DNA of 64,000 nucleotides from Sphingomonas psychrotolerans (GTDB lineage Bacteria; Pseudomonadota; Alphaproteobacteria; Sphingomonadales; Sphingomonadaceae), in NCBI RefSeq assembly GCF_002796605.1, contig NZ_CP024923.1, positions 2,170,001 through 2,234,000 of the forward strand, in the 5' to 3' direction. Numbering within the stretch: position 1 is the stretch's first letter; each line of letters begins with the position of its first letter. The notes under the pieces are model-generated. The model worked only from the letters and a program-made list of their open reading frames with translations, made no database searches and was not told the origin of the DNA. A program made the position numbers and the translations under genes. Shown here one piece after another: positions 1 to 64,000 of the stretch.

Positions 1-579
1 GAGGGCAAGCCCGCGCGCCTCACCCAGCCGAGAGATATCGAGGAAGCTCGTGTCTTCGCGCAGGCGCAGCTGCTCACCGGCAAGCCCGTCCTCTATGTCT
101 GCAACGTCAATGAGGAAGACGCCGCCAACGGCAACGAACTCTCCGCCAAGGTGTTCGAAAAGGCGAAGGCCGAGGGCGCAGAAGCCGTCGTGGTGTCGGC
201 GGCGATCGAGGCCGAGATCGCGACGATGCCCGCTGAAGATCGCAGTGAGTTCCTCGCCGAGCTGGGACTTGAGGAGACCGGCCTCGCACGCGTCATCACC
301 GCGGGCTACAAATTGCTCCACTTGCTCACCTTCTTCACCGTCGGCCCGAAGGAAGCGCGCGCGTGGACCGTCGAGGTCGGCGCCAAGGCGCCGCAGGCCG
401 CGGGCGAGATCCACACCGATTTCGAGCGCGGCTTCATCCGCGCCGAGACGATCGCCTATGAGGACTATGTCCAGTTCAAGGGCGAGAGCGGCGCGCGCGA
501 CGCAGGCAAGCTGCGTTCCGAAGGCAAGGAATATGTCGTCCACGACGGCGACGTGATGCTGTTCCGCTTCAACGTCTGA
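1..579 (+). CDS. ychF: YchF/OLA1-type GTPase (ATPase), C-terminal part
   Basis: This is the 3' part of a gene whose start lies before the window. The frame is open from base 1 and ends with TGA at 577-579. The visible 192 residues contain the segment LLTFFTVGPKEARAWTV and the ending DYVQFKGESGARDAGKLR...GDVMLFRFNV, which is the TGS domain and C-terminus typical of YchF. YchF is a cytoplasmic ribosome-associated Obg-like protein that prefers ATP over GTP and is linked to translation and stress responses. The G motifs are outside the window. The family call is secure; nothing can be said about operon structure upstream. Confidence 0.93.
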   Translation, partial: EGKPARLTQPRDIEEARVFAQAQLLTGKPVLYVCNVNEEDAANGNELSAKVFEKAKAEGAEAVVVSAAIEAEIATMPAEDRSEFLAELGLEETGLARVITAGYKLLHLLTFFTVGPKEARAWTVEVGAKAPQAAGEIHTDFERGFIRAETIAYEDYVQFKGESGARDAGKLRSEGKEYVVHDGDVMLFRFNV

Positions 580-615
580 CGCGCGAACTTCCCCGCGCAG
601 AGCATTGATATACAA

Positions 616-639
616 CGGCGCCGCGATGACGCGGCGCCG
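616..639 (+). terminator. possible ychF terminator hairpin
   Basis: A perfect 9-bp stem, CGGCGCCGC at 616-624 and GCGGCGCCG at 631-639, with a 6-base loop, lies 37 bases after the ychF stop. No T-run follows, so this is a hairpin that could stop transcription or protect the mRNA end, not a textbook intrinsic terminator. The rest of 580-849 shows no gene. Confidence 0.4.
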
Positions 640-849
640 GGCCTCGCCGCGCCCACGCCTTCGCTGCTCGGCACCTGCGCGTCCCGCGGCATGTATGGCG
701 ATGTATCGCGCCAAATAGACGCAGACCGCGATCCGCATCACCAGCGAGCAGCCGGCATACAGCTTTTCCCCGCACAAGTACTTAGTTAACAAAGCTTGAA
801 GATGCTATTCTAGCTACCTCGCTGTCGTAGCTGCCGGGCAGATCAAAGT

Positions 850-2964
850 GTGAAGCTTACAACCATTCCCCTGCCTGAATTTGGCTATCCACTGCGCGGA
901 CCGGCGCAGACTGCTCCACGATGGTTGACGCTCGTGCTTCCCCTCGCCGCTGTGCTGATCTGCGGGGCGATCTGGCTGGTGGCAATCCAGATCGCAAACG
1001 TCCAGCGTGCCGGCGTGATATCCAGCGCGGTGCGCGAGAATCGTAATCGCGTGATTGCCTATGACCATTTCATCTCGGGGATCCTCGAGCGCGCCGATAC
1101 CGCCGCCACGCAGCTCGCGCGGTATCATGACGGCGGTGCCGGCGGGCCTGGCGCAGCCCCCGCGTCGCTGATCGATTCCGCCGCCGTCGATCCGCTGTTC
1201 GCGAAGGTCGATGTCGCCGATGCCGCTGGGCGCGTGCGATGGTCGAGCCGGCCTGGAAACACCGCCCGAAGCCTGGTGGGCGAACCCGCGTTCGAGCAGC
1301 TTCGCACTGACGCGACGCGCCAGCCGATCCTCACGGATCCCGCTCGCGAGAGCAATACCGGCAAGGTCTCGATCACTTTCGCCCGCGCGATACTGGCGGA
1401 GGACGGCAAGTTCGGCGGGGTCGTCGCGCTGCATATTCCGATAGACCGCCTGACCCGCTTCTACGAAGGCGCCGATTTCCGGCCACACGACCTGATCTCG
1501 GTCATCCGCCTCGACGGGCTGACTCTCGCCCGGCGCCAGGGCGCAGTCGTCAGCTATGGCCAGAATCTCGCCGGCAAACTCGCCATGCAGCGACAGGCGG
1601 CGCAGCCTTGGGGCACCTATATCGGCCCCAGCTCGGTGGACGGCATCAGGCGCATCTTCAGCCAGCGACGACTGCCGCGTTACGGATTGTTCGTCAGCGT
1701 GGGACTCGGCATCGACGACGCGCTGGCACTCTCTTATGCGAGAACGCGCATATTCTACCTTACCGTGGCCGCCCTCTCGCTCGCGCTGCTGGGCGGCACC
1801 CTCGCTTTCTGGCTGGGCCTGCGCCGTCGGGAAGCGATCATCCAGCGTCTTGCCGCGATCAACAAGCGGCTGTGCGAGGCGCAGGCTATCGGCAAGATCG
1901 GCGATTGGGAACTCGATCTGGAGAGTAAATTGCTCACCTGCTCGGAGGAAACTTGCCGGATGCACGGCCGCGATCCAGCACAGGACATCATGACCTCGGA
2001 CGAGGCGCTCGCCTTCCATGACCTGGCGGGCCGCAAGGAGATCCAGCGGACGTTACGTACCGCGATCCTGTCGAAGCAGCCGGCGCAATGCGAAGTCGTC
2101 AGCACCATGGGTGATGGCCGGGTCGCACCACTGCGGATCCGGATGTCGCCGGTGGTCGATCCCGACGGCCGGGTGCGGACCGTGCTCGGCACCGAGCAGG
2201 ATGTCACCACCGAGCGGCGGCACGAGCAGCTTCGCGCCGAAGTGGCGCATATCACCCGCGTGGAGGCCGTGAACGTAATGGCCGCAACGATCGCGCACGA
2301 GCTTTCGCAGCCGCTCACCGCGGCCGGCAATTATCTCAGCGCCGCGATCTATCTGGCCGAGCAGGGCAGACATTCGCTGGTCGATCAGGAGCGGCTGGCA
2401 GTCCTGCTGGGGCAAGCGGGCCGGCAGATCGGGCTGAGCGGCAAGATCATCTCGCGCGCACGCGAGATGATCTCGGATCGCCGCATCGGCGAGATGGCGT
2501 CGCTCGACGACATCGTCGAGGAGGCGATCGCACTCAGCAAGGTCGCCGATCCGGCCGTCGCACGCGCGGCGATCAGCGCGCAGCTCGAACCCGACACCGG
2601 CCATGTCGCCGCCGACAAGGTGCAGATCCAGCAGGTCCTGCTCAATCTGATCCGCAACGCCGCGCAGGCAGTCGCCGACGTCGACAAGCCGCAGGTGATC
2701 GTCACGAGCCACCGCGAAGCGGCGGGAATGGTGATGGTCAGCGTGGGCGACAACGGCAAAGGGCTCCCCGGCAACGGCGGCGACATTTTCGCACCCTTCG
2801 GCGCCGCCGATCGCAACGGCCTCGGCATCGGGCTGTCGATCTGCCGCACGATCGTCGATTCCTATGGTGGCCGCATCTGGAGCAGCATCAGCCCGCTGGG
2901 CGGCGCGGCGATCTGCTTCACCCTCCCGCTCGACGAACTGGCATTGCTCTACGACGTCGCCTGA
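850..2964 (+). CDS. membrane sensor histidine kinase with Cache-like sensor and PAS domain
   Basis: A 704-residue inner-membrane sensor kinase. One membrane segment (about 27-47) and another (about 303-323) bracket a roughly 250-residue periplasmic region that looks like a double-Cache sensor. A PAS-like domain follows (about 340-455), then the HisKA H-box AHELSQPLTAA with the phosphorylated His near 483. The HATPase part has an N-box (LLNLIRNAAQAV), a G1 box (DNGKG) and a G2 box (GLGIGLSI). The short H-box/PAS arrangement resembles FixL/DctB-like kinases. No response regulator is adjacent, so it is an orphan and its signal is unknown. The start is GTG at 850 with a weak ribosome-binding site. 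It converges with the dipeptidase gene downstream, three bases away. Confidence 0.85.
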   Translation: MKLTTIPLPEFGYPLRGPAQTAPRWLTLVLPLAAVLICGAIWLVAIQIANVQRAGVISSAVRENRNRVIAYDHFISGILERADTAATQLARYHDGGAGGPGAAPASLIDSAAVDPLFAKVDVADAAGRVRWSSRPGNTARSLVGEPAFEQLRTDATRQPILTDPARESNTGKVSITFARAILAEDGKFGGVVALHIPIDRLTRFYEGADFRPHDLISVIRLDGLTLARRQGAVVSYGQNLAGKLAMQRQAAQPWGTYIGPSSVDGIRRIFSQRRLPRYGLFVSVGLGIDDALALSYARTRIFYLTVAALSLALLGGTLAFWLGLRRREAIIQRLAAINKRLCEAQAIGKIGDWELDLESKLLTCSEETCRMHGRDPAQDIMTSDEALAFHDLAGRKEIQRTLRTAILSKQPAQCEVVSTMGDGRVAPLRIRMSPVVDPDGRVRTVLGTEQDVTTERRHEQLRAEVAHITRVEAVNVMAATIAHELSQPLTAAGNYLSAAIYLAEQGRHSLVDQERLAVLLGQAGRQIGLSGKIISRAREMISDRRIGEMASLDDIVEEAIALSKVADPAVARAAISAQLEPDTGHVAADKVQIQQVLLNLIRNAAQAVADVDKPQVIVTSHREAAGMVMVSVGDNGKGLPGNGGDIFAPFGAADRNGLGIGLSICRTIVDSYGGRIWSSISPLGGAAICFTLPLDELALLYDVA

Positions 2965-2967
2965 GCG

Positions 2968-4170
2968 TCAGCGGGCGGCGCGCTCGGCCGCCTCGACGAT
3001 GCGCAGGATATTGCCACTCCACATCTTGGCGAGGTCGGCGTCGGAATAACCCGCCTGCCTGAGCCTTTCGGTGACCTTGGGCAGCGCCGAGATGTCCGCG
3101 ATCCCGGGCAGCCCGCCGCCGCCGTCCCAGTCGGCGCCGAAGCAGACATGATCGACGCCCGCGACCTGGATCACGTGGAGCACCATCGCCATGTAGCGCT
3201 CGAAATCGGCGGCCCACATCGGCTGGGTCGCGTCGAGCGCACGCCATTTGCGGGCCAGATCCGCCTGCTGCTCGGGGCTTAGGTCGGCGATATGCTCATA
3301 TTGCGTGAACAAAGCCGCACGCTCGGGCGTCATGTTCATGTTGGACAGGAAGATCGTGCTGACGCAGATCGCCCCGCCCTTCGCAGCGAGCCTGCGGATG
3401 CGACCGTCGTCGAGATTTCGGGGATGGTCGAACGCCTCGCGCCCGCTCGAATGCGAGAGCAGCAACGGCGTCTTCGACAATTCCAGCATCTGATCGAACG
3501 CGGCGTCGGACGCGTGGCTGGCGTCGATCACCATCCCCAGCCGATTCATCTCCTCTACCCATTTGCGCCCGAGGGGTGAGAGACCATTCCATTTCGGCGT
3601 GTCTCCGGAGGAATCGGCGAACTGGTTGTTGGCGCCGTGCACCGGCCCGGCCAGCCGCACGCCGCGATCGTGGAAGTCCTCGAGCAGCGAAAGATCCTCG
3701 CCGAGCGGATAGCTGTTCTCCATGCTCTTGAACGCGATGCGCAGTCCCATACGATCGATCCGGCGCGCGTCTTCGGCGGTCATCGCGAAGTCGATGCGGT
3801 TGGGGAAGGCCGCGAGCGTGGTGTCGATCAGGTCGGATCGCTTGCGCGCGAAGGCGAGCGCGTCGGCATAGCCTTTGGCCGTCAGCGGCCCCTGCTCGGT
3901 ATAGATCGCGAAGAACCCGCCATCGAGCGCGCCGGAATCCATCCGCTCGAGATCGACCTGGACGAGGTCGGCGGCAGGGTCGTGATGCCCGGCAAAGCTC
4001 CAGCCCGGGCGGGCGAAGTGGATCGGCGTGTCGAGATGGGTGTCGAGCGTTAGGAAATCGCGATGCGATTTTTGCGCCGGCGCCGATGTGGTGGCGCAGC
4101 CGGCGAGCAGCAGGGCCAGCCCCGCCATTCCCCTCCTTTTCAGGGAGGGGAGAAAATCGGCCCGCCTCAC
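2968..4170 (-). CDS. M19 membrane dipeptidase, lipoprotein
   Basis: A 400-residue renal-dipeptidase-type (M19) zinc enzyme, which hydrolyses dipeptides and in this family often accepts a D-residue at the C-terminal side. The DTHLD motif near the N-terminus supplies the His-x-Asp metal ligands, SMENSYP the bridging Glu, and LLLSHSSGREAFDHPRN the later histidines. The signal region KRRGMAGLALLLAGC has a lipobox with Cys25, so the mature protein is probably a lipid-anchored periplasmic enzyme. It is the last gene of the minus-strand operon; its GTG start overlaps the stop of the serine hydrolase gene (GTGA). An alternative ATG at 4128 has an excellent AGGAGG site but would leave too short a signal peptide without positive charges, so GTG 4170 is preferred with some doubt. 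Confidence 0.88.
   Translation of the reverse strand: MRRADFLPSLKRRGMAGLALLLAGCATTSAPAQKSHRDFLTLDTHLDTPIHFARPGWSFAGHHDPAADLVQVDLERMDSGALDGGFFAIYTEQGPLTAKGYADALAFARKRSDLIDTTLAAFPNRIDFAMTAEDARRIDRMGLRIAFKSMENSYPLGEDLSLLEDFHDRGVRLAGPVHGANNQFADSSGDTPKWNGLSPLGRKWVEEMNRLGMVIDASHASDAAFDQMLELSKTPLLLSHSSGREAFDHPRNLDDGRIRRLAAKGGAICVSTIFLSNMNMTPERAALFTQYEHIADLSPEQQADLARKWRALDATQPMWAADFERYMAMVLHVIQVAGVDHVCFGADWDGGGGLPGIADISALPKVTERLRQAGYSDADLAKMWSGNILRIVEAAERAAR
4131..4153. repeat. GC-rich palindrome at the gene junction
   Basis: CCCCTCC at 4131-4137 and GGAGGGG near the other end form a hairpin of the same style as the CCCCTCCCGC palindromes near 35857. It overlaps the first codons of the lipoprotein dipeptidase and supplies the strong purine-rich stretch in front of the ATG at 4128. 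Confidence 0.4.
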
Positions 4171-5744
4171 TTCGCCCCCTCCGCCACCGGCCGCAGGTCG
4201 AGATCCTTATAATCGTAGCTGAAATCGGCGATCGGGCTCTCCGGCTTCATCGAGACGCGCTCCACCCTGCCCTCGGCGTCGAGCGCGAAGCTGACATAGG
4301 CCGGCTCGATCGCCTTGTCGTCGAAGCGGGTGACGAAGGTGTCGTATTGCCAGTGGACCAGCTTGCCGGCCATGCGGGGCGTGGTCTTGAAGTCGATCCG
4401 CAAGCCGTCGGCGCCGCTGGTCACGGCGACGTCGCCATACCAGGCATCGCGATAGGTCCCGGCATAGCGCGCGAGCGACAGCGACGGCCCGATCTTGGCC
4501 GGCGCGGCCTTGACGCCGGCCAGCGCCGCCTTTCCGCCTTCGATCCGCTGGGTCATGAACGCGCCGAAGCGGGCGGGCCAATCCTGATCGGGCACGCCGA
4601 GATAGTGATCGACCAGCATGTGCGCGACGCCGCGGAGCAATGCGACTTCCTCCGAATTGACCACCACCGCGATGCCGACCTCCTGATCGGGCAGCAGGAT
4701 GATGTGGGTGATCGATCCGAACACGCCGCCGCCGTGCGAGATGATCCGCGCGCCGCGATAATCCTCGACTTCCCAACCCAGCGCATAGGTGCTGAACTTG
4801 GGCGTGAGCGGGGCGAGGCTGCCCGGATATTGCGTTATCGGCTGGACGGTCACGCCCTTCCACATTTCGGCCGCCTGCGCCTCACTGAACAGCCGTCCGC
4901 CCCCGGGCAGCGCGCCGTGGCCGAGCTGGATCTTGAGCCACTGCGCGAGATCGCGCGCGCTGAGCGCCAGTCCGCCCGCCGGCATCGCGGCGCGGCCGAG
5001 TTCCTCGCGCTCGTCGAGCACCGAATTGGGCCCGTCGCCGCGCACCACGCCGCCAACCCGGGCATGCGCGAAGGCGCGATCGGGCGTCGCCCAGCGCGCT
5101 TCATACGTGGCTGTCGCGTCGCTCATTCCGCCACGCTTGAGCACTTCGCGCGCCATGAACTCTTCCCACGTCTTGCCGCTGACTTCCTCGATCAGCTGGC
5201 CGGCGACGGTGTAGAGGATGTTGTCATAGGCATAGCCTGAGCGAAAGCTGGTGGCGGGCTTGATCCAGGCGAGCCGCTTGACCGTCTCCTTGCGCGACAG
5301 GCTGCCGCGGGGCACGAACAGCAGGTCCCCCGCCCCCAGCCCGAGCCCGCTGTGATGGACGAGCAAGTCGCGGACCGTCATCTCGCGCGTCACCCACGGA
5401 TCGTACATGCGGAACCACGGCATGTGATCGATCACCTTGTCGTCCCAGCCGATTTTGCCCTGATCGACGAGGATCGCGATCGCAGTGGCAGTGAACGCCT
5501 TGCCCGTCGATCCGGTCTGGAAGATCGTGTCGGCGTCGACCTTGGCGGCCTCGCCGAGTTTGCGGACGCCCCAGCCCCTGGCGAGCGTGGTCTTGCCATG
5601 CTCGACGATCGCGACCGCGATACCAGGCGCGCCGCTCGCCTTGCGCAGCGCCTCGACCTTCGCGTCGAGCCCCGCCGGCGGATCGGCAAGCGCAGGAGCC
5701 CCGAGCGCGAGCAGCGGCAGAGCGAACAGATGATGCAGCTTCAT
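4167..5744 (-). CDS. exported serine hydrolase, beta-lactamase/D-peptidase family (S12)
   Basis: A 525-residue class C beta-lactamase-like hydrolase with a Sec signal peptide (MKLHHLFALPLLALGAPALA). Catalytic motifs are visible in order: S79-T-G-K82 (SxxK), Y173-D-N175 (YxN) and a late HGG (ISHGGGVFGS). A C-terminal beta-rich extension of the DUF3471 type follows the catalytic domain. Members include D-aminopeptidases, DD-peptidases and esterases; the sequence does not fix the substrate. The ATG at 5744 overlaps the TGA of the permease gene (ATGA), so translation is probably coupled. Its place between two dipeptidases, a permease and DgcN suggests it cleaves D-amino-acid-containing peptides in the periplasm; this is inference. 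Confidence 0.85.
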   Translation of the reverse strand: MKLHHLFALPLLALGAPALADPPAGLDAKVEALRKASGAPGIAVAIVEHGKTTLARGWGVRKLGEAAKVDADTIFQTGSTGKAFTATAIAILVDQGKIGWDDKVIDHMPWFRMYDPWVTREMTVRDLLVHHSGLGLGAGDLLFVPRGSLSRKETVKRLAWIKPATSFRSGYAYDNILYTVAGQLIEEVSGKTWEEFMAREVLKRGGMSDATATYEARWATPDRAFAHARVGGVVRGDGPNSVLDEREELGRAAMPAGGLALSARDLAQWLKIQLGHGALPGGGRLFSEAQAAEMWKGVTVQPITQYPGSLAPLTPKFSTYALGWEVEDYRGARIISHGGGVFGSITHIILLPDQEVGIAVVVNSEEVALLRGVAHMLVDHYLGVPDQDWPARFGAFMTQRIEGGKAALAGVKAAPAKIGPSLSLARYAGTYRDAWYGDVAVTSGADGLRIDFKTTPRMAGKLVHWQYDTFVTRFDDKAIEPAYVSFALDAEGRVERVSMKPESPIADFSYDYKDLDLRPVAEGAK

Positions 5745-6871
5745 GCGACGATCTCCTTGGATGCGGCGGAACGGCGCCGGAGCAGCCGCGCCAACCCGAG
5801 CGTCATCAGCGGCAGCACGAACACGGCGAGGAACAGGTACGCCAGCAGCCGATAGCCGCTGGCGATCAGCGCGATCAGCCCGACGCGCTCGGCGACGAAC
5901 ATGCACACCAGCAGCAGCACCCCCGCGATCGCGGCGCGGGCACGCGCGCTGAGCTCGGCTTCGCGGCGACGGCGGAGGACCCCTGCAATGCGCTCGTTGA
6001 TCGCATGCACCGCGCCGGTGCCGCTCTCGAGCAAGGCGGCGAAGATCATCGCCTGGAACAGCAAATGGAACGCCGGCGCGTTCAATTGCCGGAGGAGGAA
6101 ATCTGAAGGCAGAGTCTCGGCGCCGATCGCGGGATAGAAAGCGATCATGCAGACGAAGAACAGGATCGCCGGTGCCATCGCCAACGGCCCGGCGATGAGG
6201 CCCGCGACCACGGCGTCGCGCGTGCTGGTCAAATGCCGCAGCACCGGCAGGATCACCACCGCGCCGATGATGTTGTAGCTGGCATAGGTCAGCCCGCCCG
6301 ACGCCCAGCCGGTCCGCGGCGCCGGCGTTGCGAAGCCCATGGCGATGCGGTCGCCGAAGCTGAGCAGGCTGAGGATCAGGAACAGCGCATAGACGCCGTA
6401 GAGCAGGAACGAGACATATTTGAACACGCCTTCGACTGCCGCATTGCCCAACGAAACGGTGGCGAGGATCCCCCCCGCGAGCAGCAATGCCCCGACGAAG
6501 CTCGACCAGCCGAACATCGCCGCGCTGATCGCGCCCGCGCTTGCCCCGAACACCGCAAGAATCAGCACCACGAACAGGATGTACGCCACTTCGAACGCGA
6601 TCCACGCCGGGCCGAGCAAATCGGCGAAAAAGGCACGATAGTCGAGCGCCCCCGCCAGCCGGGCATAGGCAAAGGTGGTCGCCGCAATCACGCTCCACAG
6701 CAGCATCGCCAGCAGCATGCCGGCGAGTCCGCCCCACGGCCCCGCCGGCAGGAAATACTCCGCCAGCTCACGCCCGGTGGCATAGCCGCCGCCGATGATC
6801 ACGGCCTTCATCGCGAAGCCGGGCAACAGGAAGCGCTGGAACCAGCTCGATCCTGCGGCGGCTGCGCTCAT
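5741..6871 (-). CDS. YkvI-like multi-pass membrane permease
   Basis: A 376-residue integral membrane protein with about ten hydrophobic segments. The N-terminal GFAMKAVIIGGGYATGREL is the recognisable signature of the YkvI group (COG3949), uncharacterised proteins distantly related to amino-acid/sodium symporters of the LeuT-like fold. Start ATG 6871 overlaps the TGA of dgcN (ATGA), and its own stop overlaps the next start, so the three genes are translationally coupled. Context suggests it imports D-glutamate, an acylated amino acid or a dipeptide across the inner membrane. No transport activity can be proved from sequence. Confidence 0.75.
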   Translation of the reverse strand: MSAAAAGSSWFQRFLLPGFAMKAVIIGGGYATGRELAEYFLPAGPWGGLAGMLLAMLLWSVIAATTFAYARLAGALDYRAFFADLLGPAWIAFEVAYILFVVLILAVFGASAGAISAAMFGWSSFVGALLLAGGILATVSLGNAAVEGVFKYVSFLLYGVYALFLILSLLSFGDRIAMGFATPAPRTGWASGGLTYASYNIIGAVVILPVLRHLTSTRDAVVAGLIAGPLAMAPAILFFVCMIAFYPAIGAETLPSDFLLRQLNAPAFHLLFQAMIFAALLESGTGAVHAINERIAGVLRRRREAELSARARAAIAGVLLLVCMFVAERVGLIALIASGYRLLAYLFLAVFVLPLMTLGLARLLRRRSAASKEIVA

Positions 6872-7908
6872 GCCAGGCAGCTATCGACGAGCGCGTCGAA
6901 CGCCGGCCCGCCGCGCACCGGATCGGCGACCGGAAGCCCGAGCCGTTTGCTCTCGCGCCACATCACCTCGGCAGCCTCGGCCTCATCCAGCGCCGACGTG
7001 TTGAAGCTGAGCCCGCCGCAGCGGATGTTCGGGTTGGTCCTCCGCCCGAGCGCCAAGGTGAGATCCACGATCTCCTCGATCGTCGCGACCTGATAGCCCG
7101 CGGTGCCGAGCATTTCGGTCCGCCCCGGCTCGTGACACACCACGAACACGTCCGGCTGGCTGCCATGGAGCAGCCCCAGCGAGACCGCCGCATAAGCCGG
7201 ATGCGCGAGCGAGCCCTGCCCTTCGATCACATCCCAATGCTCCGGCGCGGCGTCAGGCGAGAGCATCTCCGCCGCGCCCGCCTCGAAATCAGAGACCACT
7301 GCGTCCATCGGCATGCCCCCGCCGGCGATCATGATCCCGGTCTGCCCCGTGGCGCGGAAATCGCTCGCCACACCGCGCTGCGCGAAGGCGCGCGCCAGCG
7401 CCAGCGCGGTGTACTTCTTGCCGAGCGCGCAATCGGTTCCCACCGTCAGCAACCTTTTCCCCGTCCGCTTGCGCCCCGTCGCCACCGGAATCTGCGCCGG
7501 CGGCACCCGGATGTCGATCAGCCGCCGCCCGAGCAACGCAGCGGTTTCACGCAGCTCAGGAATGTCGGAAAGCCGCGTGTGCATCCCCGCGACCACGTCG
7601 AGTCCCGCCTCGAGCGCCTCGACCAGCGAGGCACGCCAGCTCTGCGGGATCACCCCCCCGGCATTCGCCACGCCGATCACCAGCGCCCGGGCGCCCTGCG
7701 CATAAGCCTCGACTGGCGTGAGCTGCGGCAGCCCGGTGGTCACCGCCGCGCCAGCAAGGGTGAGCTCGCCGACGCATTTCTCGGGCGCCCAGTCGCGCAG
7801 TCCCAAAGCGGTCTTGGCGAAGCCGCGTTCGACCGTGTCGCCGAGGAACAGCAGATATGGCTGCGGCAGGGCAAGCGTGTCGGCCTTCAGGCCGAAGGGA
7901 GCATTCAT
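6868..7908 (-). CDS. dgcN: DgcN-like protein (DUF1611), probable D-glutamate N-acyltransferase
   Basis: A 346-residue cytoplasmic protein of the DUF1611/COG3367 family. The C-terminal half begins with a P-loop-like motif (TVGTDCALGKKYTA, about 155-168) and contains EGQGSLAHPAY and HEPGR, characteristic of this family. Some members have been described as DgcN, which N-acetylates D-glutamate before racemisation by DgcA. The partner racemase is encoded at 11397-12410, which supports the call. The start is ATG 7908 (MNAPFGLK), 20 bases after the TonB receptor gene. Longer in-frame readings upstream run into the receptor gene and are rejected. Substrate could be another D-amino acid; the family assignment is firmer than the reaction. 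Confidence 0.75.
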   Translation of the reverse strand: MNAPFGLKADTLALPQPYLLFLGDTVERGFAKTALGLRDWAPEKCVGELTLAGAAVTTGLPQLTPVEAYAQGARALVIGVANAGGVIPQSWRASLVEALEAGLDVVAGMHTRLSDIPELRETAALLGRRLIDIRVPPAQIPVATGRKRTGKRLLTVGTDCALGKKYTALALARAFAQRGVASDFRATGQTGIMIAGGGMPMDAVVSDFEAGAAEMLSPDAAPEHWDVIEGQGSLAHPAYAAVSLGLLHGSQPDVFVVCHEPGRTEMLGTAGYQVATIEEIVDLTLALGRRTNPNIRCGGLSFNTSALDEAEAAEVMWRESKRLGLPVADPVRGGPAFDALVDSCLA

Positions 7909-7927
7909 GGGATGCGCTTCCTGCAAA

Positions 7928-10135
7928 TCAGAATGAGAGATCGAAGGCGAGGCCGATCGTGCGCGGCTGGAGGGGCGTGATCGCGAGGAAGCTCGGCTGG
8001 TTGAGCCCGTTGGCCAGCGTCGAGCGCGCGATCTCCCCGTCATTGTCGAGCAGATTACGGGCATAGGCCCTCACTTTCCAATGCTCGCCGATGTTGAGCG
8101 CGGCATTCAGGTCGACCGCCGTATAGGGCCGTGCTCGCGCGGTCAGCGGATCGCTCTCGACCAGCGACAGCCGGCTGCTCGCATGCCGCACGCCCACGCC
8201 GAAATCGCCGCTCAGATCGCCGCCCAGCTCGGCATGATAATCGAGCCGCGCCGAGCCGCTGAATTTGGCCACACCCGGCAGCTGGTCGCCATCGGCGCCG
8301 CTGATGTCCGGAACGTCCTCGGCGAGCGTGGCGTCGGTGTAGGACGCAGTCAGCCCCAGCGACAGCCCGGTCGCCGGCCGGATGGTCAGCGCGCCTTCGA
8401 CGCCCTTGCTCACCGCCGCACCGCCATTGGCCTGCCCCGCCACGCCGCCGAAGCTGCGCGTCACCTGGATGTCCTTCCAGTCCATGTAGAAGGCCGCGAC
8501 GTCGATCGTCACCGCGCGCCCGGCAAGATCCGCCTTGAAGCCCACTTCATAATTGGTGAGCGTATCGGATTCGACGCTCGGCGGCACGTTGGGGACGATC
8601 ACGTTGGGGCCGCCCGGGCGATAGCCCGTGGCGACGCGCGCATAGAGCATCGCATTCTCGTTCACATGGAATTGCGGGCTGACGCTCCACGTGAAGACGT
8701 CCTCTTCGGAACTGCCCGGATCGTCCGCCGTAGGCACGATCGCGCCTTGGCTGATCTGGCGGAAATTCTGCTCGTTGCGCGCCCAGCGCACCCCGCCGGT
8801 GACCTCGAAGCGCTCGCCGAGGCGCAAGGTCGCGTTGCCGAACACGGCATATTCCTTGTACTTCGCCGGCAGCGCGACCGTCGCCAGCGGGTCAAGCGGC
8901 GGGATCGCGTTGCCGGCCATGTCGTACGAGCGGACGAGCTGCGTATTGTCGCTCTTCTCCGATGTGTAGAAGCCGCCGACCAACCATTCGAAGGTGCCGC
9001 CGCTCGCCGAGGCGAGCCGCACTTCCTGCGTCCACTTCTCTAGATCGAGGTTGATGTCGAACGGCGTGATGCCGGGTGCGATCGCGCCGCCGGTGAGCAG
9101 CGGAAAGAGCACGCCGAACGCATAGGTCGCGTCCTGCAGCTGGCGGGCGGAACGCTTGCTATAGGTCGTGCTCGACGTGGCGCTAACCCCGCCGAAATCA
9201 TAATCGAGCGTGCCCGCGTAATATTGCAGGTCGGTCTGGAAGGCCTCGGCAACGTAATTGTTGTACGAAGATCCGTCGCCCAGCCGCTTGCCCGTCAGGT
9301 CGGCGGCGTAGACTCCGTTCCCGTCGGCATCGACCGACTGGTACAGCGCCGATAGCTTCGCGCTGAACCGGTCGCTCGCCTGCCACAACAGGCTGAAGCG
9401 CCCGCCGATCTGCTCGTAAGCGTTCTGATCCTTGAGCGCGGCATTGTTGGTGCTGTTCACGAAGCCCGGCGTCTTGCGCCACGCGAAGCTGCCGGTGACG
9501 CCCAGCTTGCCCTGCACCAGCGGTGCGTTGAACATCGTCTGCCCGGCCCAGCCGAGATCGCCTGCCCCATTGATCCCGAACACTTCGCCGCCGGCGCGGA
9601 CGCTGAAAATGGTCGTGCTCGGCGCGACGGTGACGTATTTGACCAGCCCGCCGATCGAGCTGGCGCCGTAGAGCGTGCCCTGCGGCCCGCGCAGCACTTC
9701 GACGCGCTCGATGTCATAGGGCAGCAGATCGAGCGAGAATTGCCCGCCGCGATTGTAGATGCTGCTCGATCCCACCGGCGCATCGTCGAGATAGATGCCG
9801 ACGGTCTGGCTGGCGGTGAGCGGCGCGACGCCACGCAGCGTGACGGTGGTCTGCCCTGGCGTGCCGCCGGTCGACACCTGCATGCCCGGAATATAGCCGG
9901 CGTAATCGGTGAGCGAGGCCGCGCCCTGCGCCTGCATGTCGTCGCCGCTGACCACGCTGATCGAGATCGGCACGTCTTGAAGGTTCTGCTCGCGTTTCTG
10001 CGCAGTGACGACGATCTCGTCGCCGGGCGCGGCAGCCGGCACTTCCTGCGCGGCGGCGCCGGAGGAGAAAGCCAGCGCCCCCGCGGCAGTCGAAACCGCC
10101 AGCAGCGCGCGTACGGACAAGGCGAACCGGTTCAT
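7928..10135 (-). CDS. TonB-dependent outer-membrane receptor
   Basis: A 735-residue outer-membrane receptor. It has a signal peptide (MNRFALSVRALLAVSTAAG...AAAQ), a TonB-box-like stretch DEIVVTAQKREQNLQDVPISI, a plug domain (VEVLRGPQGTLYGASSIGG) and a 22-strand-type barrel ending in LAFDLSF with a C-terminal Phe. ATG 10135 is chosen because GGGGAGAG lies at good distance; an ATG 15 bases further out lacks a site. It lies 27 bases after the Tat dipeptidase and 20 bases before dgcN, inside the operon, so its substrate is probably the peptide or amino-acid compound this operon degrades and not iron-siderophore. That substrate assignment is inference. Confidence 0.9.
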   Translation of the reverse strand: MNRFALSVRALLAVSTAAGALAFSSGAAAQEVPAAAPGDEIVVTAQKREQNLQDVPISISVVSGDDMQAQGAASLTDYAGYIPGMQVSTGGTPGQTTVTLRGVAPLTASQTVGIYLDDAPVGSSSIYNRGGQFSLDLLPYDIERVEVLRGPQGTLYGASSIGGLVKYVTVAPSTTIFSVRAGGEVFGINGAGDLGWAGQTMFNAPLVQGKLGVTGSFAWRKTPGFVNSTNNAALKDQNAYEQIGGRFSLLWQASDRFSAKLSALYQSVDADGNGVYAADLTGKRLGDGSSYNNYVAEAFQTDLQYYAGTLDYDFGGVSATSSTTYSKRSARQLQDATYAFGVLFPLLTGGAIAPGITPFDINLDLEKWTQEVRLASASGGTFEWLVGGFYTSEKSDNTQLVRSYDMAGNAIPPLDPLATVALPAKYKEYAVFGNATLRLGERFEVTGGVRWARNEQNFRQISQGAIVPTADDPGSSEEDVFTWSVSPQFHVNENAMLYARVATGYRPGGPNVIVPNVPPSVESDTLTNYEVGFKADLAGRAVTIDVAAFYMDWKDIQVTRSFGGVAGQANGGAAVSKGVEGALTIRPATGLSLGLTASYTDATLAEDVPDISGADGDQLPGVAKFSGSARLDYHAELGGDLSGDFGVGVRHASSRLSLVESDPLTARARPYTAVDLNAALNIGEHWKVRAYARNLLDNDGEIARSTLANGLNQPSFLAITPLQPRTIGLAFDLSF

Positions 10136-10162
10136 CTTAACTCTCCCCATGAGTGCACGAAA

Positions 10163-11311
10163 TCAGTCGCCCCAGATCTCCCCAAGCAGGCGACGGAAGT
10201 TGCCGCCGAGCACGGCGGCGATGTTGGCGTCCGAATAATTGCGTCGGATCAGTTCTTCGGTGAGGTCGTAGATCTTGCGTGGATGGTCGTAGCCATCGGT
10301 GTCGATCTTCGCGCGGAAGGCGTAGCTCGCTTTGTATGCGGCCTTGAGCTGGGCATACATATCGGGCGGCATGTCCTCATAGCCGTTGAGATCGGCGTCC
10401 GAGCCGATCCCGACATGATCGATCCCCACCAGCTTGACGACATGATCGATGTGATCGGCGATCTGCGGCACCGCGGTCGGCTCGCTGGCGCTGACGAACA
10501 TGCGGACCCCGGTGATCCCCATCACGCCGCCCTTGGCCGCCATCGCCTTGATCGCTTCGTCGGTCTTGAGGCGCGGATGCTCGACCAGAGCGCGGCAATT
10601 GCTGTGGGTGATGGCGATCGGCTTCGACGATATCTCGATCGCATGGAGCGTGGTGCGATCGCCGCAATGCGAGACGTCGACCAGCATGCCGACCTGGTTC
10701 ATCGCCTTGATGATCTCGGCACCGAAATCGGTCACGCCGCCGTCGACGCGTTCGGTCGCGCCCGAGCCGAGCAGATTTTGCGAATTATAGGTCAGCTGCG
10801 AGCAGCGCTGGCCGATCTGGTGGAACAGTTTGACGTCGGCGACGGTGCGGAAATGCTCGCTGTTCTGCATGCCGAGGATCACGGCGATCTTGCCCTCCTG
10901 CTTGGCGCGATCGAGATCGGCCGCCTTGTCGACCAGCGTGAACAGATGCGACGCCCGGCCGACATAGCCTTGGCTCAGCGCGAGGAAGGTGAGCGTCTCC
11001 TCGCGCGCATTGGGGCCGTAAATGCCGATCGAATGGTGGAAACCGGTGATCCCGCAGGCGCGGAAATCGGCTTCGTCCTTCGCGCTCAGCGGCGCGCCAT
11101 AGAATTGCGGGCGATCGTCGATCTTGAGCACTTCGAGCATGTCGATCACGAGCGACGCGCGCACCAGATCGACCGCGCGGCGCGAATAAAGGACGGGCGA
11201 GGCGGCCGACAGCCGGAACTGGCCGCTATTGACCATCGGGAACCCCGTGGCCGCGACAGCAGCCGCGCCGCCGAGCATCCGGCGACGCGAGACCTTGGGC
11301 AATGATTGCAT
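10163..11311 (-). CDS. M19-family dipeptidase, Tat-exported, variant metal site
   Basis: A 382-residue M19-type protein with a twin-arginine signal (SRRRMLGGAAAVAATG). The later family motifs are present: MQNSEHF (bridging Glu), LVDVSHCGD and ITHSNCRALVEHPR (histidines) and IGSDADLNG (Asp). The usual early His-x-Asp pair is absent: where DxHxD is expected the sequence reads VIDMLEVLKIDD. A subfamily with this change may exist; the effect on metal binding or substrate is unknown. It is the first gene of the operon running down to 2968, with a strong site (AGGGAGAG) and a palindromic operator-like element upstream at 11336-11363. Confidence 0.85.
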   Translation of the reverse strand: MQSLPKVSRRRMLGGAAAVAATGFPMVNSGQFRLSAASPVLYSRRAVDLVRASLVIDMLEVLKIDDRPQFYGAPLSAKDEADFRACGITGFHHSIGIYGPNAREETLTFLALSQGYVGRASHLFTLVDKAADLDRAKQEGKIAVILGMQNSEHFRTVADVKLFHQIGQRCSQLTYNSQNLLGSGATERVDGGVTDFGAEIIKAMNQVGMLVDVSHCGDRTTLHAIEISSKPIAITHSNCRALVEHPRLKTDEAIKAMAAKGGVMGITGVRMFVSASEPTAVPQIADHIDHVVKLVGIDHVGIGSDADLNGYEDMPPDMYAQLKAAYKASYAFRAKIDTDGYDHPRKIYDLTEELIRRNYSDANIAAVLGGNFRRLLGEIWGD

Positions 11312-11335
11312 TGCCGCTCTCCCTTGAGCGATTAT

Positions 11336-11363
11336 CTAATCAGGATGGTATTATCCTGATTAG
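11336..11363. promoter_or_regulatory. perfect 11-bp inverted repeat, probable operator of the dipeptidase-dgcN operon
   Basis: CTAATCAGGAT (11336-11346) and its exact complement ATCCTGATTAG (11353-11363) are separated by six bases. Read on the minus strand it sits just after a -35-like TTGACT (complement of 11369-11374) and before the ATG at 11311, where a repressor would act. The outer half plus the -35 box matches the region upstream of the second operon at 14512-14531. Confidence 0.65.
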
Positions 11364-11396
11364 AGAAGAGTCAACTATTATTGCAACTATGTTGCG

Positions 11397-12410
11397 TCAC
11401 GCGCGCACTGCGTTCAGCGCGCGGTGGCCCCAGACGGCTTCGGGGCAGTGGATATAGCCGTCGTTGTAGCGAATGCCCGGCTGGCGGTCGGCCGCGAGGA
11501 ACGTCGGGCCATCGAGATCGACCACGTCGCAGAGCTGGCCGAGCAGGAACGCCGGCGCCATCGCCAGGCTGGAGCCGACCATGTTGCCGACCATCACGTC
11601 GAGCCCGAGCAGCCGCGCGCGGCGGGCGATCGCGATCGCCTCGGTCAGGCCGCCGCATTTGTCGAGCTTGATGTTGACCGTGTCGAAGCGCCCGACAAGC
11701 CCGTCGAGATCGGCGAGCCCGAGCGCGCTCTCGTCTGCTGCGATCGGGATCGGCGAATCGAACCCGTCGAGATCGGCTTCGCGCCCACGGGCGAGCGGCT
11801 GCTCGAGCAAAGCGGCCTTCGCCTCGACCAGCACGGCGAAGAGCGCCTCCAGCTCGTCAATGCGGAAACCCTGATTGGCGTCGACTCCGATCCAGCATTC
11901 CGGGCGCGCAGCACGCACCGCGCGGATCCGTGCGCTGTCGAGATCGAGATCGCCGGTGAGCTTGAGCTTGAGCGCCCGCGCATCCCGGTACCCTGATGCG
12001 GCTTCAGCCATCGCCCCGGGTTCGTCGGCGCCAAGCGTGAAAGTGGTGAGTAATGGCTTCGGCTCGGGCAAGCCCGCCAGCTTCCAGACCGGTGCGCCCG
12101 CGCGCCTGGCGTCGAGCTCCCACAATGCGCAGTCGGCGGCGTTGCGCGCCCCGCCCGGTGGCAGCGCCTGCTGGAGTTCGGCACGCGTCATCCCGCCCTG
12201 CAGGTCGTCGCGCACCGTCTCCAGCGCCGCAGTCATCGCGTCGACATCGTCGCCCAGATAATAGACCCCGCTCGCTTCCCCCCGCCCCGTGTGGAGTCCG
12301 TCGGACAGAGTGACGACCACCACCGAGGACTCGGTGAAGACGTGCCCCGAGATCCGGAACGGCTTCGCGAAAGGAAGCCGTTCCACTGCCACGTCGAGCG
12401 AGAGACGCAT
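11397..12410 (-). CDS. dgcA: enolase-superfamily racemase/dipeptide epimerase, DgcA-like
   Basis: A 337-residue muconate-lactonizing-subgroup enolase-superfamily enzyme. The catalytic lysines K148-x-K150 (ALKLKLTGD), metal ligands D177 (GVDANQGF), E203 (LLEQPL) and D226 (AADES), and the opposite lysine K248 (VNIKLDKCGG) are all present. This pattern fits L-Ala-D/L-Glu epimerases and DgcA, described as an N-acetyl-D-glutamate racemase. With dgcN nearby, DgcA is the favoured role, giving an L-glutamate derivative; a murein dipeptide epimerase is the alternative. The start is ATG 12410 (MRLSLDV) with GAAGG upstream, 11 bases after the serine hydrolase stop; it is in one operon with that gene. 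Confidence 0.8.
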   Translation of the reverse strand: MRLSLDVAVERLPFAKPFRISGHVFTESSVVVVTLSDGLHTGRGEASGVYYLGDDVDAMTAALETVRDDLQGGMTRAELQQALPPGGARNAADCALWELDARRAGAPVWKLAGLPEPKPLLTTFTLGADEPGAMAEAASGYRDARALKLKLTGDLDLDSARIRAVRAARPECWIGVDANQGFRIDELEALFAVLVEAKAALLEQPLARGREADLDGFDSPIPIAADESALGLADLDGLVGRFDTVNIKLDKCGGLTEAIAIARRARLLGLDVMVGNMVGSSLAMAPAFLLGQLCDVVDLDGPTFLAADRQPGIRYNDGYIHCPEAVWGHRALNAVRA

Positions 12411-12421
12411 CACCACCGCCT

Positions 12422-14395
12422 TCAGAACTCGGTGCCGAAGGAGATCAACTTGTAGACCAGAGCGGTGTACAGGATGAAGAACGCACCGAGCACCAGCAGC
12501 ACGCTCCACACCCGCGCGAACCAGCTGCGCTTGTCCTTCCAGCTGAGCCAGGCGTTCCAGATCGCCAGCCCGAACAGCCCGAAGAAAGCGAGCGTGCCGG
12601 CAATCTGGAGCAGCAGGATCAGCCAATCGGTCGAGCCGTGGCTCTCGAAATCCTCGAGCCCGGTGATCACCAGCATCCAGCCGACCAAAACCGCCAGCAC
12701 CAGCCAGGCAAAGCCACGAACCGTCCGGAAGGTGCGCAGGCTCTCGCCCTGCAGCGCCAACTGTGCGCCGTAGCGGCGGCGGTTAAACCAGCCGATCGGC
12801 CAGGCGAGTGCCGTCAGGAACACCACACCGATCCCGAACAGCAAAGCGGGCATCAGCCACGCGCCGTCGAGCGCGCCGGGGGTGCGGTACCAGATCATGA
12901 AGGGCGACACTTCGCCGAAGCTCCAGCGCACGACCTTGCCGTCGACGACCTGCGCGGCGAGCCGCTCATGGCCATAGGCGTCCTGCCAGACAAAGGGTTC
13001 GACTTCGATCAGCTTGCGCGGGGCGCCGCCGGGGCTGGTGAGTGCGGGGATGACCGGGCGGCCATCGGCGTCGAGCCCGATCTTGATGTCCCCGATCAGG
13101 CCGATGATCTTGGCGAAGCTCGAGTCGATCCGGCGGCTATTGGTCCAGGTGCCGACGAGCAGCTTGGCGTGCTCCTTGGCTGTGGGCAGCTCGACCGGGG
13201 CAGCCTTTTTGGGATCGGGGAGATAACGGTCGGCGAACTCCTCGAACAGTCGGCCACGCAGCACACGCGCGACGCCGTCTTTCCCGTTGCTGTTCATCGA
13301 GATGTAGAGCCCGACATTGTCCTCGGGGAAGATCCACAGATCGCTGTGGAAATAGACCGTGTCGCCGCCATGCGAGATCGAGCGGTGGCCGTTGATCTTC
13401 TGTTCGTAGAAGCCGAGCGCCATCGTGTTGATCGTCGGGATCGCGCTCTGCTGGGGCGTATACATCTGCGCCGCGGTCGCGGGGCTGAGCAGCGCGCCGC
13501 CCTGGTTCAGATGGGCGATCATGAACTTCGCCATGTCGCCGCCGCTGATCGCCGAGGAGCCGGCGGGCGCCATGCCGATCTCTTCGTATTTCTTCGCCTC
13601 GCCCGAACCGAGCTCATAGCCCTGCGACATGAACGGCTTGAGCCTGGATGGCAGCGGCTGACGGAAGGTCGCATACTGCATTCCCAGCCGCGCGAAGATG
13701 TTGCGGTCGAGATAATCGTCGAACGGCATACCCGAGACGCGCTCGACGATGTAGCCGGCGAGCGCGGTCGCATAATTCGAATAAGCCGGGGTGGTACCGG
13801 GCGCATAGATCCGCTCGGGGATGCGGCGCTTCAGCACGTCGCCAAGGCTCGGTACCGGCTTGTCGAAGGTGAGGAGGCCCTTGATGATCTCCTCGAAGCC
13901 GGCGGTGTGCGTCATGATGTTGCGCAGCGTGATCGGCTTGCCCTGATATGCCGGTATCTTGAAGTCGAGATACTGGTTCACGTCGGCGTCGAGGTTGAGT
14001 TTGCCTGCCTCGACCTGCTGCATCACCGCGGTCCAGGTATAGAGCTTCGAGACCGAGCCGGGGCGGAACAGCGTGGTCGCCGGATCCACCTGCTTGCGCT
14101 TGGCGACATCGGCATAGCCGAAGCCGCGCTGGGTGAGGATCTGGCCGTCCTTGACCACGACCACCACCGCGCCGGCGACGTCGCCGCGCGCGAGCGCATA
14201 GGGCATGAAGCCGTCGAGCCACGCATCGGCATCGACCTTGGTGAGCGTCGCGGTGCCTGCCGGAGCGCTCGGGACGGTCGGTGCCGGCGCTTGCGCGACC
14301 GGGGTCAGCGGCGCCGGCGCCTGAGTGAAGGCTGGTACACCGACCGCGATGCCGAGCAATCCTGCTGCGAGCATCGTAAGCGAACGTTTCCACAT
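12422..14395 (-). CDS. serine hydrolase (S12) with C-terminal membrane domain
   Basis: A 657-residue protein with an N-terminal signal/anchor, a Pro/Ala-rich spacer (about 25-50), a beta-lactamase-family domain with S114-V-S-K117, Y205-S-N207 and HGG (RSISHGGDTVYF), and then a C-terminal part with about four hydrophobic segments (roughly 515-655). The soluble active domain should face the periplasm while the C-terminus anchors it in the inner membrane. Family members include D-alanyl-D-alanine carboxypeptidase- and D-aminopeptidase-like enzymes. It is the first gene of the two-gene operon with dgcA and divergent from the XRE-cupin regulator, which suggests common control. Substrate is not determined by sequence. 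Confidence 0.85.
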   Translation of the reverse strand: MWKRSLTMLAAGLLGIAVGVPAFTQAPAPLTPVAQAPAPTVPSAPAGTATLTKVDADAWLDGFMPYALARGDVAGAVVVVVKDGQILTQRGFGYADVAKRKQVDPATTLFRPGSVSKLYTWTAVMQQVEAGKLNLDADVNQYLDFKIPAYQGKPITLRNIMTHTAGFEEIIKGLLTFDKPVPSLGDVLKRRIPERIYAPGTTPAYSNYATALAGYIVERVSGMPFDDYLDRNIFARLGMQYATFRQPLPSRLKPFMSQGYELGSGEAKKYEEIGMAPAGSSAISGGDMAKFMIAHLNQGGALLSPATAAQMYTPQQSAIPTINTMALGFYEQKINGHRSISHGGDTVYFHSDLWIFPEDNVGLYISMNSNGKDGVARVLRGRLFEEFADRYLPDPKKAAPVELPTAKEHAKLLVGTWTNSRRIDSSFAKIIGLIGDIKIGLDADGRPVIPALTSPGGAPRKLIEVEPFVWQDAYGHERLAAQVVDGKVVRWSFGEVSPFMIWYRTPGALDGAWLMPALLFGIGVVFLTALAWPIGWFNRRRYGAQLALQGESLRTFRTVRGFAWLVLAVLVGWMLVITGLEDFESHGSTDWLILLLQIAGTLAFFGLFGLAIWNAWLSWKDKRSWFARVWSVLLVLGAFFILYTALVYKLISFGTEF

Positions 14396-14489
14396 CGCGC
14401 TGTTCCCCTTTGTCCCCGCTGCGCTCCGGCCATGTCGATTGCGCCGGTTTGCGTCTGCGGTTAGGCTGTGTCTCTATACGAACTTGTTA

Positions 14490-14531
14490 CGCCTGATTGA
14501 GACATAATGAGCCTGTTCAGAGAAATGTCAA
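14490..14531. promoter_or_regulatory. two half-sites and promoter-like element upstream of the serine hydrolase-dgcA operon
   Basis: CCTGTTCAGAGAAATGTCAA (14512-14531) matches CCTGATTAGAGAAGAGTCAA (11355-11374) at 16 of 20 bases. Both include the complement of a -35-like TTGACA/TTGACT. A further copy, CCTGATTGAGA, begins at 14492, about two helical turns away. The element lies between the serine hydrolase gene and the divergent regulator, so it could serve both directions. Confidence 0.55.
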
Positions 14532-14544
14532 ACTGGGGTGCCAA

Positions 14545-15174
14545 ATGGCCACGCGGCTGAAACCGGAGCAACCGACATTGGGCGCGCTGCTGCGTGCGCT
14601 GCGTGCCCGGAACAGCTGGACGCTCAAGGAGATGAGCGTGCGCAGCGGCATCCCGGTCTCGACCTTGTCCAAGGTCGAGCACGACCGGCTGACGCTGACC
14701 TATGACAAGCTTCTCCAGCTCAGCCAGCGGCTCAACATCCGCATGTCCGAACTGTTCGCCGAGAATGATTCGGTCGCCGAGCCGCCGGTCACGGCGCGGC
14801 GCAGCATCGGCGATCTCGAGCGCGCGGTGCGGGTGAACACGCCGAACTACGATTATTATTACCTCTGCACCGAGTTGCGCCGGAAGCGGATGATCCCGGT
14901 GATCACTCGCGTGCGCGCCAAATCGGTCGAGGAGTTCGGCGATCTCGTCCACCATTCGGGCGAGGAATTCATCTACATCGTCAGCGGCCGCATCGTCGTC
15001 CACACCGAATTCTACGATCCGGTGACGCTCGAGGCGGGCGAATCGATCTACATCGATTCGAACATGGGCCATGCTTATGTGACTGGCGAAGGCTGCGACG
15101 AGGCGGTGGTGCTGGGGGTGTGCTCGAGCGCCGAGGACGGGCTGATGGATTCGCTGCTCAACCTGCACGGCTAG
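14545..15174 (+). CDS. XRE-family regulator with C-terminal cupin sensor domain
   Basis: A 209-residue cytoplasmic regulator. The N-terminal helix-turn-helix (LGALLRALRARNSWTLKEMS followed by SGIPVSTLSKVEHDR) is of the XRE/Cro type; the C-terminal half is a cupin_2 beta-barrel (HHSGEEFIYIVSGRIVVHTE and DSNMGHAYVTG) that binds a small ligand. This architecture is common for regulators of amino-acid or sugar-acid catabolism such as PuuR and SutR. ATG 14545 is preferred to the in-frame TTG at 14497, which overlaps the operator-like sequence. It is divergent from the serine hydrolase-dgcA operon and is the likely regulator of both minus-strand operons. Confidence 0.85.
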   Translation: MATRLKPEQPTLGALLRALRARNSWTLKEMSVRSGIPVSTLSKVEHDRLTLTYDKLLQLSQRLNIRMSELFAENDSVAEPPVTARRSIGDLERAVRVNTPNYDYYYLCTELRRKRMIPVITRVRAKSVEEFGDLVHHSGEEFIYIVSGRIVVHTEFYDPVTLEAGESIYIDSNMGHAYVTGEGCDEAVVLGVCSSAEDGLMDSLLNLHG

Positions 15175-15362
15175 CGCGTTGGCGTGGCGCTCTTCGGTCT
15201 GCGCTTGCCAGGGGCGCCTCTTCCAGACCATGAACCTGGAACGGCAATGACAGCTGACTCCCAGCTTGCAGACATTCAACAGATGGGGCCGCTTGCTTTG
15301 CAGCTGACGGCTCTGATGCGACCAGCCGCACCGTCACATGTGGAGCCTGAGGAGCAAAGACT

Positions 15363-15977
15363 ATGGGGAAGAGCCTGACACTGATAGCCGCAGGCGCGAT
15401 GTTCGCCTGCGGCGTGGCCAAAGCCGGTGCTCAAGACTTGCCGGATCCCCGAGTGTACCTTCGTGCAGAGGATCAAGAACGGGCACGTCTACTCAGCACG
15501 CCCTGCACCGAGGCGGATGTGGGACGCGGGTGCTACCGCTTTGACAATGGGGCAGTGCGGGAACCTCCCTGCGCCTTTCACGACGAAGAGGGTGCAATCG
15601 GGTCATTGGCGACCGACCAGTGCTACAAGATGCAAGAGCCGCGCCGGTATCGCGGAATTTGGATCAACGACTTCGAAGGTCAGGAATTCATACCCGAAGG
15701 CACGACCGCAGCCGAATGGCCCGGGGGAGATGCAAAATCGCCCGGCTGGCGAGAGGGGTTCGAACGCGTTCGGGCAGCAAAGATCTGGCTTGATGTTTCA
15801 CGGGTCAAGCCAGGTCGCGGCTCCGAGTATGATGGCCGCGAAATGCTCATCGAATTCATCGGGCGGAAAACGCTGTATCCGGGCCACCACGGGCACTTGG
15901 GAATGTCGGGACACGAGATCATTGTCGATCGTGTGATCTTGCTGAAGAAGTGTCCAAAAAAGGGTGTTTGCGGCTGA
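15363..15977 (+). CDS. secreted cysteine-rich protein of unknown function
   Basis: A 204-residue protein I do not recognise. It starts with ATG 15363 and a signal peptide (MGKSLTLIAAGAMFACGVAKAGAQ). The predicted mature part holds six cysteines (two in TPCTEADVGRGC, one in PPCAF, one in DQCYK, two in KKCPKKGVC), which could form three disulfides in the periplasm. There are no obvious catalytic motifs. Base composition and codon use are visibly less GC-biased than in neighbours, suggesting recent transfer. It stands alone between the regulator and a convergent penicillin-acylase gene. The region 15175-15362 contains short open frames but none that looks real. Confidence 0.6.
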   Translation: MGKSLTLIAAGAMFACGVAKAGAQDLPDPRVYLRAEDQERARLLSTPCTEADVGRGCYRFDNGAVREPPCAFHDEEGAIGSLATDQCYKMQEPRRYRGIWINDFEGQEFIPEGTTAAEWPGGDAKSPGWREGFERVRAAKIWLDVSRVKPGRGSEYDGREMLIEFIGRKTLYPGHHGHLGMSGHEIIVDRVILLKKCPKKGVCG

Positions 15978-16089
15978 AAGCGACGGGCAGCTAACCACTT
16001 GCCGCCATCCGTGACCGTGACCCTGCGGCATGGCTGCGCAAGCAGAACCTGGCTTCGATGGCTCAGCGCGAACGGGAGCGTGCGGCTGG

Positions 16090-18462
16090 TTACCCTTTCG
16101 GCACCAGCATCGTCCGCCCCGCCGCCCGCGCATCCACTGCCGCCCGGCTGAACAGCATCGGCTGCATCGCCCCGGCGATCCACGGCGCATATTGATCGCG
16201 ATGATGCGGCGAGCGCGGGTCGTTCGACTGGCCCGGCAGGTTGAGCATCAACGAATTGTCCCACGCGCCGACGTCGATCACCTGCAGATAGCTCGCGCCG
16301 CCGCCGGTTCGCCAGCCGGGGCCGCCGCCGAGCCACCGCGCCATCACCGTATAGCCGTCGCCGCCCGATCCTTCGCCCTCGATCGGCGGAAAGGCCCTGG
16401 CGATCGCCGGGATGCGCGACAGCGGATGCTGGATGCGGACGCTATGGAGCGCGTCCCAGCGCCATTTCGCAGGATCGGCATCGAGCAAGGAATGCGCCGC
16501 GCCCCACGCCGCGGTCAGCGCGCGATCGAGTATCGCGTCGCGCGCCGCGATCGGATCGGTGCCGAGGCGATCGTCGGGTTTGGCGAGCAGTCCGAGCAGA
16601 ACGGAGGGCGCGATCTCCCTGACGAGGTGCTTCGCGCGGGCGGGCACGATCGCGGCGAGCACGCGCTGGCCGAGGTCGCGCCACAGGATCTCGAACAATG
16701 CCGCCGCGCCGCTGCCCGCATCGATCCGCGCGTCCCAGCATCGCAGCATCGCCACCGCCGGGGCCGCGGCGGAGGACGGGCGTTCGGGCAGGATCGCGAG
16801 CAACTGCCGCGCCGGCGTCGACAGCGTGTCGTGCTGCAGCGCGACGCTGTCGGCGAGGCTGTGCCGCTCCTGCCGCGAGAGGACATCCACGATCCGCTCG
16901 TAGCGATAGGGATCTCGGAACGAGAAAGCGGGAATTCGGTCGCGCGGCCAGTCGGCGGGGAGGTTGTTCTGGTTGGCCGAGGCGAACCAGCCCCTGGCCG
17001 GATTATATTCGCTGGGCAGCGAGGCGAAGTCGCGCATCCCGGTCCAGTCGTAGCGCCCGTCGCCGGGCACCGGGAGTAGCCCCTCGCCCTTCTTGCGCAC
17101 CGGCGCGAAGCCGATCACCTGCCAGCCGGTATTCCCGTCGACATCGGCATAATGGAAATTGGTCGGCGAAGGGTGGAGCGGAAAGGCCTTGCGCAGGCTC
17201 TTCCAGTCTTTCGACAGATTGATCGCGATCATCGCGAATGCGCCATGCCCGCCCGGCTGCATCCCGATCGACGCGATCGCGGTCGCGCGCCGTCGACCGG
17301 AATCGTGCGACACCACCGGCCCCTGCACCGTGTAGCGCAAGGTGGTGACGTACGGCGCGCCGCCCTTGACCGCGATCGCCACCTCGACCCGGCGGAACGC
17401 CTTCCAGCCGCCCTCATGCCGGTAGCGCTCGGGATCCGCCGGATCGAGTTCGAGCACGAACAGGTCGAGCTGGTCGATGTGGAAATTGGTCCGCCCGAAG
17501 GCGAAGCGATCGGTGTGTCCCTGCATGATGCCGGGCAGTCCGGGCGAGCCGCCGCCGATCACGTCGAGCCCCGGCGCGCTCAGATGCGCGACGTGGCGCG
17601 GACCGAAGCTGCCGATGCCGAGATGCGGATCGTTGGCGAGGATCGGCCGGCCGGTCGCAGTGCGCGACGGCGCCACCGTCCACGCATTGCTGCCGGCATT
17701 GGCGCGCTCGGCCGGCCCCGCGGCGGGATCGGCCACCGGCGTCTCGGGTCCGAACGGCAATCCGCCGAGCTGGAGGATGCCGAGATCGGCTTCCGAGACC
17801 GCAGCGACATCGAGGCCGTCGGGCACTTGCATCCGCCAGCTCGGCCGCAGCGGCGCGATGATCGCGTCGAGATCGAGCAGCCCCAGCGCGGCGAGCCGGG
17901 CGCGGCGCACTTCGTCATCGGCATTGTCGATCGAGGCGCCGCGCGCGAGCACCAGATCGCGCACGTCCCAGCGCAGCGGCGCCACGCCAAGGATCGCATA
18001 TTCGAGCGGCAGCAGCGTGCGATCGGCGAGGACTTCGTCGATCCGCGCATTGATCCCGGCGACATAGGCGCGGGCGCAGGCGAGTATTTCGGGCGGCACC
18101 CGCCGCAGCTCGGCATCGAGATCGCCGCGATAATGGAACAGCCGCGCCGTCGCGTCGTGCCGCGCGAAGTCGCGCCCAAAGACTTCCGCCAGCCGCCCGA
18201 GCTCGCGCCGGTGCGACAAGTCGATCTGGAACAGCCGATCGCGCGCGACGACATAGCCCTGGCCGAAAAAGGCATCGGGAATCGATGCGGCGCGGATGTG
18301 CGGCACCCCGAACGCATCGTCGATGATCTCGATCGGCGCGTCGGCACCGCGGACCACCGTCTCCGCCGTGGCGCGCGCCCCGCGCTGAACTCGCGCGGCG
18401 GCGGCCGGCGCCAGCGCCAGAGTCGCGACCGAGCCGAGCAGGAAGGAACGGCGGGCGAGCAT
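16090..18462 (-). CDS. penicillin-acylase family N-terminal-nucleophile hydrolase
   Basis: A 790-residue precursor of a periplasmic Ntn-hydrolase. A twin-arginine-like signal (MLARRSFLLGS) is followed by the alpha-chain region (FGVPHIRA, FFGQGYVVARDRLFQID), a spacer, and the self-cleavage site G257-S258 in NAGSNAWTVAPSRT, where Ser258 becomes the N-terminal nucleophile of the beta chain. LANDPHLG and later NTGWQVIGFAPVR are typical. Family members hydrolyse amide bonds of beta-lactams, acyl-homoserine lactones or N-acylated amino acids; the sequence does not decide between these. ATG 18462 is chosen over longer frames because AGGAAG precedes it and the signal peptide begins there. It is divergent from a TonB receptor gene, which hints at a common substrate. 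Confidence 0.88.
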   Translation of the reverse strand: MLARRSFLLGSVATLALAPAAAARVQRGARATAETVVRGADAPIEIIDDAFGVPHIRAASIPDAFFGQGYVVARDRLFQIDLSHRRELGRLAEVFGRDFARHDATARLFHYRGDLDAELRRVPPEILACARAYVAGINARIDEVLADRTLLPLEYAILGVAPLRWDVRDLVLARGASIDNADDEVRRARLAALGLLDLDAIIAPLRPSWRMQVPDGLDVAAVSEADLGILQLGGLPFGPETPVADPAAGPAERANAGSNAWTVAPSRTATGRPILANDPHLGIGSFGPRHVAHLSAPGLDVIGGGSPGLPGIMQGHTDRFAFGRTNFHIDQLDLFVLELDPADPERYRHEGGWKAFRRVEVAIAVKGGAPYVTTLRYTVQGPVVSHDSGRRRATAIASIGMQPGGHGAFAMIAINLSKDWKSLRKAFPLHPSPTNFHYADVDGNTGWQVIGFAPVRKKGEGLLPVPGDGRYDWTGMRDFASLPSEYNPARGWFASANQNNLPADWPRDRIPAFSFRDPYRYERIVDVLSRQERHSLADSVALQHDTLSTPARQLLAILPERPSSAAAPAVAMLRCWDARIDAGSGAAALFEILWRDLGQRVLAAIVPARAKHLVREIAPSVLLGLLAKPDDRLGTDPIAARDAILDRALTAAWGAAHSLLDADPAKWRWDALHSVRIQHPLSRIPAIARAFPPIEGEGSGGDGYTVMARWLGGGPGWRTGGGASYLQVIDVGAWDNSLMLNLPGQSNDPRSPHHRDQYAPWIAGAMQPMLFSRAAVDARAAGRTMLVPKG

Positions 18463-18540
18463 CGGCAAATCTTCCTGCGGTGGCGGTCGCGGCAAGCTAG
18501 CGCCGCGCGCCGCCGCGTCGCATGGCAAGCGCTTCGCCGC

Positions 18541-18592
18541 CCATAGAGCGAAGCTATGGATCGAAGCCATAGTCTGCGGCTATGGCGTGACG
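18541..18592. repeat. four alternating half-sites at exact 13-bp spacing
   Basis: CCATAG (18541), CTATGG (18554), CCATAG (18567) and CTATGG (18580) alternate in orientation at 13-bp steps, forming two consecutive hairpins with 7-base loops. They lie in the 308-base gap (18463-18770) between the penicillin-acylase gene and the TonB receptor gene. Otherwise that gap shows only the two ribosome-binding sites and no gene. Confidence 0.7.
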
Positions 18593-18770
18593 AACGTATA
18601 GAAGCCCGCCACCGGTTGACGCTTCGCGCGGGCACGGCGCACCCTTCCCCCGGCACGAACGCATGCCGGCCCGCAAGAGGCCGCGGCGCGCGTGTGGTGC
18701 GTTGCCGCGGAGGGCATTCGCGCAGGCCGGTCCGCCGGTCCCGAAGGTTCATCCCAACAGGGGGGTCGAA

Positions 18771-21700
18771 ATGACGAATCCACAGCGGCAATCGTATCTT
18801 GCCGGTTTCTCAAGCATCGCCGTGCTGGCCTTTGCGTCGCTGACGGCGCTGCCCGCCGCCGCGCAGACGGAAGGCGCAGCCGCCACGGTTCCTCAGGAAC
18901 AGGAAGCGCCGGCACCGTCTGAAGCGACTGGCGACGAACTCGTCGTCACCGGCTCACGCATCGTCCGCGACGGCTATCAGGCACCGACGCCGCTGACCGT
19001 GTTGAGCCGCGACGATATCGACAACGGCTCGCCGACCAACAACATCGCCGATTTCGTCAACCAGTTGCCGCAACTCGCCGGTTCGACCAAGCCGGCCAAT
19101 TCGCGCCTGAACCTGTCGAGCGGTCAGGCCGGCATCAATGCTCTAAACCTACGCAACTTGGGCGAGACCCGCACGCTGATCCTGGTCAACGGCCGCCGGT
19201 CGGTCGGCTCGGCCGTCAACGGCGTAGTCGACGTCAACACCATCCCGCAATCGCTGATCGATCGCGTCGAAGTGTCCACTGGCGGTGCCTCGTCGGCCTA
19301 TGGTTCGGACGCGGTCGCAGGCGTCGTCAACTTCATCCTCAACAACAAGTTCGAGGGTCTGCGCATCACCGCCGACAGTGGCATCACCGGCTATGGCGAC
19401 GGCTTCAACTATTCGGGCAGTATCGCAGGCGGCAAGTCGTTCGCCGGCGGCCGCGGCCACGTGCTGTTCAGTGCCGAGATTGCGCATCAGGATGGGATCT
19501 ACGACGTCAATACGAACGAGCGCGGATGGAATCACACCGGTTATGTCCGCGTCCAGAATCCGGCCTGGACCTCGACCAGCACCACGGCACCGCAATATCT
19601 CACGACCCGCGGCCCGATTGGCCAGGGGAACTCCGCGCCCGGTGGCCTGATCACCGCGTCGGGCGGCAGCACCACCAATGCGTTACGCGGCCTGTATTTC
19701 GGCCAGGGCGGCTCGGTGAACATCTTCGACTATGGTGCACTCGCGCCGGCAGGCTTCAATCGCGTCAGCACCACCACCGCGCCGTCGTTGATCCAAGGCG
19801 GATCGTGGCAGGTCAACGATACGGGCCGCCGCATCGGCCTGATGCCAGAGGACGACCGTTACGGCTTTTTCGGCCGCGTCAGCTTTGAAGTGGCTGACGG
19901 AGTCGAACTGTTTGGCGAGGCTTCCTACAATCGCCAGCGCGTCTATTTCAACGCAGGCCCAAACCTGCAGACTGGCATCGGCGCCACGCAAGGCCTGACG
20001 GCGGTGAACTGCAACGTGGTGCCGGTACCGATCACCTGCAACGCATTTCTCTATAATGCGCTGGGCCCAACGGCTTTGACCGGCGTCACATCTGTGACGC
20101 TGGCGACCAGCGGAGCCGACCTGCCTTTCCGCGCGGTCGACAACGAGCGGAAGGTACAGCGCTACCTGGTCGGTGCCGAGGGCAGTTTTGGGGCATTTGG
20201 CAAGGACGCACGCTGGGATATCTATGCCCAATATGGTCGCGCCGACCTGCATGAAGAACTGCAGAACATCCAGAACACCCAGCGGTTGATCAACGCGACC
20301 AATGCCGTGTTCGCGCCGGCAGGCAACCCGCGCGGCTATGCCACGGGCTCGATCCAATGCTTCATCAACGTCAATGCTAGCACAGCCGACGACGATGCGG
20401 CCTGCCGTCCGCTCAGCCGCATTGGCCTCGGCGTCTCCGATCCTGCAGCGATCGCCTATGCATTCGGCAATCCCTATCGTGACGAAAGGCTGGAACAGTT
20501 CGTCACGGGCGTGAACCTGTCGTTGACGCCCTTCGCCACCTGGGCGGGCGATGTCAGCCTCGCGGTTGGCGGCGAATACCGCAAGGAGAAGATCCGCGGG
20601 ACGGTGCCGGCCGAGTTCCAGCCGATCGTCACGAACAACCTCGTCACCACCCGCTGGTCGGTCGGCAATTATGTGCCCACGGCAGGCGAGTACAGCGTGA
20701 AGGAAGCCTATCTCGAGACGGTGATCCCGCTCGGCTTCGGGCTGGAGTTCAACGGGGCGGTGCGCGCGACGGATTATTCCTCGTCGGGTTACGTCACGAC
20801 CTGGAAGGCGGGTGCGACCTGGGCGCCGATCCCGGACATCCGCTTCCGGGTCACGCGCTCGCGCGACATCCGCGCGCCCAACCTCGCCGACCTCTACCAG
20901 GTGGCGCAGAACAGCGACTCGGTGACCAATCCGTTTGGGGCAGGCTCCGGCCCGAACGGAGGCAGCTATGCCGCGACCGGCGTCGGCTACACCGGCACGA
21001 CGCTGGGCAACCTGAACCTCGTTCCAGAACGGGCCGATTCGTGGAACATCGGAGCGGTCTTCTCGCCGACCTTCCTGCCCGGCTTTAACTTCTCGGCAGA
21101 CTATTTCCGCATCGAGATGGATGATGCGATCGGCACGTACAGCGCTCAGCAGATCATCAATCGCTGTTTCGAAGGGCTCGCCGATTTCTGCGCCCAGATC
21201 CAGCAGGATCCGAACAACGCCACGCGCCTGCTGTTCACGACGCGGCCCTACAACTTCACCACGCAACTGGTGCGCGGCGTCGATTTCGATGGCTCATATC
21301 GCCTGGCGGTGGGCGGCGAAGGGTCGGTCACGCTGCGTGGCGTTGCCACCCGCTATATCGACAACATCACCACCACCGGCATCACCGGTGTCGTGCCAGT
21401 CAATACCGTGGGCGCAAATGGCGGCCAGGCGAGCACGCCGACCTGGATCTTCCGCGGTAGCCTCACCTATGATTCTCCGAGCTTCTCGGCGACGGTGGTC
21501 GGCCGCGGTGTCAGCGCCGGCAAATATGTCGCCAGCGGCATCGAATGCAGCACCAGCTGTCCGGTCTCGACCACGCAGTTCCCGACCTATGACAATAATC
21601 ACGTGTCGGGGCTGTTCTATGCCGACCTCAACCTGACTCAGAAGATCGCGATGGGCAGCTCGCAAGCGGAGATGTTCTTCAACGTGACCAACCTCTTCAA

Positions 21701-21806
21701 TCGCTGGCCTCTTCTCGTGCCCGAAACCGGCATGGCCGCGAACAGCACCTATTCGGACATGTTGGGCCGGCAATTCCGCGTCGGCATCCGCTTCAACCTG
21801 CGTTGA
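18771..21806 (+). CDS. large TonB-dependent outer-membrane receptor
   Basis: A 1011-residue outer-membrane receptor with a signal peptide (ending LTALPAAAQ), a TonB-box-like DELVVTGSRIVRDGY, a plug domain containing LILVNGRRSVGS and SAYGSDAVAGVVNFILN, and a long barrel ending in QFRVGIRFNLR. Size and plug motifs match the sphingomonad/Caulobacter/Xanthomonas class that imports carbohydrates, peptides or other organic compounds. ATG 18771 has AGGGGGG at good distance; the frame is open further upstream but without a signal peptide. It is followed by an intrinsic terminator. Divergence from the penicillin-acylase gene suggests it imports the substrate or product of that enzyme; this is inference. 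Confidence 0.92.
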   Translation: MTNPQRQSYLAGFSSIAVLAFASLTALPAAAQTEGAAATVPQEQEAPAPSEATGDELVVTGSRIVRDGYQAPTPLTVLSRDDIDNGSPTNNIADFVNQLPQLAGSTKPANSRLNLSSGQAGINALNLRNLGETRTLILVNGRRSVGSAVNGVVDVNTIPQSLIDRVEVSTGGASSAYGSDAVAGVVNFILNNKFEGLRITADSGITGYGDGFNYSGSIAGGKSFAGGRGHVLFSAEIAHQDGIYDVNTNERGWNHTGYVRVQNPAWTSTSTTAPQYLTTRGPIGQGNSAPGGLITASGGSTTNALRGLYFGQGGSVNIFDYGALAPAGFNRVSTTTAPSLIQGGSWQVNDTGRRIGLMPEDDRYGFFGRVSFEVADGVELFGEASYNRQRVYFNAGPNLQTGIGATQGLTAVNCNVVPVPITCNAFLYNALGPTALTGVTSVTLATSGADLPFRAVDNERKVQRYLVGAEGSFGAFGKDARWDIYAQYGRADLHEELQNIQNTQRLINATNAVFAPAGNPRGYATGSIQCFINVNASTADDDAACRPLSRIGLGVSDPAAIAYAFGNPYRDERLEQFVTGVNLSLTPFATWAGDVSLAVGGEYRKEKIRGTVPAEFQPIVTNNLVTTRWSVGNYVPTAGEYSVKEAYLETVIPLGFGLEFNGAVRATDYSSSGYVTTWKAGATWAPIPDIRFRVTRSRDIRAPNLADLYQVAQNSDSVTNPFGAGSGPNGGSYAATGVGYTGTTLGNLNLVPERADSWNIGAVFSPTFLPGFNFSADYFRIEMDDAIGTYSAQQIINRCFEGLADFCAQIQQDPNNATRLLFTTRPYNFTTQLVRGVDFDGSYRLAVGGEGSVTLRGVATRYIDNITTTGITGVVPVNTVGANGGQASTPTWIFRGSLTYDSPSFSATVVGRGVSAGKYVASGIECSTSCPVSTTQFPTYDNNHVSGLFYADLNLTQKIAMGSSQAEMFFNVTNLFNRWPLLVPETGMAANSTYSDMLGRQFRVGIRFNLR

Positions 21807-21856
21807 TCCCGTTCCCTCTCCCCGTTCGCGGGAAGGGTCGGGGTGGAGTGAGGAGG

Positions 21857-21885
21857 GCCGGGCTCGATGCCCGGCCTTTTCTTTG
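21857..21885 (+). terminator. intrinsic terminator after the TonB receptor gene
   Basis: An 8-bp stem, GGCCGGGC (21857-21864) and GCCCGGCC (21870-21877), with a 5-base loop is followed by TTTTCTTT. A weaker palindrome at 21812-21834 precedes it. Confidence 0.85.
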
Positions 21886-21966
21886 GCGGCGTGCCTCGAC
21901 GCGCTTGCGACACCGGCAATCCGGCGCGTACCGGGATCACCTGCGCGACTGAGGAATTGGAGGAGC

Positions 21967-23619
21967 ATGGACGCCCGCCGCGAAACCCGCTCTCCCTTCG
22001 ATCTTCCGCTCTTCCGCGCGATCTGGGTCGCCAGCCTCTTTTCGAACTTCGGTGGTCTGATCCAGTCGGTCGGCGCCTCGTGGATGATGACCAGCCTGAG
22101 CGGCTCCCCGCAGATGATCGCCCTGGTCCAGGCCTCGATCAGCCTGCCGATCATGCTGCTCTCGCTATGGGCCGGGGCCGTGGCCGACAATCTCGATCGC
22201 CGCAAGGTGATGCTCGCGGCGCAATTCTTCATGCTGATCGTCTCGGCGCTGCTCGCCCTCGGCGGCTGGGCAGGCGTGCTCACCCCGTGGCTGCTGCTCG
22301 GCTTCACGTTCCTGATCGGCTGCGGCACTGCGATCAACGGCCCCGCCTGGCAGGCTTCGGTGGGCGACATGGTCCCGCGCGCGATGCTGCCCGGCGCCGT
22401 CGCGTTCAACAGCATGGGCTTCAACCTCGCGCGCAGCCTCGGCCCGGCGATCGGCGGCGCGATCGTCGCCGCCGCCGGCGCCGCGGCAGCCTTTCTGGTC
22501 AATGCCGTCAGCTATGTCGGGCTGATCGTGGTGCTCGCCCGCTGGAAGCCCGATCTGCCGCCGGCACGCCTGCCGCGCGAACGGATCGGCCTCGCGATGA
22601 TCGCCGGCATCCGTTACGCCCGGCTCTCGCCGCCGATCCGCACGGTATTGGTCCGGGCAGCCCTGTTCGGCTTCGCGGCCAGCGCCGTCCCGGCATTGAT
22701 GCCGCTCGTCGCGCGCGACATCGTCGGCGGCGGACCGCTCACCTACGGCCTTCTGCTCGGCAGCTTCGGTCTCGGCGCAGTGGCCGGGGCGCTGGGCAGC
22801 CAGCGGCTGCGGCGCCGGCTGTCGACCGAAGGACTGGTGCGGCTGGCCGCGCCGGTACTGGCGCTCGGCGCGGCGACTACCGCGGTATCCGGCTGGCTGG
22901 CACTCACGCTCCTCGCGCTGGCGCTGTGCGGCGCCGGCTGGGTGGTGGCGCTGTCGACCTTCAATGTCAGCGTCCAGATGGCGTCGCCGCGCTGGGTCGT
23001 GGCGCGCGCACTGGCGCTGTACCAGATGGCGGCGTTCGGCGGCATGGCCGGCGGCAGCTGGGTGTTCGGCATGATCGCGAGCGCGCGGAGCGTCGAGGCC
23101 GCTTTGCTCGCCGCCGCCGCCTTTCAGATACTCAGCGTCGCCGCGGGCTTCGTCTGGCGATTGCCGGCGATCAGCCAGTTGAACCTCGACCCGCGCGACA
23201 GCTGGCGGGAGCCCCAGACCGCGGTGCCGGTCGAGCCCCGCAGCGGGCCGATCGTCATCACGATCGAACATCGTATCGCCGAGGCTAACATATCCGCCTT
23301 CCTCGCGGTGATGAGCGAGCGCCGCCGCATCCGCCGCCGCGACGGCGCGCAGCACTGGGCGCTGCTGCGCGACCTCGGCGATACCGAGCTGTGGATCGAG
23401 CGCTACCACGTCGCGACATGGCTCGATTATGTCCGCCACAACCATCGCCGCACCCATGCCGACGATGCGAATAGCGAAGCGCTGCGGCGGCTGCGCATCG
23501 GCGATGGCGAGCCGGTGGTGCATCGCCGGATCGAGCGCCAGACCGGCTCGCTCCCCGCCTCACGCGCGCCCGATCCGCGTGAACTGGGCGGAGTCACCGA
23601 TCCCAGCGGCTCGTCCTGA
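21967..23619 (+). CDS. MFS transporter of the MFS_3 (EntS-like) family
   Basis: A 550-residue inner-membrane protein with about 11-12 hydrophobic segments in residues 15-410. The loop motif GAVADNLDRRKVML after the second segment is the MFS signature. The start MDARRETRSPFDLPLFRAIWVASLFSN-like region and the soluble C-terminal tail of about 130 residues (from about 420, EHRIAEANISAF onward, with HYRRTH-like basic stretches) match the PF05977/MFS_3 type, which includes exporters of siderophores and other small molecules. ATG 21967 has GGAGGAG in front. It converges with ctrA over a bidirectional terminator. Cargo is unknown. Confidence 0.85.
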   Translation: MDARRETRSPFDLPLFRAIWVASLFSNFGGLIQSVGASWMMTSLSGSPQMIALVQASISLPIMLLSLWAGAVADNLDRRKVMLAAQFFMLIVSALLALGGWAGVLTPWLLLGFTFLIGCGTAINGPAWQASVGDMVPRAMLPGAVAFNSMGFNLARSLGPAIGGAIVAAAGAAAAFLVNAVSYVGLIVVLARWKPDLPPARLPRERIGLAMIAGIRYARLSPPIRTVLVRAALFGFAASAVPALMPLVARDIVGGGPLTYGLLLGSFGLGAVAGALGSQRLRRRLSTEGLVRLAAPVLALGAATTAVSGWLALTLLALALCGAGWVVALSTFNVSVQMASPRWVVARALALYQMAAFGGMAGGSWVFGMIASARSVEAALLAAAAFQILSVAAGFVWRLPAISQLNLDPRDSWREPQTAVPVEPRSGPIVITIEHRIAEANISAFLAVMSERRRIRRRDGAQHWALLRDLGDTELWIERYHVATWLDYVRHNHRRTHADDANSEALRRLRIGDGEPVVHRRIERQTGSLPASRAPDPRELGGVTDPSGSS

Positions 23620-23634
23620 TCGAGCCGCCACACG

Positions 23635-23668
23635 AAAAAGCCGCGGACCTTGCGGACCGCGGCTTTCT
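23635..23668. terminator. bidirectional terminator between the MFS gene and ctrA
   Basis: AAAGCCGCGG (23637-23646) and CCGCGGCTTT (23657-23666) form a perfect 10-bp stem that starts with A-residues and ends with T-residues, so it can serve both convergent genes. Confidence 0.85.
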
Positions 23669-23687
23669 CACCCCCATGTGTCTCGTG

Positions 23688-24401
<714 letters not shown>

Positions 24402-24494
24402 CGTCGGTTCCCCTGTCCCAAGCACGCGTTGCAGGCCCCTACGGCCGCCGCGTTGGACGAATTCATTAACCTAAGCACATCTGAAGGCAAAAGG

Positions 24495-24578
24495 TTAATT
24501 TCCGCCTAACCGGCCTTGTTCCATGAGTCGTAGGGAATCTACTTATGGGCAGACTCAAACTCGTTTCGCTGTCGAGTC
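24495..24578. promoter_or_regulatory. ctrA promoter region: CtrA-like box and four GANTC sites
   Basis: TTAA-N7-CTAAC at 24495-24510 resembles the CtrA-binding consensus TTAA-N7-TTAA, suggesting autoregulation. Four CcrM-type GANTC sites lie at 24525-24529, 24535-24539, 24552-24556 and 24574-24578, far denser than expected (about one per 300 bases) at this GC content. The last two extend into the end of the LysR gene region. Confidence 0.55.
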
Positions 24579-25491
24579 AAAGATGCACTTCGCCGCACAT
24601 CCGCTTGAGCCGATCGCTGAGGAATTCGATCAGCGCCTCCACCCGCGCCGGCCGCAAGGTTCCGGGCGGAGTCAGCAGATGCAGCCCCGCGGCCCCGATC
24701 GCCCAATCGTCGAGCACGGACTCGAGCCGCCCGGCGGCCAGTTCCTCGCTCACCAGAAAGTCGGGCAGCCGCGCGACGCCGAGCCCGGCGCGCAGTGCCG
24801 GCAGCATCGCGTCGCCATTGTCGGTACGGATAGGCCCGTCGATGCGGACCGCGGCCTCTTCGCCGCCTGCACGGCGAAAGCGCCAGACGTCGGGCGTTGC
24901 GGTGTTGGTGTAGACGAAGCAGGCATGGTGGGCGAGGTCGGCCGGGTGGCGCGGCCGTCCGACCCGGTCGAAATAGGCCGGCGACGCGACGATATGGCCG
25001 TTGACCGGCCCCAGCCGCCGCGCGCGCAACGAGCTGTCGGGCAATTCGGCAATGCGGATCGCGATATCGATCCCCTCGCCGACGATGTCGACGAACGCAT
25101 CCGACAGTCGCAGATCGATCTTGATCCCCGGATGCAGCGCCATGAACTCGGCCAGCGCCGGGGCAAGGTGGCGGATGCCGAAGGTCAGCGGCGCCGCGAG
25201 CCGCACCAGGCCGACCGGGGCACTGGCGGATTCGAACGCCGCTTCCTCGGCGGTCTGCCCTTCGGAAAGGATGCGTTGGGCATGATCGGCCAGCGCCCGC
25301 CCGCTGTCGGTCAGCGTCAGCCGCCGCGACGTGCGATGGAACAGCGACGTCCCCAGCCGCGCTTCCAGGCGGGTGATCGCCTTGGAGACGGTCGCCTTGG
25401 AAACCGCCAGCGCGTCCGCTGCGCCCGAGAAGGAGCGATGCTCGACCACGCTGGCGAAGATCGCCCAGGCTTCGAAATCGGGTAACTTCAT
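24577..25491 (-). CDS. LysR-family transcriptional regulator
   Basis: A 304-residue LysR regulator. The N-terminal winged helix (FEAWAIFASVVEHRSFSGAA, then SKATVSKAITRLEARLGTSLF) is followed by a type-2 periplasmic-binding-like effector domain (from about residue 90). It is close to regulators in which loss of the LysR protein derepresses a neighbouring pirin and WrbA-type quinone reductase. It is transcribed away from the pirin gene, with an inverted repeat between them that is a probable binding site. Effector unknown; electrophilic quinones are plausible given the neighbours. Confidence 0.9.
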   Translation of the reverse strand: MKLPDFEAWAIFASVVEHRSFSGAADALAVSKATVSKAITRLEARLGTSLFHRTSRRLTLTDSGRALADHAQRILSEGQTAEEAAFESASAPVGLVRLAAPLTFGIRHLAPALAEFMALHPGIKIDLRLSDAFVDIVGEGIDIAIRIAELPDSSLRARRLGPVNGHIVASPAYFDRVGRPRHPADLAHHACFVYTNTATPDVWRFRRAGGEEAAVRIDGPIRTDNGDAMLPALRAGLGVARLPDFLVSEELAAGRLESVLDDWAIGAAGLHLLTPPGTLRPARVEALIEFLSDRLKRMCGEVHL

Positions 25492-25506
25492 TCCAAATGC
25501 CTATCA

Positions 25507-25534
25507 TGGAAACGATCGGTTTCCAACGTTTCCA
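25507..25534. promoter_or_regulatory. inverted repeats between lysR and pirin genes
   Basis: TGGAAAC (25507-25513) and GTTTCCA (25519-25525) form a palindrome with a 5-base spacer; a third half-site, CGTTTCCA, ends at 25534. The array sits midway between the divergent starts, as expected for LysR autoregulation plus activation or repression of the pirin gene. Confidence 0.6.
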
Positions 25535-25588
25535 TTTACCGCATGATCCCGCTCCCTATTTTGGCTTCAACAAATAGGGAGATCAGCG

Positions 25589-26287
25589 ATGATCGAGAAA
25601 CGCTCCTTCGAAAGTCTCGGCCATGCCGACCATGGCTGGCTCAATGCGAAGCACCATTTCAGCTTCGCCAATTATTATGATCCCGCCCGGATGGGCTGGG
25701 GCGCCATCCGCGTCTGGAACGACGACGAGATCGCCGCCAATTCCGGCTTCCCGGCGCACCCGCACCAGGACATGGAGATCATCACCTATGTTCGCCAGGG
25801 CGCGATCACCCATCAGGACTCGATGGGCAATCAGGGCCGTACCGGCGCCGGTGACGTCCAGGTGATGAGCGCGGGCACCGGGGTGCGTCACGCCGAATAT
25901 AATCTCGAGCCCGAGACCAGCCGCATCTTCCAGATCTGGATCCTGCCGCGGGAGACCGGCGGCCAGCCGAGCTGGGGTGCCAAGCCTTTCCCCAAGGGCG
26001 ATCGCTCGGGCAAGTTCGTGACTTTGGCGTCGGGCTTCGAGGGTGACGACGAGGCGCTGCCGATCCGCGCCGACGCCCGCGTCCTCGGCGCGACGCTGAA
26101 GGCGGGCGAGAGCGTCACCCACAGCGTCGGCGATGGCCGCCATGCCTATCTCGTCCCCGCCGTCGGCGCGATCGAGATCGACGGCCAGCGTTTCGAGGCC
26201 CGCGACGGCGCGGCGCTTTCGGGCGGCCAGACCGTCACGATCAAGGCGCTCGAAGACGCCGAGATCGTCCTCGTCGACGCCGAATAA
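25589..26287 (+). CDS. pirin-family protein (YhaK/YhhW type)
   Basis: A 232-residue bicupin. The N-terminal cupin has [20 protein letters not shown], then [12 protein letters not shown], which supplies the His/His/Glu metal ligands, and the typical [13 protein letters not shown]. Such proteins bind iron and some show quercetin 2,3-dioxygenase activity; in E. coli YhaK/YhhW respond to redox or nitrosative stress. It is the first gene of a probable operon with wrbA (35-base gap) and divergent from lysR. GAG at about 8 bases before ATG gives a good site. The physiological substrate is unknown. Confidence 0.92.
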
Positions 26288-26322
26288 CCTGCCTCGTCGG
26301 CTTCATTCGCAAGGAGACCTCC

Positions 26323-26955
26323 ATGTCCAAGATCCTCGTCCTCTATTATTCGTCCTACGGCCACCTCGCGAGGATGGCTGACGCAGTTGCCGAGGGCGCA
26401 CGCAGCGCCGGCGCCGAAGTCGATGTCCGCCGCGTCCCCGAGACCGCGCCCGTCGAAGTCGCCGCGGCTGCCGGTTTCGTCGCCGATCACAGCCATCCGG
26501 TGCTGGAGGACGTCAACGAACTGGCCAATTATGACGGCATCGTCGTCGGCGCGCCGACGCGGTACGGCCGGATGTCGAGCCAGATGGCGAGCTTCTGGGA
26601 TCGCGCCGGCGGCGTCTGGTATCAGGGCGCGCTCAACGGCAAGGTGGGCGGCGCCTTCACCTCGACCGCGTCGCAGCATGGCGGTCAGGAAGCGACCTTG
26701 TTCTCGATCATCACCAATCTGCTGCATTTCGGGCTGACCATCGTCGGGCTCGATTACGGCTTCCAGGGCCAGATGGGCGTCGACGAAGTCAAGGGCGGCT
26801 CGCCTTACGGCGCGACGACGATCGCCGACGGCGACGGCAGCCGCCTGCCGAGCGCAGTCGAACTCGACGGCGCGCGCTACCAGGGCCGCCGCATCGCTGA
26901 GCTGGCCAACAAGATCGCGGCGCCCTCCCCCGCCCGCGAGACCGAGACCGCGTAA
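26323..26955 (+). CDS. wrbA: NAD(P)H:quinone oxidoreductase WrbA
   Basis: A 210-residue flavodoxin-fold protein. The N-terminal FMN-phosphate loop [15 protein letters not shown], the middle [22 protein letters not shown] and the loop [14 protein letters not shown] are the WrbA signature, and length fits. WrbA reduces quinones by two electrons, limiting redox cycling. It follows the pirin gene after 35 bases with AAGGAG before the ATG, in one probable operon under the LysR regulator. A terminator follows. Confidence 0.95.
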
Positions 26956-26982
26956 AGCCCCCTCCCCCCGCGGTCTCGACGG

Positions 26983-27016
26983 AGCGGCGGCCAGGCGAAA
27001 GCCCGGCCGCCGCTTT
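26983..27016 (+). terminator. intrinsic terminator after wrbA
   Basis: AGCGGCGGCC (26983-26992) pairs with GGCCGCCGCT (27005-27014), followed by a short TTT. Confidence 0.75.
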
Positions 27017-27048
27017 CCGTTTGGGCGGACTGGTCTATATGCAGCCGC

Positions 27049-27699
27049 ATGTTCAAAGACCGCGTACTCTTCATCGACGGCGAAGCGATCGTGATCGACA
27101 AGCCCGCGGGCCTGCCGGTCGATCGCCCGCGCGACCGCTCCGAGAGCCTCGAGGACATGCTCGGCCAGCTCACCTTCGGCTTCCAGCGCCTGCCGCTCCC
27201 TGTGCATCGGCTCGATCGCGACACCAGCGGGTGCCTGCTGCTCGCGCGCAACCCCAAGGCACACAAGCGTTTCGGTCAGGCGTTCGAGGCGGGGACTGTC
27301 ACCAAGCGCTATCTCGCGATCCTCGACGGCGAGCCCGCGGACGATAGCGGCGAGATCGACTTGCCGCTGATCAAGGTCTCCACCGAAGAAACCGGCTGGC
27401 GGATGACCGGCGACCCTGGCGGCAAGTCCGCGCGCACTCGCTGGGAAGTGGTCGAGCGCATCGGTGGCAAGGCGATGCTCGCTTTCTTTCCCGAGACCGG
27501 CCGCACCCACCAGATCCGGGTCCACGCCGCCGAAGGGCTCGGCCTGCCGATCCTCGGCGACCCGGTCTATGGCAAAGGCGGCCCCGCCGTGATGCTCCAT
27601 GCCGCTGCCTTGATCGTCCCGCGCGAGGGAAAGCCCGACATCGAGGCGGAAGCGCCTTTGCCGGCGCGCTTCGGCAATATCGGTTTCGGCCGTGACTGA
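27049..27699 (+). CDS. RluA-family 23S rRNA/tRNA pseudouridine synthase
   Basis: A 216-residue pseudouridine synthase without an S4 domain. The catalytic Asp56 lies in PVHRLDRDTSGCLL; the C-terminal FFPETGRTHQIRVHAAEGLG and DPVYG are family motifs. The short, S4-free form resembles RluA/TruC, which modify rRNA or tRNA; the exact target is not readable. It overlaps the next gene (arfB) by eight bases, so the two translation-related genes are coupled. The ATG has no strong ribosome-binding site. Confidence 0.9.
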   Translation: MFKDRVLFIDGEAIVIDKPAGLPVDRPRDRSESLEDMLGQLTFGFQRLPLPVHRLDRDTSGCLLLARNPKAHKRFGQAFEAGTVTKRYLAILDGEPADDSGEIDLPLIKVSTEETGWRMTGDPGGKSARTRWEVVERIGGKAMLAFFPETGRTHQIRVHAAEGLGLPILGDPVYGKGGPAVMLHAAALIVPREGKPDIEAEAPLPARFGNIGFGRD

Positions 27700-28090
27700 C
27701 CTGGAGGAGGCGATCGTCGAGGAGAAGTTCCTCGCCGCCTCGGGTCCCGGCGGGCAGAACGTCAACAAGGTCGCCACTGCGGTGCAGCTGCGCGTGAACG
27801 TGTTCGCGCTCGGGCTGCAACCTTGGGTCTATCAGCAGCTCAAGACCCTCGCCGGCAGCAAGCTGACCAGTGCCGGCGAGCTGGTGATCACCGCGCGCAA
27901 ATTCCGCACGCAGGACGCCAACCGCACCGACGCCCGCGAACGCGTCGCCGAGCTGCTGACCAAGGCGCACGAACGCCAGGCGCGCCGGGTGAAGACCAAG
28001 GTGAGCAAAGCCGCCAAGGCGCGACGAGTGGACGCGAAGAAAGGCCGCAGCCAGATCAAGGAAGGCCGCGGCAAAGTGCGACTGGATTAG
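27692..28090 (+). CDS. arfB: alternative ribosome-rescue factor / peptidyl-tRNA hydrolase ArfB
   Basis: A 132-residue stop-codon-independent release factor (YaeJ/ICT1 type). G20-G21-Q22 in ASGPGGQNVNKVATAVQLR is the peptidyl-tRNA hydrolysis motif. The basic C-terminal tail (ARRVKTKVSKAAKARRVDAKK and beyond) is the part that threads into the empty mRNA channel of stalled ribosomes. Start GTG 27692 lies within the end of the pseudouridine synthase gene. Length is normal for the family. Confidence 0.95.
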   Translation: MTDLEEAIVEEKFLAASGPGGQNVNKVATAVQLRVNVFALGLQPWVYQQLKTLAGSKLTSAGELVITARKFRTQDANRTDARERVAELLTKAHERQARRVKTKVSKAAKARRVDAKKGRSQIKEGRGKVRLD

Positions 28091-28095
28091 TTTCT

Positions 28096-28122
28096 GTCAT
28101 CCCGGCCTTGGGCCGGGGCGAC
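28096..28122. repeat. GTCATCCCGGCC-type palindromic repeat
   Basis: CCCGGCC and GGCCGGG flank TTG, with GTCA and CGAC as borders. A second copy in the opposite orientation lies at 49420-49444 (CCCCGGCCC, AA, GGCCGGGG, TGAC). It is a dispersed intergenic palindrome that could also act as the arfB mRNA end. Confidence 0.7.
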
Positions 28123-28175
28123 GAACTTTGGTTGCGGGGTCGCCTTGCCCGGCCCGCACTCCTACATACCCCCCA

Positions 28176-28661
28176 ATGTACAGCTTCGACATCGCCGCCG
28201 GCTCCAAATCCGAGCTCTACCGAGACCTCGCCGCCGCGCTCGACTCGCTCACTGCAGACGAGCCCGACGCAGTCGCCAACATGGCCAATGTCTCGGCGCT
28301 GATCGGCCAATATCTCCCCGACCTCAACTGGTCCGGCTTTTACCGCAACCTGGGCGACGAACTCGTCCTCGGCCCGTTCCAGGGCAAGGCCGCCTGCATC
28401 CGCATCCCGTTCGGCAAGGGCGTCTGCGGTGCGGCCGCGGCGACTCGCGAGACTCAATTGGTCGAGGACGTCCATGCCTTTCCCGGCCACATCGCCTGCG
28501 ATGCCGCCAGCCGCTCCGAGCTGGTGGTGCCGATCGTCCATCAGGGCGAATTGCTCGGCGTGCTCGATCTCGACAGCCCGCTCCCCGGCCGTTTCGACGC
28601 CGGCGACGCTGCGGGTTGCGAAGCCTTGATGCGCATCCTCGCTCCCCGAATCTCAGGATGA
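28176..28661 (+). CDS. msrC: free methionine-(R)-sulfoxide reductase (GAF domain)
   Basis: A 161-residue single GAF-domain protein. C74, C84 and C108 (ACIRIPFGKGVCG and HIACDAASRSELVVPI) match, with a constant offset of ten, the three cysteines C84/C94/C118 used by E. coli fRMsr (YebR). The enzyme reduces free Met-R-sulfoxide in the cytoplasm using thioredoxin. ATG 28176 (MYSFDIAAG) is chosen; the frame is open upstream but runs into the palindromic repeat. It is expressed separately from arfB. Confidence 0.9.
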   Translation: MYSFDIAAGSKSELYRDLAAALDSLTADEPDAVANMANVSALIGQYLPDLNWSGFYRNLGDELVLGPFQGKAACIRIPFGKGVCGAAAATRETQLVEDVHAFPGHIACDAASRSELVVPIVHQGELLGVLDLDSPLPGRFDAGDAAGCEALMRILAPRISG

Positions 28662-28777
28662 GACGCTGCCCCGCATTGGGACAGGTTTGATCCGCACCTG
28701 CGATTTCGTGCGCGCCCCGTAACGGTTATTTCTTCGGCAAGCGCGAGCGGGGGCTTGCATCGAAGGAGTCGAATAAA

Positions 28778-29653
28778 GTGCGCAGCTATTGGTTGGCAGC
28801 GGCGGTGATCGCCGGAGTAGTGGGCGCGACGCCCGCGACGGCGCAGCGCGTATGGCAGGACGGCCGCTGGGTCGTGATGCCGCGGCACTCGGCGCCGACG
28901 GTGATGCGCACCAATCCGCACCGCTGGGCAATGCGCGACGGCCGCTGGGAAGCCGGCTTCCGCGCGCCGGGCGGCTGGAACAGCTATCGCCGGCTGCATC
29001 GCGGCAACACGCTGCCTGGTTATTGGCGCGGCGGCGATTTTCGCGTCCACGACTATCTGAGCTTCGGCCTCGCCGCGCCGCAGCCGGGCTATTCGTGGGT
29101 GCGTTATTATGACGACGCAGTGCTCGTCGATCGCGACGACCGGGTCTGGGATTCGATCGACGGCATCGGCTGGGGCGGCGCCATCGCCGCCGCGAGCGCA
29201 AGCGCAGGCTATGCTTCGGCCAGCAGCGCGGGGCGCGGCGGCGCAGGCTACCCCCCGCCCCGGATCGAGCCGGTCGATCCCGACGATTATTATGCCGACC
29301 GCGACGATCGGTACGATCGCGACGACGGCCCTCCGCCGCCGCCGCGCGACTATGACGACCGCGAGCCCTATCGCGGCCCCTATCCGGGCGGTTATTCCGC
29401 GCCGGTCGCGCCGCCGGTGGTGCATTATGCCCAGCCCTGTGCGCAGACGTGCCCCGGCGCCGGCTATCAAGGCGGCAGCTGGCAGAACGGCGCATGGGTG
29501 AGCAGCTATGCCGGCGGCACGACGACGGTTGTCGTCATCCCCGCCGCGGTGACCACCACGACGACGGTCACCGAATATGTCGAGCGCAGCTATACGCGCC
29601 GGCCAGCCAAGCGCCTGCTGCGCAAGTACAAGCCCCACTGCGGCTGCCGCTAG
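28778..29653 (+). CDS. RcnB-like periplasmic protein
   Basis: A 291-residue exported protein with a signal peptide (start MRSYWLAAAVIAGVVGATPATAQ-like, cleavage after ATAQ). The segment LPGYWRGGDFRVHDYLSFG, then PGYSWVRYYDDAVLVD, matches the RcnB domain, linked in E. coli to nickel/cobalt homeostasis. After that come a low-complexity stretch rich in Asp/Tyr/Arg/Pro (about 165-215) and a C-terminal region with Thr/Val repeats and a basic end. No rcnA exporter is nearby, so a metal role is only inferred. Start is GTG 28778 with GGAG upstream. Confidence 0.75.
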   Translation: MRSYWLAAAVIAGVVGATPATAQRVWQDGRWVVMPRHSAPTVMRTNPHRWAMRDGRWEAGFRAPGGWNSYRRLHRGNTLPGYWRGGDFRVHDYLSFGLAAPQPGYSWVRYYDDAVLVDRDDRVWDSIDGIGWGGAIAAASASAGYASASSAGRGGAGYPPPRIEPVDPDDYYADRDDRYDRDDGPPPPPRDYDDREPYRGPYPGGYSAPVAPPVVHYAQPCAQTCPGAGYQGGSWQNGAWVSSYAGGTTTVVVIPAAVTTTTTVTEYVERSYTRRPAKRLLRKYKPHCGCR

Positions 29654-29662
29654 GTTCCACTG

Positions 29663-29687
29663 GTCCCAGCCTTTGCCGGGCTGGGAC
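29663..29687. repeat. hairpin between convergent genes
   Basis: GTCCCAGCC (29663-29671) and GGCTGGGAC (29679-29687) form a perfect 9-bp stem between the ends of the RcnB-like gene and the M28 peptidase gene. There is no T-run; it may be another dispersed palindrome or serve as a shared 3' end. Confidence 0.55.
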
Positions 29688-29693
29688 TGAACT

Positions 29694-30989
29694 CTATCGC
29701 CGCTCGCGCCCGCCGAAGGTAACGAGGCTCTCCGAGCCATCGGCGGCTAGTGCCGAAACGCCGACGAGCGTGTCGTCGACGATGACGCCCTTCAGCGTCG
29801 CCTGATTGGCCTCGACGTCGATATGGCGCTGCCACGCCTGCACATCCGCACGCCGCCAATGAACGCGATAGCCCGACGCACCCGGCACCGGCTCCCACTT
29901 CACTGAAGTATCGGTCGCCAGCGCACCCCCGATCGTCACGCTCGCCGGCGCCGCCGGTGCCTTGGCCAGCCGGCGCAGCGTCGCGACGTTGATCGCCGTC
30001 ACTTTCGCCAGATACGCAAAGTCCATCTTGTCTGCGGTGTCACCATAGACCTTGCCGTTCTCGCTGCGCAGGTCCTGATGCTGCTGGTCGTAATTCTCGA
30101 CGCCGACGCTGAAGCGCACCGCGGGATAGCCCAGCTTGAGGAAGGGCGAATGGTCGCCGCCGCGGCCGAACCGATCGAAGCGCCGCACCACGAACACGTC
30201 GAGACCGCCGCGAAGCTTTCCCGCCACCCCGTCGACCGCTTTGGCCAGCGCACGCGAAGGGCCGTCATCCTCGCCGCCATCGGCACGCCGCGCCCGCTGC
30301 GCCTCGATCGGCTCGACTTCCCGGATCCCTTCCGAGAACACCCGCACCCGATCGGCGACACGCCTGCCGTCCTGCCCGATGGTGTTGCCGACGATGTCGT
30401 TGTTGAGCACCGCGCTCACCGTCCAGCCGCGCTCCTTTGCCGTCTCGGCGAGCAAGGTCCCGCCGAACAGCCCCTGCTCCTCGCCCGAAAGTGCTGCATA
30501 GACGATCGTCGCGTCGAACTTCTCCTTCGAAAGGATCCGCGCCGCCTCGAGCACCAATGCCACTCCCGAGGCGTCGTCATTGGCGCCCGGCGCATCCGAG
30601 GTCGCGTTCATCACGTCGCTCACCCGGCTGTCGATATGTCCCATCACGATGACGACGCGCTTGGGGTCCCTGCCCGGCTGGAAGCCGAGCACGTCGACCA
30701 CCTCGACGCCCTTCGGTGCGCGATCATTGGTGAAGGTCCGCGCGACGTTCGCCACTTCGATACAGCCCCCGCATCCTTCGCCGATCCGCCCCAGCTCGCT
30801 GGCGAACCAGCGCCGTGCCGCGCCGATACCGCGCGTCGGGTGATCAGGGTCGGAGAGCGTGTGCCGGGTGCCGAAGCCGACGAGCTTCTCGACATCGGCC
30901 TTGAGCCGGGCGGGACTGGGCCGGCCCTGCGCCTGAGCAGTGGCGGGAGTCAGGATCAGGGCGAGCGGAGCAAGGGCAAGGATGCGCAT
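29694..30989 (-). CDS. exported M28-family zinc aminopeptidase
   Basis: A 431-residue secreted metallopeptidase with a signal peptide (MRILALAPLALILTPATAQA). Co-catalytic zinc motifs appear in order: VIVMGHIDSR (His), GANDDASG (bridging Asp), LSGEEQGLFG (catalytic Glu pair), VLNNDIVGN (Asp) and GRGGDHSPF (His). A C-terminal beta-sandwich of about 90 residues resembles a fibronectin-III-like domain. M28 enzymes of this type are periplasmic or secreted aminopeptidases. ATG 30989 starts the signal peptide; further upstream codons are rejected. Downstream of uspA by 47 bases on the same strand. Confidence 0.9.
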   Translation of the reverse strand: MRILALAPLALILTPATAQAQGRPSPARLKADVEKLVGFGTRHTLSDPDHPTRGIGAARRWFASELGRIGEGCGGCIEVANVARTFTNDRAPKGVEVVDVLGFQPGRDPKRVVIVMGHIDSRVSDVMNATSDAPGANDDASGVALVLEAARILSKEKFDATIVYAALSGEEQGLFGGTLLAETAKERGWTVSAVLNNDIVGNTIGQDGRRVADRVRVFSEGIREVEPIEAQRARRADGGEDDGPSRALAKAVDGVAGKLRGGLDVFVVRRFDRFGRGGDHSPFLKLGYPAVRFSVGVENYDQQHQDLRSENGKVYGDTADKMDFAYLAKVTAINVATLRRLAKAPAAPASVTIGGALATDTSVKWEPVPGASGYRVHWRRADVQAWQRHIDVEANQATLKGVIVDDTLVGVSALAADGSESLVTFGGRERR

Positions 30990-31036
30990 TCGGGCAGGGT
31001 GGCGGGAAAGACGTTCGCGCTCAACCCTTCGCGGCC

Positions 31037-31492
31037 TCAACTCAACCGATCGATCGCCGCCACGTCCAGCGAACCCGGAATGATCATCACCGGCACGCTG
31101 AGCGTCCCCGCATCCGCCCCGGTGAAATGGCTGACCAGGGTTCCCGGCGGTCCGCTCGCCGCGGCGCCGAGCACCAGCGCGGCAATGTCGCCGTTAGCCG
31201 CGATCATCTCGCGCACCACCTTGGCGCCGTCGCCCTCGCGCACGGTGATCGACGGCTTGAGCCCCGATTCGGTGAACAAGGTCCCGGCCGCGCGAGTCAC
31301 CAGAGCCTCGGCGTGCTGGCGCGCCTCCTCCTCGATCGTCGCCATCACGCCGCCCCATTGGACGAATTCGGGCGTGGGCGTCAGCGCGAGGATCTCGACG
31401 CTGCCCCCCGTCTTCACCGCGCGCCGCGCGGCGAAGCGCAACGCGATCTCGGATTCCGGCGTTTCGTCGATCACCACCAGATAGGTGCGCAT
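31037..31492 (-). CDS. universal stress protein (UspA family)
   Basis: A 151-residue single UspA domain. It starts [25 protein letters not shown] and contains the nucleotide-loop region [23 protein letters not shown], a G-rich stretch typical of ATP-binding Usp, before the last strand [10 protein letters not shown]. Start ATG 31492 has AGGA at good distance. It is divergent from pdhC with 145 bases between them. Role: general stress survival; no specific partner is visible. Confidence 0.9.
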
Positions 31493-31637
31493 GGATGCAT
31501 TCCTCGTCCCACGCGTTGACTGCCCGCTCATTCTGCGCCGCGCAAGCCCAAGGTCTTGCCGCCAAGGTCTTGACCGGCGCCGTAGCGGCGGCAAAGGGGG
31601 GACGAGCCTACCCCAGGGACCAACGACGGGAACCTCC

Positions 31638-32921
31638 ATGTCGATCGAAATCAAGATGCCTGCGCTTTCCCCCACGATGGAGGAGGGCACCCTCGCCAAA
31701 TGGCTGGTGAAGGAAGGCGACACGGTAAAGTCCGGCGACCTCCTCGCCGAGATCGAGACCGACAAGGCGACGATGGAATTCGAAGCCGTCGATGAGGGGG
31801 TGATCGGCAAGATCACCGTTCCCGAGGGCACCGACAATGTGAAGGTGGGCACCGTCATCGCCGTGATGGCCGGCGAAGGCGAGGACGTCCCGGCCGCCGC
31901 TGCGCCGGCCCCGACTCCGGCGCCCGCCCCTGCGGCGAAGACCGAGGCTACTCCGGCCCCGACTCCTGCTCCCACTGCCACATCCGCAAAGGCGAACGGC
32001 GCCGACACCGGTAGCCGCATAAAGGCAAGCCCGCTGGCCAAACGTCTTGCCGCCGAGAAGGGCGTAGACCTCGCCTCGCTGAGCGGTTCGGGTCCGAACG
32101 GCCGCATCGTCAAGGCCGACCTCGACGGTGCCAAGCCCGGCGCCGCGCCCGCCGCCGCGGCTCCGACTCCGTCCGCGCCCGCTCCTGCAGCCGCGCCCGC
32201 CGAGCACAAGCCGGTCTGGTACGACGAAAGCATCCCGCACGAGGAAGAGAAGCTCTCCAACATCCGCAAGACGATCGCGCGCCGCCTCACCGAGTCGAAG
32301 CAGACGATCCCGCACATCTATCTCACCGTCGACATCCGCCTCGACGCGCTGCTCAAGCTGCGCTCCGAGCTCAACAAGGCGCTCGAGCCGCGCGGGGTGA
32401 AGCTCTCGGTCAACGATCTGCTGATCAAGGCGCTCGGCGTCGCCTTGATCCAGACGCCGAAGTGCAACGTCACCTACACTGGCGACAGGCTCATCAAGTA
32501 CAGCCGCGCCGACGTCTCGGTCGCGGTGTCGACCCCCACCGGGCTGATCACTCCGATCATCCGCGACGCGGCGGGAGTCAGCGTCTCTTCCATCTCGACC
32601 CAGATGAAGGACCTTGCGGGCCGCGCCAAGGAAGGCAAGCTGCAGCCGCAGGAATATCAGGGCGGCACCGCCAGCCTGTCGAACATGGGCATGTTCGGGA
32701 TCAAGCAGTTCGAGGCAGTGATCAATCCGCCGCAGGGCATGATCATGGCGATCGGCGCGGGCGAGAAGCGCCCCTATGTGATCGACGATTCGCTGCAGAT
32801 CGCGACGATCATGAGCGCGACCGGCAGCTTCGATCACCGCGCGATCGACGGGGCCGACGGCGCCGAGCTGATGAAGACGTTCAAGGCGCTCGTCGAAGCC
32901 CCGATGGGCATGATCGCCTGA
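31638..32921 (+). CDS. pdhC: pyruvate dehydrogenase E2, dihydrolipoamide acetyltransferase
   Basis: A 427-residue E2 subunit. One lipoyl domain carries the lipoylated Lys43 ([12 protein letters not shown]); then comes an Ala/Pro linker (about 85-125), the E1/E3-binding domain ([17 protein letters not shown]), a second Ala/Pro linker, and the acetyltransferase domain with the catalytic DHRAIDG near residue 400. It transfers the acetyl group from E1 to CoA. ATG 31638 is chosen; the frame is open upstream but lacks lipoyl sequence. E1 genes are not in this window; E3 (lpdA) follows after three small genes, so this is an unusual split operon. Confidence 0.95.
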
Positions 32922-32931
32922 GGCCGCGGCG

Positions 32932-33222
32932 GTGCGCAGGCTCATCAAGATATTCCGCACCGCCATCGGCTTCGACGTCGCCGAGAACAGGAACGTGCGC
33001 GTCGTGATCGAGGTCGCGCACATCCTGATCGGGCTGGTCGCCGCGGTGCTGATCGCGTGGGCGGCGGCCTGGTCCTATCCGCGCGCGACCGACGATATCT
33101 GGCTCGTCGCTTTTGCCTGCATGGCCGCAGTGGTGCTGATGGGCATCGGGCCGGTGCGCCGCGCTTATGCGCCCGACCGCGCGAAGCTGGACCCTGAATC
33201 TGGAGACACCGTCAATGGCTGA
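32932..33222 (+). CDS. small two-helix membrane protein, unknown
   Basis: A 96-residue protein with two hydrophobic segments (about 26-48 and 56-74) separated by a short loop. The N-terminal RRLIKIFRTAIGFDVAENRNVR is basic and likely cytoplasmic. I do not recognise the family. Start GTG 32932 lies ten bases after pdhC, and the stop overlaps the start of the thioesterase gene, so it is co-translated with pdhC and the following genes. Confidence 0.65.
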   Translation: MRRLIKIFRTAIGFDVAENRNVRVVIEVAHILIGLVAAVLIAWAAAWSYPRATDDIWLVAFACMAAVVLMGIGPVRRAYAPDRAKLDPESGDTVNG

Positions 33223-33604
33223 CAGCCCGCCCGATCGCCAGCCCGCGATCCGCGTCACCACGATGCCCGCCGATGCCAATCCCTATGGCGACATCTTCGG
33301 CGGCTGGCTGATGAGCCAGATGGACATGGCCGCCGGTCTCGTCGCCTCGCGCCACTCGCACGGCCGCGCGGTGACCATCGCGGTGGAGGGGATGAAGTTC
33401 CACGCGCCCGTCGCAGTCGGCGACGAAGTCTCGGTCTTTGCCGAGTTGGTCAAGGTCGGCCGCACCTCGATGACGATCGACGTCGCCGCGTGGCGCCGCG
33501 CGCGCCATGCCGAGGAAAGCTGCCTCGTCACGCAGGCGCAGTTCGTCTTCGTCGCGATCGACGAGGGGCGCCGGCCCCGGTTGGTGGACGGTGTCGAAGC
33601 CTGA
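33215..33604 (+). CDS. acyl-CoA thioesterase, hotdog fold (YciA type)
   Basis: A 129-residue single-hotdog thioesterase. TTMPADANPYGDIFGGWLMS is the active-site/substrate segment of the YciA/BFIT-like group, with Asp in GDIFGGWL; VEGMKFHAPVAVGDEVS follows. It hydrolyses acyl-CoA in the cytoplasm; chain-length preference is unknown. ATG 33215 lies just before the stop of the preceding gene, and its own TGA shares a base with the next ATG (TGATG). Confidence 0.9.
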   Translation: MADSPPDRQPAIRVTTMPADANPYGDIFGGWLMSQMDMAAGLVASRHSHGRAVTIAVEGMKFHAPVAVGDEVSVFAELVKVGRTSMTIDVAAWRRARHAEESCLVTQAQFVFVAIDEGRRPRLVDGVEA

Positions 33605-34407
33605 TGCTGCTCGCGGCCGCCGAGCCCGCGCTTACGATTTCGATCGTGAGTGCGGCGTTGGTGGCGGCGAGCTTCGGCATCGGCGCGGCGGTGCGCCACC
33701 GGGAGCCCGAGGGCACCACGCTGCTCCGCTCGATCCTGCGACGGACGCAATTCGCCCTGGCCGTCATGGCGATGAGCGGCCCGGTGCTGGCGATACCTTT
33801 GCTGATCGGCGCCACGCTGGGCGCGGCGATCCTCACCGACGGCGCGCCGCTTGCCGCAATGCTGCTGATCATGCTGGCGGGGCTGGTCGGGTTCTGGCTC
33901 GCCTATCGAAGCAGCGACTATGGCATGGCGGGATGCACGCGCGGGATAGCGATGCTGCTCGCCGGCTACCTCGTGGCCTGGGGTTTGGTGTCGTTGGTTC
34001 TGACGCCGAATGTCTTCCAGTCGCACAGGCTTGTCGCGCCCGCGCTGTTGAAGCCGCCGCTGGCCGCGCTGCCGATCGTCTTCCTGGTCGAGCGGCTGAC
34101 ACGGCGCCCGGACACGAAGCTGCGCGCGATCCTGGCGGCGCTGGTTTTTGTCGGGGCATGGGCCGCAATCTGCTTTCCGATGGCGGACAGCGCAATGACC
34201 GCGCAATGGCTCCCCGCGAACCGCTGGCTGCGCTATCCGCTTGCGGGGATCCTCGCCGCGGGGCCGCTGATCGTGTGGTTCATCGTGCTGGCATCGACTA
34301 ACAAGTCGCGATCCAACGGGTCCTGGCTCGTCGTCGTCGCTACCGCAATTCTGGGAATGATCACCGGCCTGGCATGGGCGGCGGCGGATACCATATTCGC
34401 CGAATGA
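33604..34407 (+). CDS. multi-pass membrane protein, unknown
   Basis: A 267-residue integral membrane protein with seven to eight hydrophobic segments. There is no recognised family motif. It starts with ATG 33604, overlapping the thioesterase stop, and lies 15 bases before lpdA. Its codon use is a little less biased than that of its neighbours. Conserved place between E2 and E3 genes, if found in relatives, would suggest a link to central metabolism, but nothing in the sequence shows this. Confidence 0.6.
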   Translation: MLLAAAEPALTISIVSAALVAASFGIGAAVRHREPEGTTLLRSILRRTQFALAVMAMSGPVLAIPLLIGATLGAAILTDGAPLAAMLLIMLAGLVGFWLAYRSSDYGMAGCTRGIAMLLAGYLVAWGLVSLVLTPNVFQSHRLVAPALLKPPLAALPIVFLVERLTRRPDTKLRAILAALVFVGAWAAICFPMADSAMTAQWLPANRWLRYPLAGILAAGPLIVWFIVLASTNKSRSNGSWLVVVATAILGMITGLAWAAADTIFAE

Positions 34408-34422
34408 CAAAGGAGTTTCTTC

Positions 34423-35823
34423 GTGGCTGACCAATACGACCTCATCGTCCTCGGCTCGGGCCCCGGCGGCTATGTCGCCGCGATCCGCGGCGCGCAGCTT
34501 GGACTCAAGGTCGCGATCGTCGAGCGCGAATTGCTGGGCGGCATCTGCCTCAACTGGGGCTGCATCCCCACCAAGGCACTGCTCCGCTCGGCCGAGATCT
34601 ATCATTACATGCAGCACGCCAAGGATTACGGCCTCGTCGCGCAGGGGATCAGCGCGGATATCGAGGCAGTGGTCAAGCGCTCGCGCGGGGTGGCCAAGCA
34701 GCTCAATCAGGGCGTCACGCACCTGATGAAGAAGAACAAGATCGCGGTGCATTTCGGCGAGGGCAAGCTCACCGGAAAGGGCAAGCTCAGCGTCACCGAC
34801 AAGGACGGCAAGAAGACCGATCTCGAGGCGAAGAACATCATCCTCGCCACCGGCGCGCGCGCGCGGGATCTCCCCAATCTGCCCACCGACGGCAAGCGCG
34901 TCTGGACCTATCGCCACGCGATGACCCCGCCCGAAATGCCGAAGAAGCTCCTCGTCATCGGGTCGGGCGCGATCGGGATCGAGTTCGCCAGCTTCTACAA
35001 CGATATGGGTGCCGAGGTGACCGTGGTCGAAATGCTCGACCGGATTGTCCCCGTCGAGGACGTCGATGTGTCCACCTTCCTCGAAAAGGCACTCAAGAAG
35101 CAGGGTATGACGATCCTGACCGGCGCGAAGATCGACAAGATCGCCGCCGACGCCAACGGGGTGAAGGCGACGATCATCGCCCACGACGGCAAGGCGACCG
35201 AAAGCGAGTTCAGCCATGTCATCGTCGCGATCGGCATCGTGCCCAACACCGAGAATATCGGGCTCAAGGAGCTCGGCGTCGCGATGGACGAGCGCGGCTT
35301 CCTCAAGACCGATCCCGCCTGCAAGACCAATGTGGACGGGCTCTATGCGATCGGCGACATCACCGCGCCGCCCTGGCTCGCGCACAAGGCAAGCCACGAA
35401 GGCGTGATCGCCGCCGAGGCGATCGCCGGCAACCACCCGCACGCGATGGACCCGCGCAACATCCCGGGCTGCACCTATTGCCACCCGCAGATCGCCAGCG
35501 TCGGCCTGACCGAGGCCAAGGCGAAGGAAGCGGGTTACGCGGTGAAGGTCGGCAACTTCCCCTTCATCGGCAACGGCAAGGCGATCGCGCTCGGCGAGGC
35601 CGAAGGCTTCGTGAAGACGGTGTTCGACGCGAAGACCGGCGAGCTGCTCGGCGCGCACATGATCGGCGCGGAGGTCACCGAACTGATCCAGGGCTACACG
35701 ATCGGCAAGACGCTCGAGACCACCGAGGCCGAGCTGATGGAGACGGTGTTCCCGCACCCGACGCTGAGCGAGATGATGCACGAGAGCGTGCTCGGCGCCT
35801 ATGGGCGTGCGCTGCACATCTGA
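34423..35823 (+). CDS. lpdA: dihydrolipoyl dehydrogenase (E3)
   Basis: A 466-residue flavoprotein disulfide reductase. It has an FAD-binding GxGxxG (LGSGPGGYVAA, about 10-20), the redox-active pair C42/C47 in GGICLNWGCIPTKALL, an NAD-binding glycine motif (VIGSGAIGIEFASF), a second FAD contact (GLYAIGDITAPPWLAHKA) and a C-terminal HPTLSEMMHE with the catalytic His/Glu. It reoxidises lipoamide for the pyruvate, 2-oxoglutarate and related complexes. Start GTG 34423 has AAGGAG in front. Last gene of the pdhC operon. Confidence 0.97.
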   Translation: MADQYDLIVLGSGPGGYVAAIRGAQLGLKVAIVERELLGGICLNWGCIPTKALLRSAEIYHYMQHAKDYGLVAQGISADIEAVVKRSRGVAKQLNQGVTHLMKKNKIAVHFGEGKLTGKGKLSVTDKDGKKTDLEAKNIILATGARARDLPNLPTDGKRVWTYRHAMTPPEMPKKLLVIGSGAIGIEFASFYNDMGAEVTVVEMLDRIVPVEDVDVSTFLEKALKKQGMTILTGAKIDKIAADANGVKATIIAHDGKATESEFSHVIVAIGIVPNTENIGLKELGVAMDERGFLKTDPACKTNVDGLYAIGDITAPPWLAHKASHEGVIAAEAIAGNHPHAMDPRNIPGCTYCHPQIASVGLTEAKAKEAGYAVKVGNFPFIGNGKAIALGEAEGFVKTVFDAKTGELLGAHMIGAEVTELIQGYTIGKTLETTEAELMETVFPHPTLSEMMHESVLGAYGRALHI

Positions 35824-35856
35824 GGCGAGGCTCGGCATCCGCCGCCAGCCTTCCGC

Positions 35857-35958
35857 CCCCCTCCCGCTTGCGGGAGGGGGCCCCGGGGGAGGGGCTGAAT
35901 GACGCCCCATTCGCTCGCGGAGATCTCCTCCCCTAACCCCTCCCGCAAGCGGGAGGGG
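35857..35958. repeat. paired CCCCTCCCGC palindromes forming a large imperfect inverted repeat
   Basis: Two near-identical hairpins, stems CCCCTCCCGC/GCGGGAGGGG, lie at 35857-35880 and 35937-35958. Each has an additional GGGGAGG arm facing inward, so the whole 100-base unit folds as one large inverted repeat. The 270-base gap 35824-36093 contains no gene; a 12-bp palindrome GGATATATATCC lies at 36048-36059 just before the hydrolase gene. Confidence 0.75.
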
Positions 35959-36093
35959 AACGCCAGCAGCTACGGTCAGGCCTCCAACAACGGACCATCG
36001 CAAACCCGCGACTATCCGACGCAGTCCTATTGCCCACTAAATCGATAGGATATATATCCAAGCTCCGGCCTCCCTCCCGCAGGAGCGGAAAGA

Positions 36094-36771
36094 ATGTCTA
36101 TTTTCTCGCCTATCGACGACCATTCGCCGATCATCCTCACCGTCCCCGGGCTCGGCGGCTCGGGTCCCTCCCACTGGCAGACCTTGTGGGAGCAGTCGCG
36201 CCCCGACACCCACCGGGTCGAGCTCGGCATGTGGGATACGCCGCATCGCAACACCTGGGTGACCAAGCTCGACCAGGCGATCCGCAGCGCGCAGGCGCCG
36301 GTTGTCCTCGCCGCGCACAGCCTCGGCTGCCTCGCCGTCACATGGTGGGCCGAACTGGCGGGGCAGCCCTTCGGCTGGCCGGTCGCCGGCGCATTGCTGG
36401 TCGCCCCCGCCGATGTCGACCGCGACGAGGTCCGGCCCGAGCTCGCGGCGTTCCAGCCGACGCCCACCAAGCCCCTGCCCTTCCCCTCGATCGTCGTGGC
36501 AAGCAGCGACGACCCGTGGATCGCGCCTGAAAAGGCGCGTGCGCTGGCCGGCGGCTGGGGCAGCTTCTTCGTCGATGCCGGGCCGCAGGGCCATCTCAAT
36601 GCCGCAAGCGGCATCGGCTGGTGGGAGGAAGGCCAGGCGCTGCTCGATCGCGTGCTCGATGCGGCGTCGGACCGGACCGGCAAGGTGCGCACCGCCAACG
36701 ACGCGCGCTCGTTGCTCGCCGTGAGCGCAACCGAAGCCGCACAGGCGCATTATTATGGTGCGCGGGCGTGA
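36094..36771 (+). CDS. RBBP9/YdeN-type alpha/beta hydrolase
   Basis: A 225-residue serine hydrolase of the RBBP9 family (PF06821). It starts with ILTVPGLGGSGPSHWQTLWE, has the nucleophile elbow AAHSLGCLAV (Ser in HSLG), an Asp in SSDDPWI and a His in GPQGHLNAASG. Substrate is unknown; members act as small esterases. ATG 36094 has GGAGCGG upstream. It stands alone after the repeat region. Confidence 0.88.
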   Translation: MSIFSPIDDHSPIILTVPGLGGSGPSHWQTLWEQSRPDTHRVELGMWDTPHRNTWVTKLDQAIRSAQAPVVLAAHSLGCLAVTWWAELAGQPFGWPVAGALLVAPADVDRDEVRPELAAFQPTPTKPLPFPSIVVASSDDPWIAPEKARALAGGWGSFFVDAGPQGHLNAASGIGWWEEGQALLDRVLDAASDRTGKVRTANDARSLLAVSATEAAQAHYYGARA

Positions 36772-36972
36772 CTCAACTCGCCCCGACGCAGCAGAAATCC
36801 GCACCGGCGCAGCCGGGGTGGAAAACGACCCGCGGCACACCTATTTAGGGTGACAGCGGGCGTGGCCGGGTGACGTGCCCTAGAGCGTCACTCGGCCTAC
36901 GTCCGACTCTCTTTTTCCAGACATCCCGATCCCGCGAATTCTATTCGTCGCAGCGCGCATCGGCTCGACGAT

Positions 36973-36985
36973 GATATATTGTACC
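36973..36985. promoter_or_regulatory. Zur-box-like sequence before merC-zur
   Basis: The minus-strand reading GGTACAATATATC matches the Zur-type consensus GTTATAATATAAC at about 9 of 13 positions and lies 30 bases before the merC start. The match is imperfect, so this is a candidate only. Confidence 0.3.
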
Positions 36986-37014
36986 TTCATCCTTTCCCGC
37001 CTATATCCCTGCCC

Positions 37015-37401
37015 ATGCTGGTGAGTCTCCCGATATCCCGCTTCTGGGGCGGTATCGACGCAAGCTTCGATCGCATCGCGATCGGGCTCAGCGGTCTGTG
37101 CCTCGTGCACTGCGTCGCGACGACGGTGCTGCTGACGATTCTCTCCTCGGCCGGCGCGCTGGTGCATCCGGCGATTCATGAAATCGGCCTCACGCTCGCA
37201 ATCGGCTTCGGGATCATCGCGCTGGGCAAGGGCGTGCTCTCGCATGGCTATATGGCTCCGGCTCTGGTCGGCGCGTTCGGGATCGGCATCATGGCCGGCG
37301 CGCTGTCGCTTCCGCATGGCGGGTTCGAGATGTTCTGGACGCTGATCGGCGTGAGCCTCGTCGCGCTCGGCCACGACCTCAACCGCCGCGCCACCTACTG
37401 A
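37015..37401 (+). CDS. MerC-domain membrane protein
   Basis: A 128-residue inner-membrane protein with four hydrophobic segments. The motif GLSGLCLVHCVATTVL, with a CxxxC-like cysteine pair in the first helix, is typical of MerC mercury transporters; the His residues in LVHPAIHE and LPHGG are possible metal ligands. ATG 37015 is preferred over the upstream TTG. It lies 40 bases before a Fur-family (Zur-like) gene and no other mer genes are present, so zinc or another divalent metal is a more likely cargo than mercury. Confidence 0.8.
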   Translation: MLVSLPISRFWGGIDASFDRIAIGLSGLCLVHCVATTVLLTILSSAGALVHPAIHEIGLTLAIGFGIIALGKGVLSHGYMAPALVGAFGIGIMAGALSLPHGGFEMFWTLIGVSLVALGHDLNRRATY

Positions 37402-37441
37402 GGCGCTTGCCGGAGGCCCTCCGCCTCCCTAAATCTATGCC

Positions 37442-37900
37442 ATGCCTGTACACGACCATCATGAGCATCACGGCCACGACCTGACTCAGGCCGCGCAGGC
37501 GACGCTCGAGAAATCGGGCGAGCAGTGGACGGCGATGCGCGAGCGCGTGTTCGAGGCGCTGGCCGGGTTCGACAAACCCGCCTCCGCCTATGACATCGCC
37601 GAAGCCGTCTCGAAGGCGGAGGGGCGCCGCGTCGCCGCCAACAGCGTCTATCGCATCCTCGACCTGTTCGTCGGCTCGAACCTCGCCCGGCGTGTCGAGA
37701 GCGCCAATGCCTATGTCGCCAACGCGCATCCGGACTGCCTGCACGACTGCATCTTCCTCGTCTGCGACAGTTGCGGCCAGACCACCCATCTCGACGACGA
37801 TACGATCACCAAGAACGTAAGGTCCGCGGCGAAGACGGCGGGCTTCTCGCCGGTGCGCCCGGTGATCGAAGTGCGCGGGAAATGCGCCGACTGCGACTAG
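37442..37900 (+). CDS. zur: Fur-family metal regulator, probably Zur
   Basis: A 152-residue Fur-family repressor. A His-rich N-terminus (MPVHDHHEHHGHDL) precedes the winged helix (SAYDIAEAVSKAEGRRVAAN, SVYRILDLF), and the dimerisation domain has the structural-zinc cysteines in LVCDSCGQTTHLDDD and GKCADCD. The sequence fits Zur better than Fur because of the CxxC pairs and the partner gene. It binds zinc and represses zinc-uptake genes. It follows merC on the same strand. Confidence 0.85.
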   Translation: MPVHDHHEHHGHDLTQAAQATLEKSGEQWTAMRERVFEALAGFDKPASAYDIAEAVSKAEGRRVAANSVYRILDLFVGSNLARRVESANAYVANAHPDCLHDCIFLVCDSCGQTTHLDDDTITKNVRSAAKTAGFSPVRPVIEVRGKCADCD

Positions 37901-37986
37901 ATGGCGGCGACGCTGCACGGAAACTGCACGTCTTTTCAATGATTCGAGCGTTCGACTTGCGGGAAACGCTGGGGTAAGGCGATTCG

Positions 37987-39909
37987 ATGGCCGACCTTCC
38001 AAGCACGCCGCTGCTCGACACCGTCGACACGCCCGCCGACCTCCGCAAGCTCAAGCCGGCCGACCTCCGCCAGCTCGCCGACGAGCTGCGCGCGGAGACG
38101 ATTTCGGCGGTAGGCACGACCGGCGGGCATCTCGGCTCGGGGCTCGGCGTGGTCGAGCTGACCGTCGCGATCCATTATGTGTTCGATACGCCGCGCGACC
38201 GGCTGATCTGGGATGTCGGGCACCAATGCTACCCGCACAAGATCCTCACCGGCCGCCGCGACCGGATCCGCACGCTGCGCCAGGGCGGCGGCCTCTCGGG
38301 CTTCACCAGGCGCAGCGAGAGCGAATACGACCCGTTCGGCGCGGCGCACTCCTCTACTTCGATTTCTGCCGCTCTGGGCTTCGCGGTCGCCAACAAGCTG
38401 AACGGCCAGCCCGGCAAGGGCATCGCAGTGATCGGCGACGGCGCGATGAGTGCAGGCATGGCCTATGAGGCGATGAACAATGCCGAGGCGGCGGGCAATC
38501 GGCTCGTCGTGATCCTCAACGACAACGACATGTCGATCGCGCCGCCGGTGGGCGGGCTCTCCGCCTATCTCGCGCGGACGGTGTCCTCGTCCAACTATCT
38601 CGGCCTCAGGAACTTCGCCAAGCGCGCGATCCGCCGCATCTCGAAGCGCGTCCACAACGCCGCCGAGAAGGCCGAGGAATTCGCCCGCGGCATGGCGACC
38701 GGCGGCACTCTCTTCGAAGAGCTCGGTTTCTATTATGTCGGTCCGATCGACGGGCACAATCTCGACCATCTGATCCCGGTGCTCGAGAATGTCCGCGATA
38801 GCGAGCATGGCCCGATCCTCGTCCATGTCGTCACCAAAAAGGGCAAGGGCTATGGCCCGGCCGAGGAATCGGCGGACAAATATCACGGCGTCCAGAAGTT
38901 CGACGTGATCACCGGCACGCAGGACAAGGCCCCCCCGGGGCCGCCTTCCTATCAGAACGTCTTTGGCGAGACGCTGGCGAAGCTCGCCGACACCGACCCA
39001 CGGATCGTCGCGATCACCGCGGCGATGCCCTCGGGCACCGGGGTCGACAAGTTCGCGCAGGCGCATCCCGACCGCGCCTTCGACGTCGGCATCGCCGAGC
39101 AGCATGCCGTCACCTTCGCCGCCGGCCTCGCCGCGCAGGGCATGCGGCCATTCTGCGCGATCTACTCGACCTTCCTCCAGCGCGCCTACGACCAGGTCGT
39201 CCACGATGTCGCGATCCAGAATTTGCCGGTGCGCTTCGCGATCGACCGCGCCGGGCTGGTCGGCGCCGACGGCGCGACTCATGCCGGCAGCTTCGACGTC
39301 ACCTATCTGGCGACGCTCCCCAATTTCGTAGTGATGGCCCCCGCCGACGAAGCCGAACTGGTCCATATGACCTACACCGCCGCCGAACATGATACGGGTC
39401 CGATCGCAGTGCGCTATCCGCGCGGCAACGGCGTCGGCATCGCGCTTCCCGAGGTCCCTCAGCGGCTCGAGATCGGCAAGGGCCGCATCGTCCGCGAAGG
39501 CAAGACCGTGGCGATCCTGTCGCTCGGCACCCGCCTCGCCGAAGCGCTCAAGGCCGCCGACGCGCTCGAGGCACGCGGCCTCTCGACCACCGTCGCCGAT
39601 CTGCGCTTCGCCAAGCCGCTCGACGAGGAACTGATCCGCAAGCTGCTCACCAGCCACGAAGTCGCGGTCACGATCGAGGAAGGCGCGATCGGCGGCCTCG
39701 GTGCGCATGTGCTCACTCTTGCGAGCGATCAGGGGTTGATCGACGCTGGCCTCAAGCTGCGGACGATGCGCCTGCCCGATATCTTCCAGGATCAGGACAA
39801 GCCCGAGAAGCAATATGACGAAGCCGGCCTCAACGCCGCGAACATCGTCGATACGGTGCTCAAGGCGCTGCGCTACAACGAAGCCGCGGTGACCGACGCG
39901 CGCGCCTGA
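37987..39909 (+). CDS. dxs: 1-deoxy-D-xylulose-5-phosphate synthase
   Basis: A 640-residue thiamine-diphosphate enzyme. The N-terminal part has [18 protein letters not shown] and [16 protein letters not shown] (catalytic His), the TPP motif [17 protein letters not shown] with NDNDMSIAP, and later the transketolase-like [17 protein letters not shown] with the catalytic Glu. It condenses pyruvate with glyceraldehyde 3-phosphate, the first step of the MEP isoprenoid pathway. Length is standard. ATG 37987 with GGG upstream. Confidence 0.97.
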
Positions 39910-39929
39910 GGTCCTTGAAAATCCTGCAA

Positions 39930-39953
39930 GCACATGACATGTACATGTGCATG
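39930..39953. promoter_or_regulatory. nested CATG palindromes over a start region
   Basis: GCACATG (39930-39936) and CATGTGC (39944-39950) form the outer arms and ACATGTACATGT (39937-39948) is a perfect inner 12-bp palindrome. CATG occurs at 39933, 39938, 39944 and 39950. The element covers the candidate ATG starts of the downstream DNA-binding-protein gene, which is a natural place for autorepression. Confidence 0.6.
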
Positions 39954-40322
39954 GCTACCCAGCTTCAGCATCCGCGATCGAGCCGCGTCGTCGTGCTGGT
40001 GTCCCCGGCCGAAAAGCAACGCATCGCCGACAGCGCCGCCGCGGCGGACATGACCGTCAGCGACTATATGCGCACCGCCGCCGAACGCTATTCGGAGCCG
40101 AGCGAAGCCGAGCAGATGCTGATGCGCGAACTGCTCATCCAGCTCGAGGCCGCCAACGCGAGTACCGAAAAAGCGTTCGCGGCGCTCGAGACTGAACAGG
40201 CGCGCGCCGCGACCTTCGACGAAAATGCCTATCGCACGCAGGTGCGCGAACAGTTGCTGACGCGCACCGACATCGACTGGAACGCGCTCGGCGAGGCCCT
40301 GTCGGGCGGCACGCGCCAATGA
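39939..40322 (+). CDS. small ribbon-helix-helix-like (MobC-like) DNA-binding protein
   Basis: A protein of about 127 residues. The core SRVVVLVSPAEKQRIADSAA, then MTVSDYMRTAAERY, looks like the ribbon-helix-helix fold of plasmid mobilisation proteins and antitoxins (beta strand, two helices). The C-terminal half is predicted helical and acidic. Starts at 39915 (TTG), 39939, 39945 and 39951 (ATG) are all possible; 39939 is given, but the operator-like palindrome covers them. The stop overlaps the next ATG (ATGA), so the pair is translated together. No plasmid or transfer genes are nearby. Confidence 0.65.
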   Translation: MYMCMATQLQHPRSSRVVVLVSPAEKQRIADSAAAADMTVSDYMRTAAERYSEPSEAEQMLMRELLIQLEAANASTEKAFAALETEQARAATFDENAYRTQVREQLLTRTDIDWNALGEALSGGTRQ

Positions 40323-40522
40323 GCTTCTGGAGCGACGCGCTCCGGGCGCTCCAGCAGGTCACGTTGCTCCAGTACAAGGTCGAGCAGGCGCTCAAGGTCG
40401 CCGAAGAGGCGCGCCGCGACTCGCAGGAGACCCGCGAACGGCTGATCCAGCTCGAGACGCTGATCGACATCGCAATGAAGCGGCGCCCCGCCCCGCCGCC
40501 GCTCCAGCTTCCGGAGGCCTAG
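40319..40522 (+). CDS. small coiled-coil protein, partner of the preceding gene
   Basis: A 67-residue protein, MSFWSDALRALQQVTLLQY at the start, then a continuous charged helix (about 20-55, heptad-like) and a Pro-rich tail PAPPPLQLPEA. Not recognised. The ATG overlaps the TGA of the preceding gene. The two-gene layout with a DNA-binding first protein resembles toxin-antitoxin modules, but this protein has no known toxin motif. Confidence 0.6.
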   Translation: MSFWSDALRALQQVTLLQYKVEQALKVAEEARRDSQETRERLIQLETLIDIAMKRRPAPPPLQLPEA

Positions 40523-40526
40523 GCCT

Positions 40527-40842
40527 TCAACCTGCGTCGACGGTGAAGACGATCCGCTGGGCGCCCTCGTCGCGCCAGACGCGCTCGACGTCCGCCAACG
40601 GCACTGTCCTGGTCGCTATGAAGACCCGCCAGGCCGACCGCGTCGAACATGCCCGCGATCGAGGCGATCAGCCGGTCGAACCGGATGCTGTTTCGCTGAC
40701 CAACCACGCAACCGCCACACCGCCTGGTCGCGCCAGATGCGCTTCGACATAATCTGCGAGGCAAACGCCATCGAGCACCGGCTCACCAAGCCCAACCACC
40801 CCTAGACCAATGGTCAGGTCGAGTCGCTTCTGTGCAAACCGC
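40527..40842 (-). pseudogene. decayed gene, probable zinc-type alcohol dehydrogenase/quinone oxidoreductase remnant
   Basis: On the minus strand three frames read as successive parts of one protein: LTIGLGVVGLGEPVLDG with ARPGGVAVAW, then VVGQRNSIRFDRLIASIAGM, then ATRTVPLADVERVWRDEGAQ ending in a stop at 40527. The last two pieces look like the C-terminus of a zinc-type dehydrogenase. At least two frameshifts would be needed to join them, and no start codon is visible. The 352-base stretch 40523-40874 holds nothing else convincing. Confidence 0.4.
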
Positions 40843-40874
40843 TAATCGGCCTTACGCTTTATGAGTTCACGACC

Positions 40875-41279
40875 TCACTTTTTGTGATCTTGGCCAGTCC
40901 CTTTCAGAGTGTCTTGCATCGCATGTAGCGCTGCCGGCGCATCATCTTCGGGCGCGAGTCTTGCACCCCACGCGGCGGCCCACTCGTGAAGCGGCATGAT
41001 GAGGCGGACCAAGGCCTTCCCTTCTTCGCTTAGGCCATAGCCGCCAGTGTGATGGACTACGATAGCGGCGGCCCGCAGTTCCTTGAGGCGCGTGTTGAGG
41101 AGGCTCGGATTTGTTTCCGCGACCGCTTGCAGTTCCCGAAACGTTAGAGGTTGTCCGGCGTGGGCAAGCTCCCACAACACGCGCAAACTCATGCGCCGCC
41201 CCAGCAGATCGAGAAGCGCCATAGTTGGGCGTCCGGTTTGCGACCCGCGTACGGGCTGGCCAGGTTTGGGAAATTTCAT
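40875..41279 (-). CDS. HxlR-family winged-helix regulator
   Basis: A 134-residue regulator of the HxlR/MarR-like type. The motif LLGRRMSLRVLWELAHAGQP, LTFRELQAVAETNPSLLNTRL and the wing IVVHHTGGYGLSEEGKALV match. A single Cys, common in redox-sensing HxlR proteins, is absent. It is divergent from the DUF2867 gene with 67 bases between starts, so it probably controls that gene. Base composition is less GC-rich than the surroundings. Confidence 0.85.
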   Translation of the reverse strand: MKFPKPGQPVRGSQTGRPTMALLDLLGRRMSLRVLWELAHAGQPLTFRELQAVAETNPSLLNTRLKELRAAAIVVHHTGGYGLSEEGKALVRLIMPLHEWAAAWGARLAPEDDAPAALHAMQDTLKGTGQDHKK

Positions 41280-41346
41280 GCTATACTTTTCGTAGCGGTC
41301 GAGGTAATTCTCTTGCTAAGAAAATGATAGCAGAAGGACGCGCAAA

Positions 41347-41970
41347 ATGGTACCTCGCATCGAGCCGGCCGGGCCCACGCGGGAAGACGCGGTGGATCGG
41401 GCAACTTGGTTGCCTTCACCCCTTGCGGCCGATGACACTTTGGGAAAAGCTGGCGGTATAATCAAAGCACATGCGGTGCCCGTGCCGTCCGACAGCGTGC
41501 TGGCACCGCTTTATGTGGGCGCGGACCTGCTGGATGCGTTCGCGATTCACCTGCCGGCGGGGGCGAGCGGCGATCTCGAAGTGCTGGCACGCATCGCGTT
41601 CGAGCGGCAGGCGGGGTGGATTCGCATGCTGACCTGGGTGCGCGATGCGGTGATGGCGACCGTCGGCGTCAAATCGTCTCGCGCGATCGGTGCTGCCGCG
41701 GCGGCGCGGGGGTTACAGGTGATCGGCTACCTTCCGCTGCTGTCGAAGAGTGCGGGGGAGTTGGTGATGGGCGGGGACGACCGGCATCTCGACTTCCGAG
41801 CCGCGATCCTGCTGCGCACGGGCGCGGCGGGCGGGCGGGAGCTGGTCGTGGTGACAGTAGTGCATTGCCATAACCGGCTGGGGCGGACCTACCTGGCAGT
41901 GATCGCGCCATTCCACCGTACGATCTTGCGGGCGAATCTGGAACGGGCGGTAAGGGTGATGGAGGGCTAG
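41347..41970 (+). CDS. DUF2867-domain protein
   Basis: A 207-residue protein of the DUF2867 family. ADLLDAFAIHLPAGASGDLE, then FERQAGWIRMLTWVRDAVM, and DDRHLDFRAAILL are the recognisable parts; the domain is sometimes fused to NAD-dependent epimerases. The function is unknown. Start ATG 41347 with AAGGA upstream, divergent from the HxlR gene. The following 232 bases (41971-42202) show no gene. Confidence 0.75.
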   Translation: MVPRIEPAGPTREDAVDRATWLPSPLAADDTLGKAGGIIKAHAVPVPSDSVLAPLYVGADLLDAFAIHLPAGASGDLEVLARIAFERQAGWIRMLTWVRDAVMATVGVKSSRAIGAAAAARGLQVIGYLPLLSKSAGELVMGGDDRHLDFRAAILLRTGAAGGRELVVVTVVHCHNRLGRTYLAVIAPFHRTILRANLERAVRVMEG

Positions 41971-42202
41971 ATCGGTCGCCCGAACGAACGCTTACACTGG
42001 CCCGTGCAGAATTAGGTGCCGAAGCTCGCGCATGCCACCTTTTGGCACATAGCGTCGTTGCGCTTCTAAGCAGCCGGCTATCGAGGCCTATCGGACTCTG
42101 GCGCCGCGCCAGCCCGGCAGATTATGGTTCTCAACCTGGATTGGCGTCGTCGCTGGCGGCGCGCGCCTAGCTTTTGAGAGGATCCGCGCCTAAACCGGCG
42201 CC

Positions 42203-43234
42203 GTGCTTCAGAAGATTTCTTTCTCCCCCACCGCACGGCCGCGTGCCCTTGCCAACTGGCTGTTCTTCGTCGCAGCGCTGATCGTGCTGATGGTAGTGAT
42301 CGGCGGGATCACCCGCCTCACCGAGTCCGGTCTGTCGATCACCCAGTGGAAGCCGATTTCGGGGATCGTGCCGCCGCTCAGCGATGCGCAATGGCAGGCT
42401 GAATTCGAACATTACAAGCGCATTCCCGAATATCAGCAGCTCAACCAGGGCATGACGCTCGCCGGGTTCAAGGCGATCTTCTTCTGGGAATATCTCCACC
42501 GGCTGCTGGGCAGGCTGATCGGTCTGGCCTTCGCGCTGCCCTTGCTGTGGTTCGCCGTGCGCCGGCAGATTCCGCGCGGCTATAGCTGGCGGCTGGTGGC
42601 TTTGCTCGCGCTCGGCGGGCTGCAGGGCGCGATCGGCTGGTGGATGGTTCAGTCGGGGCTGAGCGTCCGCACCGACGTCAGCCATATCCGCCTCGCCGTG
42701 CACCTGCTCGTCGCCTTGTTCACACTGGCCGGAATCGTCTGGACGGCGCTCGACTTGCGCAAGCTCATCCGCAACCCGCAGGCCCGCCCCGCCCGCCTGA
42801 CCGGACTGGGCGCGCTCACTGGCATGATCCTGTTCGTCCAGTTGCTGTTCGGCGCGTTGGTCGCCGGCCTCAACGCCGGGCTCGTCACCGATCAATGGCC
42901 GCTGATGAACGGCCGCTTCTTCCCCGGCGCCACTGTCGAAGGCCGGCCGTTCCTCGATGCGTTGTTCAACGATCCGGCGATCGTCCACTTCGTTCATCGC
43001 TGGTGGGCATGGGTGGCGGTCGCCGCCTTGATCCTGCTCGCCCGCGCCACCCGCGGGATCGACCGCCGCGCCTCGATCGCGATCCACAGCGCATTCGGGA
43101 TCCAGATCCTGCTCGGCATCGCCACGGTCATGTCGAACATGAACATCACCCTCGCGGCGCTCCACCAGTTCACCGGCGCGTTGCTCGTGATCGCAACCGC
43201 CTGGGGCGCGCACGCGGTCGGCCAGCGTCGATGA
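42203..43234 (+). CDS. ctaA: heme A synthase, COX15/CtaA family
   Basis: A 343-residue inner-membrane protein with eight hydrophobic segments. GGITRLTESGLSITQWKPI and FWEYLHRLLGR (heme-ligand His), HIRLAVHLLVA and HFVHRWWAWV with the remaining conserved His, and LHQFTGALLV near the end mark the COX15 type. It oxidises heme O to heme A for aa3-type oxidases. Start GTG 42203; the stop overlaps the next ATG. Confidence 0.95.
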   Translation: MLQKISFSPTARPRALANWLFFVAALIVLMVVIGGITRLTESGLSITQWKPISGIVPPLSDAQWQAEFEHYKRIPEYQQLNQGMTLAGFKAIFFWEYLHRLLGRLIGLAFALPLLWFAVRRQIPRGYSWRLVALLALGGLQGAIGWWMVQSGLSVRTDVSHIRLAVHLLVALFTLAGIVWTALDLRKLIRNPQARPARLTGLGALTGMILFVQLLFGALVAGLNAGLVTDQWPLMNGRFFPGATVEGRPFLDALFNDPAIVHFVHRWWAWVAVAALILLARATRGIDRRASIAIHSAFGIQILLGIATVMSNMNITLAALHQFTGALLVIATAWGAHAVGQRR

Positions 43235-43545
43235 GCGACATCGCTCTGCTCTACGCCACTTTTCCCGGCCGTGCCGAAGCCGAGCACATCGCAGAAACCG
43301 TCCTCGCCGAGCGCCTCGCCGCTTGCGTCAACATCCTCGCGCCCTGCACTTCGATCTATCGCTGGCAGGGCGCGGTCGAGCGCGGCGACGAGGTTCCGGC
43401 GCTGTTCAAGACGACGCCTCAGCTCGCGGGGCGCTTGCGGGCCCGCATCGAGGTGCTGCATCCTTATGATCTGGCAGTAGTCGAGACCTGGCCCGTCGCC
43501 GCCGGCGCGGCGGTGAGCGACTGGGTCGCGGCGGAAACCGGCTGA
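43231..43545 (+). CDS. cutA: divalent-cation tolerance protein CutA
   Basis: A 104-residue CutA1 protein. ALLYATFPGRAEAEHIAETV, then LAACVNILAPCTSIYRWQG and EVLHPYDLAVVETWPV are the family signature; the protein forms PII-like trimers and is associated with copper tolerance. The ATG overlaps the TGA of ctaA (ATGA) and its stop overlaps the next ATG (TGATG), so three genes are coupled. A link to copper for the aa3 oxidase is suggestive only. Confidence 0.95.
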   Translation: MSDIALLYATFPGRAEAEHIAETVLAERLAACVNILAPCTSIYRWQGAVERGDEVPALFKTTPQLAGRLRARIEVLHPYDLAVVETWPVAAGAAVSDWVAAETG

Positions 43546-44375
43546 TGCTGCTGGCGGCCATCGCCCTGCAGGCGAGCATCGCCGCGCCGATCTTCGCGCC
43601 GCCTGTCGACACCCCACTACGGATCCTGACCGAGCGTACCGAGGCCGCGCCCGAGCGCCATTATCGCCTCGAACGGCTCGTCCGTTTCAACAAGGAGGGC
43701 AACGGGTATCGCGCCGAGGCGCTGATACTCGGCAGCGCCAGCGAGGCTCCGCAGCCACTCGGCAATCTCGTCGAGCGCGGGCTTTCCGCGCTGGCCGGTC
43801 GCAAGATCGTGCTGCATCTCGATAGCGAAGGCCGGGTGGTCGAGGTCGACGAGATCGCGACTTTGTGGGAGCGGGTCTGCCAACGCATCTCCGACGCGGC
43901 CGCCACCCGGCAGAGCCTGCCGCCGGGGGAAGCCCGGAAGCTGGCCGAGAAAGTCGCCGCCCCCCTGCGCGCACTCCCGCCCGAGCGTCAACGCGCGCTC
44001 CTCGCCACGCTCGTCACCGCCGCGATCATCTCCGATCCGCTCGACCCTGTCGGTACCGTCGTCCCGATCAAGCTCCCCGGCACCTCGCCCTTTGGCACCC
44101 CGATCGTGCTCGAGGGCACTCGCCGCACGGCCGCTGCCGACAATGGCCTGATCCGCACCACGACCCTTGCCGCGGCGACCATGGCCCTGCCCACGAATGG
44201 CCAGCCCGCGGCTTCGGGCTCGGTCGCACTCGAGCGGGTCCGCACCTCCGATCCACGGACGGGCCTGATCGCCAACGGGCTCGACACCCTGCGCAACGGC
44301 ACTGCCACACGCCAGACCGTGCTCGTCACTCGCCTCAGCGTCGCGCGCGCAAACCCTTCCGATTGGCCCGATTGA
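43545..44375 (+). CDS. exported protein of unknown function
   Basis: A 276-residue protein with a short signal peptide (MLLAAIALQASIAAP). No family is recognised. The mature protein has a predicted beta-rich first part (RYRLERLVRF-like, ILHLDSEGRVVEVDE) and a helical middle (EARKLAEKVAAPLRALPPE). It is translationally coupled to cutA. Its role is unknown; the position with ctaA-cutA may mean cell-envelope or metal-related work. Confidence 0.6.
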   Translation: MLLAAIALQASIAAPIFAPPVDTPLRILTERTEAAPERHYRLERLVRFNKEGNGYRAEALILGSASEAPQPLGNLVERGLSALAGRKIVLHLDSEGRVVEVDEIATLWERVCQRISDAAATRQSLPPGEARKLAEKVAAPLRALPPERQRALLATLVTAAIISDPLDPVGTVVPIKLPGTSPFGTPIVLEGTRRTAAADNGLIRTTTLAAATMALPTNGQPAASGSVALERVRTSDPRTGLIANGLDTLRNGTATRQTVLVTRLSVARANPSDWPD

Positions 44376-44381
44376 GCGCCT

Positions 44382-44395
44382 GGTATTATAATACC
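44382..44395. promoter_or_regulatory. AT-rich 14-bp palindrome upstream of rplM
   Basis: GGTATTATAATACC is perfectly self-complementary and strikingly AT-rich for this genome. It lies six bases after the preceding stop and 24 bases before a -35-like TTGACT at 44419-44424, which may be the rplM promoter. Confidence 0.45.
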
Positions 44396-44515
44396 CGTCA
44401 GCAAACACCCCGATTTGCTTGACTTTCGGGAGCCTCTCAGCCAAATGCGCACTCAACCGCGCCGGCCGGAAGGCTGGCGCGCTTGTATTTCATACTCGAA
44501 AAAAGGTCACAGGCC

Positions 44516-44995
44516 ATGAAGGCGCTGATGAAGACCACCAAGTCGGTAAAGCCGACCGAGGTGGAGAAGAAGTGGCATCTCGTCGATGCCGAGGACCTGG
44601 TGGTCGGTCGCGCTGCGACGATCATCGCCAACGTGCTGCGCGGCAAGCACAAGACGAGCTTCACCCCGCATATCGATTGCGGTGACAATGTCGTCGTGAT
44701 CAACGCGGACAAGATCCGTTTCACCGGCAAGAAGCTGGCGAACAAGGTCTATTACAAGCACACCGGCTATGCCGGCGGCATCAAGGAAATCACCGCAGCC
44801 AAGGTGCTCGAGGGTCGTTTCCCGGAGCGCGTGCTCGAAAAGGCCGTTGAGCGGATGATCCCGCGCGGCCCGCTCGGCCGTCAGCAGATGCGCAACCTGC
44901 GCATCTTCGCCGGCACCGAGCATCCGCACGCCGCGCAGAACCCCGAACTCCTCGACATCGCGTCGATGAACCGCAAGAACAAGGTGGGCGCATAA
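44516..44995 (+). CDS. rplM: 50S ribosomal protein L13
   Basis: A 159-residue L13. [40 protein letters not shown] and [20 protein letters not shown] are the family motifs. ATG 44516 ([10 protein letters not shown]) follows AAAAGG and is the usual sphingomonad start; codons from 44483 are part of the leader. First gene of the L13-S9 operon; its TAA shares a base with the rpsI ATG. Confidence 0.97.
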
Positions 44996-45525
44996 TGTCC
45001 GACAACCGCCAGTCCCTCTCCGATCTCGGCGCCATCGCCGCCGGTGAAGCACCTGCGGGCGTGCCCGCAAGCGCCGACGAGTATCTGAACGCACCGCCGG
45101 CACCGACCATGCCGCTGCGCGAGAAGATCATCGACAGCCTCGGCCGTTCCTATGCGACCGGGCGCCGCAAGGACGCCGTCGCGCGCGTCTGGATCAAGCC
45201 GGGCAGCGGCAAGATCACGATCAACGGCCGCGATCAGGAAGTTTATTTCGCGCGTCCCACGCTGCGTCTCGTCATCAACCAGCCGTTCGGTGTCGCCGAG
45301 CGCGAGGGCCAGTATGACGTGATCTGCACCGTCAAGGGCGGCGGGCTTTCGGGCCAGGCCGGCGCCGTCAAGCACGGCATCAGCCAGGCGCTGACGCGCT
45401 ACGAGCCGGTGCTCCGCGCGCCAGTCAAGGCAGCCGGCTTCCTGACCCGCGACAGCCGCACGGTCGAGCGCAAGAAGTACGGCAAGGCCAAGGCCCGCCG
45501 TAGCTTCCAGTTCTCGAAGCGCTAA
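44995..45525 (+). CDS. rpsI: 30S ribosomal protein S9
   Basis: A 176-residue S9 with an N-terminal extension of about 45 residues, common in alphaproteobacteria. The S9 core starts at [20 protein letters not shown], contains [20 protein letters not shown] and ends [13 protein letters not shown], whose C-terminal Lys-Arg contacts P-site tRNA. ATG 44995 overlaps the stop of rplM (TAATG). A terminator follows. Confidence 0.97.
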
Positions 45526-45547
45526 GCTTTCTACCCAGAACAACGAG

Positions 45548-45580
45548 AGGGCGGTCCGGCAACGGGCCGCCCTTTTCGTT
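45548..45580 (+). terminator. intrinsic terminator of the rplM-rpsI operon
   Basis: GGGCGGTCC (45549-45557) pairs with GGGCCGCCC (45564-45572, one G-T pair), followed by TTTTCGTTT. Confidence 0.85.
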
Positions 45581-45738
45581 TGCATGCGCGCCCCCGAGGA
45601 AAGAGATTTGGCGCCTCACTCCGCGGAATGAACTCTGGCTAAATTTTTCTTAGCTATTCCCTCACCTTATCCGATTAACCGTCTACATCTATTCATAAGG
45701 ATGCAGGTTGCGCGCGCGCGGCGGCGGGGGATCATTCA

Positions 45739-47427
45739 GTGTTCAGATCACGCGTTTCGGCCACGCTCGGCGTAGCCTTTCTCACGATGCTGTCGGCTTG
45801 CGACGGCGGCGGCGGCGCCAGCAGCGGCGGGTCCGCCGGTGGCGGCGTCGTCTCGGTCACGCCCGCGCCCACTCCCACGCCGAGCTTCACCGAAGCCGAC
45901 GCCGCGCGCCTCGCCAGACAGGCGAGCTTCGGCCCGACGCCTGCTTTGGTCTCGCGGATCAAGGAGTTGGGCGTCAACGCGTGGCTGGACGAGCAGTTCG
46001 CCGCGACCGGCAGCACCTATACCGATCTCGCCGTCGAGGTCCGCCGCGACTTCTGCACCAGCGGCGACACCGTCTGCGCCCGCCAGCATTTCTCGCGCGT
46101 GCCCGCGGCGATGCGTTTCTATTCGGATGCCGTGATGGCGCCCGATCAGCTCCGCCAGCGCGTCGCCTTCGCGCTCGGCCAGATGATCGTCGCGTCCGAG
46201 GCCGAAGTGAATTCGGCCGCCGGCATCGCCGCGTTCAACCAGATCTTCCTCGACAGCGCCTTCGGCAATTTCCGCGACGTGCTCGCCCGGGCGACGATGC
46301 TCGGCTATATGGGCGACTATCTCGACATGGCCGACAGCAACAAGTCGGCGCCGTCGGAAAATTACGCCCGCGAATTCCTCCAGCTGTTCTCGATGGGCCC
46401 CGACCAGCTCAACATGGACGGCACGCCGAAACTGGACGCCACCGGCGCGCGCCAGCCCAATTACACCCCCGAAGACATTCGCGGCGTCGCCCGCGCGCTC
46501 ACCGGCTGGACCTATGCCCGGGTCGGCGGCGCGGCGATCACCGACGGCAATGCCCGCGACTATTCGCAGCCTATGATCGCAGTGGCGGCGCGCTACGACA
46601 GCACCGCCAAGGCGTTCCTCGGCACTTCGGTCGGCGCGGGCGCCACGCAGGAGGCGAGCGTCGCCGCGGTGGTCGACGCCGCGTTCAACAACGCCTCGAC
46701 TGCGCCCTTCGTCTCGAAGTTCCTGATCACCCATCTCGTCACGCCCAACCCGACGCCCGCTTATGTCGGCCGCGTCGCGGCGGTGTTCGCCAACAATGGC
46801 GGCGGCGTCCGCGGCGACCTCAAGGCCGTCGTCCGCACGATCCTGACCGATGCCGAGGCCCGCGCCGCGCCCGGCGCTGCTTCGGGCAAGGTCAAGGAGC
46901 CGGTGCTGCTGATGACCGGCCTCGCCCGCGTCATCGGCTTCACCACCGACGGCTATGTCTTCGTCAATCGCGACACCAGCATGGGCCAGCCGGTGATGCG
47001 CGCGCCCTCGGTATTCAATTTCTATCCCACCGATTATCCGCTGCCCGGCAGCACCACGCTCAAGAGCCCCGCGTCGAAGCTGCTCAACACCTCGAACGTG
47101 CTGCGCTGGCACAATTTCGTCTATGACTGGACGGTGGGCGGCGACGCCACGCGGGCGGAATTCACGCTCGCCTCGGGCATGCCCAATTCCTCGCTGAGCC
47201 AGCCGCTGTGGAGCGGATGGGAGGCGTTCGGCACCGATCTCGATGCGATGATCGCCCGCATCGATCTGCTGATGTTCGCCAACACGCTGAACCAGCCGCA
47301 GAAGGACGCGCTCAAGACCGCGGCGACGGCGATCACCAATGCCGATCCGCTGCTCCAGGCCCGCAAGCGCGCCCAGATGATGCTCTATGTCGCGGCCTCG
47401 AGCCCGCTCTTCCTCGTCGACCGGTAA
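45739..47427 (+). CDS. DUF1800-family exported lipoprotein
   Basis: A 562-residue protein of the DUF1800 family. The signal peptide ends with a lipobox (TMLSACDGGGG), followed by a Gly/Pro-rich spacer. Family features are ARLARQASFGPTPALVSRI near the start of the domain, ENYAREFLQLFSMG and YTPEDIRGVARALTGWTY. DUF1800 and DUF1501 genes regularly stand together and both proteins are exported; their biochemical function is not known. Start GTG 45739. It lies nine bases before the DUF1501 gene. Confidence 0.88.
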   Translation: MFRSRVSATLGVAFLTMLSACDGGGGASSGGSAGGGVVSVTPAPTPTPSFTEADAARLARQASFGPTPALVSRIKELGVNAWLDEQFAATGSTYTDLAVEVRRDFCTSGDTVCARQHFSRVPAAMRFYSDAVMAPDQLRQRVAFALGQMIVASEAEVNSAAGIAAFNQIFLDSAFGNFRDVLARATMLGYMGDYLDMADSNKSAPSENYAREFLQLFSMGPDQLNMDGTPKLDATGARQPNYTPEDIRGVARALTGWTYARVGGAAITDGNARDYSQPMIAVAARYDSTAKAFLGTSVGAGATQEASVAAVVDAAFNNASTAPFVSKFLITHLVTPNPTPAYVGRVAAVFANNGGGVRGDLKAVVRTILTDAEARAAPGAASGKVKEPVLLMTGLARVIGFTTDGYVFVNRDTSMGQPVMRAPSVFNFYPTDYPLPGSTTLKSPASKLLNTSNVLRWHNFVYDWTVGGDATRAEFTLASGMPNSSLSQPLWSGWEAFGTDLDAMIARIDLLMFANTLNQPQKDALKTAATAITNADPLLQARKRAQMMLYVAASSPLFLVDR

Positions 47428-47436
47428 GGAAACCAG

Positions 47437-48816
47437 ATGACCTTGTCCCGCCGCGATTTCGTTCGCCTCGTCGCCGGCACCGGCGCGGTGGCTGCCATGG
47501 GCCAGCTCGGCCGCACCAGCGCAATGGCGGCGCCGAGCGGCAGCTACCGCGCGATGGTCGGCGTGTTCCTGTTCGGGGGCAATGACGGCTGGAACATGGT
47601 GATCCCCACCGATGCGCGTCACGCGACCTATCTCGCCTCGCGCGGCTCGGTCGGCATCAAGGCGCCGGCGCTGACCCCACTGACCAACGCCGCCTACGCG
47701 CTCCACCCGTCGATGGCCGCACTCCGCCCGCTCTGGGACGAAGGCAGCCTCGCGCTGGTGCTCAACGCCGGCACGCTGTTCGCGCCGCTGACCAAAGCGA
47801 CCTATCAGTCGCGCCCTGATCTGCGCCCGACCAATCTGATGAGCCATTCGGACGAGCAGGCGCATTGGCAGGGTCTGCGCGCCCGCGACGTCAGCATCGA
47901 CGGCTTCATGGGCCGGATGACCGATCGCATGGCCGCGTCTTCGACACCCTCGATGATCTCGCTGGCGGGATCGAACCTCGCGACGATCGGCCGGACCAGC
48001 TCGGCGCTGGTACTCCCTTCCACCGGCACGCTGGGCCGCAGTGGCTACAGCGCTGGCGGCAATGCCGCCAACCAGGCCAAGAATGCGGCGGTAGACGCCT
48101 TCGCCAACGGCACGACCTATGGCGCGATGACCGAGACCACCGCCCGCGACATCACCGGCGCCTACGGCCAGGCCGTCACTGCCAATACGATCATCGGCGC
48201 GACCAGCGCGCTCGACGGCTATTTCGTCAACCCGGTCACCGGCGCCGCGCTGACCAGCGACGTCGCCCGCCAGCTGATGCGCGTCGCCCGGATGATCGCC
48301 GCGCGCTCGACGCTCGGGCATGACCGCCAGACCTTCATGGTCAGCCAGGGCGGCTTCGACAATCATTCGGGCCAGGTGAATGGCGGCAACAACGACACCG
48401 GCACTCACGCCAATCTGCTCGCCGATCTCGCCATGGCGCTCGCGGCTTTCCACCGCGCGATGCAGTCGATCGGCATGGCCGAAAACGTCACCGCGTTCAC
48501 GATGAGCGACTTCGGCCGCACCTTCAAAGGCAATGCCCAGAACGGCACCGATCACGCCTGGGGCAGCAACCACCTCGTCGTCGGCGGCAACGTCACCCCC
48601 GGCGGCATCTTCGGCGCCTATCCTGATCCGGTGATCGGCGGCGCGCACGACGTCAGCAACGAAGGCCGCTTCGTCCCCGCGATCGCGCAGGAGGAATATA
48701 TCGGCGCGATCGCCCGCTGGCACGGCGTGAGCGATGCCGACATGCCCTATGTCTTCCCCAATTGGTCGACATGGAACACCGGCGGACGCGGCCCCTTAGG
48801 GTTGTTCCGCACTTAA
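47437..48816 (+). CDS. DUF1501-family Tat-exported protein
   Basis: A 459-residue protein with a twin-arginine signal (LSRRDFVRLVAGTGAVAAMG). The DUF1501 domain, which has an alkaline-phosphatase/sulfatase-like fold, starts with VGVFLFGGNDGWNMVIPTD and has MSHSDEQAHWQG, SQGGFDNHSGQ, MSDFGRTF and GTDHAWGSNHLVVGG, with the His/Asp residues expected at a metal site. Substrate is unknown. Second gene of the DUF1800-DUF1501 operon. Confidence 0.9.
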   Translation: MTLSRRDFVRLVAGTGAVAAMGQLGRTSAMAAPSGSYRAMVGVFLFGGNDGWNMVIPTDARHATYLASRGSVGIKAPALTPLTNAAYALHPSMAALRPLWDEGSLALVLNAGTLFAPLTKATYQSRPDLRPTNLMSHSDEQAHWQGLRARDVSIDGFMGRMTDRMAASSTPSMISLAGSNLATIGRTSSALVLPSTGTLGRSGYSAGGNAANQAKNAAVDAFANGTTYGAMTETTARDITGAYGQAVTANTIIGATSALDGYFVNPVTGAALTSDVARQLMRVARMIAARSTLGHDRQTFMVSQGGFDNHSGQVNGGNNDTGTHANLLADLAMALAAFHRAMQSIGMAENVTAFTMSDFGRTFKGNAQNGTDHAWGSNHLVVGGNVTPGGIFGAYPDPVIGGAHDVSNEGRFVPAIAQEEYIGAIARWHGVSDADMPYVFPNWSTWNTGGRGPLGLFRT

Positions 48817-48877
48817 CGGCGTTCTTCCACATTCCTTCCATGTCGCGCAGCTATCGCGCGACAAGAGGGAGTATCGC

Positions 48878-49324
48878 ATGGAACTTCACTACCGCGGCAT
48901 ATCAGCGTCGGATACGGTGGATGCGGGAGGAACCCCCGTGTCCAATTTCTATCGCATCACGCCCTTCATGCATGTGCCGGATATCGAAGCGGCGGTGCGC
49001 TTCTTCACCGAGATCCTGGGCTTCGAATGCCGCTTCCGCCAAGGCAGCTATGCCTATGTCCAGCGCGAGGCGGCGGCGTTCCGCCTCGTCGAGAATATCG
49101 GCGACGATGGCGCCCCACCGGGCAATCGCCGCTTTTGTTATTATGTCGACGTGCACGACGTCGACGCGATCGCCGCCGAGCTCGCGCCCAGGGCACCGCT
49201 GCTCAACGACGGCGACATCTATGGCCCGATCGACCAGATCTATGGCCAGCGCGAGCTGATGGTGGTGGCGCCCGACGGCAATCTGCTGGTGTTCGGACAG
49301 GATCTGACGCGGGCGCAGGGCTGA
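48878..49324 (+). CDS. VOC/glyoxalase-fold protein
   Basis: A protein of up to 148 residues with one vicinal-oxygen-chelate domain: ITPFMHVPDIEAAVRFFTEI, LGFECRFRQGSYAYVQRE, CYYVDVHDVDAI and ELMVVAPDGNLLVFGQ. It resembles glyoxalase-like or bleomycin-resistance-like dioxygenase-fold proteins; metal ligands are not all readable. ATG 48878 has AGGGAG upstream; a GTG at 48938 with GGGAGGA in front would give a 128-residue protein that begins right at the domain, and either may be used. Confidence 0.85.
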   Translation: MELHYRGISASDTVDAGGTPVSNFYRITPFMHVPDIEAAVRFFTEILGFECRFRQGSYAYVQREAAAFRLVENIGDDGAPPGNRRFCYYVDVHDVDAIAAELAPRAPLLNDGDIYGPIDQIYGQRELMVVAPDGNLLVFGQDLTRAQG

Positions 49325-49335
49325 ACCAGCCTCAC

Positions 49336-49444
49336 GCGTCACCCGGGCCTTGTGCCGAGGTCCACCAGGCCGCCCGGGAAAAAGCGTGACGCGCAAAGGA
49401 CATCGCCTGCCGCACCGTGGACCCCGGCCCAAGGCCGGGGTGAC
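49336..49444. repeat. large hairpin plus palindromic repeat between convergent genes
   Basis: GCGTCAC (49336-49342) pairs with GTGACGC (49386-49392), and inside it CCCGGGC (49342-49348) with GCCCGGG (49372-49378). Immediately after, at 49420-49444, lies the second copy of the GACCCCGGCC-type palindrome also found at 28096-28122. Confidence 0.65.
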
Positions 49445-49452
49445 GGAAGTGG

Positions 49453-50199
49453 CTAAAGCACCACGCTCCCCTCGCCCTTGAACCGGGCGATCGTTTCGAA
49501 ACTGCGGCCCTCCACCCGGATCTCGTTGAACGAAGGCGGCTGGCTCCGCACGCGTTCGGACAGGGTGCCCGCCCCGATCAGCCGCACGGTCCGGCCCTCG
49601 ATCTCATGCGCGACGTCGAACGGATCATGGACATGGCCGGTCAGCACCGCATGCACCCCGGCCGTCGCCAGCGCATCGAGCGCCGCCCTCCCCCGGCGCG
49701 TCTGCGAAGTCGCCATCGTCCCCGCCTCGATCAGCGGATGGTGCGCGGCGACGAAGATCAGATCGTCGCCGGGCACCGCCTCGACCAATGCGAGCGACTC
49801 CTGCAACGATCGCGTGCTGACATAGCCCTTCGACCAGTTGGTGCGGAACTGAAAGCGCGCGGTGGTCTTGAGCGGCACCACGCTCACGCCCTTCACGTCG
49901 AGCGGCTTCTCGATCATCCGTTCGATCGCCTTATAGCGTTTGTACGGCGTCACGAACCGCGCCCACAGATTGAAATAGGGCAGATCGTGGTTGCCGACCT
50001 CGACCGTCACCGGCCGGCCGAGGCTCTCCAGCCACTTACCCGCCGCCGCGAACTCGCTCGCCCGCGCGCGCATCGTCAGATCGCCGGTCATGATCACTGC
50101 ATCGGGCTGTTCTTCCAGAACCTTGCGGCCGAACCAGTCGATCGCCTCGCGATCCTCGCGGCCGAAATGGACGTCGCTGACGTGAAACAGGCGAGTCAT
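49453..50199 (-). CDS. calcineurin-like metallophosphoesterase
   Basis: A 248-residue phosphoesterase. All five blocks of the metal site are present: DVHFG, GDLT, GNHD, AAHHP and TGHVHDPF. The family includes cyclic-nucleotide phosphodiesterases (CpdA-like) and lipid phosphatases; substrate is open. Its ATG 50199 overlaps the TGA of the lipid-kinase-like gene (ATGA), which suggests the two enzymes work on related compounds, possibly phospholipid headgroups. Confidence 0.9.
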   Translation of the reverse strand: MTRLFHVSDVHFGREDREAIDWFGRKVLEEQPDAVIMTGDLTMRARASEFAAAGKWLESLGRPVTVEVGNHDLPYFNLWARFVTPYKRYKAIERMIEKPLDVKGVSVVPLKTTARFQFRTNWSKGYVSTRSLQESLALVEAVPGDDLIFVAAHHPLIEAGTMATSQTRRGRAALDALATAGVHAVLTGHVHDPFDVAHEIEGRTVRLIGAGTLSERVRSQPPSFNEIRVEGRSFETIARFKGEGSVVL

Positions 50200-51044
50200 G
50201 ACGCCGGTACCTCCTCGTCGGTGCGCGTGGCGATGAACGTCTCGAGGCTCTTGCCCGCGCGGATCTTCTCATGCGGCTGGAGCGTGACCGGTTCGCCGTC
50301 GAACAATGCGAGCGCCGGGCGATGGCCCCGCACGCGCAGTTCCTGAGTTGAGGCCTCGCTGACGGCATGCGCGGTTACCCAGTCGCCGGTCAGCCAGTCC
50401 CAGCCGAGCTGGACGATCGCGCCCCAGTCGCGGGCATCGACCGCGGCGACTTCGAGGCCCTTGAGATCGGGGGTGACGAACACCGCCTGGTAGGAATCGC
50501 CGAGCCCCGATGCCCCCGCAACGCGAATGCCGCGCTCGCCGAAGGTCTTGCGCCACGCCCCGCGAACGGCAGCACGCAGCCGCCCCAGCCTCCCTTTGCG
50601 GACCGCCTCCCGCGCGCGGAACCACGAAGCGGCCGGCCCGAGGATCAGCCCGACAAAGGCGCGATGCTCGCCGGCGATCACATAAGGCAAGGCCACCCGC
50701 CGATCGCTAATGTGCGCGGCGCGCAGGATCTTTTGCGGGTCGGTCTCGCTGTGCAGGCCCTTGGCGAGCAGGTTCATCGTGCCCCCCGGCAGGATCAGGA
50801 ATGCGCCCTGCCACTTCTCGAGCGCAGAGAGCGCCGCGTTGATCGTCCCGTCCCCGGCGAACAGCACCACCGTGTCGACCTTGGCGCCATCGAGATCCTC
50901 GGGCGTCGGTAATTTCTCTTCGGGAAAGTCGGTGCGGCCCGCGAGCGCGAGCCCGCTCTCCTCGAACACCGCTTCCAGCGCCTCGCATTTGGCGCGGTTG
51001 GTGGTGCCGGAATCGGGATTGGTGATGAACCAGAGTTTTTCCAT
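50196..51044 (-). CDS. diacylglycerol/lipid-kinase-like protein
   Basis: A 282-residue DAGK_cat-type protein. The N-terminal WFITNPDSGTTNRAKCEAL is the P-loop-like start; VVLFAGDGTINAALSALEKW and LILPGGTMNLLAKGLH give the GGDGT-like and GGTxN nucleotide motifs. It may phosphorylate diacylglycerol or a related lipid. ATG 51044 is used; the frame continues upstream into the galactosidase gene region but has no support. Coupled to the phosphoesterase gene downstream. Confidence 0.87.
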   Translation of the reverse strand: MEKLWFITNPDSGTTNRAKCEALEAVFEESGLALAGRTDFPEEKLPTPEDLDGAKVDTVVLFAGDGTINAALSALEKWQGAFLILPGGTMNLLAKGLHSETDPQKILRAAHISDRRVALPYVIAGEHRAFVGLILGPAASWFRAREAVRKGRLGRLRAAVRGAWRKTFGERGIRVAGASGLGDSYQAVFVTPDLKGLEVAAVDARDWGAIVQLGWDWLTGDWVTAHAVSEASTQELRVRGHRPALALFDGEPVTLQPHEKIRAGKSLETFIATRTDEEVPAS

Positions 51045-51081
51045 GCCGCCCGCAACGCGCGAACCCGCTTTTGGTCGCTTC

Positions 51082-52569
51082 TCAGCCGTAACGATATAGC
51101 CGCACGCGCTGGACGCCCTGCGCGTCCGGCGGCAGCCGCACGTGCCGGCCCTGATGCGTCTGGTCGCCGTTGAGCAGGCGGCCAGGCACCCAGCGTCCGT
51201 CGATGAAGGCGCCCTCCTCGACCCGGTCGAGCCCGGCCCGGCCTTTGCCATCGACAGGCTCCATCGTCACGGTGATCCCGCTCCCCGCGATCAGATAATC
51301 CTCTCCGCCCAGCCACAGGATCATGCCGCCATGCTCGGCGGGCACCTGCTTGTCCTTCGCCGTCCACGGATCGACGAAGCTGACGGTGAAGCGGTAGCCA
51401 CCCAAAGTCTGCACCTGCGGCTTCTCATCCACCGCGCCCTCGAACGTCACCGGCGGCGAGAAGCCGAGGATGCGCCCGCTCGCCTGCGCCCGCAGGATCT
51501 CCGGCGCCATGCTGTCGAGCAATCCGTACAATGCGCCGAGCTTCGCCGCACCGGGGCCGTCGATCCCTTCGATCGAAAAGGGGCTGAACCCGATCCCGCG
51601 GTGCCGGGCGATCACCCCGAAGGCATTCGCCGCCGCGCGCGGATCGCCGGCATTGTTGGCCTCGGGCACGAACAGTGGATTGCCCGGCCGCGCATAGCCC
51701 GCGAGGATCCCGGCGAAGTTCGGGAAATAGATGTCCGGCGCGAGGAAATCGATCGACGGCGCGCCCTTGCGCCACACTTCGATCAGATGCGCCAGCGGCC
51801 CGCCGCTCGGATATTCGCCCGGCAGCTTGCCCGGCCGCCCCTGCGCGCCGTTGACGTACATCGGCAGCGGATATTCGCGCTTGCCAGCGCGCGTCACGGC
51901 CTCGGTGAAGCGCGCATAGGCATCCGCGGTGAACGCCTCTTGCGATCCCTTGAACCTGGCGAACGCGGCATCAGCTACCGGCCCGTGCTCGCGTGCGGTC
52001 GGCAGGAAGCCGATCTCGTTCTCGACCTGGATCATGATCACGGTGTGGCGATCACCGTCGACCTGCTTGAGGTGCCGCATCAGCGCCGCGAAGGCCCTGG
52101 CGTCGGCATCGCGCGTCGCCGTGCCGAACGCGGACAATATCTCCTGCGCCTTGCCGTCCGCGCCGATCGTCCGCGGGAAGCGGCGCTCGTCGCGTTTCAC
52201 CCAGGCGGGGACATAGGTCGACATCGAGTTCTTCCAGCTGCCGAACCACAACAGCACCAGCCGCAAATCGTGCGCGCGGGCATCCTCGATCAGCCAGTCG
52301 ACCGTCGTGAAGTCGAGCGTGCCTTCCTGCGGCTCGATCAGCTCCCAGCTCACCGGGGCGAGCACGGTGTTGAGATGCATCGCCTTGAGCCGCGGCCAAT
52401 GCGGCTTGAGCCATGCGCGATCCGACGCGCTCGAATTACCCAGTTCGCCGCCCAGCACGAGGAACGGCTTGCCATCGACGATCAGCTGATCGTTTTTCAG
52501 ATGCGGCATCTGCGCGGCGGCGGGGGCTGCGGCGAATAACAACAGGAGCGAGGCGAGCAAACGAAACAT
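51082..52569 (-). CDS. GH35-like exported beta-galactosidase with DUF5597-type C-terminus
   Basis: A 495-residue exported glycosidase with a signal peptide (MFRLLASLLLLFAAAPAAAQ). The barrel opens with VLGGELGNSSASDRAW, has the acid/base motif MIQVENEIGF (Asn-Glu) and a nucleophile-like Glu in PLFVPEANNAGD. The C-terminal approximately 150 residues are the beta-sandwich found in DUF5597 proteins. Members act on beta-linked galactose or glucose in plant polysaccharides. It stands divergent from the 746-residue gene at 52690. ATG 52569 starts the signal peptide; much longer upstream open frame is antisense to other genes. Confidence 0.85.
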   Translation of the reverse strand: MFRLLASLLLLFAAAPAAAQMPHLKNDQLIVDGKPFLVLGGELGNSSASDRAWLKPHWPRLKAMHLNTVLAPVSWELIEPQEGTLDFTTVDWLIEDARAHDLRLVLLWFGSWKNSMSTYVPAWVKRDERRFPRTIGADGKAQEILSAFGTATRDADARAFAALMRHLKQVDGDRHTVIMIQVENEIGFLPTAREHGPVADAAFARFKGSQEAFTADAYARFTEAVTRAGKREYPLPMYVNGAQGRPGKLPGEYPSGGPLAHLIEVWRKGAPSIDFLAPDIYFPNFAGILAGYARPGNPLFVPEANNAGDPRAAANAFGVIARHRGIGFSPFSIEGIDGPGAAKLGALYGLLDSMAPEILRAQASGRILGFSPPVTFEGAVDEKPQVQTLGGYRFTVSFVDPWTAKDKQVPAEHGGMILWLGGEDYLIAGSGITVTMEPVDGKGRAGLDRVEEGAFIDGRWVPGRLLNGDQTHQGRHVRLPPDAQGVQRVRLYRYG

Positions 52570-52689
52570 ATGCCTGTCATCCCCCGCAGGCAGGGAACCC
52601 GTCAAGCACCGCCGGGCACTCGGCAGCGGCGTTAGACTAAACCAGGTTAGCGCGCGAAACGATTTCACTTTTCCCGGGTTGTCGGCGCC

Positions 52690-54930
52690 ATGGCAGATAT
52701 CGACACCCTCCCCGTACGCCCGGCAAAGGCCGGCAAGCTCCCCGGGGTCAGCCCCAATGTCCTGCTTCTCCGCGACGAACTTCGCTCGGACGCGATGGAA
52801 CAGGTGGCGACGCTGGCGCTCGGGGATCTCGACATCGAGATCAGCGCCGGGCGCGATTCGCTCTGGGCGATCGTCCGCCGCAAGGGCCGGGGCGGGCTGG
52901 CGCTGCGCGCGGCGCATGCGCCCGGCGGCTGCGGGAAGGTCCGCACCCGCAAGCCGGAAGAAGGCGAAGCGCTGCGGCTGGAATTCGACTGCGCGATCGG
53001 CCGCCAGAGCGTGGCGTTCCGCCTGCACGAAGACGAAGTCCCGATCCTGCGCGTCACCACCCGCTTGACCCCCGCGGTCCCTTTGCTCGTCCCTTTCCTG
53101 CCGCGCGACCTCTATCCGCTCGACGTGCACGACGATCCCACGCGCGCAGTCGGCCAGGTCGAGGCGGCGCAGCGTGGATTGAACGCCGGCTACAGTTATT
53201 TCCGGCTGACCGAGCCCGGCTTCGGCAGCACGCTCTATTTCCAGAACTTCACGACGCTGAACCCCTATTTCGAAGCGACCCGCACCACGCCCGACGGCGC
53301 GGTGGGCGGCGAATGGCCCGAGATCGGCTATCTGCCGCCGACCGCGCCGCAAAAGGGCAAGCCGCCGCTCGACCCGCTTCCCGAGGGGCAGGAAACGGCG
53401 ATCTCGGATACCTATCTGGCGTTCCACGCGGATCCGCGCGGCGACGAGACCGCGATGGCGCGGCGTTTTCTCAGCTTGCTGGGTGCGGTGTATCGCCGGC
53501 TCGAGCATCCCGAGACCGATTATCACGATTGGATCGACCGCGCCGAACGCGCGCTCAAGGATCTCGACCAGGCGCCCGCAGCGACGATCCGCCACTACGG
53601 CTTCCGCTACGTCCACCCCTACACCGCCGCCGAATATCCCGACTCGATGGTCCAGCTCTCGGTGCTCGCCTCGATCCGCGACTATGAGGCGTGGAAGAAG
53701 GAAGAGATTCCGCTCTTCGCCGAATTCGCGGCGGGACTGCGCAAATTCTACGATCCCCGGCTCAAGACGATGCGGCGCTATCTGCCTAATGTCGGCGCAG
53801 ACAAGGACAAGGACGCCGTCGACAGCTGGTATCTCTACCACCCGATGCTCAACCTCGGCCGCCTCGCGCTCGACGGCAACAAGAAGGCGAAGCGGCTGTT
53901 CCTCCAGTCGATCGACTATGGCATCGAGTCCGCGCACCATTTCGATTATAAATGGCCGATCCAGTACAATGTCACCGATCGCTCGGTGATCACTGCCGCG
54001 CGCGACGACGAAGGCCTCGGCCAGACCGATGTCGGCGGCATCTATGCCTATGTCATGCTCCAGGCTTTCGAGCTGACAGACGACAAGCGCTTCCTCGACG
54101 AAGCGCGGGCGAGCATCGACGCCACCCGCGGCATGCGCTTCGAGCTCAACTATCAGGCCAATCTCACTGCCTGGGGCGCCGCGGCGTGCCTGCGGCTGTG
54201 GCGGATCACCAACGAAAAGGCCTATCTCGATCAGGCCTATGTTTTCCTCGCCAGCTTCTTCCACAACAATGCGATGTGGGAGTCCGAGATCGGCTATGCC
54301 AAATATTACAGGAACTTCCTCGGCGTCACGGCGCTGCACGACGCGCCGTACATGGCGATGTACGAGTGCTTCGACAGCTTCGCGGCGTTCGAGCGCTTCC
54401 TCAAGGACAGCGGCCCCGACGTCGATCCCGCGGTGCGGTTGCTGCTCAGCGAATATTGCCGCTACGCGCTCGATCGCGCCTGGTATTATTACCCCGATGC
54501 GTTGCCCGAGGACGCGATCGAGACCGACAATGTCCGCAACTCCTATGTCGACCGCGCCCTCTCCTTCCCGGTCGAGGACCTCTATGTCGACGGGCAGAAG
54601 GCGGGACAGGTCGGGCAGGAAATCTACGGGGCGGGTGCGGCGTTCGTCTTCGCCAGCCGCGCTTTCCACAGCGTCAGCGACGCACCCTTCCGCCTCTTCT
54701 GCGACCATTTCCTGCTGGCGAGCGACCGCCCCGGCGAGAAGTCGCTGAGCTTCCAGCTCGGCGGCGCCGAAGGCTGCGAGGCGCGACTGTGCCTGCTGCG
54801 CAGCGGTCGCGCCACGCTCCCCGCCTTCACCGTCACGACGATGGCGGGGGATCGCGTGCGTGGCCACGAGGTCGAGGACCGCATCGAATTCCGCGTTCCG
54901 GCGGACGGTCGCATCACGGTGGCGTGGTGA
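52690..54930 (+). CDS. cytoplasmic protein with (alpha/alpha)6-barrel-like part, unknown
   Basis: A 746-residue protein without signal peptide. After a beta-rich N-terminus (about 1-220) it has a long helical region with repeated Trp/Tyr/Asp motifs (SWYLYHPMLNLGRLAL, DYKWPIQYNVTDRS, GQTDVGGIYAYVML, AWYYYPDALPED), as in (alpha/alpha)6 glycosidases and glucuronyl-epimerase-like proteins, and a beta-rich end. I cannot assign a family. It begins a run of genes with an SDR and a GH130-like enzyme and is divergent from a GH35-like enzyme, which argues for sugar metabolism. ATG 52690. Confidence 0.65.
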   Translation: MADIDTLPVRPAKAGKLPGVSPNVLLLRDELRSDAMEQVATLALGDLDIEISAGRDSLWAIVRRKGRGGLALRAAHAPGGCGKVRTRKPEEGEALRLEFDCAIGRQSVAFRLHEDEVPILRVTTRLTPAVPLLVPFLPRDLYPLDVHDDPTRAVGQVEAAQRGLNAGYSYFRLTEPGFGSTLYFQNFTTLNPYFEATRTTPDGAVGGEWPEIGYLPPTAPQKGKPPLDPLPEGQETAISDTYLAFHADPRGDETAMARRFLSLLGAVYRRLEHPETDYHDWIDRAERALKDLDQAPAATIRHYGFRYVHPYTAAEYPDSMVQLSVLASIRDYEAWKKEEIPLFAEFAAGLRKFYDPRLKTMRRYLPNVGADKDKDAVDSWYLYHPMLNLGRLALDGNKKAKRLFLQSIDYGIESAHHFDYKWPIQYNVTDRSVITAARDDEGLGQTDVGGIYAYVMLQAFELTDDKRFLDEARASIDATRGMRFELNYQANLTAWGAAACLRLWRITNEKAYLDQAYVFLASFFHNNAMWESEIGYAKYYRNFLGVTALHDAPYMAMYECFDSFAAFERFLKDSGPDVDPAVRLLLSEYCRYALDRAWYYYPDALPEDAIETDNVRNSYVDRALSFPVEDLYVDGQKAGQVGQEIYGAGAAFVFASRAFHSVSDAPFRLFCDHFLLASDRPGEKSLSFQLGGAEGCEARLCLLRSGRATLPAFTVTTMAGDRVRGHEVEDRIEFRVPADGRITVAW

Positions 54931-54990
54931 GAGGAACCTAACCGCCGCCCGATCCTTGTCCGCCCCGAAGCTGCACAACGGAGCCCAGCC

Positions 54991-55770
54991 ATGTCCCAAC
55001 TTGCCGAACCGCCCGTCCGCGACGAAACCGACGCGCATACCGGGCAGCCTGGCCTCGCCGGCCGCAAGGCGATCGTTACCGGCGGCACCACCGGCATCGG
55101 CCGTGCGATCGCGATCCTGCTCGCGGCGGAGGGCGCCAAGGTGTTCGTCTGCGGCCGCACGCCCACGCATCTCGACGACGCCCTCGCCCGCATCCGCGAA
55201 GTCGGCGACGGCGACGGACTCAGCCTCGATCTCACCGACCCTGCCGAAGTGAAGCGCTTCGTCGCCGAGGGGGCCCGCTATCTTGGCGGAATCGACATCG
55301 CCGTGCTCAACGCCGCGATCCCCGCCGATTCGCTCTCCGACACGCAAGCGGACGACATCCCTTATATCGTCGACACCAACCTCACTGCCTACATGACCGC
55401 CGCCAAGGCCGCGCTGGAGCATCTCGGCCCAGGCAGCGACGTGGTGATCATCGGCTCGATGTCGGCCCAGTCGCGCGGCGGCGAATCGACGGTCTATGCC
55501 GCAACCAAGACCGGCGTGCAGGCATTCGCCGAAGCGCTCCGCAAGGAGCTCGCCGAGAAGGACATCAAGGTCGGCAATATCGAGCCCGGGCTCACCGGAT
55601 CGGACATGCAGCTGCCCGACATCCCACCCGAGAAGCAGCGCGAGATGATCCACAAGGGCGACATGCTCCGTGCCGAGGACATCGCCGCGGCGACGCACTT
55701 CATGCTGACCCAGCCGCGCCGCACGGCGGTCTCGCTGATGCGTGTCGAGCCGCGCCTCCAGACTCGATGA
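54991..55770 (+). CDS. short-chain dehydrogenase/reductase
   Basis: A 259-residue classical SDR. The cofactor motif TGGTTGIGRAIAI, NAA at LNAAIPAD, Ser in IIGSMSAQS and the catalytic YAATK are in place. The N-terminal extension of about 25 residues is longer than usual. NAD or NADP preference is not clear (VCGRTP after strand 2 suggests NADP). It follows the 746-residue gene after 60 bases and its stop overlaps the GH130-like start, so it probably oxidises or reduces a sugar derivative. Confidence 0.9.
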   Translation: MSQLAEPPVRDETDAHTGQPGLAGRKAIVTGGTTGIGRAIAILLAAEGAKVFVCGRTPTHLDDALARIREVGDGDGLSLDLTDPAEVKRFVAEGARYLGGIDIAVLNAAIPADSLSDTQADDIPYIVDTNLTAYMTAAKAALEHLGPGSDVVIIGSMSAQSRGGESTVYAATKTGVQAFAEALRKELAEKDIKVGNIEPGLTGSDMQLPDIPPEKQREMIHKGDMLRAEDIAAATHFMLTQPRRTAVSLMRVEPRLQTR

Positions 55771-56882
55771 GCTTCGCGACCGACCGGCTGATCTTCGGCC
55801 CCGACGATATCGACCTTTCGCGCTCGCCGCTTGCCGGGCATCTCGATGCCGAGACCTATGTGCTCGGCGCGTTCAACCCCGCGCTGACCCGGCTCCCCAA
55901 CGGCAACCTCGCGATCTTCGTGCGGGTGGCCGAAGCGCTGCGCACGCCGATCTTCGACGGGCATGTCCATGCGATCCGTTGGCACGAAGGCAAATACGTG
56001 CTCGACGCCTGGCCGCTCGATCAGGTCGACACCGCCGACCCGCGCAAGTTCCTGATCCGCGGCGGGCGGTGGAAAGTGATGGCGCTGACTTCGCTGTCGT
56101 GGATCCTGCCGGTCGAACTATCGCCCGACGGGCTCGAAATAGTCACGGTCCACTACGACAAGCCGATCGCCCCGCACGCCAGCTTCCAATGCTACGGCGT
56201 CGAGGACGCGCGCGTCTCGAAGGTGGGGAATCGCTGGCTGATGACGACTTGCTCGGTCAGCCCCGAACGGCATTGCACCACGCTCTACACCTCCACCAAC
56301 GGGCTCGACTGGGTCTTCGAGGACATCGTCCTCGATCACCAGAACAAGGATATGCTGATCTTCGAGGGGCTGATCGACGGCCGGTATTGGGCGCAGACCC
56401 GCCCCTTGGGCGATCTCTATTTCACCTATCCACCGGGCAGCGAATGGCGCGGTGGCCCCTCGATCAACCTCGCCACCTCGCCCGACGCGCTCCACTGGAA
56501 GCCGCACCGCGATCCCGGCCTGCGCCCCCACGCCGTGACCTTGCACACCGCCCGAATGGGCGGCGGCACCCCGCCGATCCTCACCGACAAGGGGTGGCTG
56601 GCGCTGTGGCACGGCGTCGAGCCCAAGGAGATCGTCGGCATCTACCGCACTTATTGGTCGCTCCTCGACAAGGACGATCCCTCGAAGGTGATCCGCACCG
56701 AGCACGTCCCCCTGCTGGAGCCCGATGCCGAGCTCACTCGTCCGCTCGAAGACAAGATGTACCTCCGCGACGTGGTGTTCACCACCGGCATCGCCGACGC
56801 CGGCGATCATTATGTCGTCGCCTCGGGCGAAGCCGACCTCGCTTGCCGGATCACGCATATCCCCAAGGCGACCTTTGCCTGA
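55767..56882 (+). CDS. GH130-like beta-mannoside phosphorylase/hydrolase
   Basis: A 371-residue five-bladed beta-propeller enzyme resembling GH130. AFNPALTRLPNGNLAIFVR, then CYGVEDARVSKVGNRWL with the Asp expected to act as acid, GGGTPPILTDKGWLALWHGV and VVASGEADLA are the recognisable elements. Family members phosphorolyse or hydrolyse beta-mannosides in the cytoplasm. Start ATG 55767 overlaps the SDR stop (ATGA). With the upstream gene and the GH35-like enzyme it forms a small glycan-use cluster, which lacks a visible transporter. Confidence 0.8.
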   Translation: MSFATDRLIFGPDDIDLSRSPLAGHLDAETYVLGAFNPALTRLPNGNLAIFVRVAEALRTPIFDGHVHAIRWHEGKYVLDAWPLDQVDTADPRKFLIRGGRWKVMALTSLSWILPVELSPDGLEIVTVHYDKPIAPHASFQCYGVEDARVSKVGNRWLMTTCSVSPERHCTTLYTSTNGLDWVFEDIVLDHQNKDMLIFEGLIDGRYWAQTRPLGDLYFTYPPGSEWRGGPSINLATSPDALHWKPHRDPGLRPHAVTLHTARMGGGTPPILTDKGWLALWHGVEPKEIVGIYRTYWSLLDKDDPSKVIRTEHVPLLEPDAELTRPLEDKMYLRDVVFTTGIADAGDHYVVASGEADLACRITHIPKATFA

Positions 56883-56891
56883 TCCCATGCC

Positions 56892-57812
56892 TCAGTCGCG
56901 GTGATCATGCGTTGCGATCTGGCGATAGATCCGCAGCTTGCCATCGGACCCGCGCTTCCACAGCCGCAGCCCTCCCCCGCTTGTCTGATAATGCTGCGCG
57001 CCCTGGTGCGAAGCCACGTAGAATTTGCCGTATTCGATCACATGGTCGCCGAGATCCTCATGGCCGACATTCCACACGCGCACCTCGTCGAACACGACTC
57101 CCCGGCCCCCTTCGACATAGGGCATCAGATGCGCCCGGATGGCGGCGATGCCGCGCTTCGGCGTGTCGGCGAAGGGCATGAATATTGCGTCCGGGGCATA
57201 TTGGGCGATCCTCGCCTCCGCGTCATAGGTCCGCACCGCCTCGGCACTGGCGCGGGCGAGGGCTGCCAGCTCGCGCGCGAGCGGTGTATCGGCCGGCGCC
57301 GGTGCGGGTCTGTCAGGCAAGGCGACGTGGAAGCTGGCGGCATCGTCGAGCCGGCGATGGAAACCACGGACATCAGCCTTCAGCAGCAGCCCGCCCGGGC
57401 CGCGCACCCATAGATTGGCGAACTTGCCGGTCTCGCTGCGTTCCTCGCCACCCGCCGCCCGCCAGCGCAGCGTGAACGAGCCCGTCTCCAGGATCTTGCC
57501 CCCAAGATCGATCACTTCCTCGGTAACCGGGGCATATTCGGTGAGCCGCAGCCGTGGCGCGATTGCCAGCCAATAAGCGAGCACGCTCGCCCGGCCGGGC
57601 AGCGCAGGCTGATATTCGGGCATGCTGATCGCGTCGTCGGCGTAGCGTGACGCGAGCGCGACGGGGTCGCCGCCCAGCAGCGCCGCGCGCAACGCCTGGT
57701 GCGCAGCCGCAACCTTATGATGGGCGTCCAGCAGAGCCGTAGGTGCTCTCGCGGCACTCGGAGGCGACGAAGCCATGGCAAGCAAAAGGCCCAGGACGGC
57801 ATACCGGTACAT
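56892..57812 (-). CDS. exported protein with two SnoaL/DUF4440-like domains
   Basis: A 306-residue protein with a signal peptide (MYRYAVLGLLLAMASSPPSA). Two NTF2-like domains follow each other: the first around 40-160 (LLGGDPVALASRYADDAISM), the second around 180-300 (YDAEARIAQYAPDAIFMPFA, EYGKFYVASH). These folds bind small molecules or act as steroid-isomerase-like enzymes; function is unknown. ATG 57812 with GGGGAG upstream is chosen over an earlier in-frame ATG. Confidence 0.75.
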   Translation of the reverse strand: MYRYAVLGLLLAMASSPPSAARAPTALLDAHHKVAAAHQALRAALLGGDPVALASRYADDAISMPEYQPALPGRASVLAYWLAIAPRLRLTEYAPVTEEVIDLGGKILETGSFTLRWRAAGGEERSETGKFANLWVRGPGGLLLKADVRGFHRRLDDAASFHVALPDRPAPAPADTPLARELAALARASAEAVRTYDAEARIAQYAPDAIFMPFADTPKRGIAAIRAHLMPYVEGGRGVVFDEVRVWNVGHEDLGDHVIEYGKFYVASHQGAQHYQTSGGGLRLWKRGSDGKLRIYRQIATHDHRD

Positions 57813-57998
57813 GACAGGTCTCCCCGTATAGCCGGCACCACTATCCATGAGGCGACCCCATTCGGCAAGCGGCGGCGCATCCTGCGGCGTCAGCGACGCC
57901 TTGCTCCGCAGATGTCGGTCGCGTCAGCATTCCGACGAGTGCGGCGTCGGAATGTCCGCTTGACACAAGCTGCAAAAGCTCGGATTTCCGCCGCTCGG

Positions 57999-58072
57999 GC
58001 GGGTGTAGCTCAATGGCAGAGCAGAAGCTTCCCAAGCTTACGACGAGGGTTCGATTCCCTTCACCCGCTCCA
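57999..58072 (+). tRNA. tRNA-Gly (anticodon CCC)
   Basis: A 74-base cloverleaf including an encoded CCA. The acceptor stem GCGGGTG pairs with CACCCGC, the D-arm is GCTC...GAGC, the anticodon loop TTCCCAA has CCC at 58031-58033, and the T-arm is GAGGG-TTCGATT-CCCTT. One pair at the top of the anticodon stem is a mismatch (G with A). Confidence 0.95.
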
Positions 58073-58098
58073 ATCCCTTCTGAACTGGAGCCCGCCGC

Positions 58099-59490
58099 AT
58101 GCGCCACCTCGCGATCCTTCTCGCCGGGGCGCTCGCCGCCATCCCCGCGCAGGCGCAGACCAGCTCGTCCGCCGAGGCGCAGGCGCTCGAGTTGCTAAAG
58201 CGTGGAATCGCCTTCCGCACCGTCGCGGGGCCGGGCAACCAGACCTTCGATTATGCCAACTATCTTAAGGCGCAGCTCGTCGCCGGCGGGTTCGCCGATA
58301 GTGATGTTCGCGTCGAGAAGCTCGGCGACACGGCGTATCTGGTCGCGCGCTATCGCGGCACCGGCAAGGCGAAAAACGGCGCGAAGCCGATCCTGATCTC
58401 GGGGCATATGGACGTGGTCGAGGCGAAGCCCGCCGATTGGGAGCGCGACCCGTTCACGCCGGTGGTCGAGAACGGCTATCTGTTCGGCCGCGGCGCCAGC
58501 GACAACAAGTTCGACGTCTCGACCTTCGTCGCCTCGATGATCCAGCTCAAGCGCGAGGGCTTCAAGCCCGGCCGCGATGTGGTCCTGCTCTTCTCGGGCG
58601 ACGAGGAGACGGGGATGAAGACCACCGCCGCACTCTCCGAGCAGTTCCACGACGCCGAATTGCTGCTCAACATCGACGGCGGCGGCGGCGACATGGACGA
58701 GGCCGGCAAGCCGGTGATGTTCGGGGTGCAGGGCGCCGAGAAGAGCTATGCCGATTTCGAGCTGAGCGTGACCAATCCCGGCGGCCATTCGAGCGCGCCG
58801 CGCAAGCCCAATGCGATCTATCAGCTCGCCGCCGCATTGCAGAAGATCGAGGCGTATGAATTCCCCGGTCAGGTCAACGAGATCACCAAAGCCAGCTGGC
58901 TGGCGACCGCGGCCCGCACCCCCGACGCGAAGCTCGCCGACGCGATGCGCCGCTTCGCCGCCAATCCGGAGGATGCCGAGGCGCGCGGCTTGCTGCGCGG
59001 CGATCCGGGCTATGTCGGCCAGACCGGGACGACCTGCGTCGCGACCATGGCCAATGCCGGGCACGCAACCAACGCGCTGCCCCAGCGCGCGACTGCCAAC
59101 GTCAATTGCCGGATCTTCCCCGGCACGCCGATCCCCGAAGTGCAGGCGAAGCTAGCCGCGCTGATCGCCGATCCCGCGGTCATGGTGACCAAGGTCGAAA
59201 GCGGCTCGGTGCCCAGCGACGCCTCGCCGCTCCGCCCCGAATTGATGAAGGTGATCGCCAAAGCGGTGCATGCGCGCTTCCCCGATGTGCCGGTGGTGCC
59301 GGTGATGTCGGCGGGCGCGACCGACAGCATGTGGTTTCGCGGCAAGGGCGTAGCGAGCTATGGCGTCAGCCCGCTGTTCATGAAGTCGAGCGACAGCTTC
59401 GCGCATGGGCTCAACGAGCGCATCCCGGTCGGCGAGATCGCGCCGGCGGTGACTTTCTACAAGCGCGTGATCACCGAGCTGGCCAAATAG
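58099..59490 (+). CDS. exported M20-family zinc peptidase
   Basis: A 463-residue exported metallopeptidase with a signal peptide (MRHLAILLAGALAAIPAQAQ). Metal ligands are readable: LISGHMDVVEA (His/Asp), GRGASDNKFD (bridging Asp), FSGDEETGM (Glu-Glu), NIDGGGGD and the late SSDSFAHGLNERI (His). A dimerisation domain interrupts the catalytic one. M20 enzymes hydrolyse peptides or N-acylated amino acids. It begins 26 bases after tRNA-Gly. Confidence 0.92.
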   Translation: MRHLAILLAGALAAIPAQAQTSSSAEAQALELLKRGIAFRTVAGPGNQTFDYANYLKAQLVAGGFADSDVRVEKLGDTAYLVARYRGTGKAKNGAKPILISGHMDVVEAKPADWERDPFTPVVENGYLFGRGASDNKFDVSTFVASMIQLKREGFKPGRDVVLLFSGDEETGMKTTAALSEQFHDAELLLNIDGGGGDMDEAGKPVMFGVQGAEKSYADFELSVTNPGGHSSAPRKPNAIYQLAAALQKIEAYEFPGQVNEITKASWLATAARTPDAKLADAMRRFAANPEDAEARGLLRGDPGYVGQTGTTCVATMANAGHATNALPQRATANVNCRIFPGTPIPEVQAKLAALIADPAVMVTKVESGSVPSDASPLRPELMKVIAKAVHARFPDVPVVPVMSAGATDSMWFRGKGVASYGVSPLFMKSSDSFAHGLNERIPVGEIAPAVTFYKRVITELAK

Positions 59491-59557
59491 GGCCGTCGCA
59501 CTTGCGACGTTCTGTCACGCCGGGAGTGTGGCAGGACTGTCCTGTAACCTGGACACT

Positions 59558-60313
59558 CTAGATTCCCCCGTCGACCGGCTCTCTGCCCGCCGCGCGCAGA
59601 CCTTCGATCAGCGCGTCGATCGTCGTGTCCACCAGCGTCTGCTCCGTCGCCCGCACGACGAAGTTCGCGCCCACCCGCCCCTCGCGGAAGAACGGATAGC
59701 TGCCAATCGCGACGCCCGGATGCGCGTGCTCGGTTTCACGCAGCAGATCCGCGATCTCGCTCTCGGCGACCCACGCCCCCACCGTACGCGACAGCACCGG
59801 CAGCCCGCCTTCGAGCGTGCCGGTAAGCGCGTCGAGCATCCCCGCGGTGATGTGCGGCACGCCGGCGAGGATGAAGACATTGCCCCAGCGGATCCCCGGC
59901 GCGCCCGACATGCGGTTGGGGATGAGGTCGGCGCCCTCGGGCACTCGCGCCATTCGCAGCCGCGCGTCGGTCAGCCCGCCGCGCGTCTCGTAATAGGCTG
60001 CCAGCACCGCCCGCGCCTCCGGATGCACCACCGCCGGTACGCCCAAAGCGGCGGCGATCGCATCGACGGTGATGTCGTCATGCGTCGGGCCGATCCCGCC
60101 GGTGGTGAACAGATAGTCGGTGCGCGCCCTGAGCGCATTGACCGCCTCGACGATCGCGGCTTCGACATCGGGCACGATCCGCACTTCGCGTAGCCGGATG
60201 CCCTGGACGTTGAGCCAGCTGGCGAGCTGCGCGACATTCTTGTCCTGGGTGCGGCCCGACAGGATCTCGTCGCCGATCACCACACACGCCGCGGTCCAGA
60301 TGCGCTCGCTCAT
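59558..60313 (-). CDS. CinA/MoaB-type molybdopterin-binding-fold protein
   Basis: A 251-residue protein with the MoCF_biosynth domain of CinA N-terminal type. AACVVIGDEILSGRTQDKNV, LFTTGGIGPTHDDITVDAIA and APGIRWGNVFILAGVP are the typical blocks. The CinA C-terminal NMN-amidase domain is absent; the remainder is the short COG1058-like tail. Such proteins may be ADP-ribose/FAD pyrophosphatases. It lies divergent from map with 53 bases between. Confidence 0.9.
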   Translation of the reverse strand: MSERIWTAACVVIGDEILSGRTQDKNVAQLASWLNVQGIRLREVRIVPDVEAAIVEAVNALRARTDYLFTTGGIGPTHDDITVDAIAAALGVPAVVHPEARAVLAAYYETRGGLTDARLRMARVPEGADLIPNRMSGAPGIRWGNVFILAGVPHITAGMLDALTGTLEGGLPVLSRTVGAWVAESEIADLLRETEHAHPGVAIGSYPFFREGRVGANFVVRATEQTLVDTTIDALIEGLRAAGREPVDGGI

Positions 60314-60366
60314 TTGCCCGGCCTAGAGCCTCGCAAACGTCCACGCAAACGCCTATATCGCCCGCC

Positions 60367-61191
60367 ATGACCGAATATGTCACTGTCACTGAAGACATGC
60401 CGCAGGCGCGCGACGGCGCGATCAAGCTCCACGGACCCGCGGGCTTCGAAGGCATGCGCAAGGCCGGCCGCCTCGCCGCCGAGATCCTCGACGCGCTGGT
60501 GCCGCATGTCGTCCCCGGCGTGCGCACCGACGAGCTCGACGACATCGTCCGCAACATGACGACCGCCGGCGGCGGCGTCCCCGCGACGCTCGGCTATCGC
60601 GGCTACACGCACAGCTGCTGCATCTCGATCAACCATGTCGTCTGCCACGGCATTCCGTCCGATCGCACGCTCCGGGACGGCGACATCGTCAATATCGACG
60701 TCACGCCGATGCTCGGCGGCTGGCACGGCGACACCAGCCGGATGTATCTGGTCGGCGACGTCCCGATCAAGGCGCGCCGGCTGGTCGATGTGACCTATGA
60801 ATGCCTGATGCTCGGACTCGAACAGGCGAAGCCGGGCAACCATCTCGGCGACATCAGCCATGCCATCCAGCAGCATGCCGAGAAGCATCGCTACGGCGTG
60901 GTTCGCGATTTCTGCGGCCACGGTCTCGGCCAGATCTTCCACGATGCGCCCGAGGTGGTCCATGTCGGCCGCCCCGGCACCGGTCCCGAGCTGCGCCCGG
61001 GGATGTTCTTCACGGTCGAGCCGATGATCAACATCGGCCGTCCCGACGTGAAACTGCTCGACGATGGCTGGACGGCGGTGACGCGCGACCGCTCGCTCTC
61101 GGCGCAGTTCGAACATTCGATCGGCATCACCGAAACCGGCTGCGAGATCTTCACGACCAGCCCCACGGGCCTGCACAACCCGCCTTATTGA
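60367..61191 (+). CDS. map: methionine aminopeptidase, type I
   Basis: A 274-residue type I methionine aminopeptidase. Metal ligands are in NIDVTPMLGGWHGDTSRMYL (two Asp), FCGHGLGQIFHDAP (His), FTVEPMINIG (Glu) and AQFEHSIGIT (Glu). ISINHVVCHGIPSD gives the active-site His. It removes the initiator Met from nascent proteins in the cytoplasm. Start ATG 60367 follows CGCC and has no strong site. Confidence 0.97.
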   Translation: MTEYVTVTEDMPQARDGAIKLHGPAGFEGMRKAGRLAAEILDALVPHVVPGVRTDELDDIVRNMTTAGGGVPATLGYRGYTHSCCISINHVVCHGIPSDRTLRDGDIVNIDVTPMLGGWHGDTSRMYLVGDVPIKARRLVDVTYECLMLGLEQAKPGNHLGDISHAIQQHAEKHRYGVVRDFCGHGLGQIFHDAPEVVHVGRPGTGPELRPGMFFTVEPMINIGRPDVKLLDDGWTAVTRDRSLSAQFEHSIGITETGCEIFTTSPTGLHNPPY

Positions 61192-61336
61192 GGCGGGCCG
61201 GGGGCCTTGCCCTCGAATAAGGCAGCCGGGCCGCCGCTGCCCGTTTGACAGGCACTTGTTAAGCCTTGCGCGGCGTGCGACCCGAGGGGCATCCCCGACT
61301 CCGCCTCTGGCACGGTTGTTGCCAGACGCGCGCTAG

Positions 61337-61705
<369 letters not shown>

Positions 61706-61798
61706 CGCAGCGCAGCACTGTTATATTGCGACGCGCGCACAAGTAATTTTATTGCCCGATTCGGCGGGCAGACGAAAGAGAGCGAAAGGGCTTTTACG

Positions 61799-63211
61799 AT
61801 GGCGAATTCGGCCAATGACATCCTGAAGATGGTGAAGGAGCACGAGATCGAGTGGATCGACCTCCGCTTCACCGATCCCAAGGGCAAGTGGCAGCACCTG
61901 ACCATGGTCGCCAAGATCCTCGGCGAGGACGAGCTGACCGACGGCCTGATGTTCGACGGCTCCTCGATCGAGGGCTGGAAGGCGATCAACGAATCGGACA
62001 TGATCCTCAAGCCCGATCTCGACGCGGTGTGGGTCGATCCGTTCTCGGCGACGCCGATGCTGATCCTCGTCTGCGACGTGGTCGAGCCCTCGACCGGCGA
62101 GCTCTATTCGCGCGATCCGCGCTCGACCGCCAAGCGCTCGGAGGCCTATCTCAAGACGCTCGGCATCGGCGACACCGTCTATGTCGGCCCCGAGGCCGAG
62201 TTCTTCATGTTCGACGACGTCCGCTTCGAAAACAGCTATTCGACCTCGTATTACGCGATCGACGACATCGAACTGCCGGGCAATTCGGGCAAGGAATATG
62301 AAGGCGGCAATCTCGGCCACCGTCCGCGCGCCAAGGGCGGCTATTTCCCCGTCGCGCCGGTCGACAGCGCGGTCGACATCCGCGGCGAGATGGTCGCAAC
62401 GATGCTCGAAATGGGCCTGCCCTGCGACAAGCATCACCACGAAGTCGCCGCCGCGCAGCACGAGCTCGGCCTGACCTACGGCACGCTCGTCGAAACCGCC
62501 GACCGCATGCAGATCTACAAGTACGTCGTGCATCAGGTCGCGCATGCCTATGGCAAGACCGCGACCTTCATGCCCAAGCCGATCAAGGAAGATAACGGCT
62601 CGGGGATGCACACCCATATTTCGATCTGGGACAAGGGCAACCCGCTGTTCGCCGGCAACGGCTATGCGGGCCTCAGCGACATGTGCCTGTATTTCATCGG
62701 CGGCGTGATCAAGCATGCCAAGTCGCTCAACGCCTTCACCAATCCGTCGACCAACAGCTACAAGCGGCTGGTCCCGGGCTATGAGGCGCCGGTGCTGCTC
62801 GCGTATTCGAGCCGCAACCGCTCGGCTTCGTGCCGCATCCCTTATGGTGCGGGCAGCAAGGCCAAGCGCGTCGAGTTCCGCTTCCCAGATGCGCTCGCCA
62901 ACCCATATCTCGCTTATGCGGCGCTGCTGATGGCCGGCCTCGACGGCATCCAGAACAAGATCCACCCGGGCGATCCGATGGACAAGAACCTGTACGATCT
63001 GCCGCCGGCGGAACTCGAGCAGGTCCCGACCGTGTGCGGCAGCTTGCGCGAAGCGCTCGACAGCCTCGAGGCCGACCAGGACTATCTGCTCAAGGGCGAC
63101 GTGTTCACCCGCGATCAGATCGCCGCCTATGTCGAGATCAAGCGCGGCGAAGTCGCCCGCTGGGAAATGACGCCGAGCCCGGTCGAATACGACATGTACT
63201 ACAGCTCGTAA
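61799..63211 (+). CDS. glnA: glutamine synthetase type I
   Basis: A 470-residue GSI subunit. [18 protein letters not shown] is the N-terminal signature, [10 protein letters not shown] and [19 protein letters not shown] carry metal ligands and the catalytic flap, [20 protein letters not shown] the ATP site, and [11 protein letters not shown] the adenylylation Tyr near 397. It makes glutamine from glutamate and ammonia as a cytoplasmic dodecamer. Control by PII (glnB just upstream) and by adenylylation is expected. Confidence 0.98.
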
Positions 63212-63234
63212 TCTTCGAGCCTTAGACGAACGAA

Positions 63235-63263
63235 GCGCCCGGGCCGCAAGGTCCGGGCGTTTG
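63235..63263 (+). terminator. intrinsic terminator after glnA
   Basis: CGCCCGG (63236-63242) pairs with CCGGGCG (63253-63259), followed by TTT. Confidence 0.75.
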
Positions 63264-63346
63264 CGTTGTCCGGGTTGCAGCTTGCAACCGTCCTCGCCGG
63301 CCGCCATCTAGTCGCCATACCGGAAGTTCGAATCGGGAGAGGCGGG

Positions 63347-64000
63347 ATGCGCAGCAGTCTGAAGCACTATATCGACGGCGCTTGGGTCGAGAGCGATGGC
63401 GGCACCCGGCACGAAGTGATCAACCCGGCCACCGAGGCCGCCGTCAGCGAAATCACGCTCGGCTCCGCCGCCGATGTGGATAAGGCCGTCGCCGCAGCCA
63501 AGCGCGCGTTCGAAAGCTTCTCGCGCACCAGCGTCGACGAGCGCATCGCGCTGATCGAGCACGTCCTCGAAGCCTATAAGGCGCGCGCGGCCGACATGGC
63601 CGAAGCGATCAGCCTCGAAATGGGCGCGCCGCTCAGCCTCGCCAAAACCGCGCAGGTAGGCTCGGGCATCGGCCATCTGCTGTCCGCCGCGCGCGCGCTC
63701 AAGGAATTCCGGTTCGAGGAGCAGATCGGCAACAGCCTCGTAGTCCACGAAGCGATCGGCGTGGTGGCGCTGATCACCCCGTGGAACTGGCCGCTCAACC
63801 AGATCGTCTCCAAGGTCGCGCCCGCGCTCGCCGCGGGCTGCACGATGGTGCTCAAGCCCTCGGAGGAAGCGCCCGGCTGCGCCGCGATCTTCGCCGAAGT
63901 GATGGATGCCGCCGGCGTCCCCGCGGGCGTGTTCAACCTCGTCAACGGCGACGGCCCCGGCGTCGGCACTGCGCTGTCGCAGCACCGCGACGTCGACATG
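63347..64000 (+). CDS. NAD(P)-dependent aldehyde dehydrogenase, N-terminal part
   Basis: The first 218 codons of a gene cut by the window end. It begins MRSSLKHYIDGAWVESDG and contains ALITPWNWPLNQIVSKVAPA and GCTMVLKPSEEAP, the cofactor-binding part of aldehyde dehydrogenases, then GVPAGVFNLVNGDGPGVG. The catalytic Cys lies beyond the window. ATG 63347 follows GGGAGAGGCGGG. Substrate unknown. Confidence 0.9.
   Translation, partial: MRSSLKHYIDGAWVESDGGTRHEVINPATEAAVSEITLGSAADVDKAVAAAKRAFESFSRTSVDERIALIEHVLEAYKARAADMAEAISLEMGAPLSLAKTAQVGSGIGHLLSAARALKEFRFEEQIGNSLVVHEAIGVVALITPWNWPLNQIVSKVAPALAAGCTMVLKPSEEAPGCAAIFAEVMDAAGVPAGVFNLVNGDGPGVGTALSQHRDVDM

Follow-up and report, generated by a model that had tools for sequence, protein, structure and literature searches.

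Bacteria are generally held to consume neutral D-amino acids mostly through oxidation or deamination. The dguRABC-type catabolism of D-glutamate in Pseudomonas is oxidative, through a D-amino-acid dehydrogenase, and is encoded by a dedicated operon with its own regulator. The DgcN-DgcA pathway, on the other hand, pairs a DUF1611 protein with an enolase-superfamily enzyme (EC 2.3.1.312 and 5.1.1.25 in a passage of PMC11747546), and passages of the survey PMC12363236 describe it as covering acidic D-amino acids together with the corresponding amides, taking dgcN as a marker of an acidic D-amino-acid pathway. Enolase-superfamily epimerases also act on dipeptides, as in muropeptide recycling by the L-Ala-D/L-Glu epimerases YcjG and YkfB, which have peptidases nearby, and in a T. 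maritima enzyme (PDB 2zad) reported to be active on L-Ala-D/L-Phe, -Tyr and -His (both in section 4 of PMC5808125) and, in a passage of PMC13338154, on a wide range of dipeptides, hydrophobic ones included.

The window analysed here, a stretch of 64,000 nucleotides from Sphingomonas psychrotolerans, carries a gene block that resembles each of these systems in part. Like the dguRABC operon it is a regulated block, built from other enzyme families. With the DgcN-DgcA pathway, compared by description (NCBIfam names and passages of PMC11747546, PMC12363236 and PMC10845958), it shares the two partners encoded close together and the catalytic residues of DgcA, whereas its transporter, regulator and peptidases are different. 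With YcjG and YkfB it shares an epimerase-type enzyme with a DxD motif and nearby peptidases, and differs from them in having a TonB receptor, DgcN and YkvI. We propose, at a probability of about one half, that the block is an island for the regulated scavenging of D-residue peptides, in which an N-acyl racemisation module would have been retuned to an uncharged D-residue; alternatively, the retuned module may carry out dipeptide epimerisation.

Layout of the block and its regulator

The original prediction described nine genes, and all nine are found on the strands it gave: two M19, two S12, a TonB receptor, a YkvI-type permease, a DgcN-like and a DgcA-like gene, and an XRE-cupin regulator. 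Two minus-strand operons are separated by 85 bases (11312-11396). In the one running from M19b to M19a, M19b and the receptor gene lie 27 bases apart and the receptor gene and dgcN 19, while the pairs dgcN/ykvI, ykvI/S12a and S12a/M19a each overlap by 4 bases; in the other, S12b and dgcA are separated by 11 bases. The regulator gene (14497..15174, plus strand; PF13560/PF01381 and PF07883) probably has its true start, judging by the sequence, at the ATG at 14545, and its product reaches 35.8 bits against the PuuR model, for which the cut-off is 211.

The space between the operons contains an inverted pair of TCCTGATTAGA half-sites (11335..11364), their first bases 19 apart, which is a probable operator of the M19b-to-M19a operon. 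Perfect TCCTGATTRGA sites occur nowhere else in the genome; one-mismatch sites are common genome-wide (46, compared with 11 when the pattern is reversed), and the same half-site arrangement occurs at 8 places among the loci and the window. An operator core with at most two mismatches lies upstream of the regulator in 52 of 59 loci versus 8% of 1,180 random windows, the core having been picked by eye from the same loci in which it was counted. The window's own regulator promoter has a degenerate copy (GCCTGATTGAGACATAATGAGCCTGTTCAGAGAAATGTCAAAC; 14491..14533, plus strand, compared with loci L006 and L008), which carries three mismatches per half-site and hence falls outside those 52.

The racemisation pair

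The DgcN-like protein (6868..7908, minus strand; 353 bits to PDB 7xrj) carries both DUF1611 domains, PF17396 at the N-terminal side (88.0 bits) and PF07755 at the C-terminal side (236.6 bits). Its partner, the DgcA-like racemase/epimerase (11397..12410, minus strand), keeps K148/K150, D177, E203, D226, K248 and the DxD at 298-300. The original prediction had the pair convert D-glutamate, from peptidoglycan or poly-gamma-glutamate peptides, as a working DgcN-DgcA route. That pathway exists, muropeptide-type substrates would suit the M19 and S12 families as generally known, and no NCBIfam model scores higher on the two proteins than DgcN and DgcA. Each nevertheless stops at 94% of its equivalog cut-off, DgcN at 450.1 bits against 480 (NF041892, D-glutamate N-acetyltransferase) and DgcA at 377.4 against 400 (NF042940, N-acetyl-D-Glu racemase), while a second pair elsewhere in the same genome passes both, at 515.6 and 434.7 bits. 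DgcA also misses the L-Ala-D/L-Glu epimerase model NF011708 (239.5 bits, cut-off 343).

The residues argue in the same direction. First, window-type DgcA forms its own clade in the tree, split following residue 22: all 52 Arg22 rows and a single His22 row lie outside it, and of the 56 rows inside it 55 carry Gly, the residue of the window protein, and one carries Ser. Second, the window's Phe25 and Tyr51 are shared by 70 and 71 of the 72 core rows, while canonical rows, a group defined by Arg22 itself (52/52) in a basic-loop test other than any published criterion, have Lys or Arg at position 25 (45/52) and Arg at position 51 (33/52). The six catalytic residues (KxK, the D/E/D metal ligands and the second Lys) are present in all 72 core and all 52 canonical rows. 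Third, DgcN position 41 is Ala in the window and in 93 of 94 members of its subfamily, and Arg in 24 of 24 sequences outside it, the groups being defined by overall identity and the Arg41 test being our own criterion, not a published one. Three loci with a Gly22 DgcA (L134, L153, L161) and one with Ser22 (L126) carry a dgcN with Arg41, and the losses in the two proteins are thus not strictly coupled.

Since the window enzymes lack the charged residues of their D-glutamate relatives, a different, uncharged D-amino acid is the more likely substrate. By sequence, the window pair has diverged from its sister, the D-glutamate DgcN-DgcA pair, and it would most likely act on an uncharged D-residue, perhaps an aromatic or hydrophobic one. 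The T. maritima enzyme, distant in sequence (68.8 bits), likewise has Gly (in PFHITGSV, taking the PF common to the sequences as the reference point) at the loop position that is Arg in YcjG and canonical DgcA. An altered loop is not proof of a new substrate, however, because YkfB (1jpm), a Glu enzyme, also lacks Arg at position 22; in a gapless alignment its Arg, which we take to be Arg24 by number, comes one residue later. Moreover, as the PMC12363236 passage counts amides among the substrates of the pathway, D-Gln, for instance, would combine lack of charge with being known already. The second pair lies beside an SDF-family symporter (best curated models DctA and GltP, both below cut-off), a weak argument against D-glutamate at the window, as such symporters occur at 3 of 37 Arg22 loci and at none of the 12 window-like loci (p = 0.57). 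Taken with the missed cut-offs and the missing basic residues, we consider D-glutamate an unlikely substrate of the window pair, and the presence of two pairs in one genome makes the question directly testable.

Conservation, uptake and hydrolysis

The conserved gene block is real and common to many relatives. Sphingomonadales and Steroidobacter-type Gammaproteobacteria both carry it, together with an operator motif of its own; dgcN, dgcA, ykvI, the regulator and S12 occur together in 55 of 80 dgcN-matched loci, Gammaproteobacteria among them, and all nine genes somewhere in the locus in 15. A genome-neighbourhood comparison, which the original prediction had put forward as a check, bears out the co-occurrence. 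In a set of 60 loci retrieved by their DgcA scores, the 12 that most resemble the window (at least 58% identity, a threshold chosen after the loci had been inspected) have ykvI in 11 cases, the 37 canonical Arg22 loci and the 11 other loci in none (Fisher p = 4e-10 for window-like against Arg22). The regulator (11/12 versus 0/37), M19 (9/12 versus 0/37) and S12 (12/12 versus 2/37) follow the same division. If the tree's 52-row core replaces the 58% cut, L134, L141 and L155-L158, which have no ykvI, are added and the ykvI count becomes 11 of 18.

These loci bear on a further explanation, that the DgcA-like enzyme epimerises dipeptides of the form L-Xaa-D-Yaa, with Yaa uncharged, that L-specific peptidases finish the process and that DgcN works in parallel. 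The clade members L141 and L155-L158 have a POT (PTR2) peptide transporter alongside and no dgcN, which argues for dipeptide epimerisation there, and a PTR2 homologue is present in 10 of the 80 dgcN-matched loci. The DxD, whose role is to bind the amino group of a dipeptide, is kept in 82 of 82 Gly22 rows; however, it is also found in canonical DgcA (D298 in 52/52, D300 in 51/52 with one gap), all but one of the 12 most window-like loci carry dgcN, and the island's permease models as an APC-fold protein rather than a POT. For the window itself, we thus find this explanation doubtful.

The permease (5741..6871, minus strand) has no Pfam or NCBIfam match at E <= 0.001, and databases list its relatives under the name 'YkvI family membrane protein'. 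Its AlphaFold2 model (pLDDT 79.4, with the probable TM1 and TM6 of low confidence) matches Nramp/MntH, BasC, ApcT and LAT transporters in Foldseek, with E-values down to 2.5e-6. Among the 50 entries listed, all at probability 1.00 and query TM-scores of 0.46-0.68, the highest TM-scores belong to amino-acid transporters (BasC 0.68, b0,+AT 0.68, SLC7A10 0.67) and the best E-value to Nramp ion transporters. This modelled APC/LeuT-type fold supports the proposal of YkvI as the inner-membrane step.

At the outer membrane, the TonB-dependent receptor (7928..10135, minus strand; PF00593, PF07715) was compared across 11 near relatives with DgcN identities of 78-92%, and in 8 of them its own identity is 38-49%; it is often replaced among close relatives, which suggests several substrates. 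Both predicted M19 genes belong to that family, well above the PF01244 gathering score of 26. M19a (2968..4170, minus strand, GTG start; PF01244 283.3 bits, PDB 2rag 424 bits) has a lipoprotein-like signal, LLLAGC, read by eye, and the motifs HLD, SMENS, SHAS, LSHS and GADWD. M19b (10163..11311, minus strand; PF01244 255.8 bits from profile position 32, PDB 2i5g 153) has a Tat-like signal, SRRRM, also read by eye, and lacks the N-terminal His-x-Asp metal motif of classical M19 enzymes, with DML in its place in all 49 aligned M19b sequences, the window's included. S12a (4167..5744, minus strand; PF00144 203 bits, domain scan started from 5723) ends in DUF3471 (PF11954) and has a Sec-like signal, by eye, and STGK, YDN and HGG as its SxxK, YxN and HxG motifs. 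S12b (12422..14395, minus strand; PF00144 198 bits) has SVSK, YSN and HGG, with signal and hydrophobic C-terminal segments read by eye. These families in themselves back the predicted D-residue chemistry. Exported Amidohydro_3 proteins, presumably D-aminoacylase-like, adjoin dgcN in relatives (a homologue in 30 of 80 loci) and back it more weakly; they match PF07969 and stay below the cut-off of NF006560.

Two more genes may belong to the functional block, one for a penicillin-amidase-family acylase (16090..18462, minus strand; PF01804 584 bits) and, divergent from it, one for a second TonB-dependent receptor (18663..21806, plus strand; PF00593, PF07715); the two are neighbours also in L008, L018, L121 and L159. 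Among eight acylase matches of at least 53% identity, its own included, six have a canonical dgcA no more than 13 kb away, and the acylase of the window is 3.7 kb distant from the window-type dgcA. This neighbourhood, the fold that S12 enzymes share with beta-lactamases, and dgcN loci in Sphingosinicella microcystinivorans (L041) and Sphingopyxis microcysteis (L081) would suit an island that degrades one specific class of non-ribosomal peptides or lipopeptides with D-residues, akin to antibiotics or cyanotoxins, for detoxification as well as nutrition. We hold this to be improbable, as the island occurs in many strains whose names suggest no such link and its receptor varies among close relatives. 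That general peptide or cell-wall maintenance genes lie next to dgcN by chance, S12, M19 and TonB receptors being generally frequent in sphingomonads, is largely refuted by the context counts: the same genes, with their overlaps, the divergent regulator and the motif, are found again in two classes. The predicted outer-membrane-to-cytoplasm set with a dedicated regulator is thus conserved beyond chance.

A possible pathway and its meaning

In the scavenging pathway that we prefer, the TonB receptor, perhaps with the second receptor and the neighbouring acylase, would admit peptides, or N-acyl peptides, to the periplasm, where the two S12 and two M19 hydrolases, with their export-type N-termini, would release free amino acids or dipeptides. 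YkvI would then move amino acids on to the cytoplasm, where the DgcN-like enzyme would N-acylate a D-amino acid and the DgcA-like enzyme would racemise the N-acyl product. A deacylase encoded elsewhere, for example an M20 protein, would yield the free L-amino acid, no deacylase gene having been recognised in the block. The XRE-cupin protein would control the operons through the TCCTGATTRGA sites. More broadly, and more tentatively, DgcN-DgcA could be a versatile N-acyl racemisation module rather than a single D-glutamate pathway. Its window subfamily would then serve D-amino acids without charge, probably those with aromatic or hydrophobic side chains, within a transferable outer-membrane-to-cytoplasm system for D-residue (lipo)peptides, with exchangeable TonB receptors, periplasmic D-peptidases, an acylase, YkvI as a new class of D-amino-acid permease and a dedicated XRE-cupin regulator.

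If this is true, non-oxidative N-acyl racemisation of neutral D-amino acids, tied to a complete uptake chain, would account for the use of D-residue peptides by sphingomonads, and the uncharacterised YkvI family would be assigned a function. It would also caution against taking every DUF1611 and enolase-superfamily pair as an acidic D-amino-acid pathway.

Gene content and arrangement of the island

All nine genes that had been named in the original prediction are open, real and compactly packed in sequence and profile searches of the window, within a genome of 5.04 Mb, and they are arranged, as predicted, in two minus-strand operons with a divergent regulator. The first operon contains S12b-dgcA and the second M19b-TBDT-dgcN-ykvI-S12a-M19a, with the TonB receptor (TBDT) at 7928-10135; 85 bases separate the two, and the regulator (14497-15174) diverges from S12b. 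Export signals and membrane segments were called by eye from the N-termini, giving export-type signals on all four hydrolases (lipoprotein-like on M19a, Tat-like on M19b, Sec-like on S12a and S12b) and none on DgcN or DgcA. The S12 motifs are intact in both S12 proteins and the expected M19 motifs are present in M19a. All 49 aligned sequences of M19b (10163-11311) read DML where the His-x-Asp motif is expected, so that the metal centre of this subfamily may differ from that of the classical M19 dipeptidases. Adjoining the island at 850-2964 is a sensor histidine kinase with PAS and weak dCache matches, also kept in the relatives' loci L005 and L006.

Profile and PDB searches gave no Pfam, NCBIfam or PDB sequence match for YkvI. 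A structural model built from 13 sequences (pLDDT 79.4) is of low confidence at residues 1-18, 24-28 and 207-216, stretches that are probably the breaks of TM1 and TM6. Foldseek with this model retrieves transporters of the APC/LeuT fold: Nramp has the best E-value, and the highest query TM-scores (0.66-0.68) come from amino-acid transporters, including BasC, b0,+AT and SLC7A10. The modelled fold is consistent with, but no proof of, uptake of single amino acids in preference to peptides.

On the regulator side, positions 16090-21806 encode an acylase of the penicillin-amidase family and, divergently from it, a second TonB receptor. The acylase is matched at E ≤ 1e-80 in 11 of 119 family genomes, in eight of them, its own included, at 53% identity or more. 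For six of the eight (G076, G104, G037, G102, G059 and G053), a dgcA over the curated cut-off is found no more than 13 kb away; the window's own adjoins the divergent pair, at a distance of 3.7 kb to the window-type dgcA, and that of G085 is far from its dgcA; three matches of 39-41% identity are on contigs other than those of the dgcA matches. In the island loci L008 and L018 the acylase and receptor pair is found on the opposite side. Acylases of this family, with their receptor, thus tend to be found in the vicinity of both types of D-amino-acid module.

Conservation, linkage and a probable shared operator

The window DgcN was compared with genome contigs, and the best 80 loci of 580 relatives were used; the nearest named relative among the matches listed is Sphingomonas gei, at 92% identity. 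Homologues anywhere in these 80 loci number 60 for dgcA, 59 for ykvI, 64 for the regulator, 57 for S12a, 76 for S12b and 40 each for M19a, M19b and the receptor. Fifty-five of the 80 combine dgcN, dgcA, ykvI, the regulator and an S12 gene, and 15 have all nine. Sphingomonas, Sphingopyxis and Altererythrobacter share the gene order of the island, as do Steroidobacter, Peristeroidobacter and Povalibacter, which lack some of the genes; Rudaea has the same genes in a different order. Steroidobacter, Peristeroidobacter and Povalibacter are Gammaproteobacteria, and because the island order recurs in them, the comparison suggests transfer between classes. An alternative arrangement, M19b-dgcN-S12 without dgcA or ykvI nearby, is also common (e.g. 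L012, L013, L016, L017 and L019, where the window-type dgcN is 79-81% identical). Recurrent neighbours in other loci are exported Amidohydro_3 proteins, CocE/S15 hydrolases, a POT peptide transporter, an S9 peptidase, a Beta-lactamase2 protein and an Xaa-Pro dipeptidase-like amidohydrolase (353 bits versus a cut-off of 500).

The receptor was compared in 11 near relatives (L005-L011, L014, L015, L018 and L045). In eight of them (L005, L007, L008, L010, L011, L014, L018 and L045) it is merely 38-49% identical, whereas DgcN there is 78-92% identical, and M19b is absent from all of the eight except L005. This exchange of receptor with loss of M19b resembles a swappable cassette.

To avoid selection by context, 60 further loci were picked by DgcA score: 40 from family genomes, comprising 24 of the 26 matches in other genomes that scored from 290 bits up to the cut-off (one with an internal stop and one fragment were omitted) and 16 over the cut-off, and 20 from a phylum-wide draw. 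These were split into the 12 most window-like (at least 58% identity to the window DgcA, a cut set after inspection of the data), 37 with Arg at DgcA position 22 and 11 others. In that order, ykvI is present in 11, 0 and 0 loci, the regulator in 11, 0 and 3, S12 in 12, 2 and 7, M19 in 9, 0 and 0, dgcN in 11, 16 and 4, the POT transporter PTR2 in 2, 0 and 5, the SDF-family symporter in 0, 3 and 0 and Amidohydro_3 homologues in 2, 7 and 2. L140, a complete contig of 12 kb, is the sole window-like locus that lacks ykvI and dgcN, and the ykvI count becomes 11 of 18 if the wider core of the DgcA tree is used (L134, L141 and L155-L158 added). Chance co-occurrence of the island genes is rejected by the context of the 60 and 80 loci.

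The motif TCCTGATTRGA, with up to two mismatches, lies upstream of the regulator in 52 of 59 island loci versus 8% of 1,180 random windows from the same loci, and a site with at most one mismatch, anywhere in the locus, is present in 64 of the 70 that have both dgcN and ykvI versus 19 of 71 others, controls that are only indicative because the core motif was picked visually from these very loci. All seven gammaproteobacterial loci of the 59 (L053, L057, L059, L064, L065, L068 and L080) have it with at most one mismatch. The window's copy at the regulator promoter, at 14491-14533, is degenerate, with three mismatches per half-site; two perfect, inverted half-sites (11335-11364) precede M19b and are the sole perfect sites in the genome. 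One-mismatch sites number 46 in the genome versus 11 for a reversed-pattern control. A genome scan found no genome-wide regulon, the perfect core being confined to the two sites in the island.

Two DgcN-DgcA pairs and their site changes

The same genome carries a second DUF1611-enolase pair at C1:2.706 Mb, which adjoins an Amidohydro_3 protein and an SDF-family symporter (PF00375; DctA and GltP are its best curated models, both below cut-off). This second pair exceeds both curated cut-offs (DgcN 515.6 versus 480, DgcA 434.7 versus 400). The window pair, on the other hand, falls under both (450.1 versus 480 and 377.4 versus 400) and, judged by sequence, is distinct from the standard D-glutamate pair. 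In the phylum-wide draw, the window DgcA is matched in 153 of 396 genomes at E ≤ 1e-40, and scores among the matches listed are bimodal: six copies exceed 365 bits (one each in its own genome, G000, and in G037 and G286, three in G476) and the remainder reach at most 295 bits.

A quick tree without bootstrap was built from 109 of 136 DgcA rows, about every second row from the best-80 scan being omitted and eight loci kept deliberately; short twins of longer loci were removed before alignment, some identical twins remain, and L143, L138, L126 and L174 form long branches. Window-type DgcA is a single clade of 56 rows (SH-aLRT 96) with a core of 52 (SH-aLRT 99), and all 52 Arg22 rows and one His row fall outside it. 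Position 22 is Gly in 82, Arg in 52 and another residue in 2 of the 136 aligned rows; because the Gly and Arg groups were defined by this residue (L126 and L142, with Ser or His, are in neither), its column is no independent evidence in the row comparison, and the tree is. Across 72 core window-type rows, a core likewise delimited after data inspection, all six catalytic residues are conserved and the two N-terminal loops are neutral-aromatic (H/Y23, F25 and Y50 in 70 rows each, Y51 in 71), whereas the 52 Arg22 rows have K/R25 in 45 and R51 in 33. Two N-terminal loops shape specificity in the enolase superfamily. E. coli YcjG and PDB 4gfi share the Arg loop; in YkfB, aligned without gaps, the Arg is displaced by one residue towards the C-terminus. 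Counting from a shared PF, Gly occupies the equivalent of position 22 in the T. maritima epimerase 2zad, for which a review reports activity on L-Ala-D/L-Phe, -Tyr and -His (PMC5808125) and another paper a wide substrate range that includes hydrophobic dipeptides (PMC13338154). DgcN has Ala at position 41 in 93 of the 94 rows that share at least 62% identity with the window protein, and Arg in all 24 other rows. The coupling of the two positions is not strict, because L134, L153 and L161 keep Arg41 despite a Gly22 DgcA, and L126 despite Ser22. We infer that DgcA Arg22 and DgcN Arg41 would bind Glu in the canonical enzymes.

The likely substrate

The best-supported reading, to which we give a probability of about one half, is that the window pair is a retuned sister of the D-glutamate module acting on an uncharged substrate. 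No description of the cluster was found among the papers listed in searches of an open-licence library. It had been predicted to form a complete uptake island converting D-Glu to L-Glu, of which the architecture and the D-residue chemistry in general are probably right and the specific substrate, D-Glu, probably wrong, given scores below both cut-offs and the changes in the loop residues and at DgcN 41. With lower probability, the DgcA-like protein may be a dipeptide epimerase: in L141 and L155-L158, members of the same clade, dgcA accompanies a POT peptide transporter and S12 genes, with no dgcN within the 16 kb fetched, and G476 holds three such copies. A working D-glutamate route, as first proposed, appears unlikely. 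The genome has 16 matches to the M20 family, and the one at 58393-59475 is possibly an N-acyl-amino-acid deacylase.

Returning to the retuned module, PMC12363236 states that the DgcN pathway is known to cover acidic D-amino acids together with the corresponding amides. Because this scope includes amides, an uncharged substrate could, on a milder reading, be D-Gln or D-Asn.
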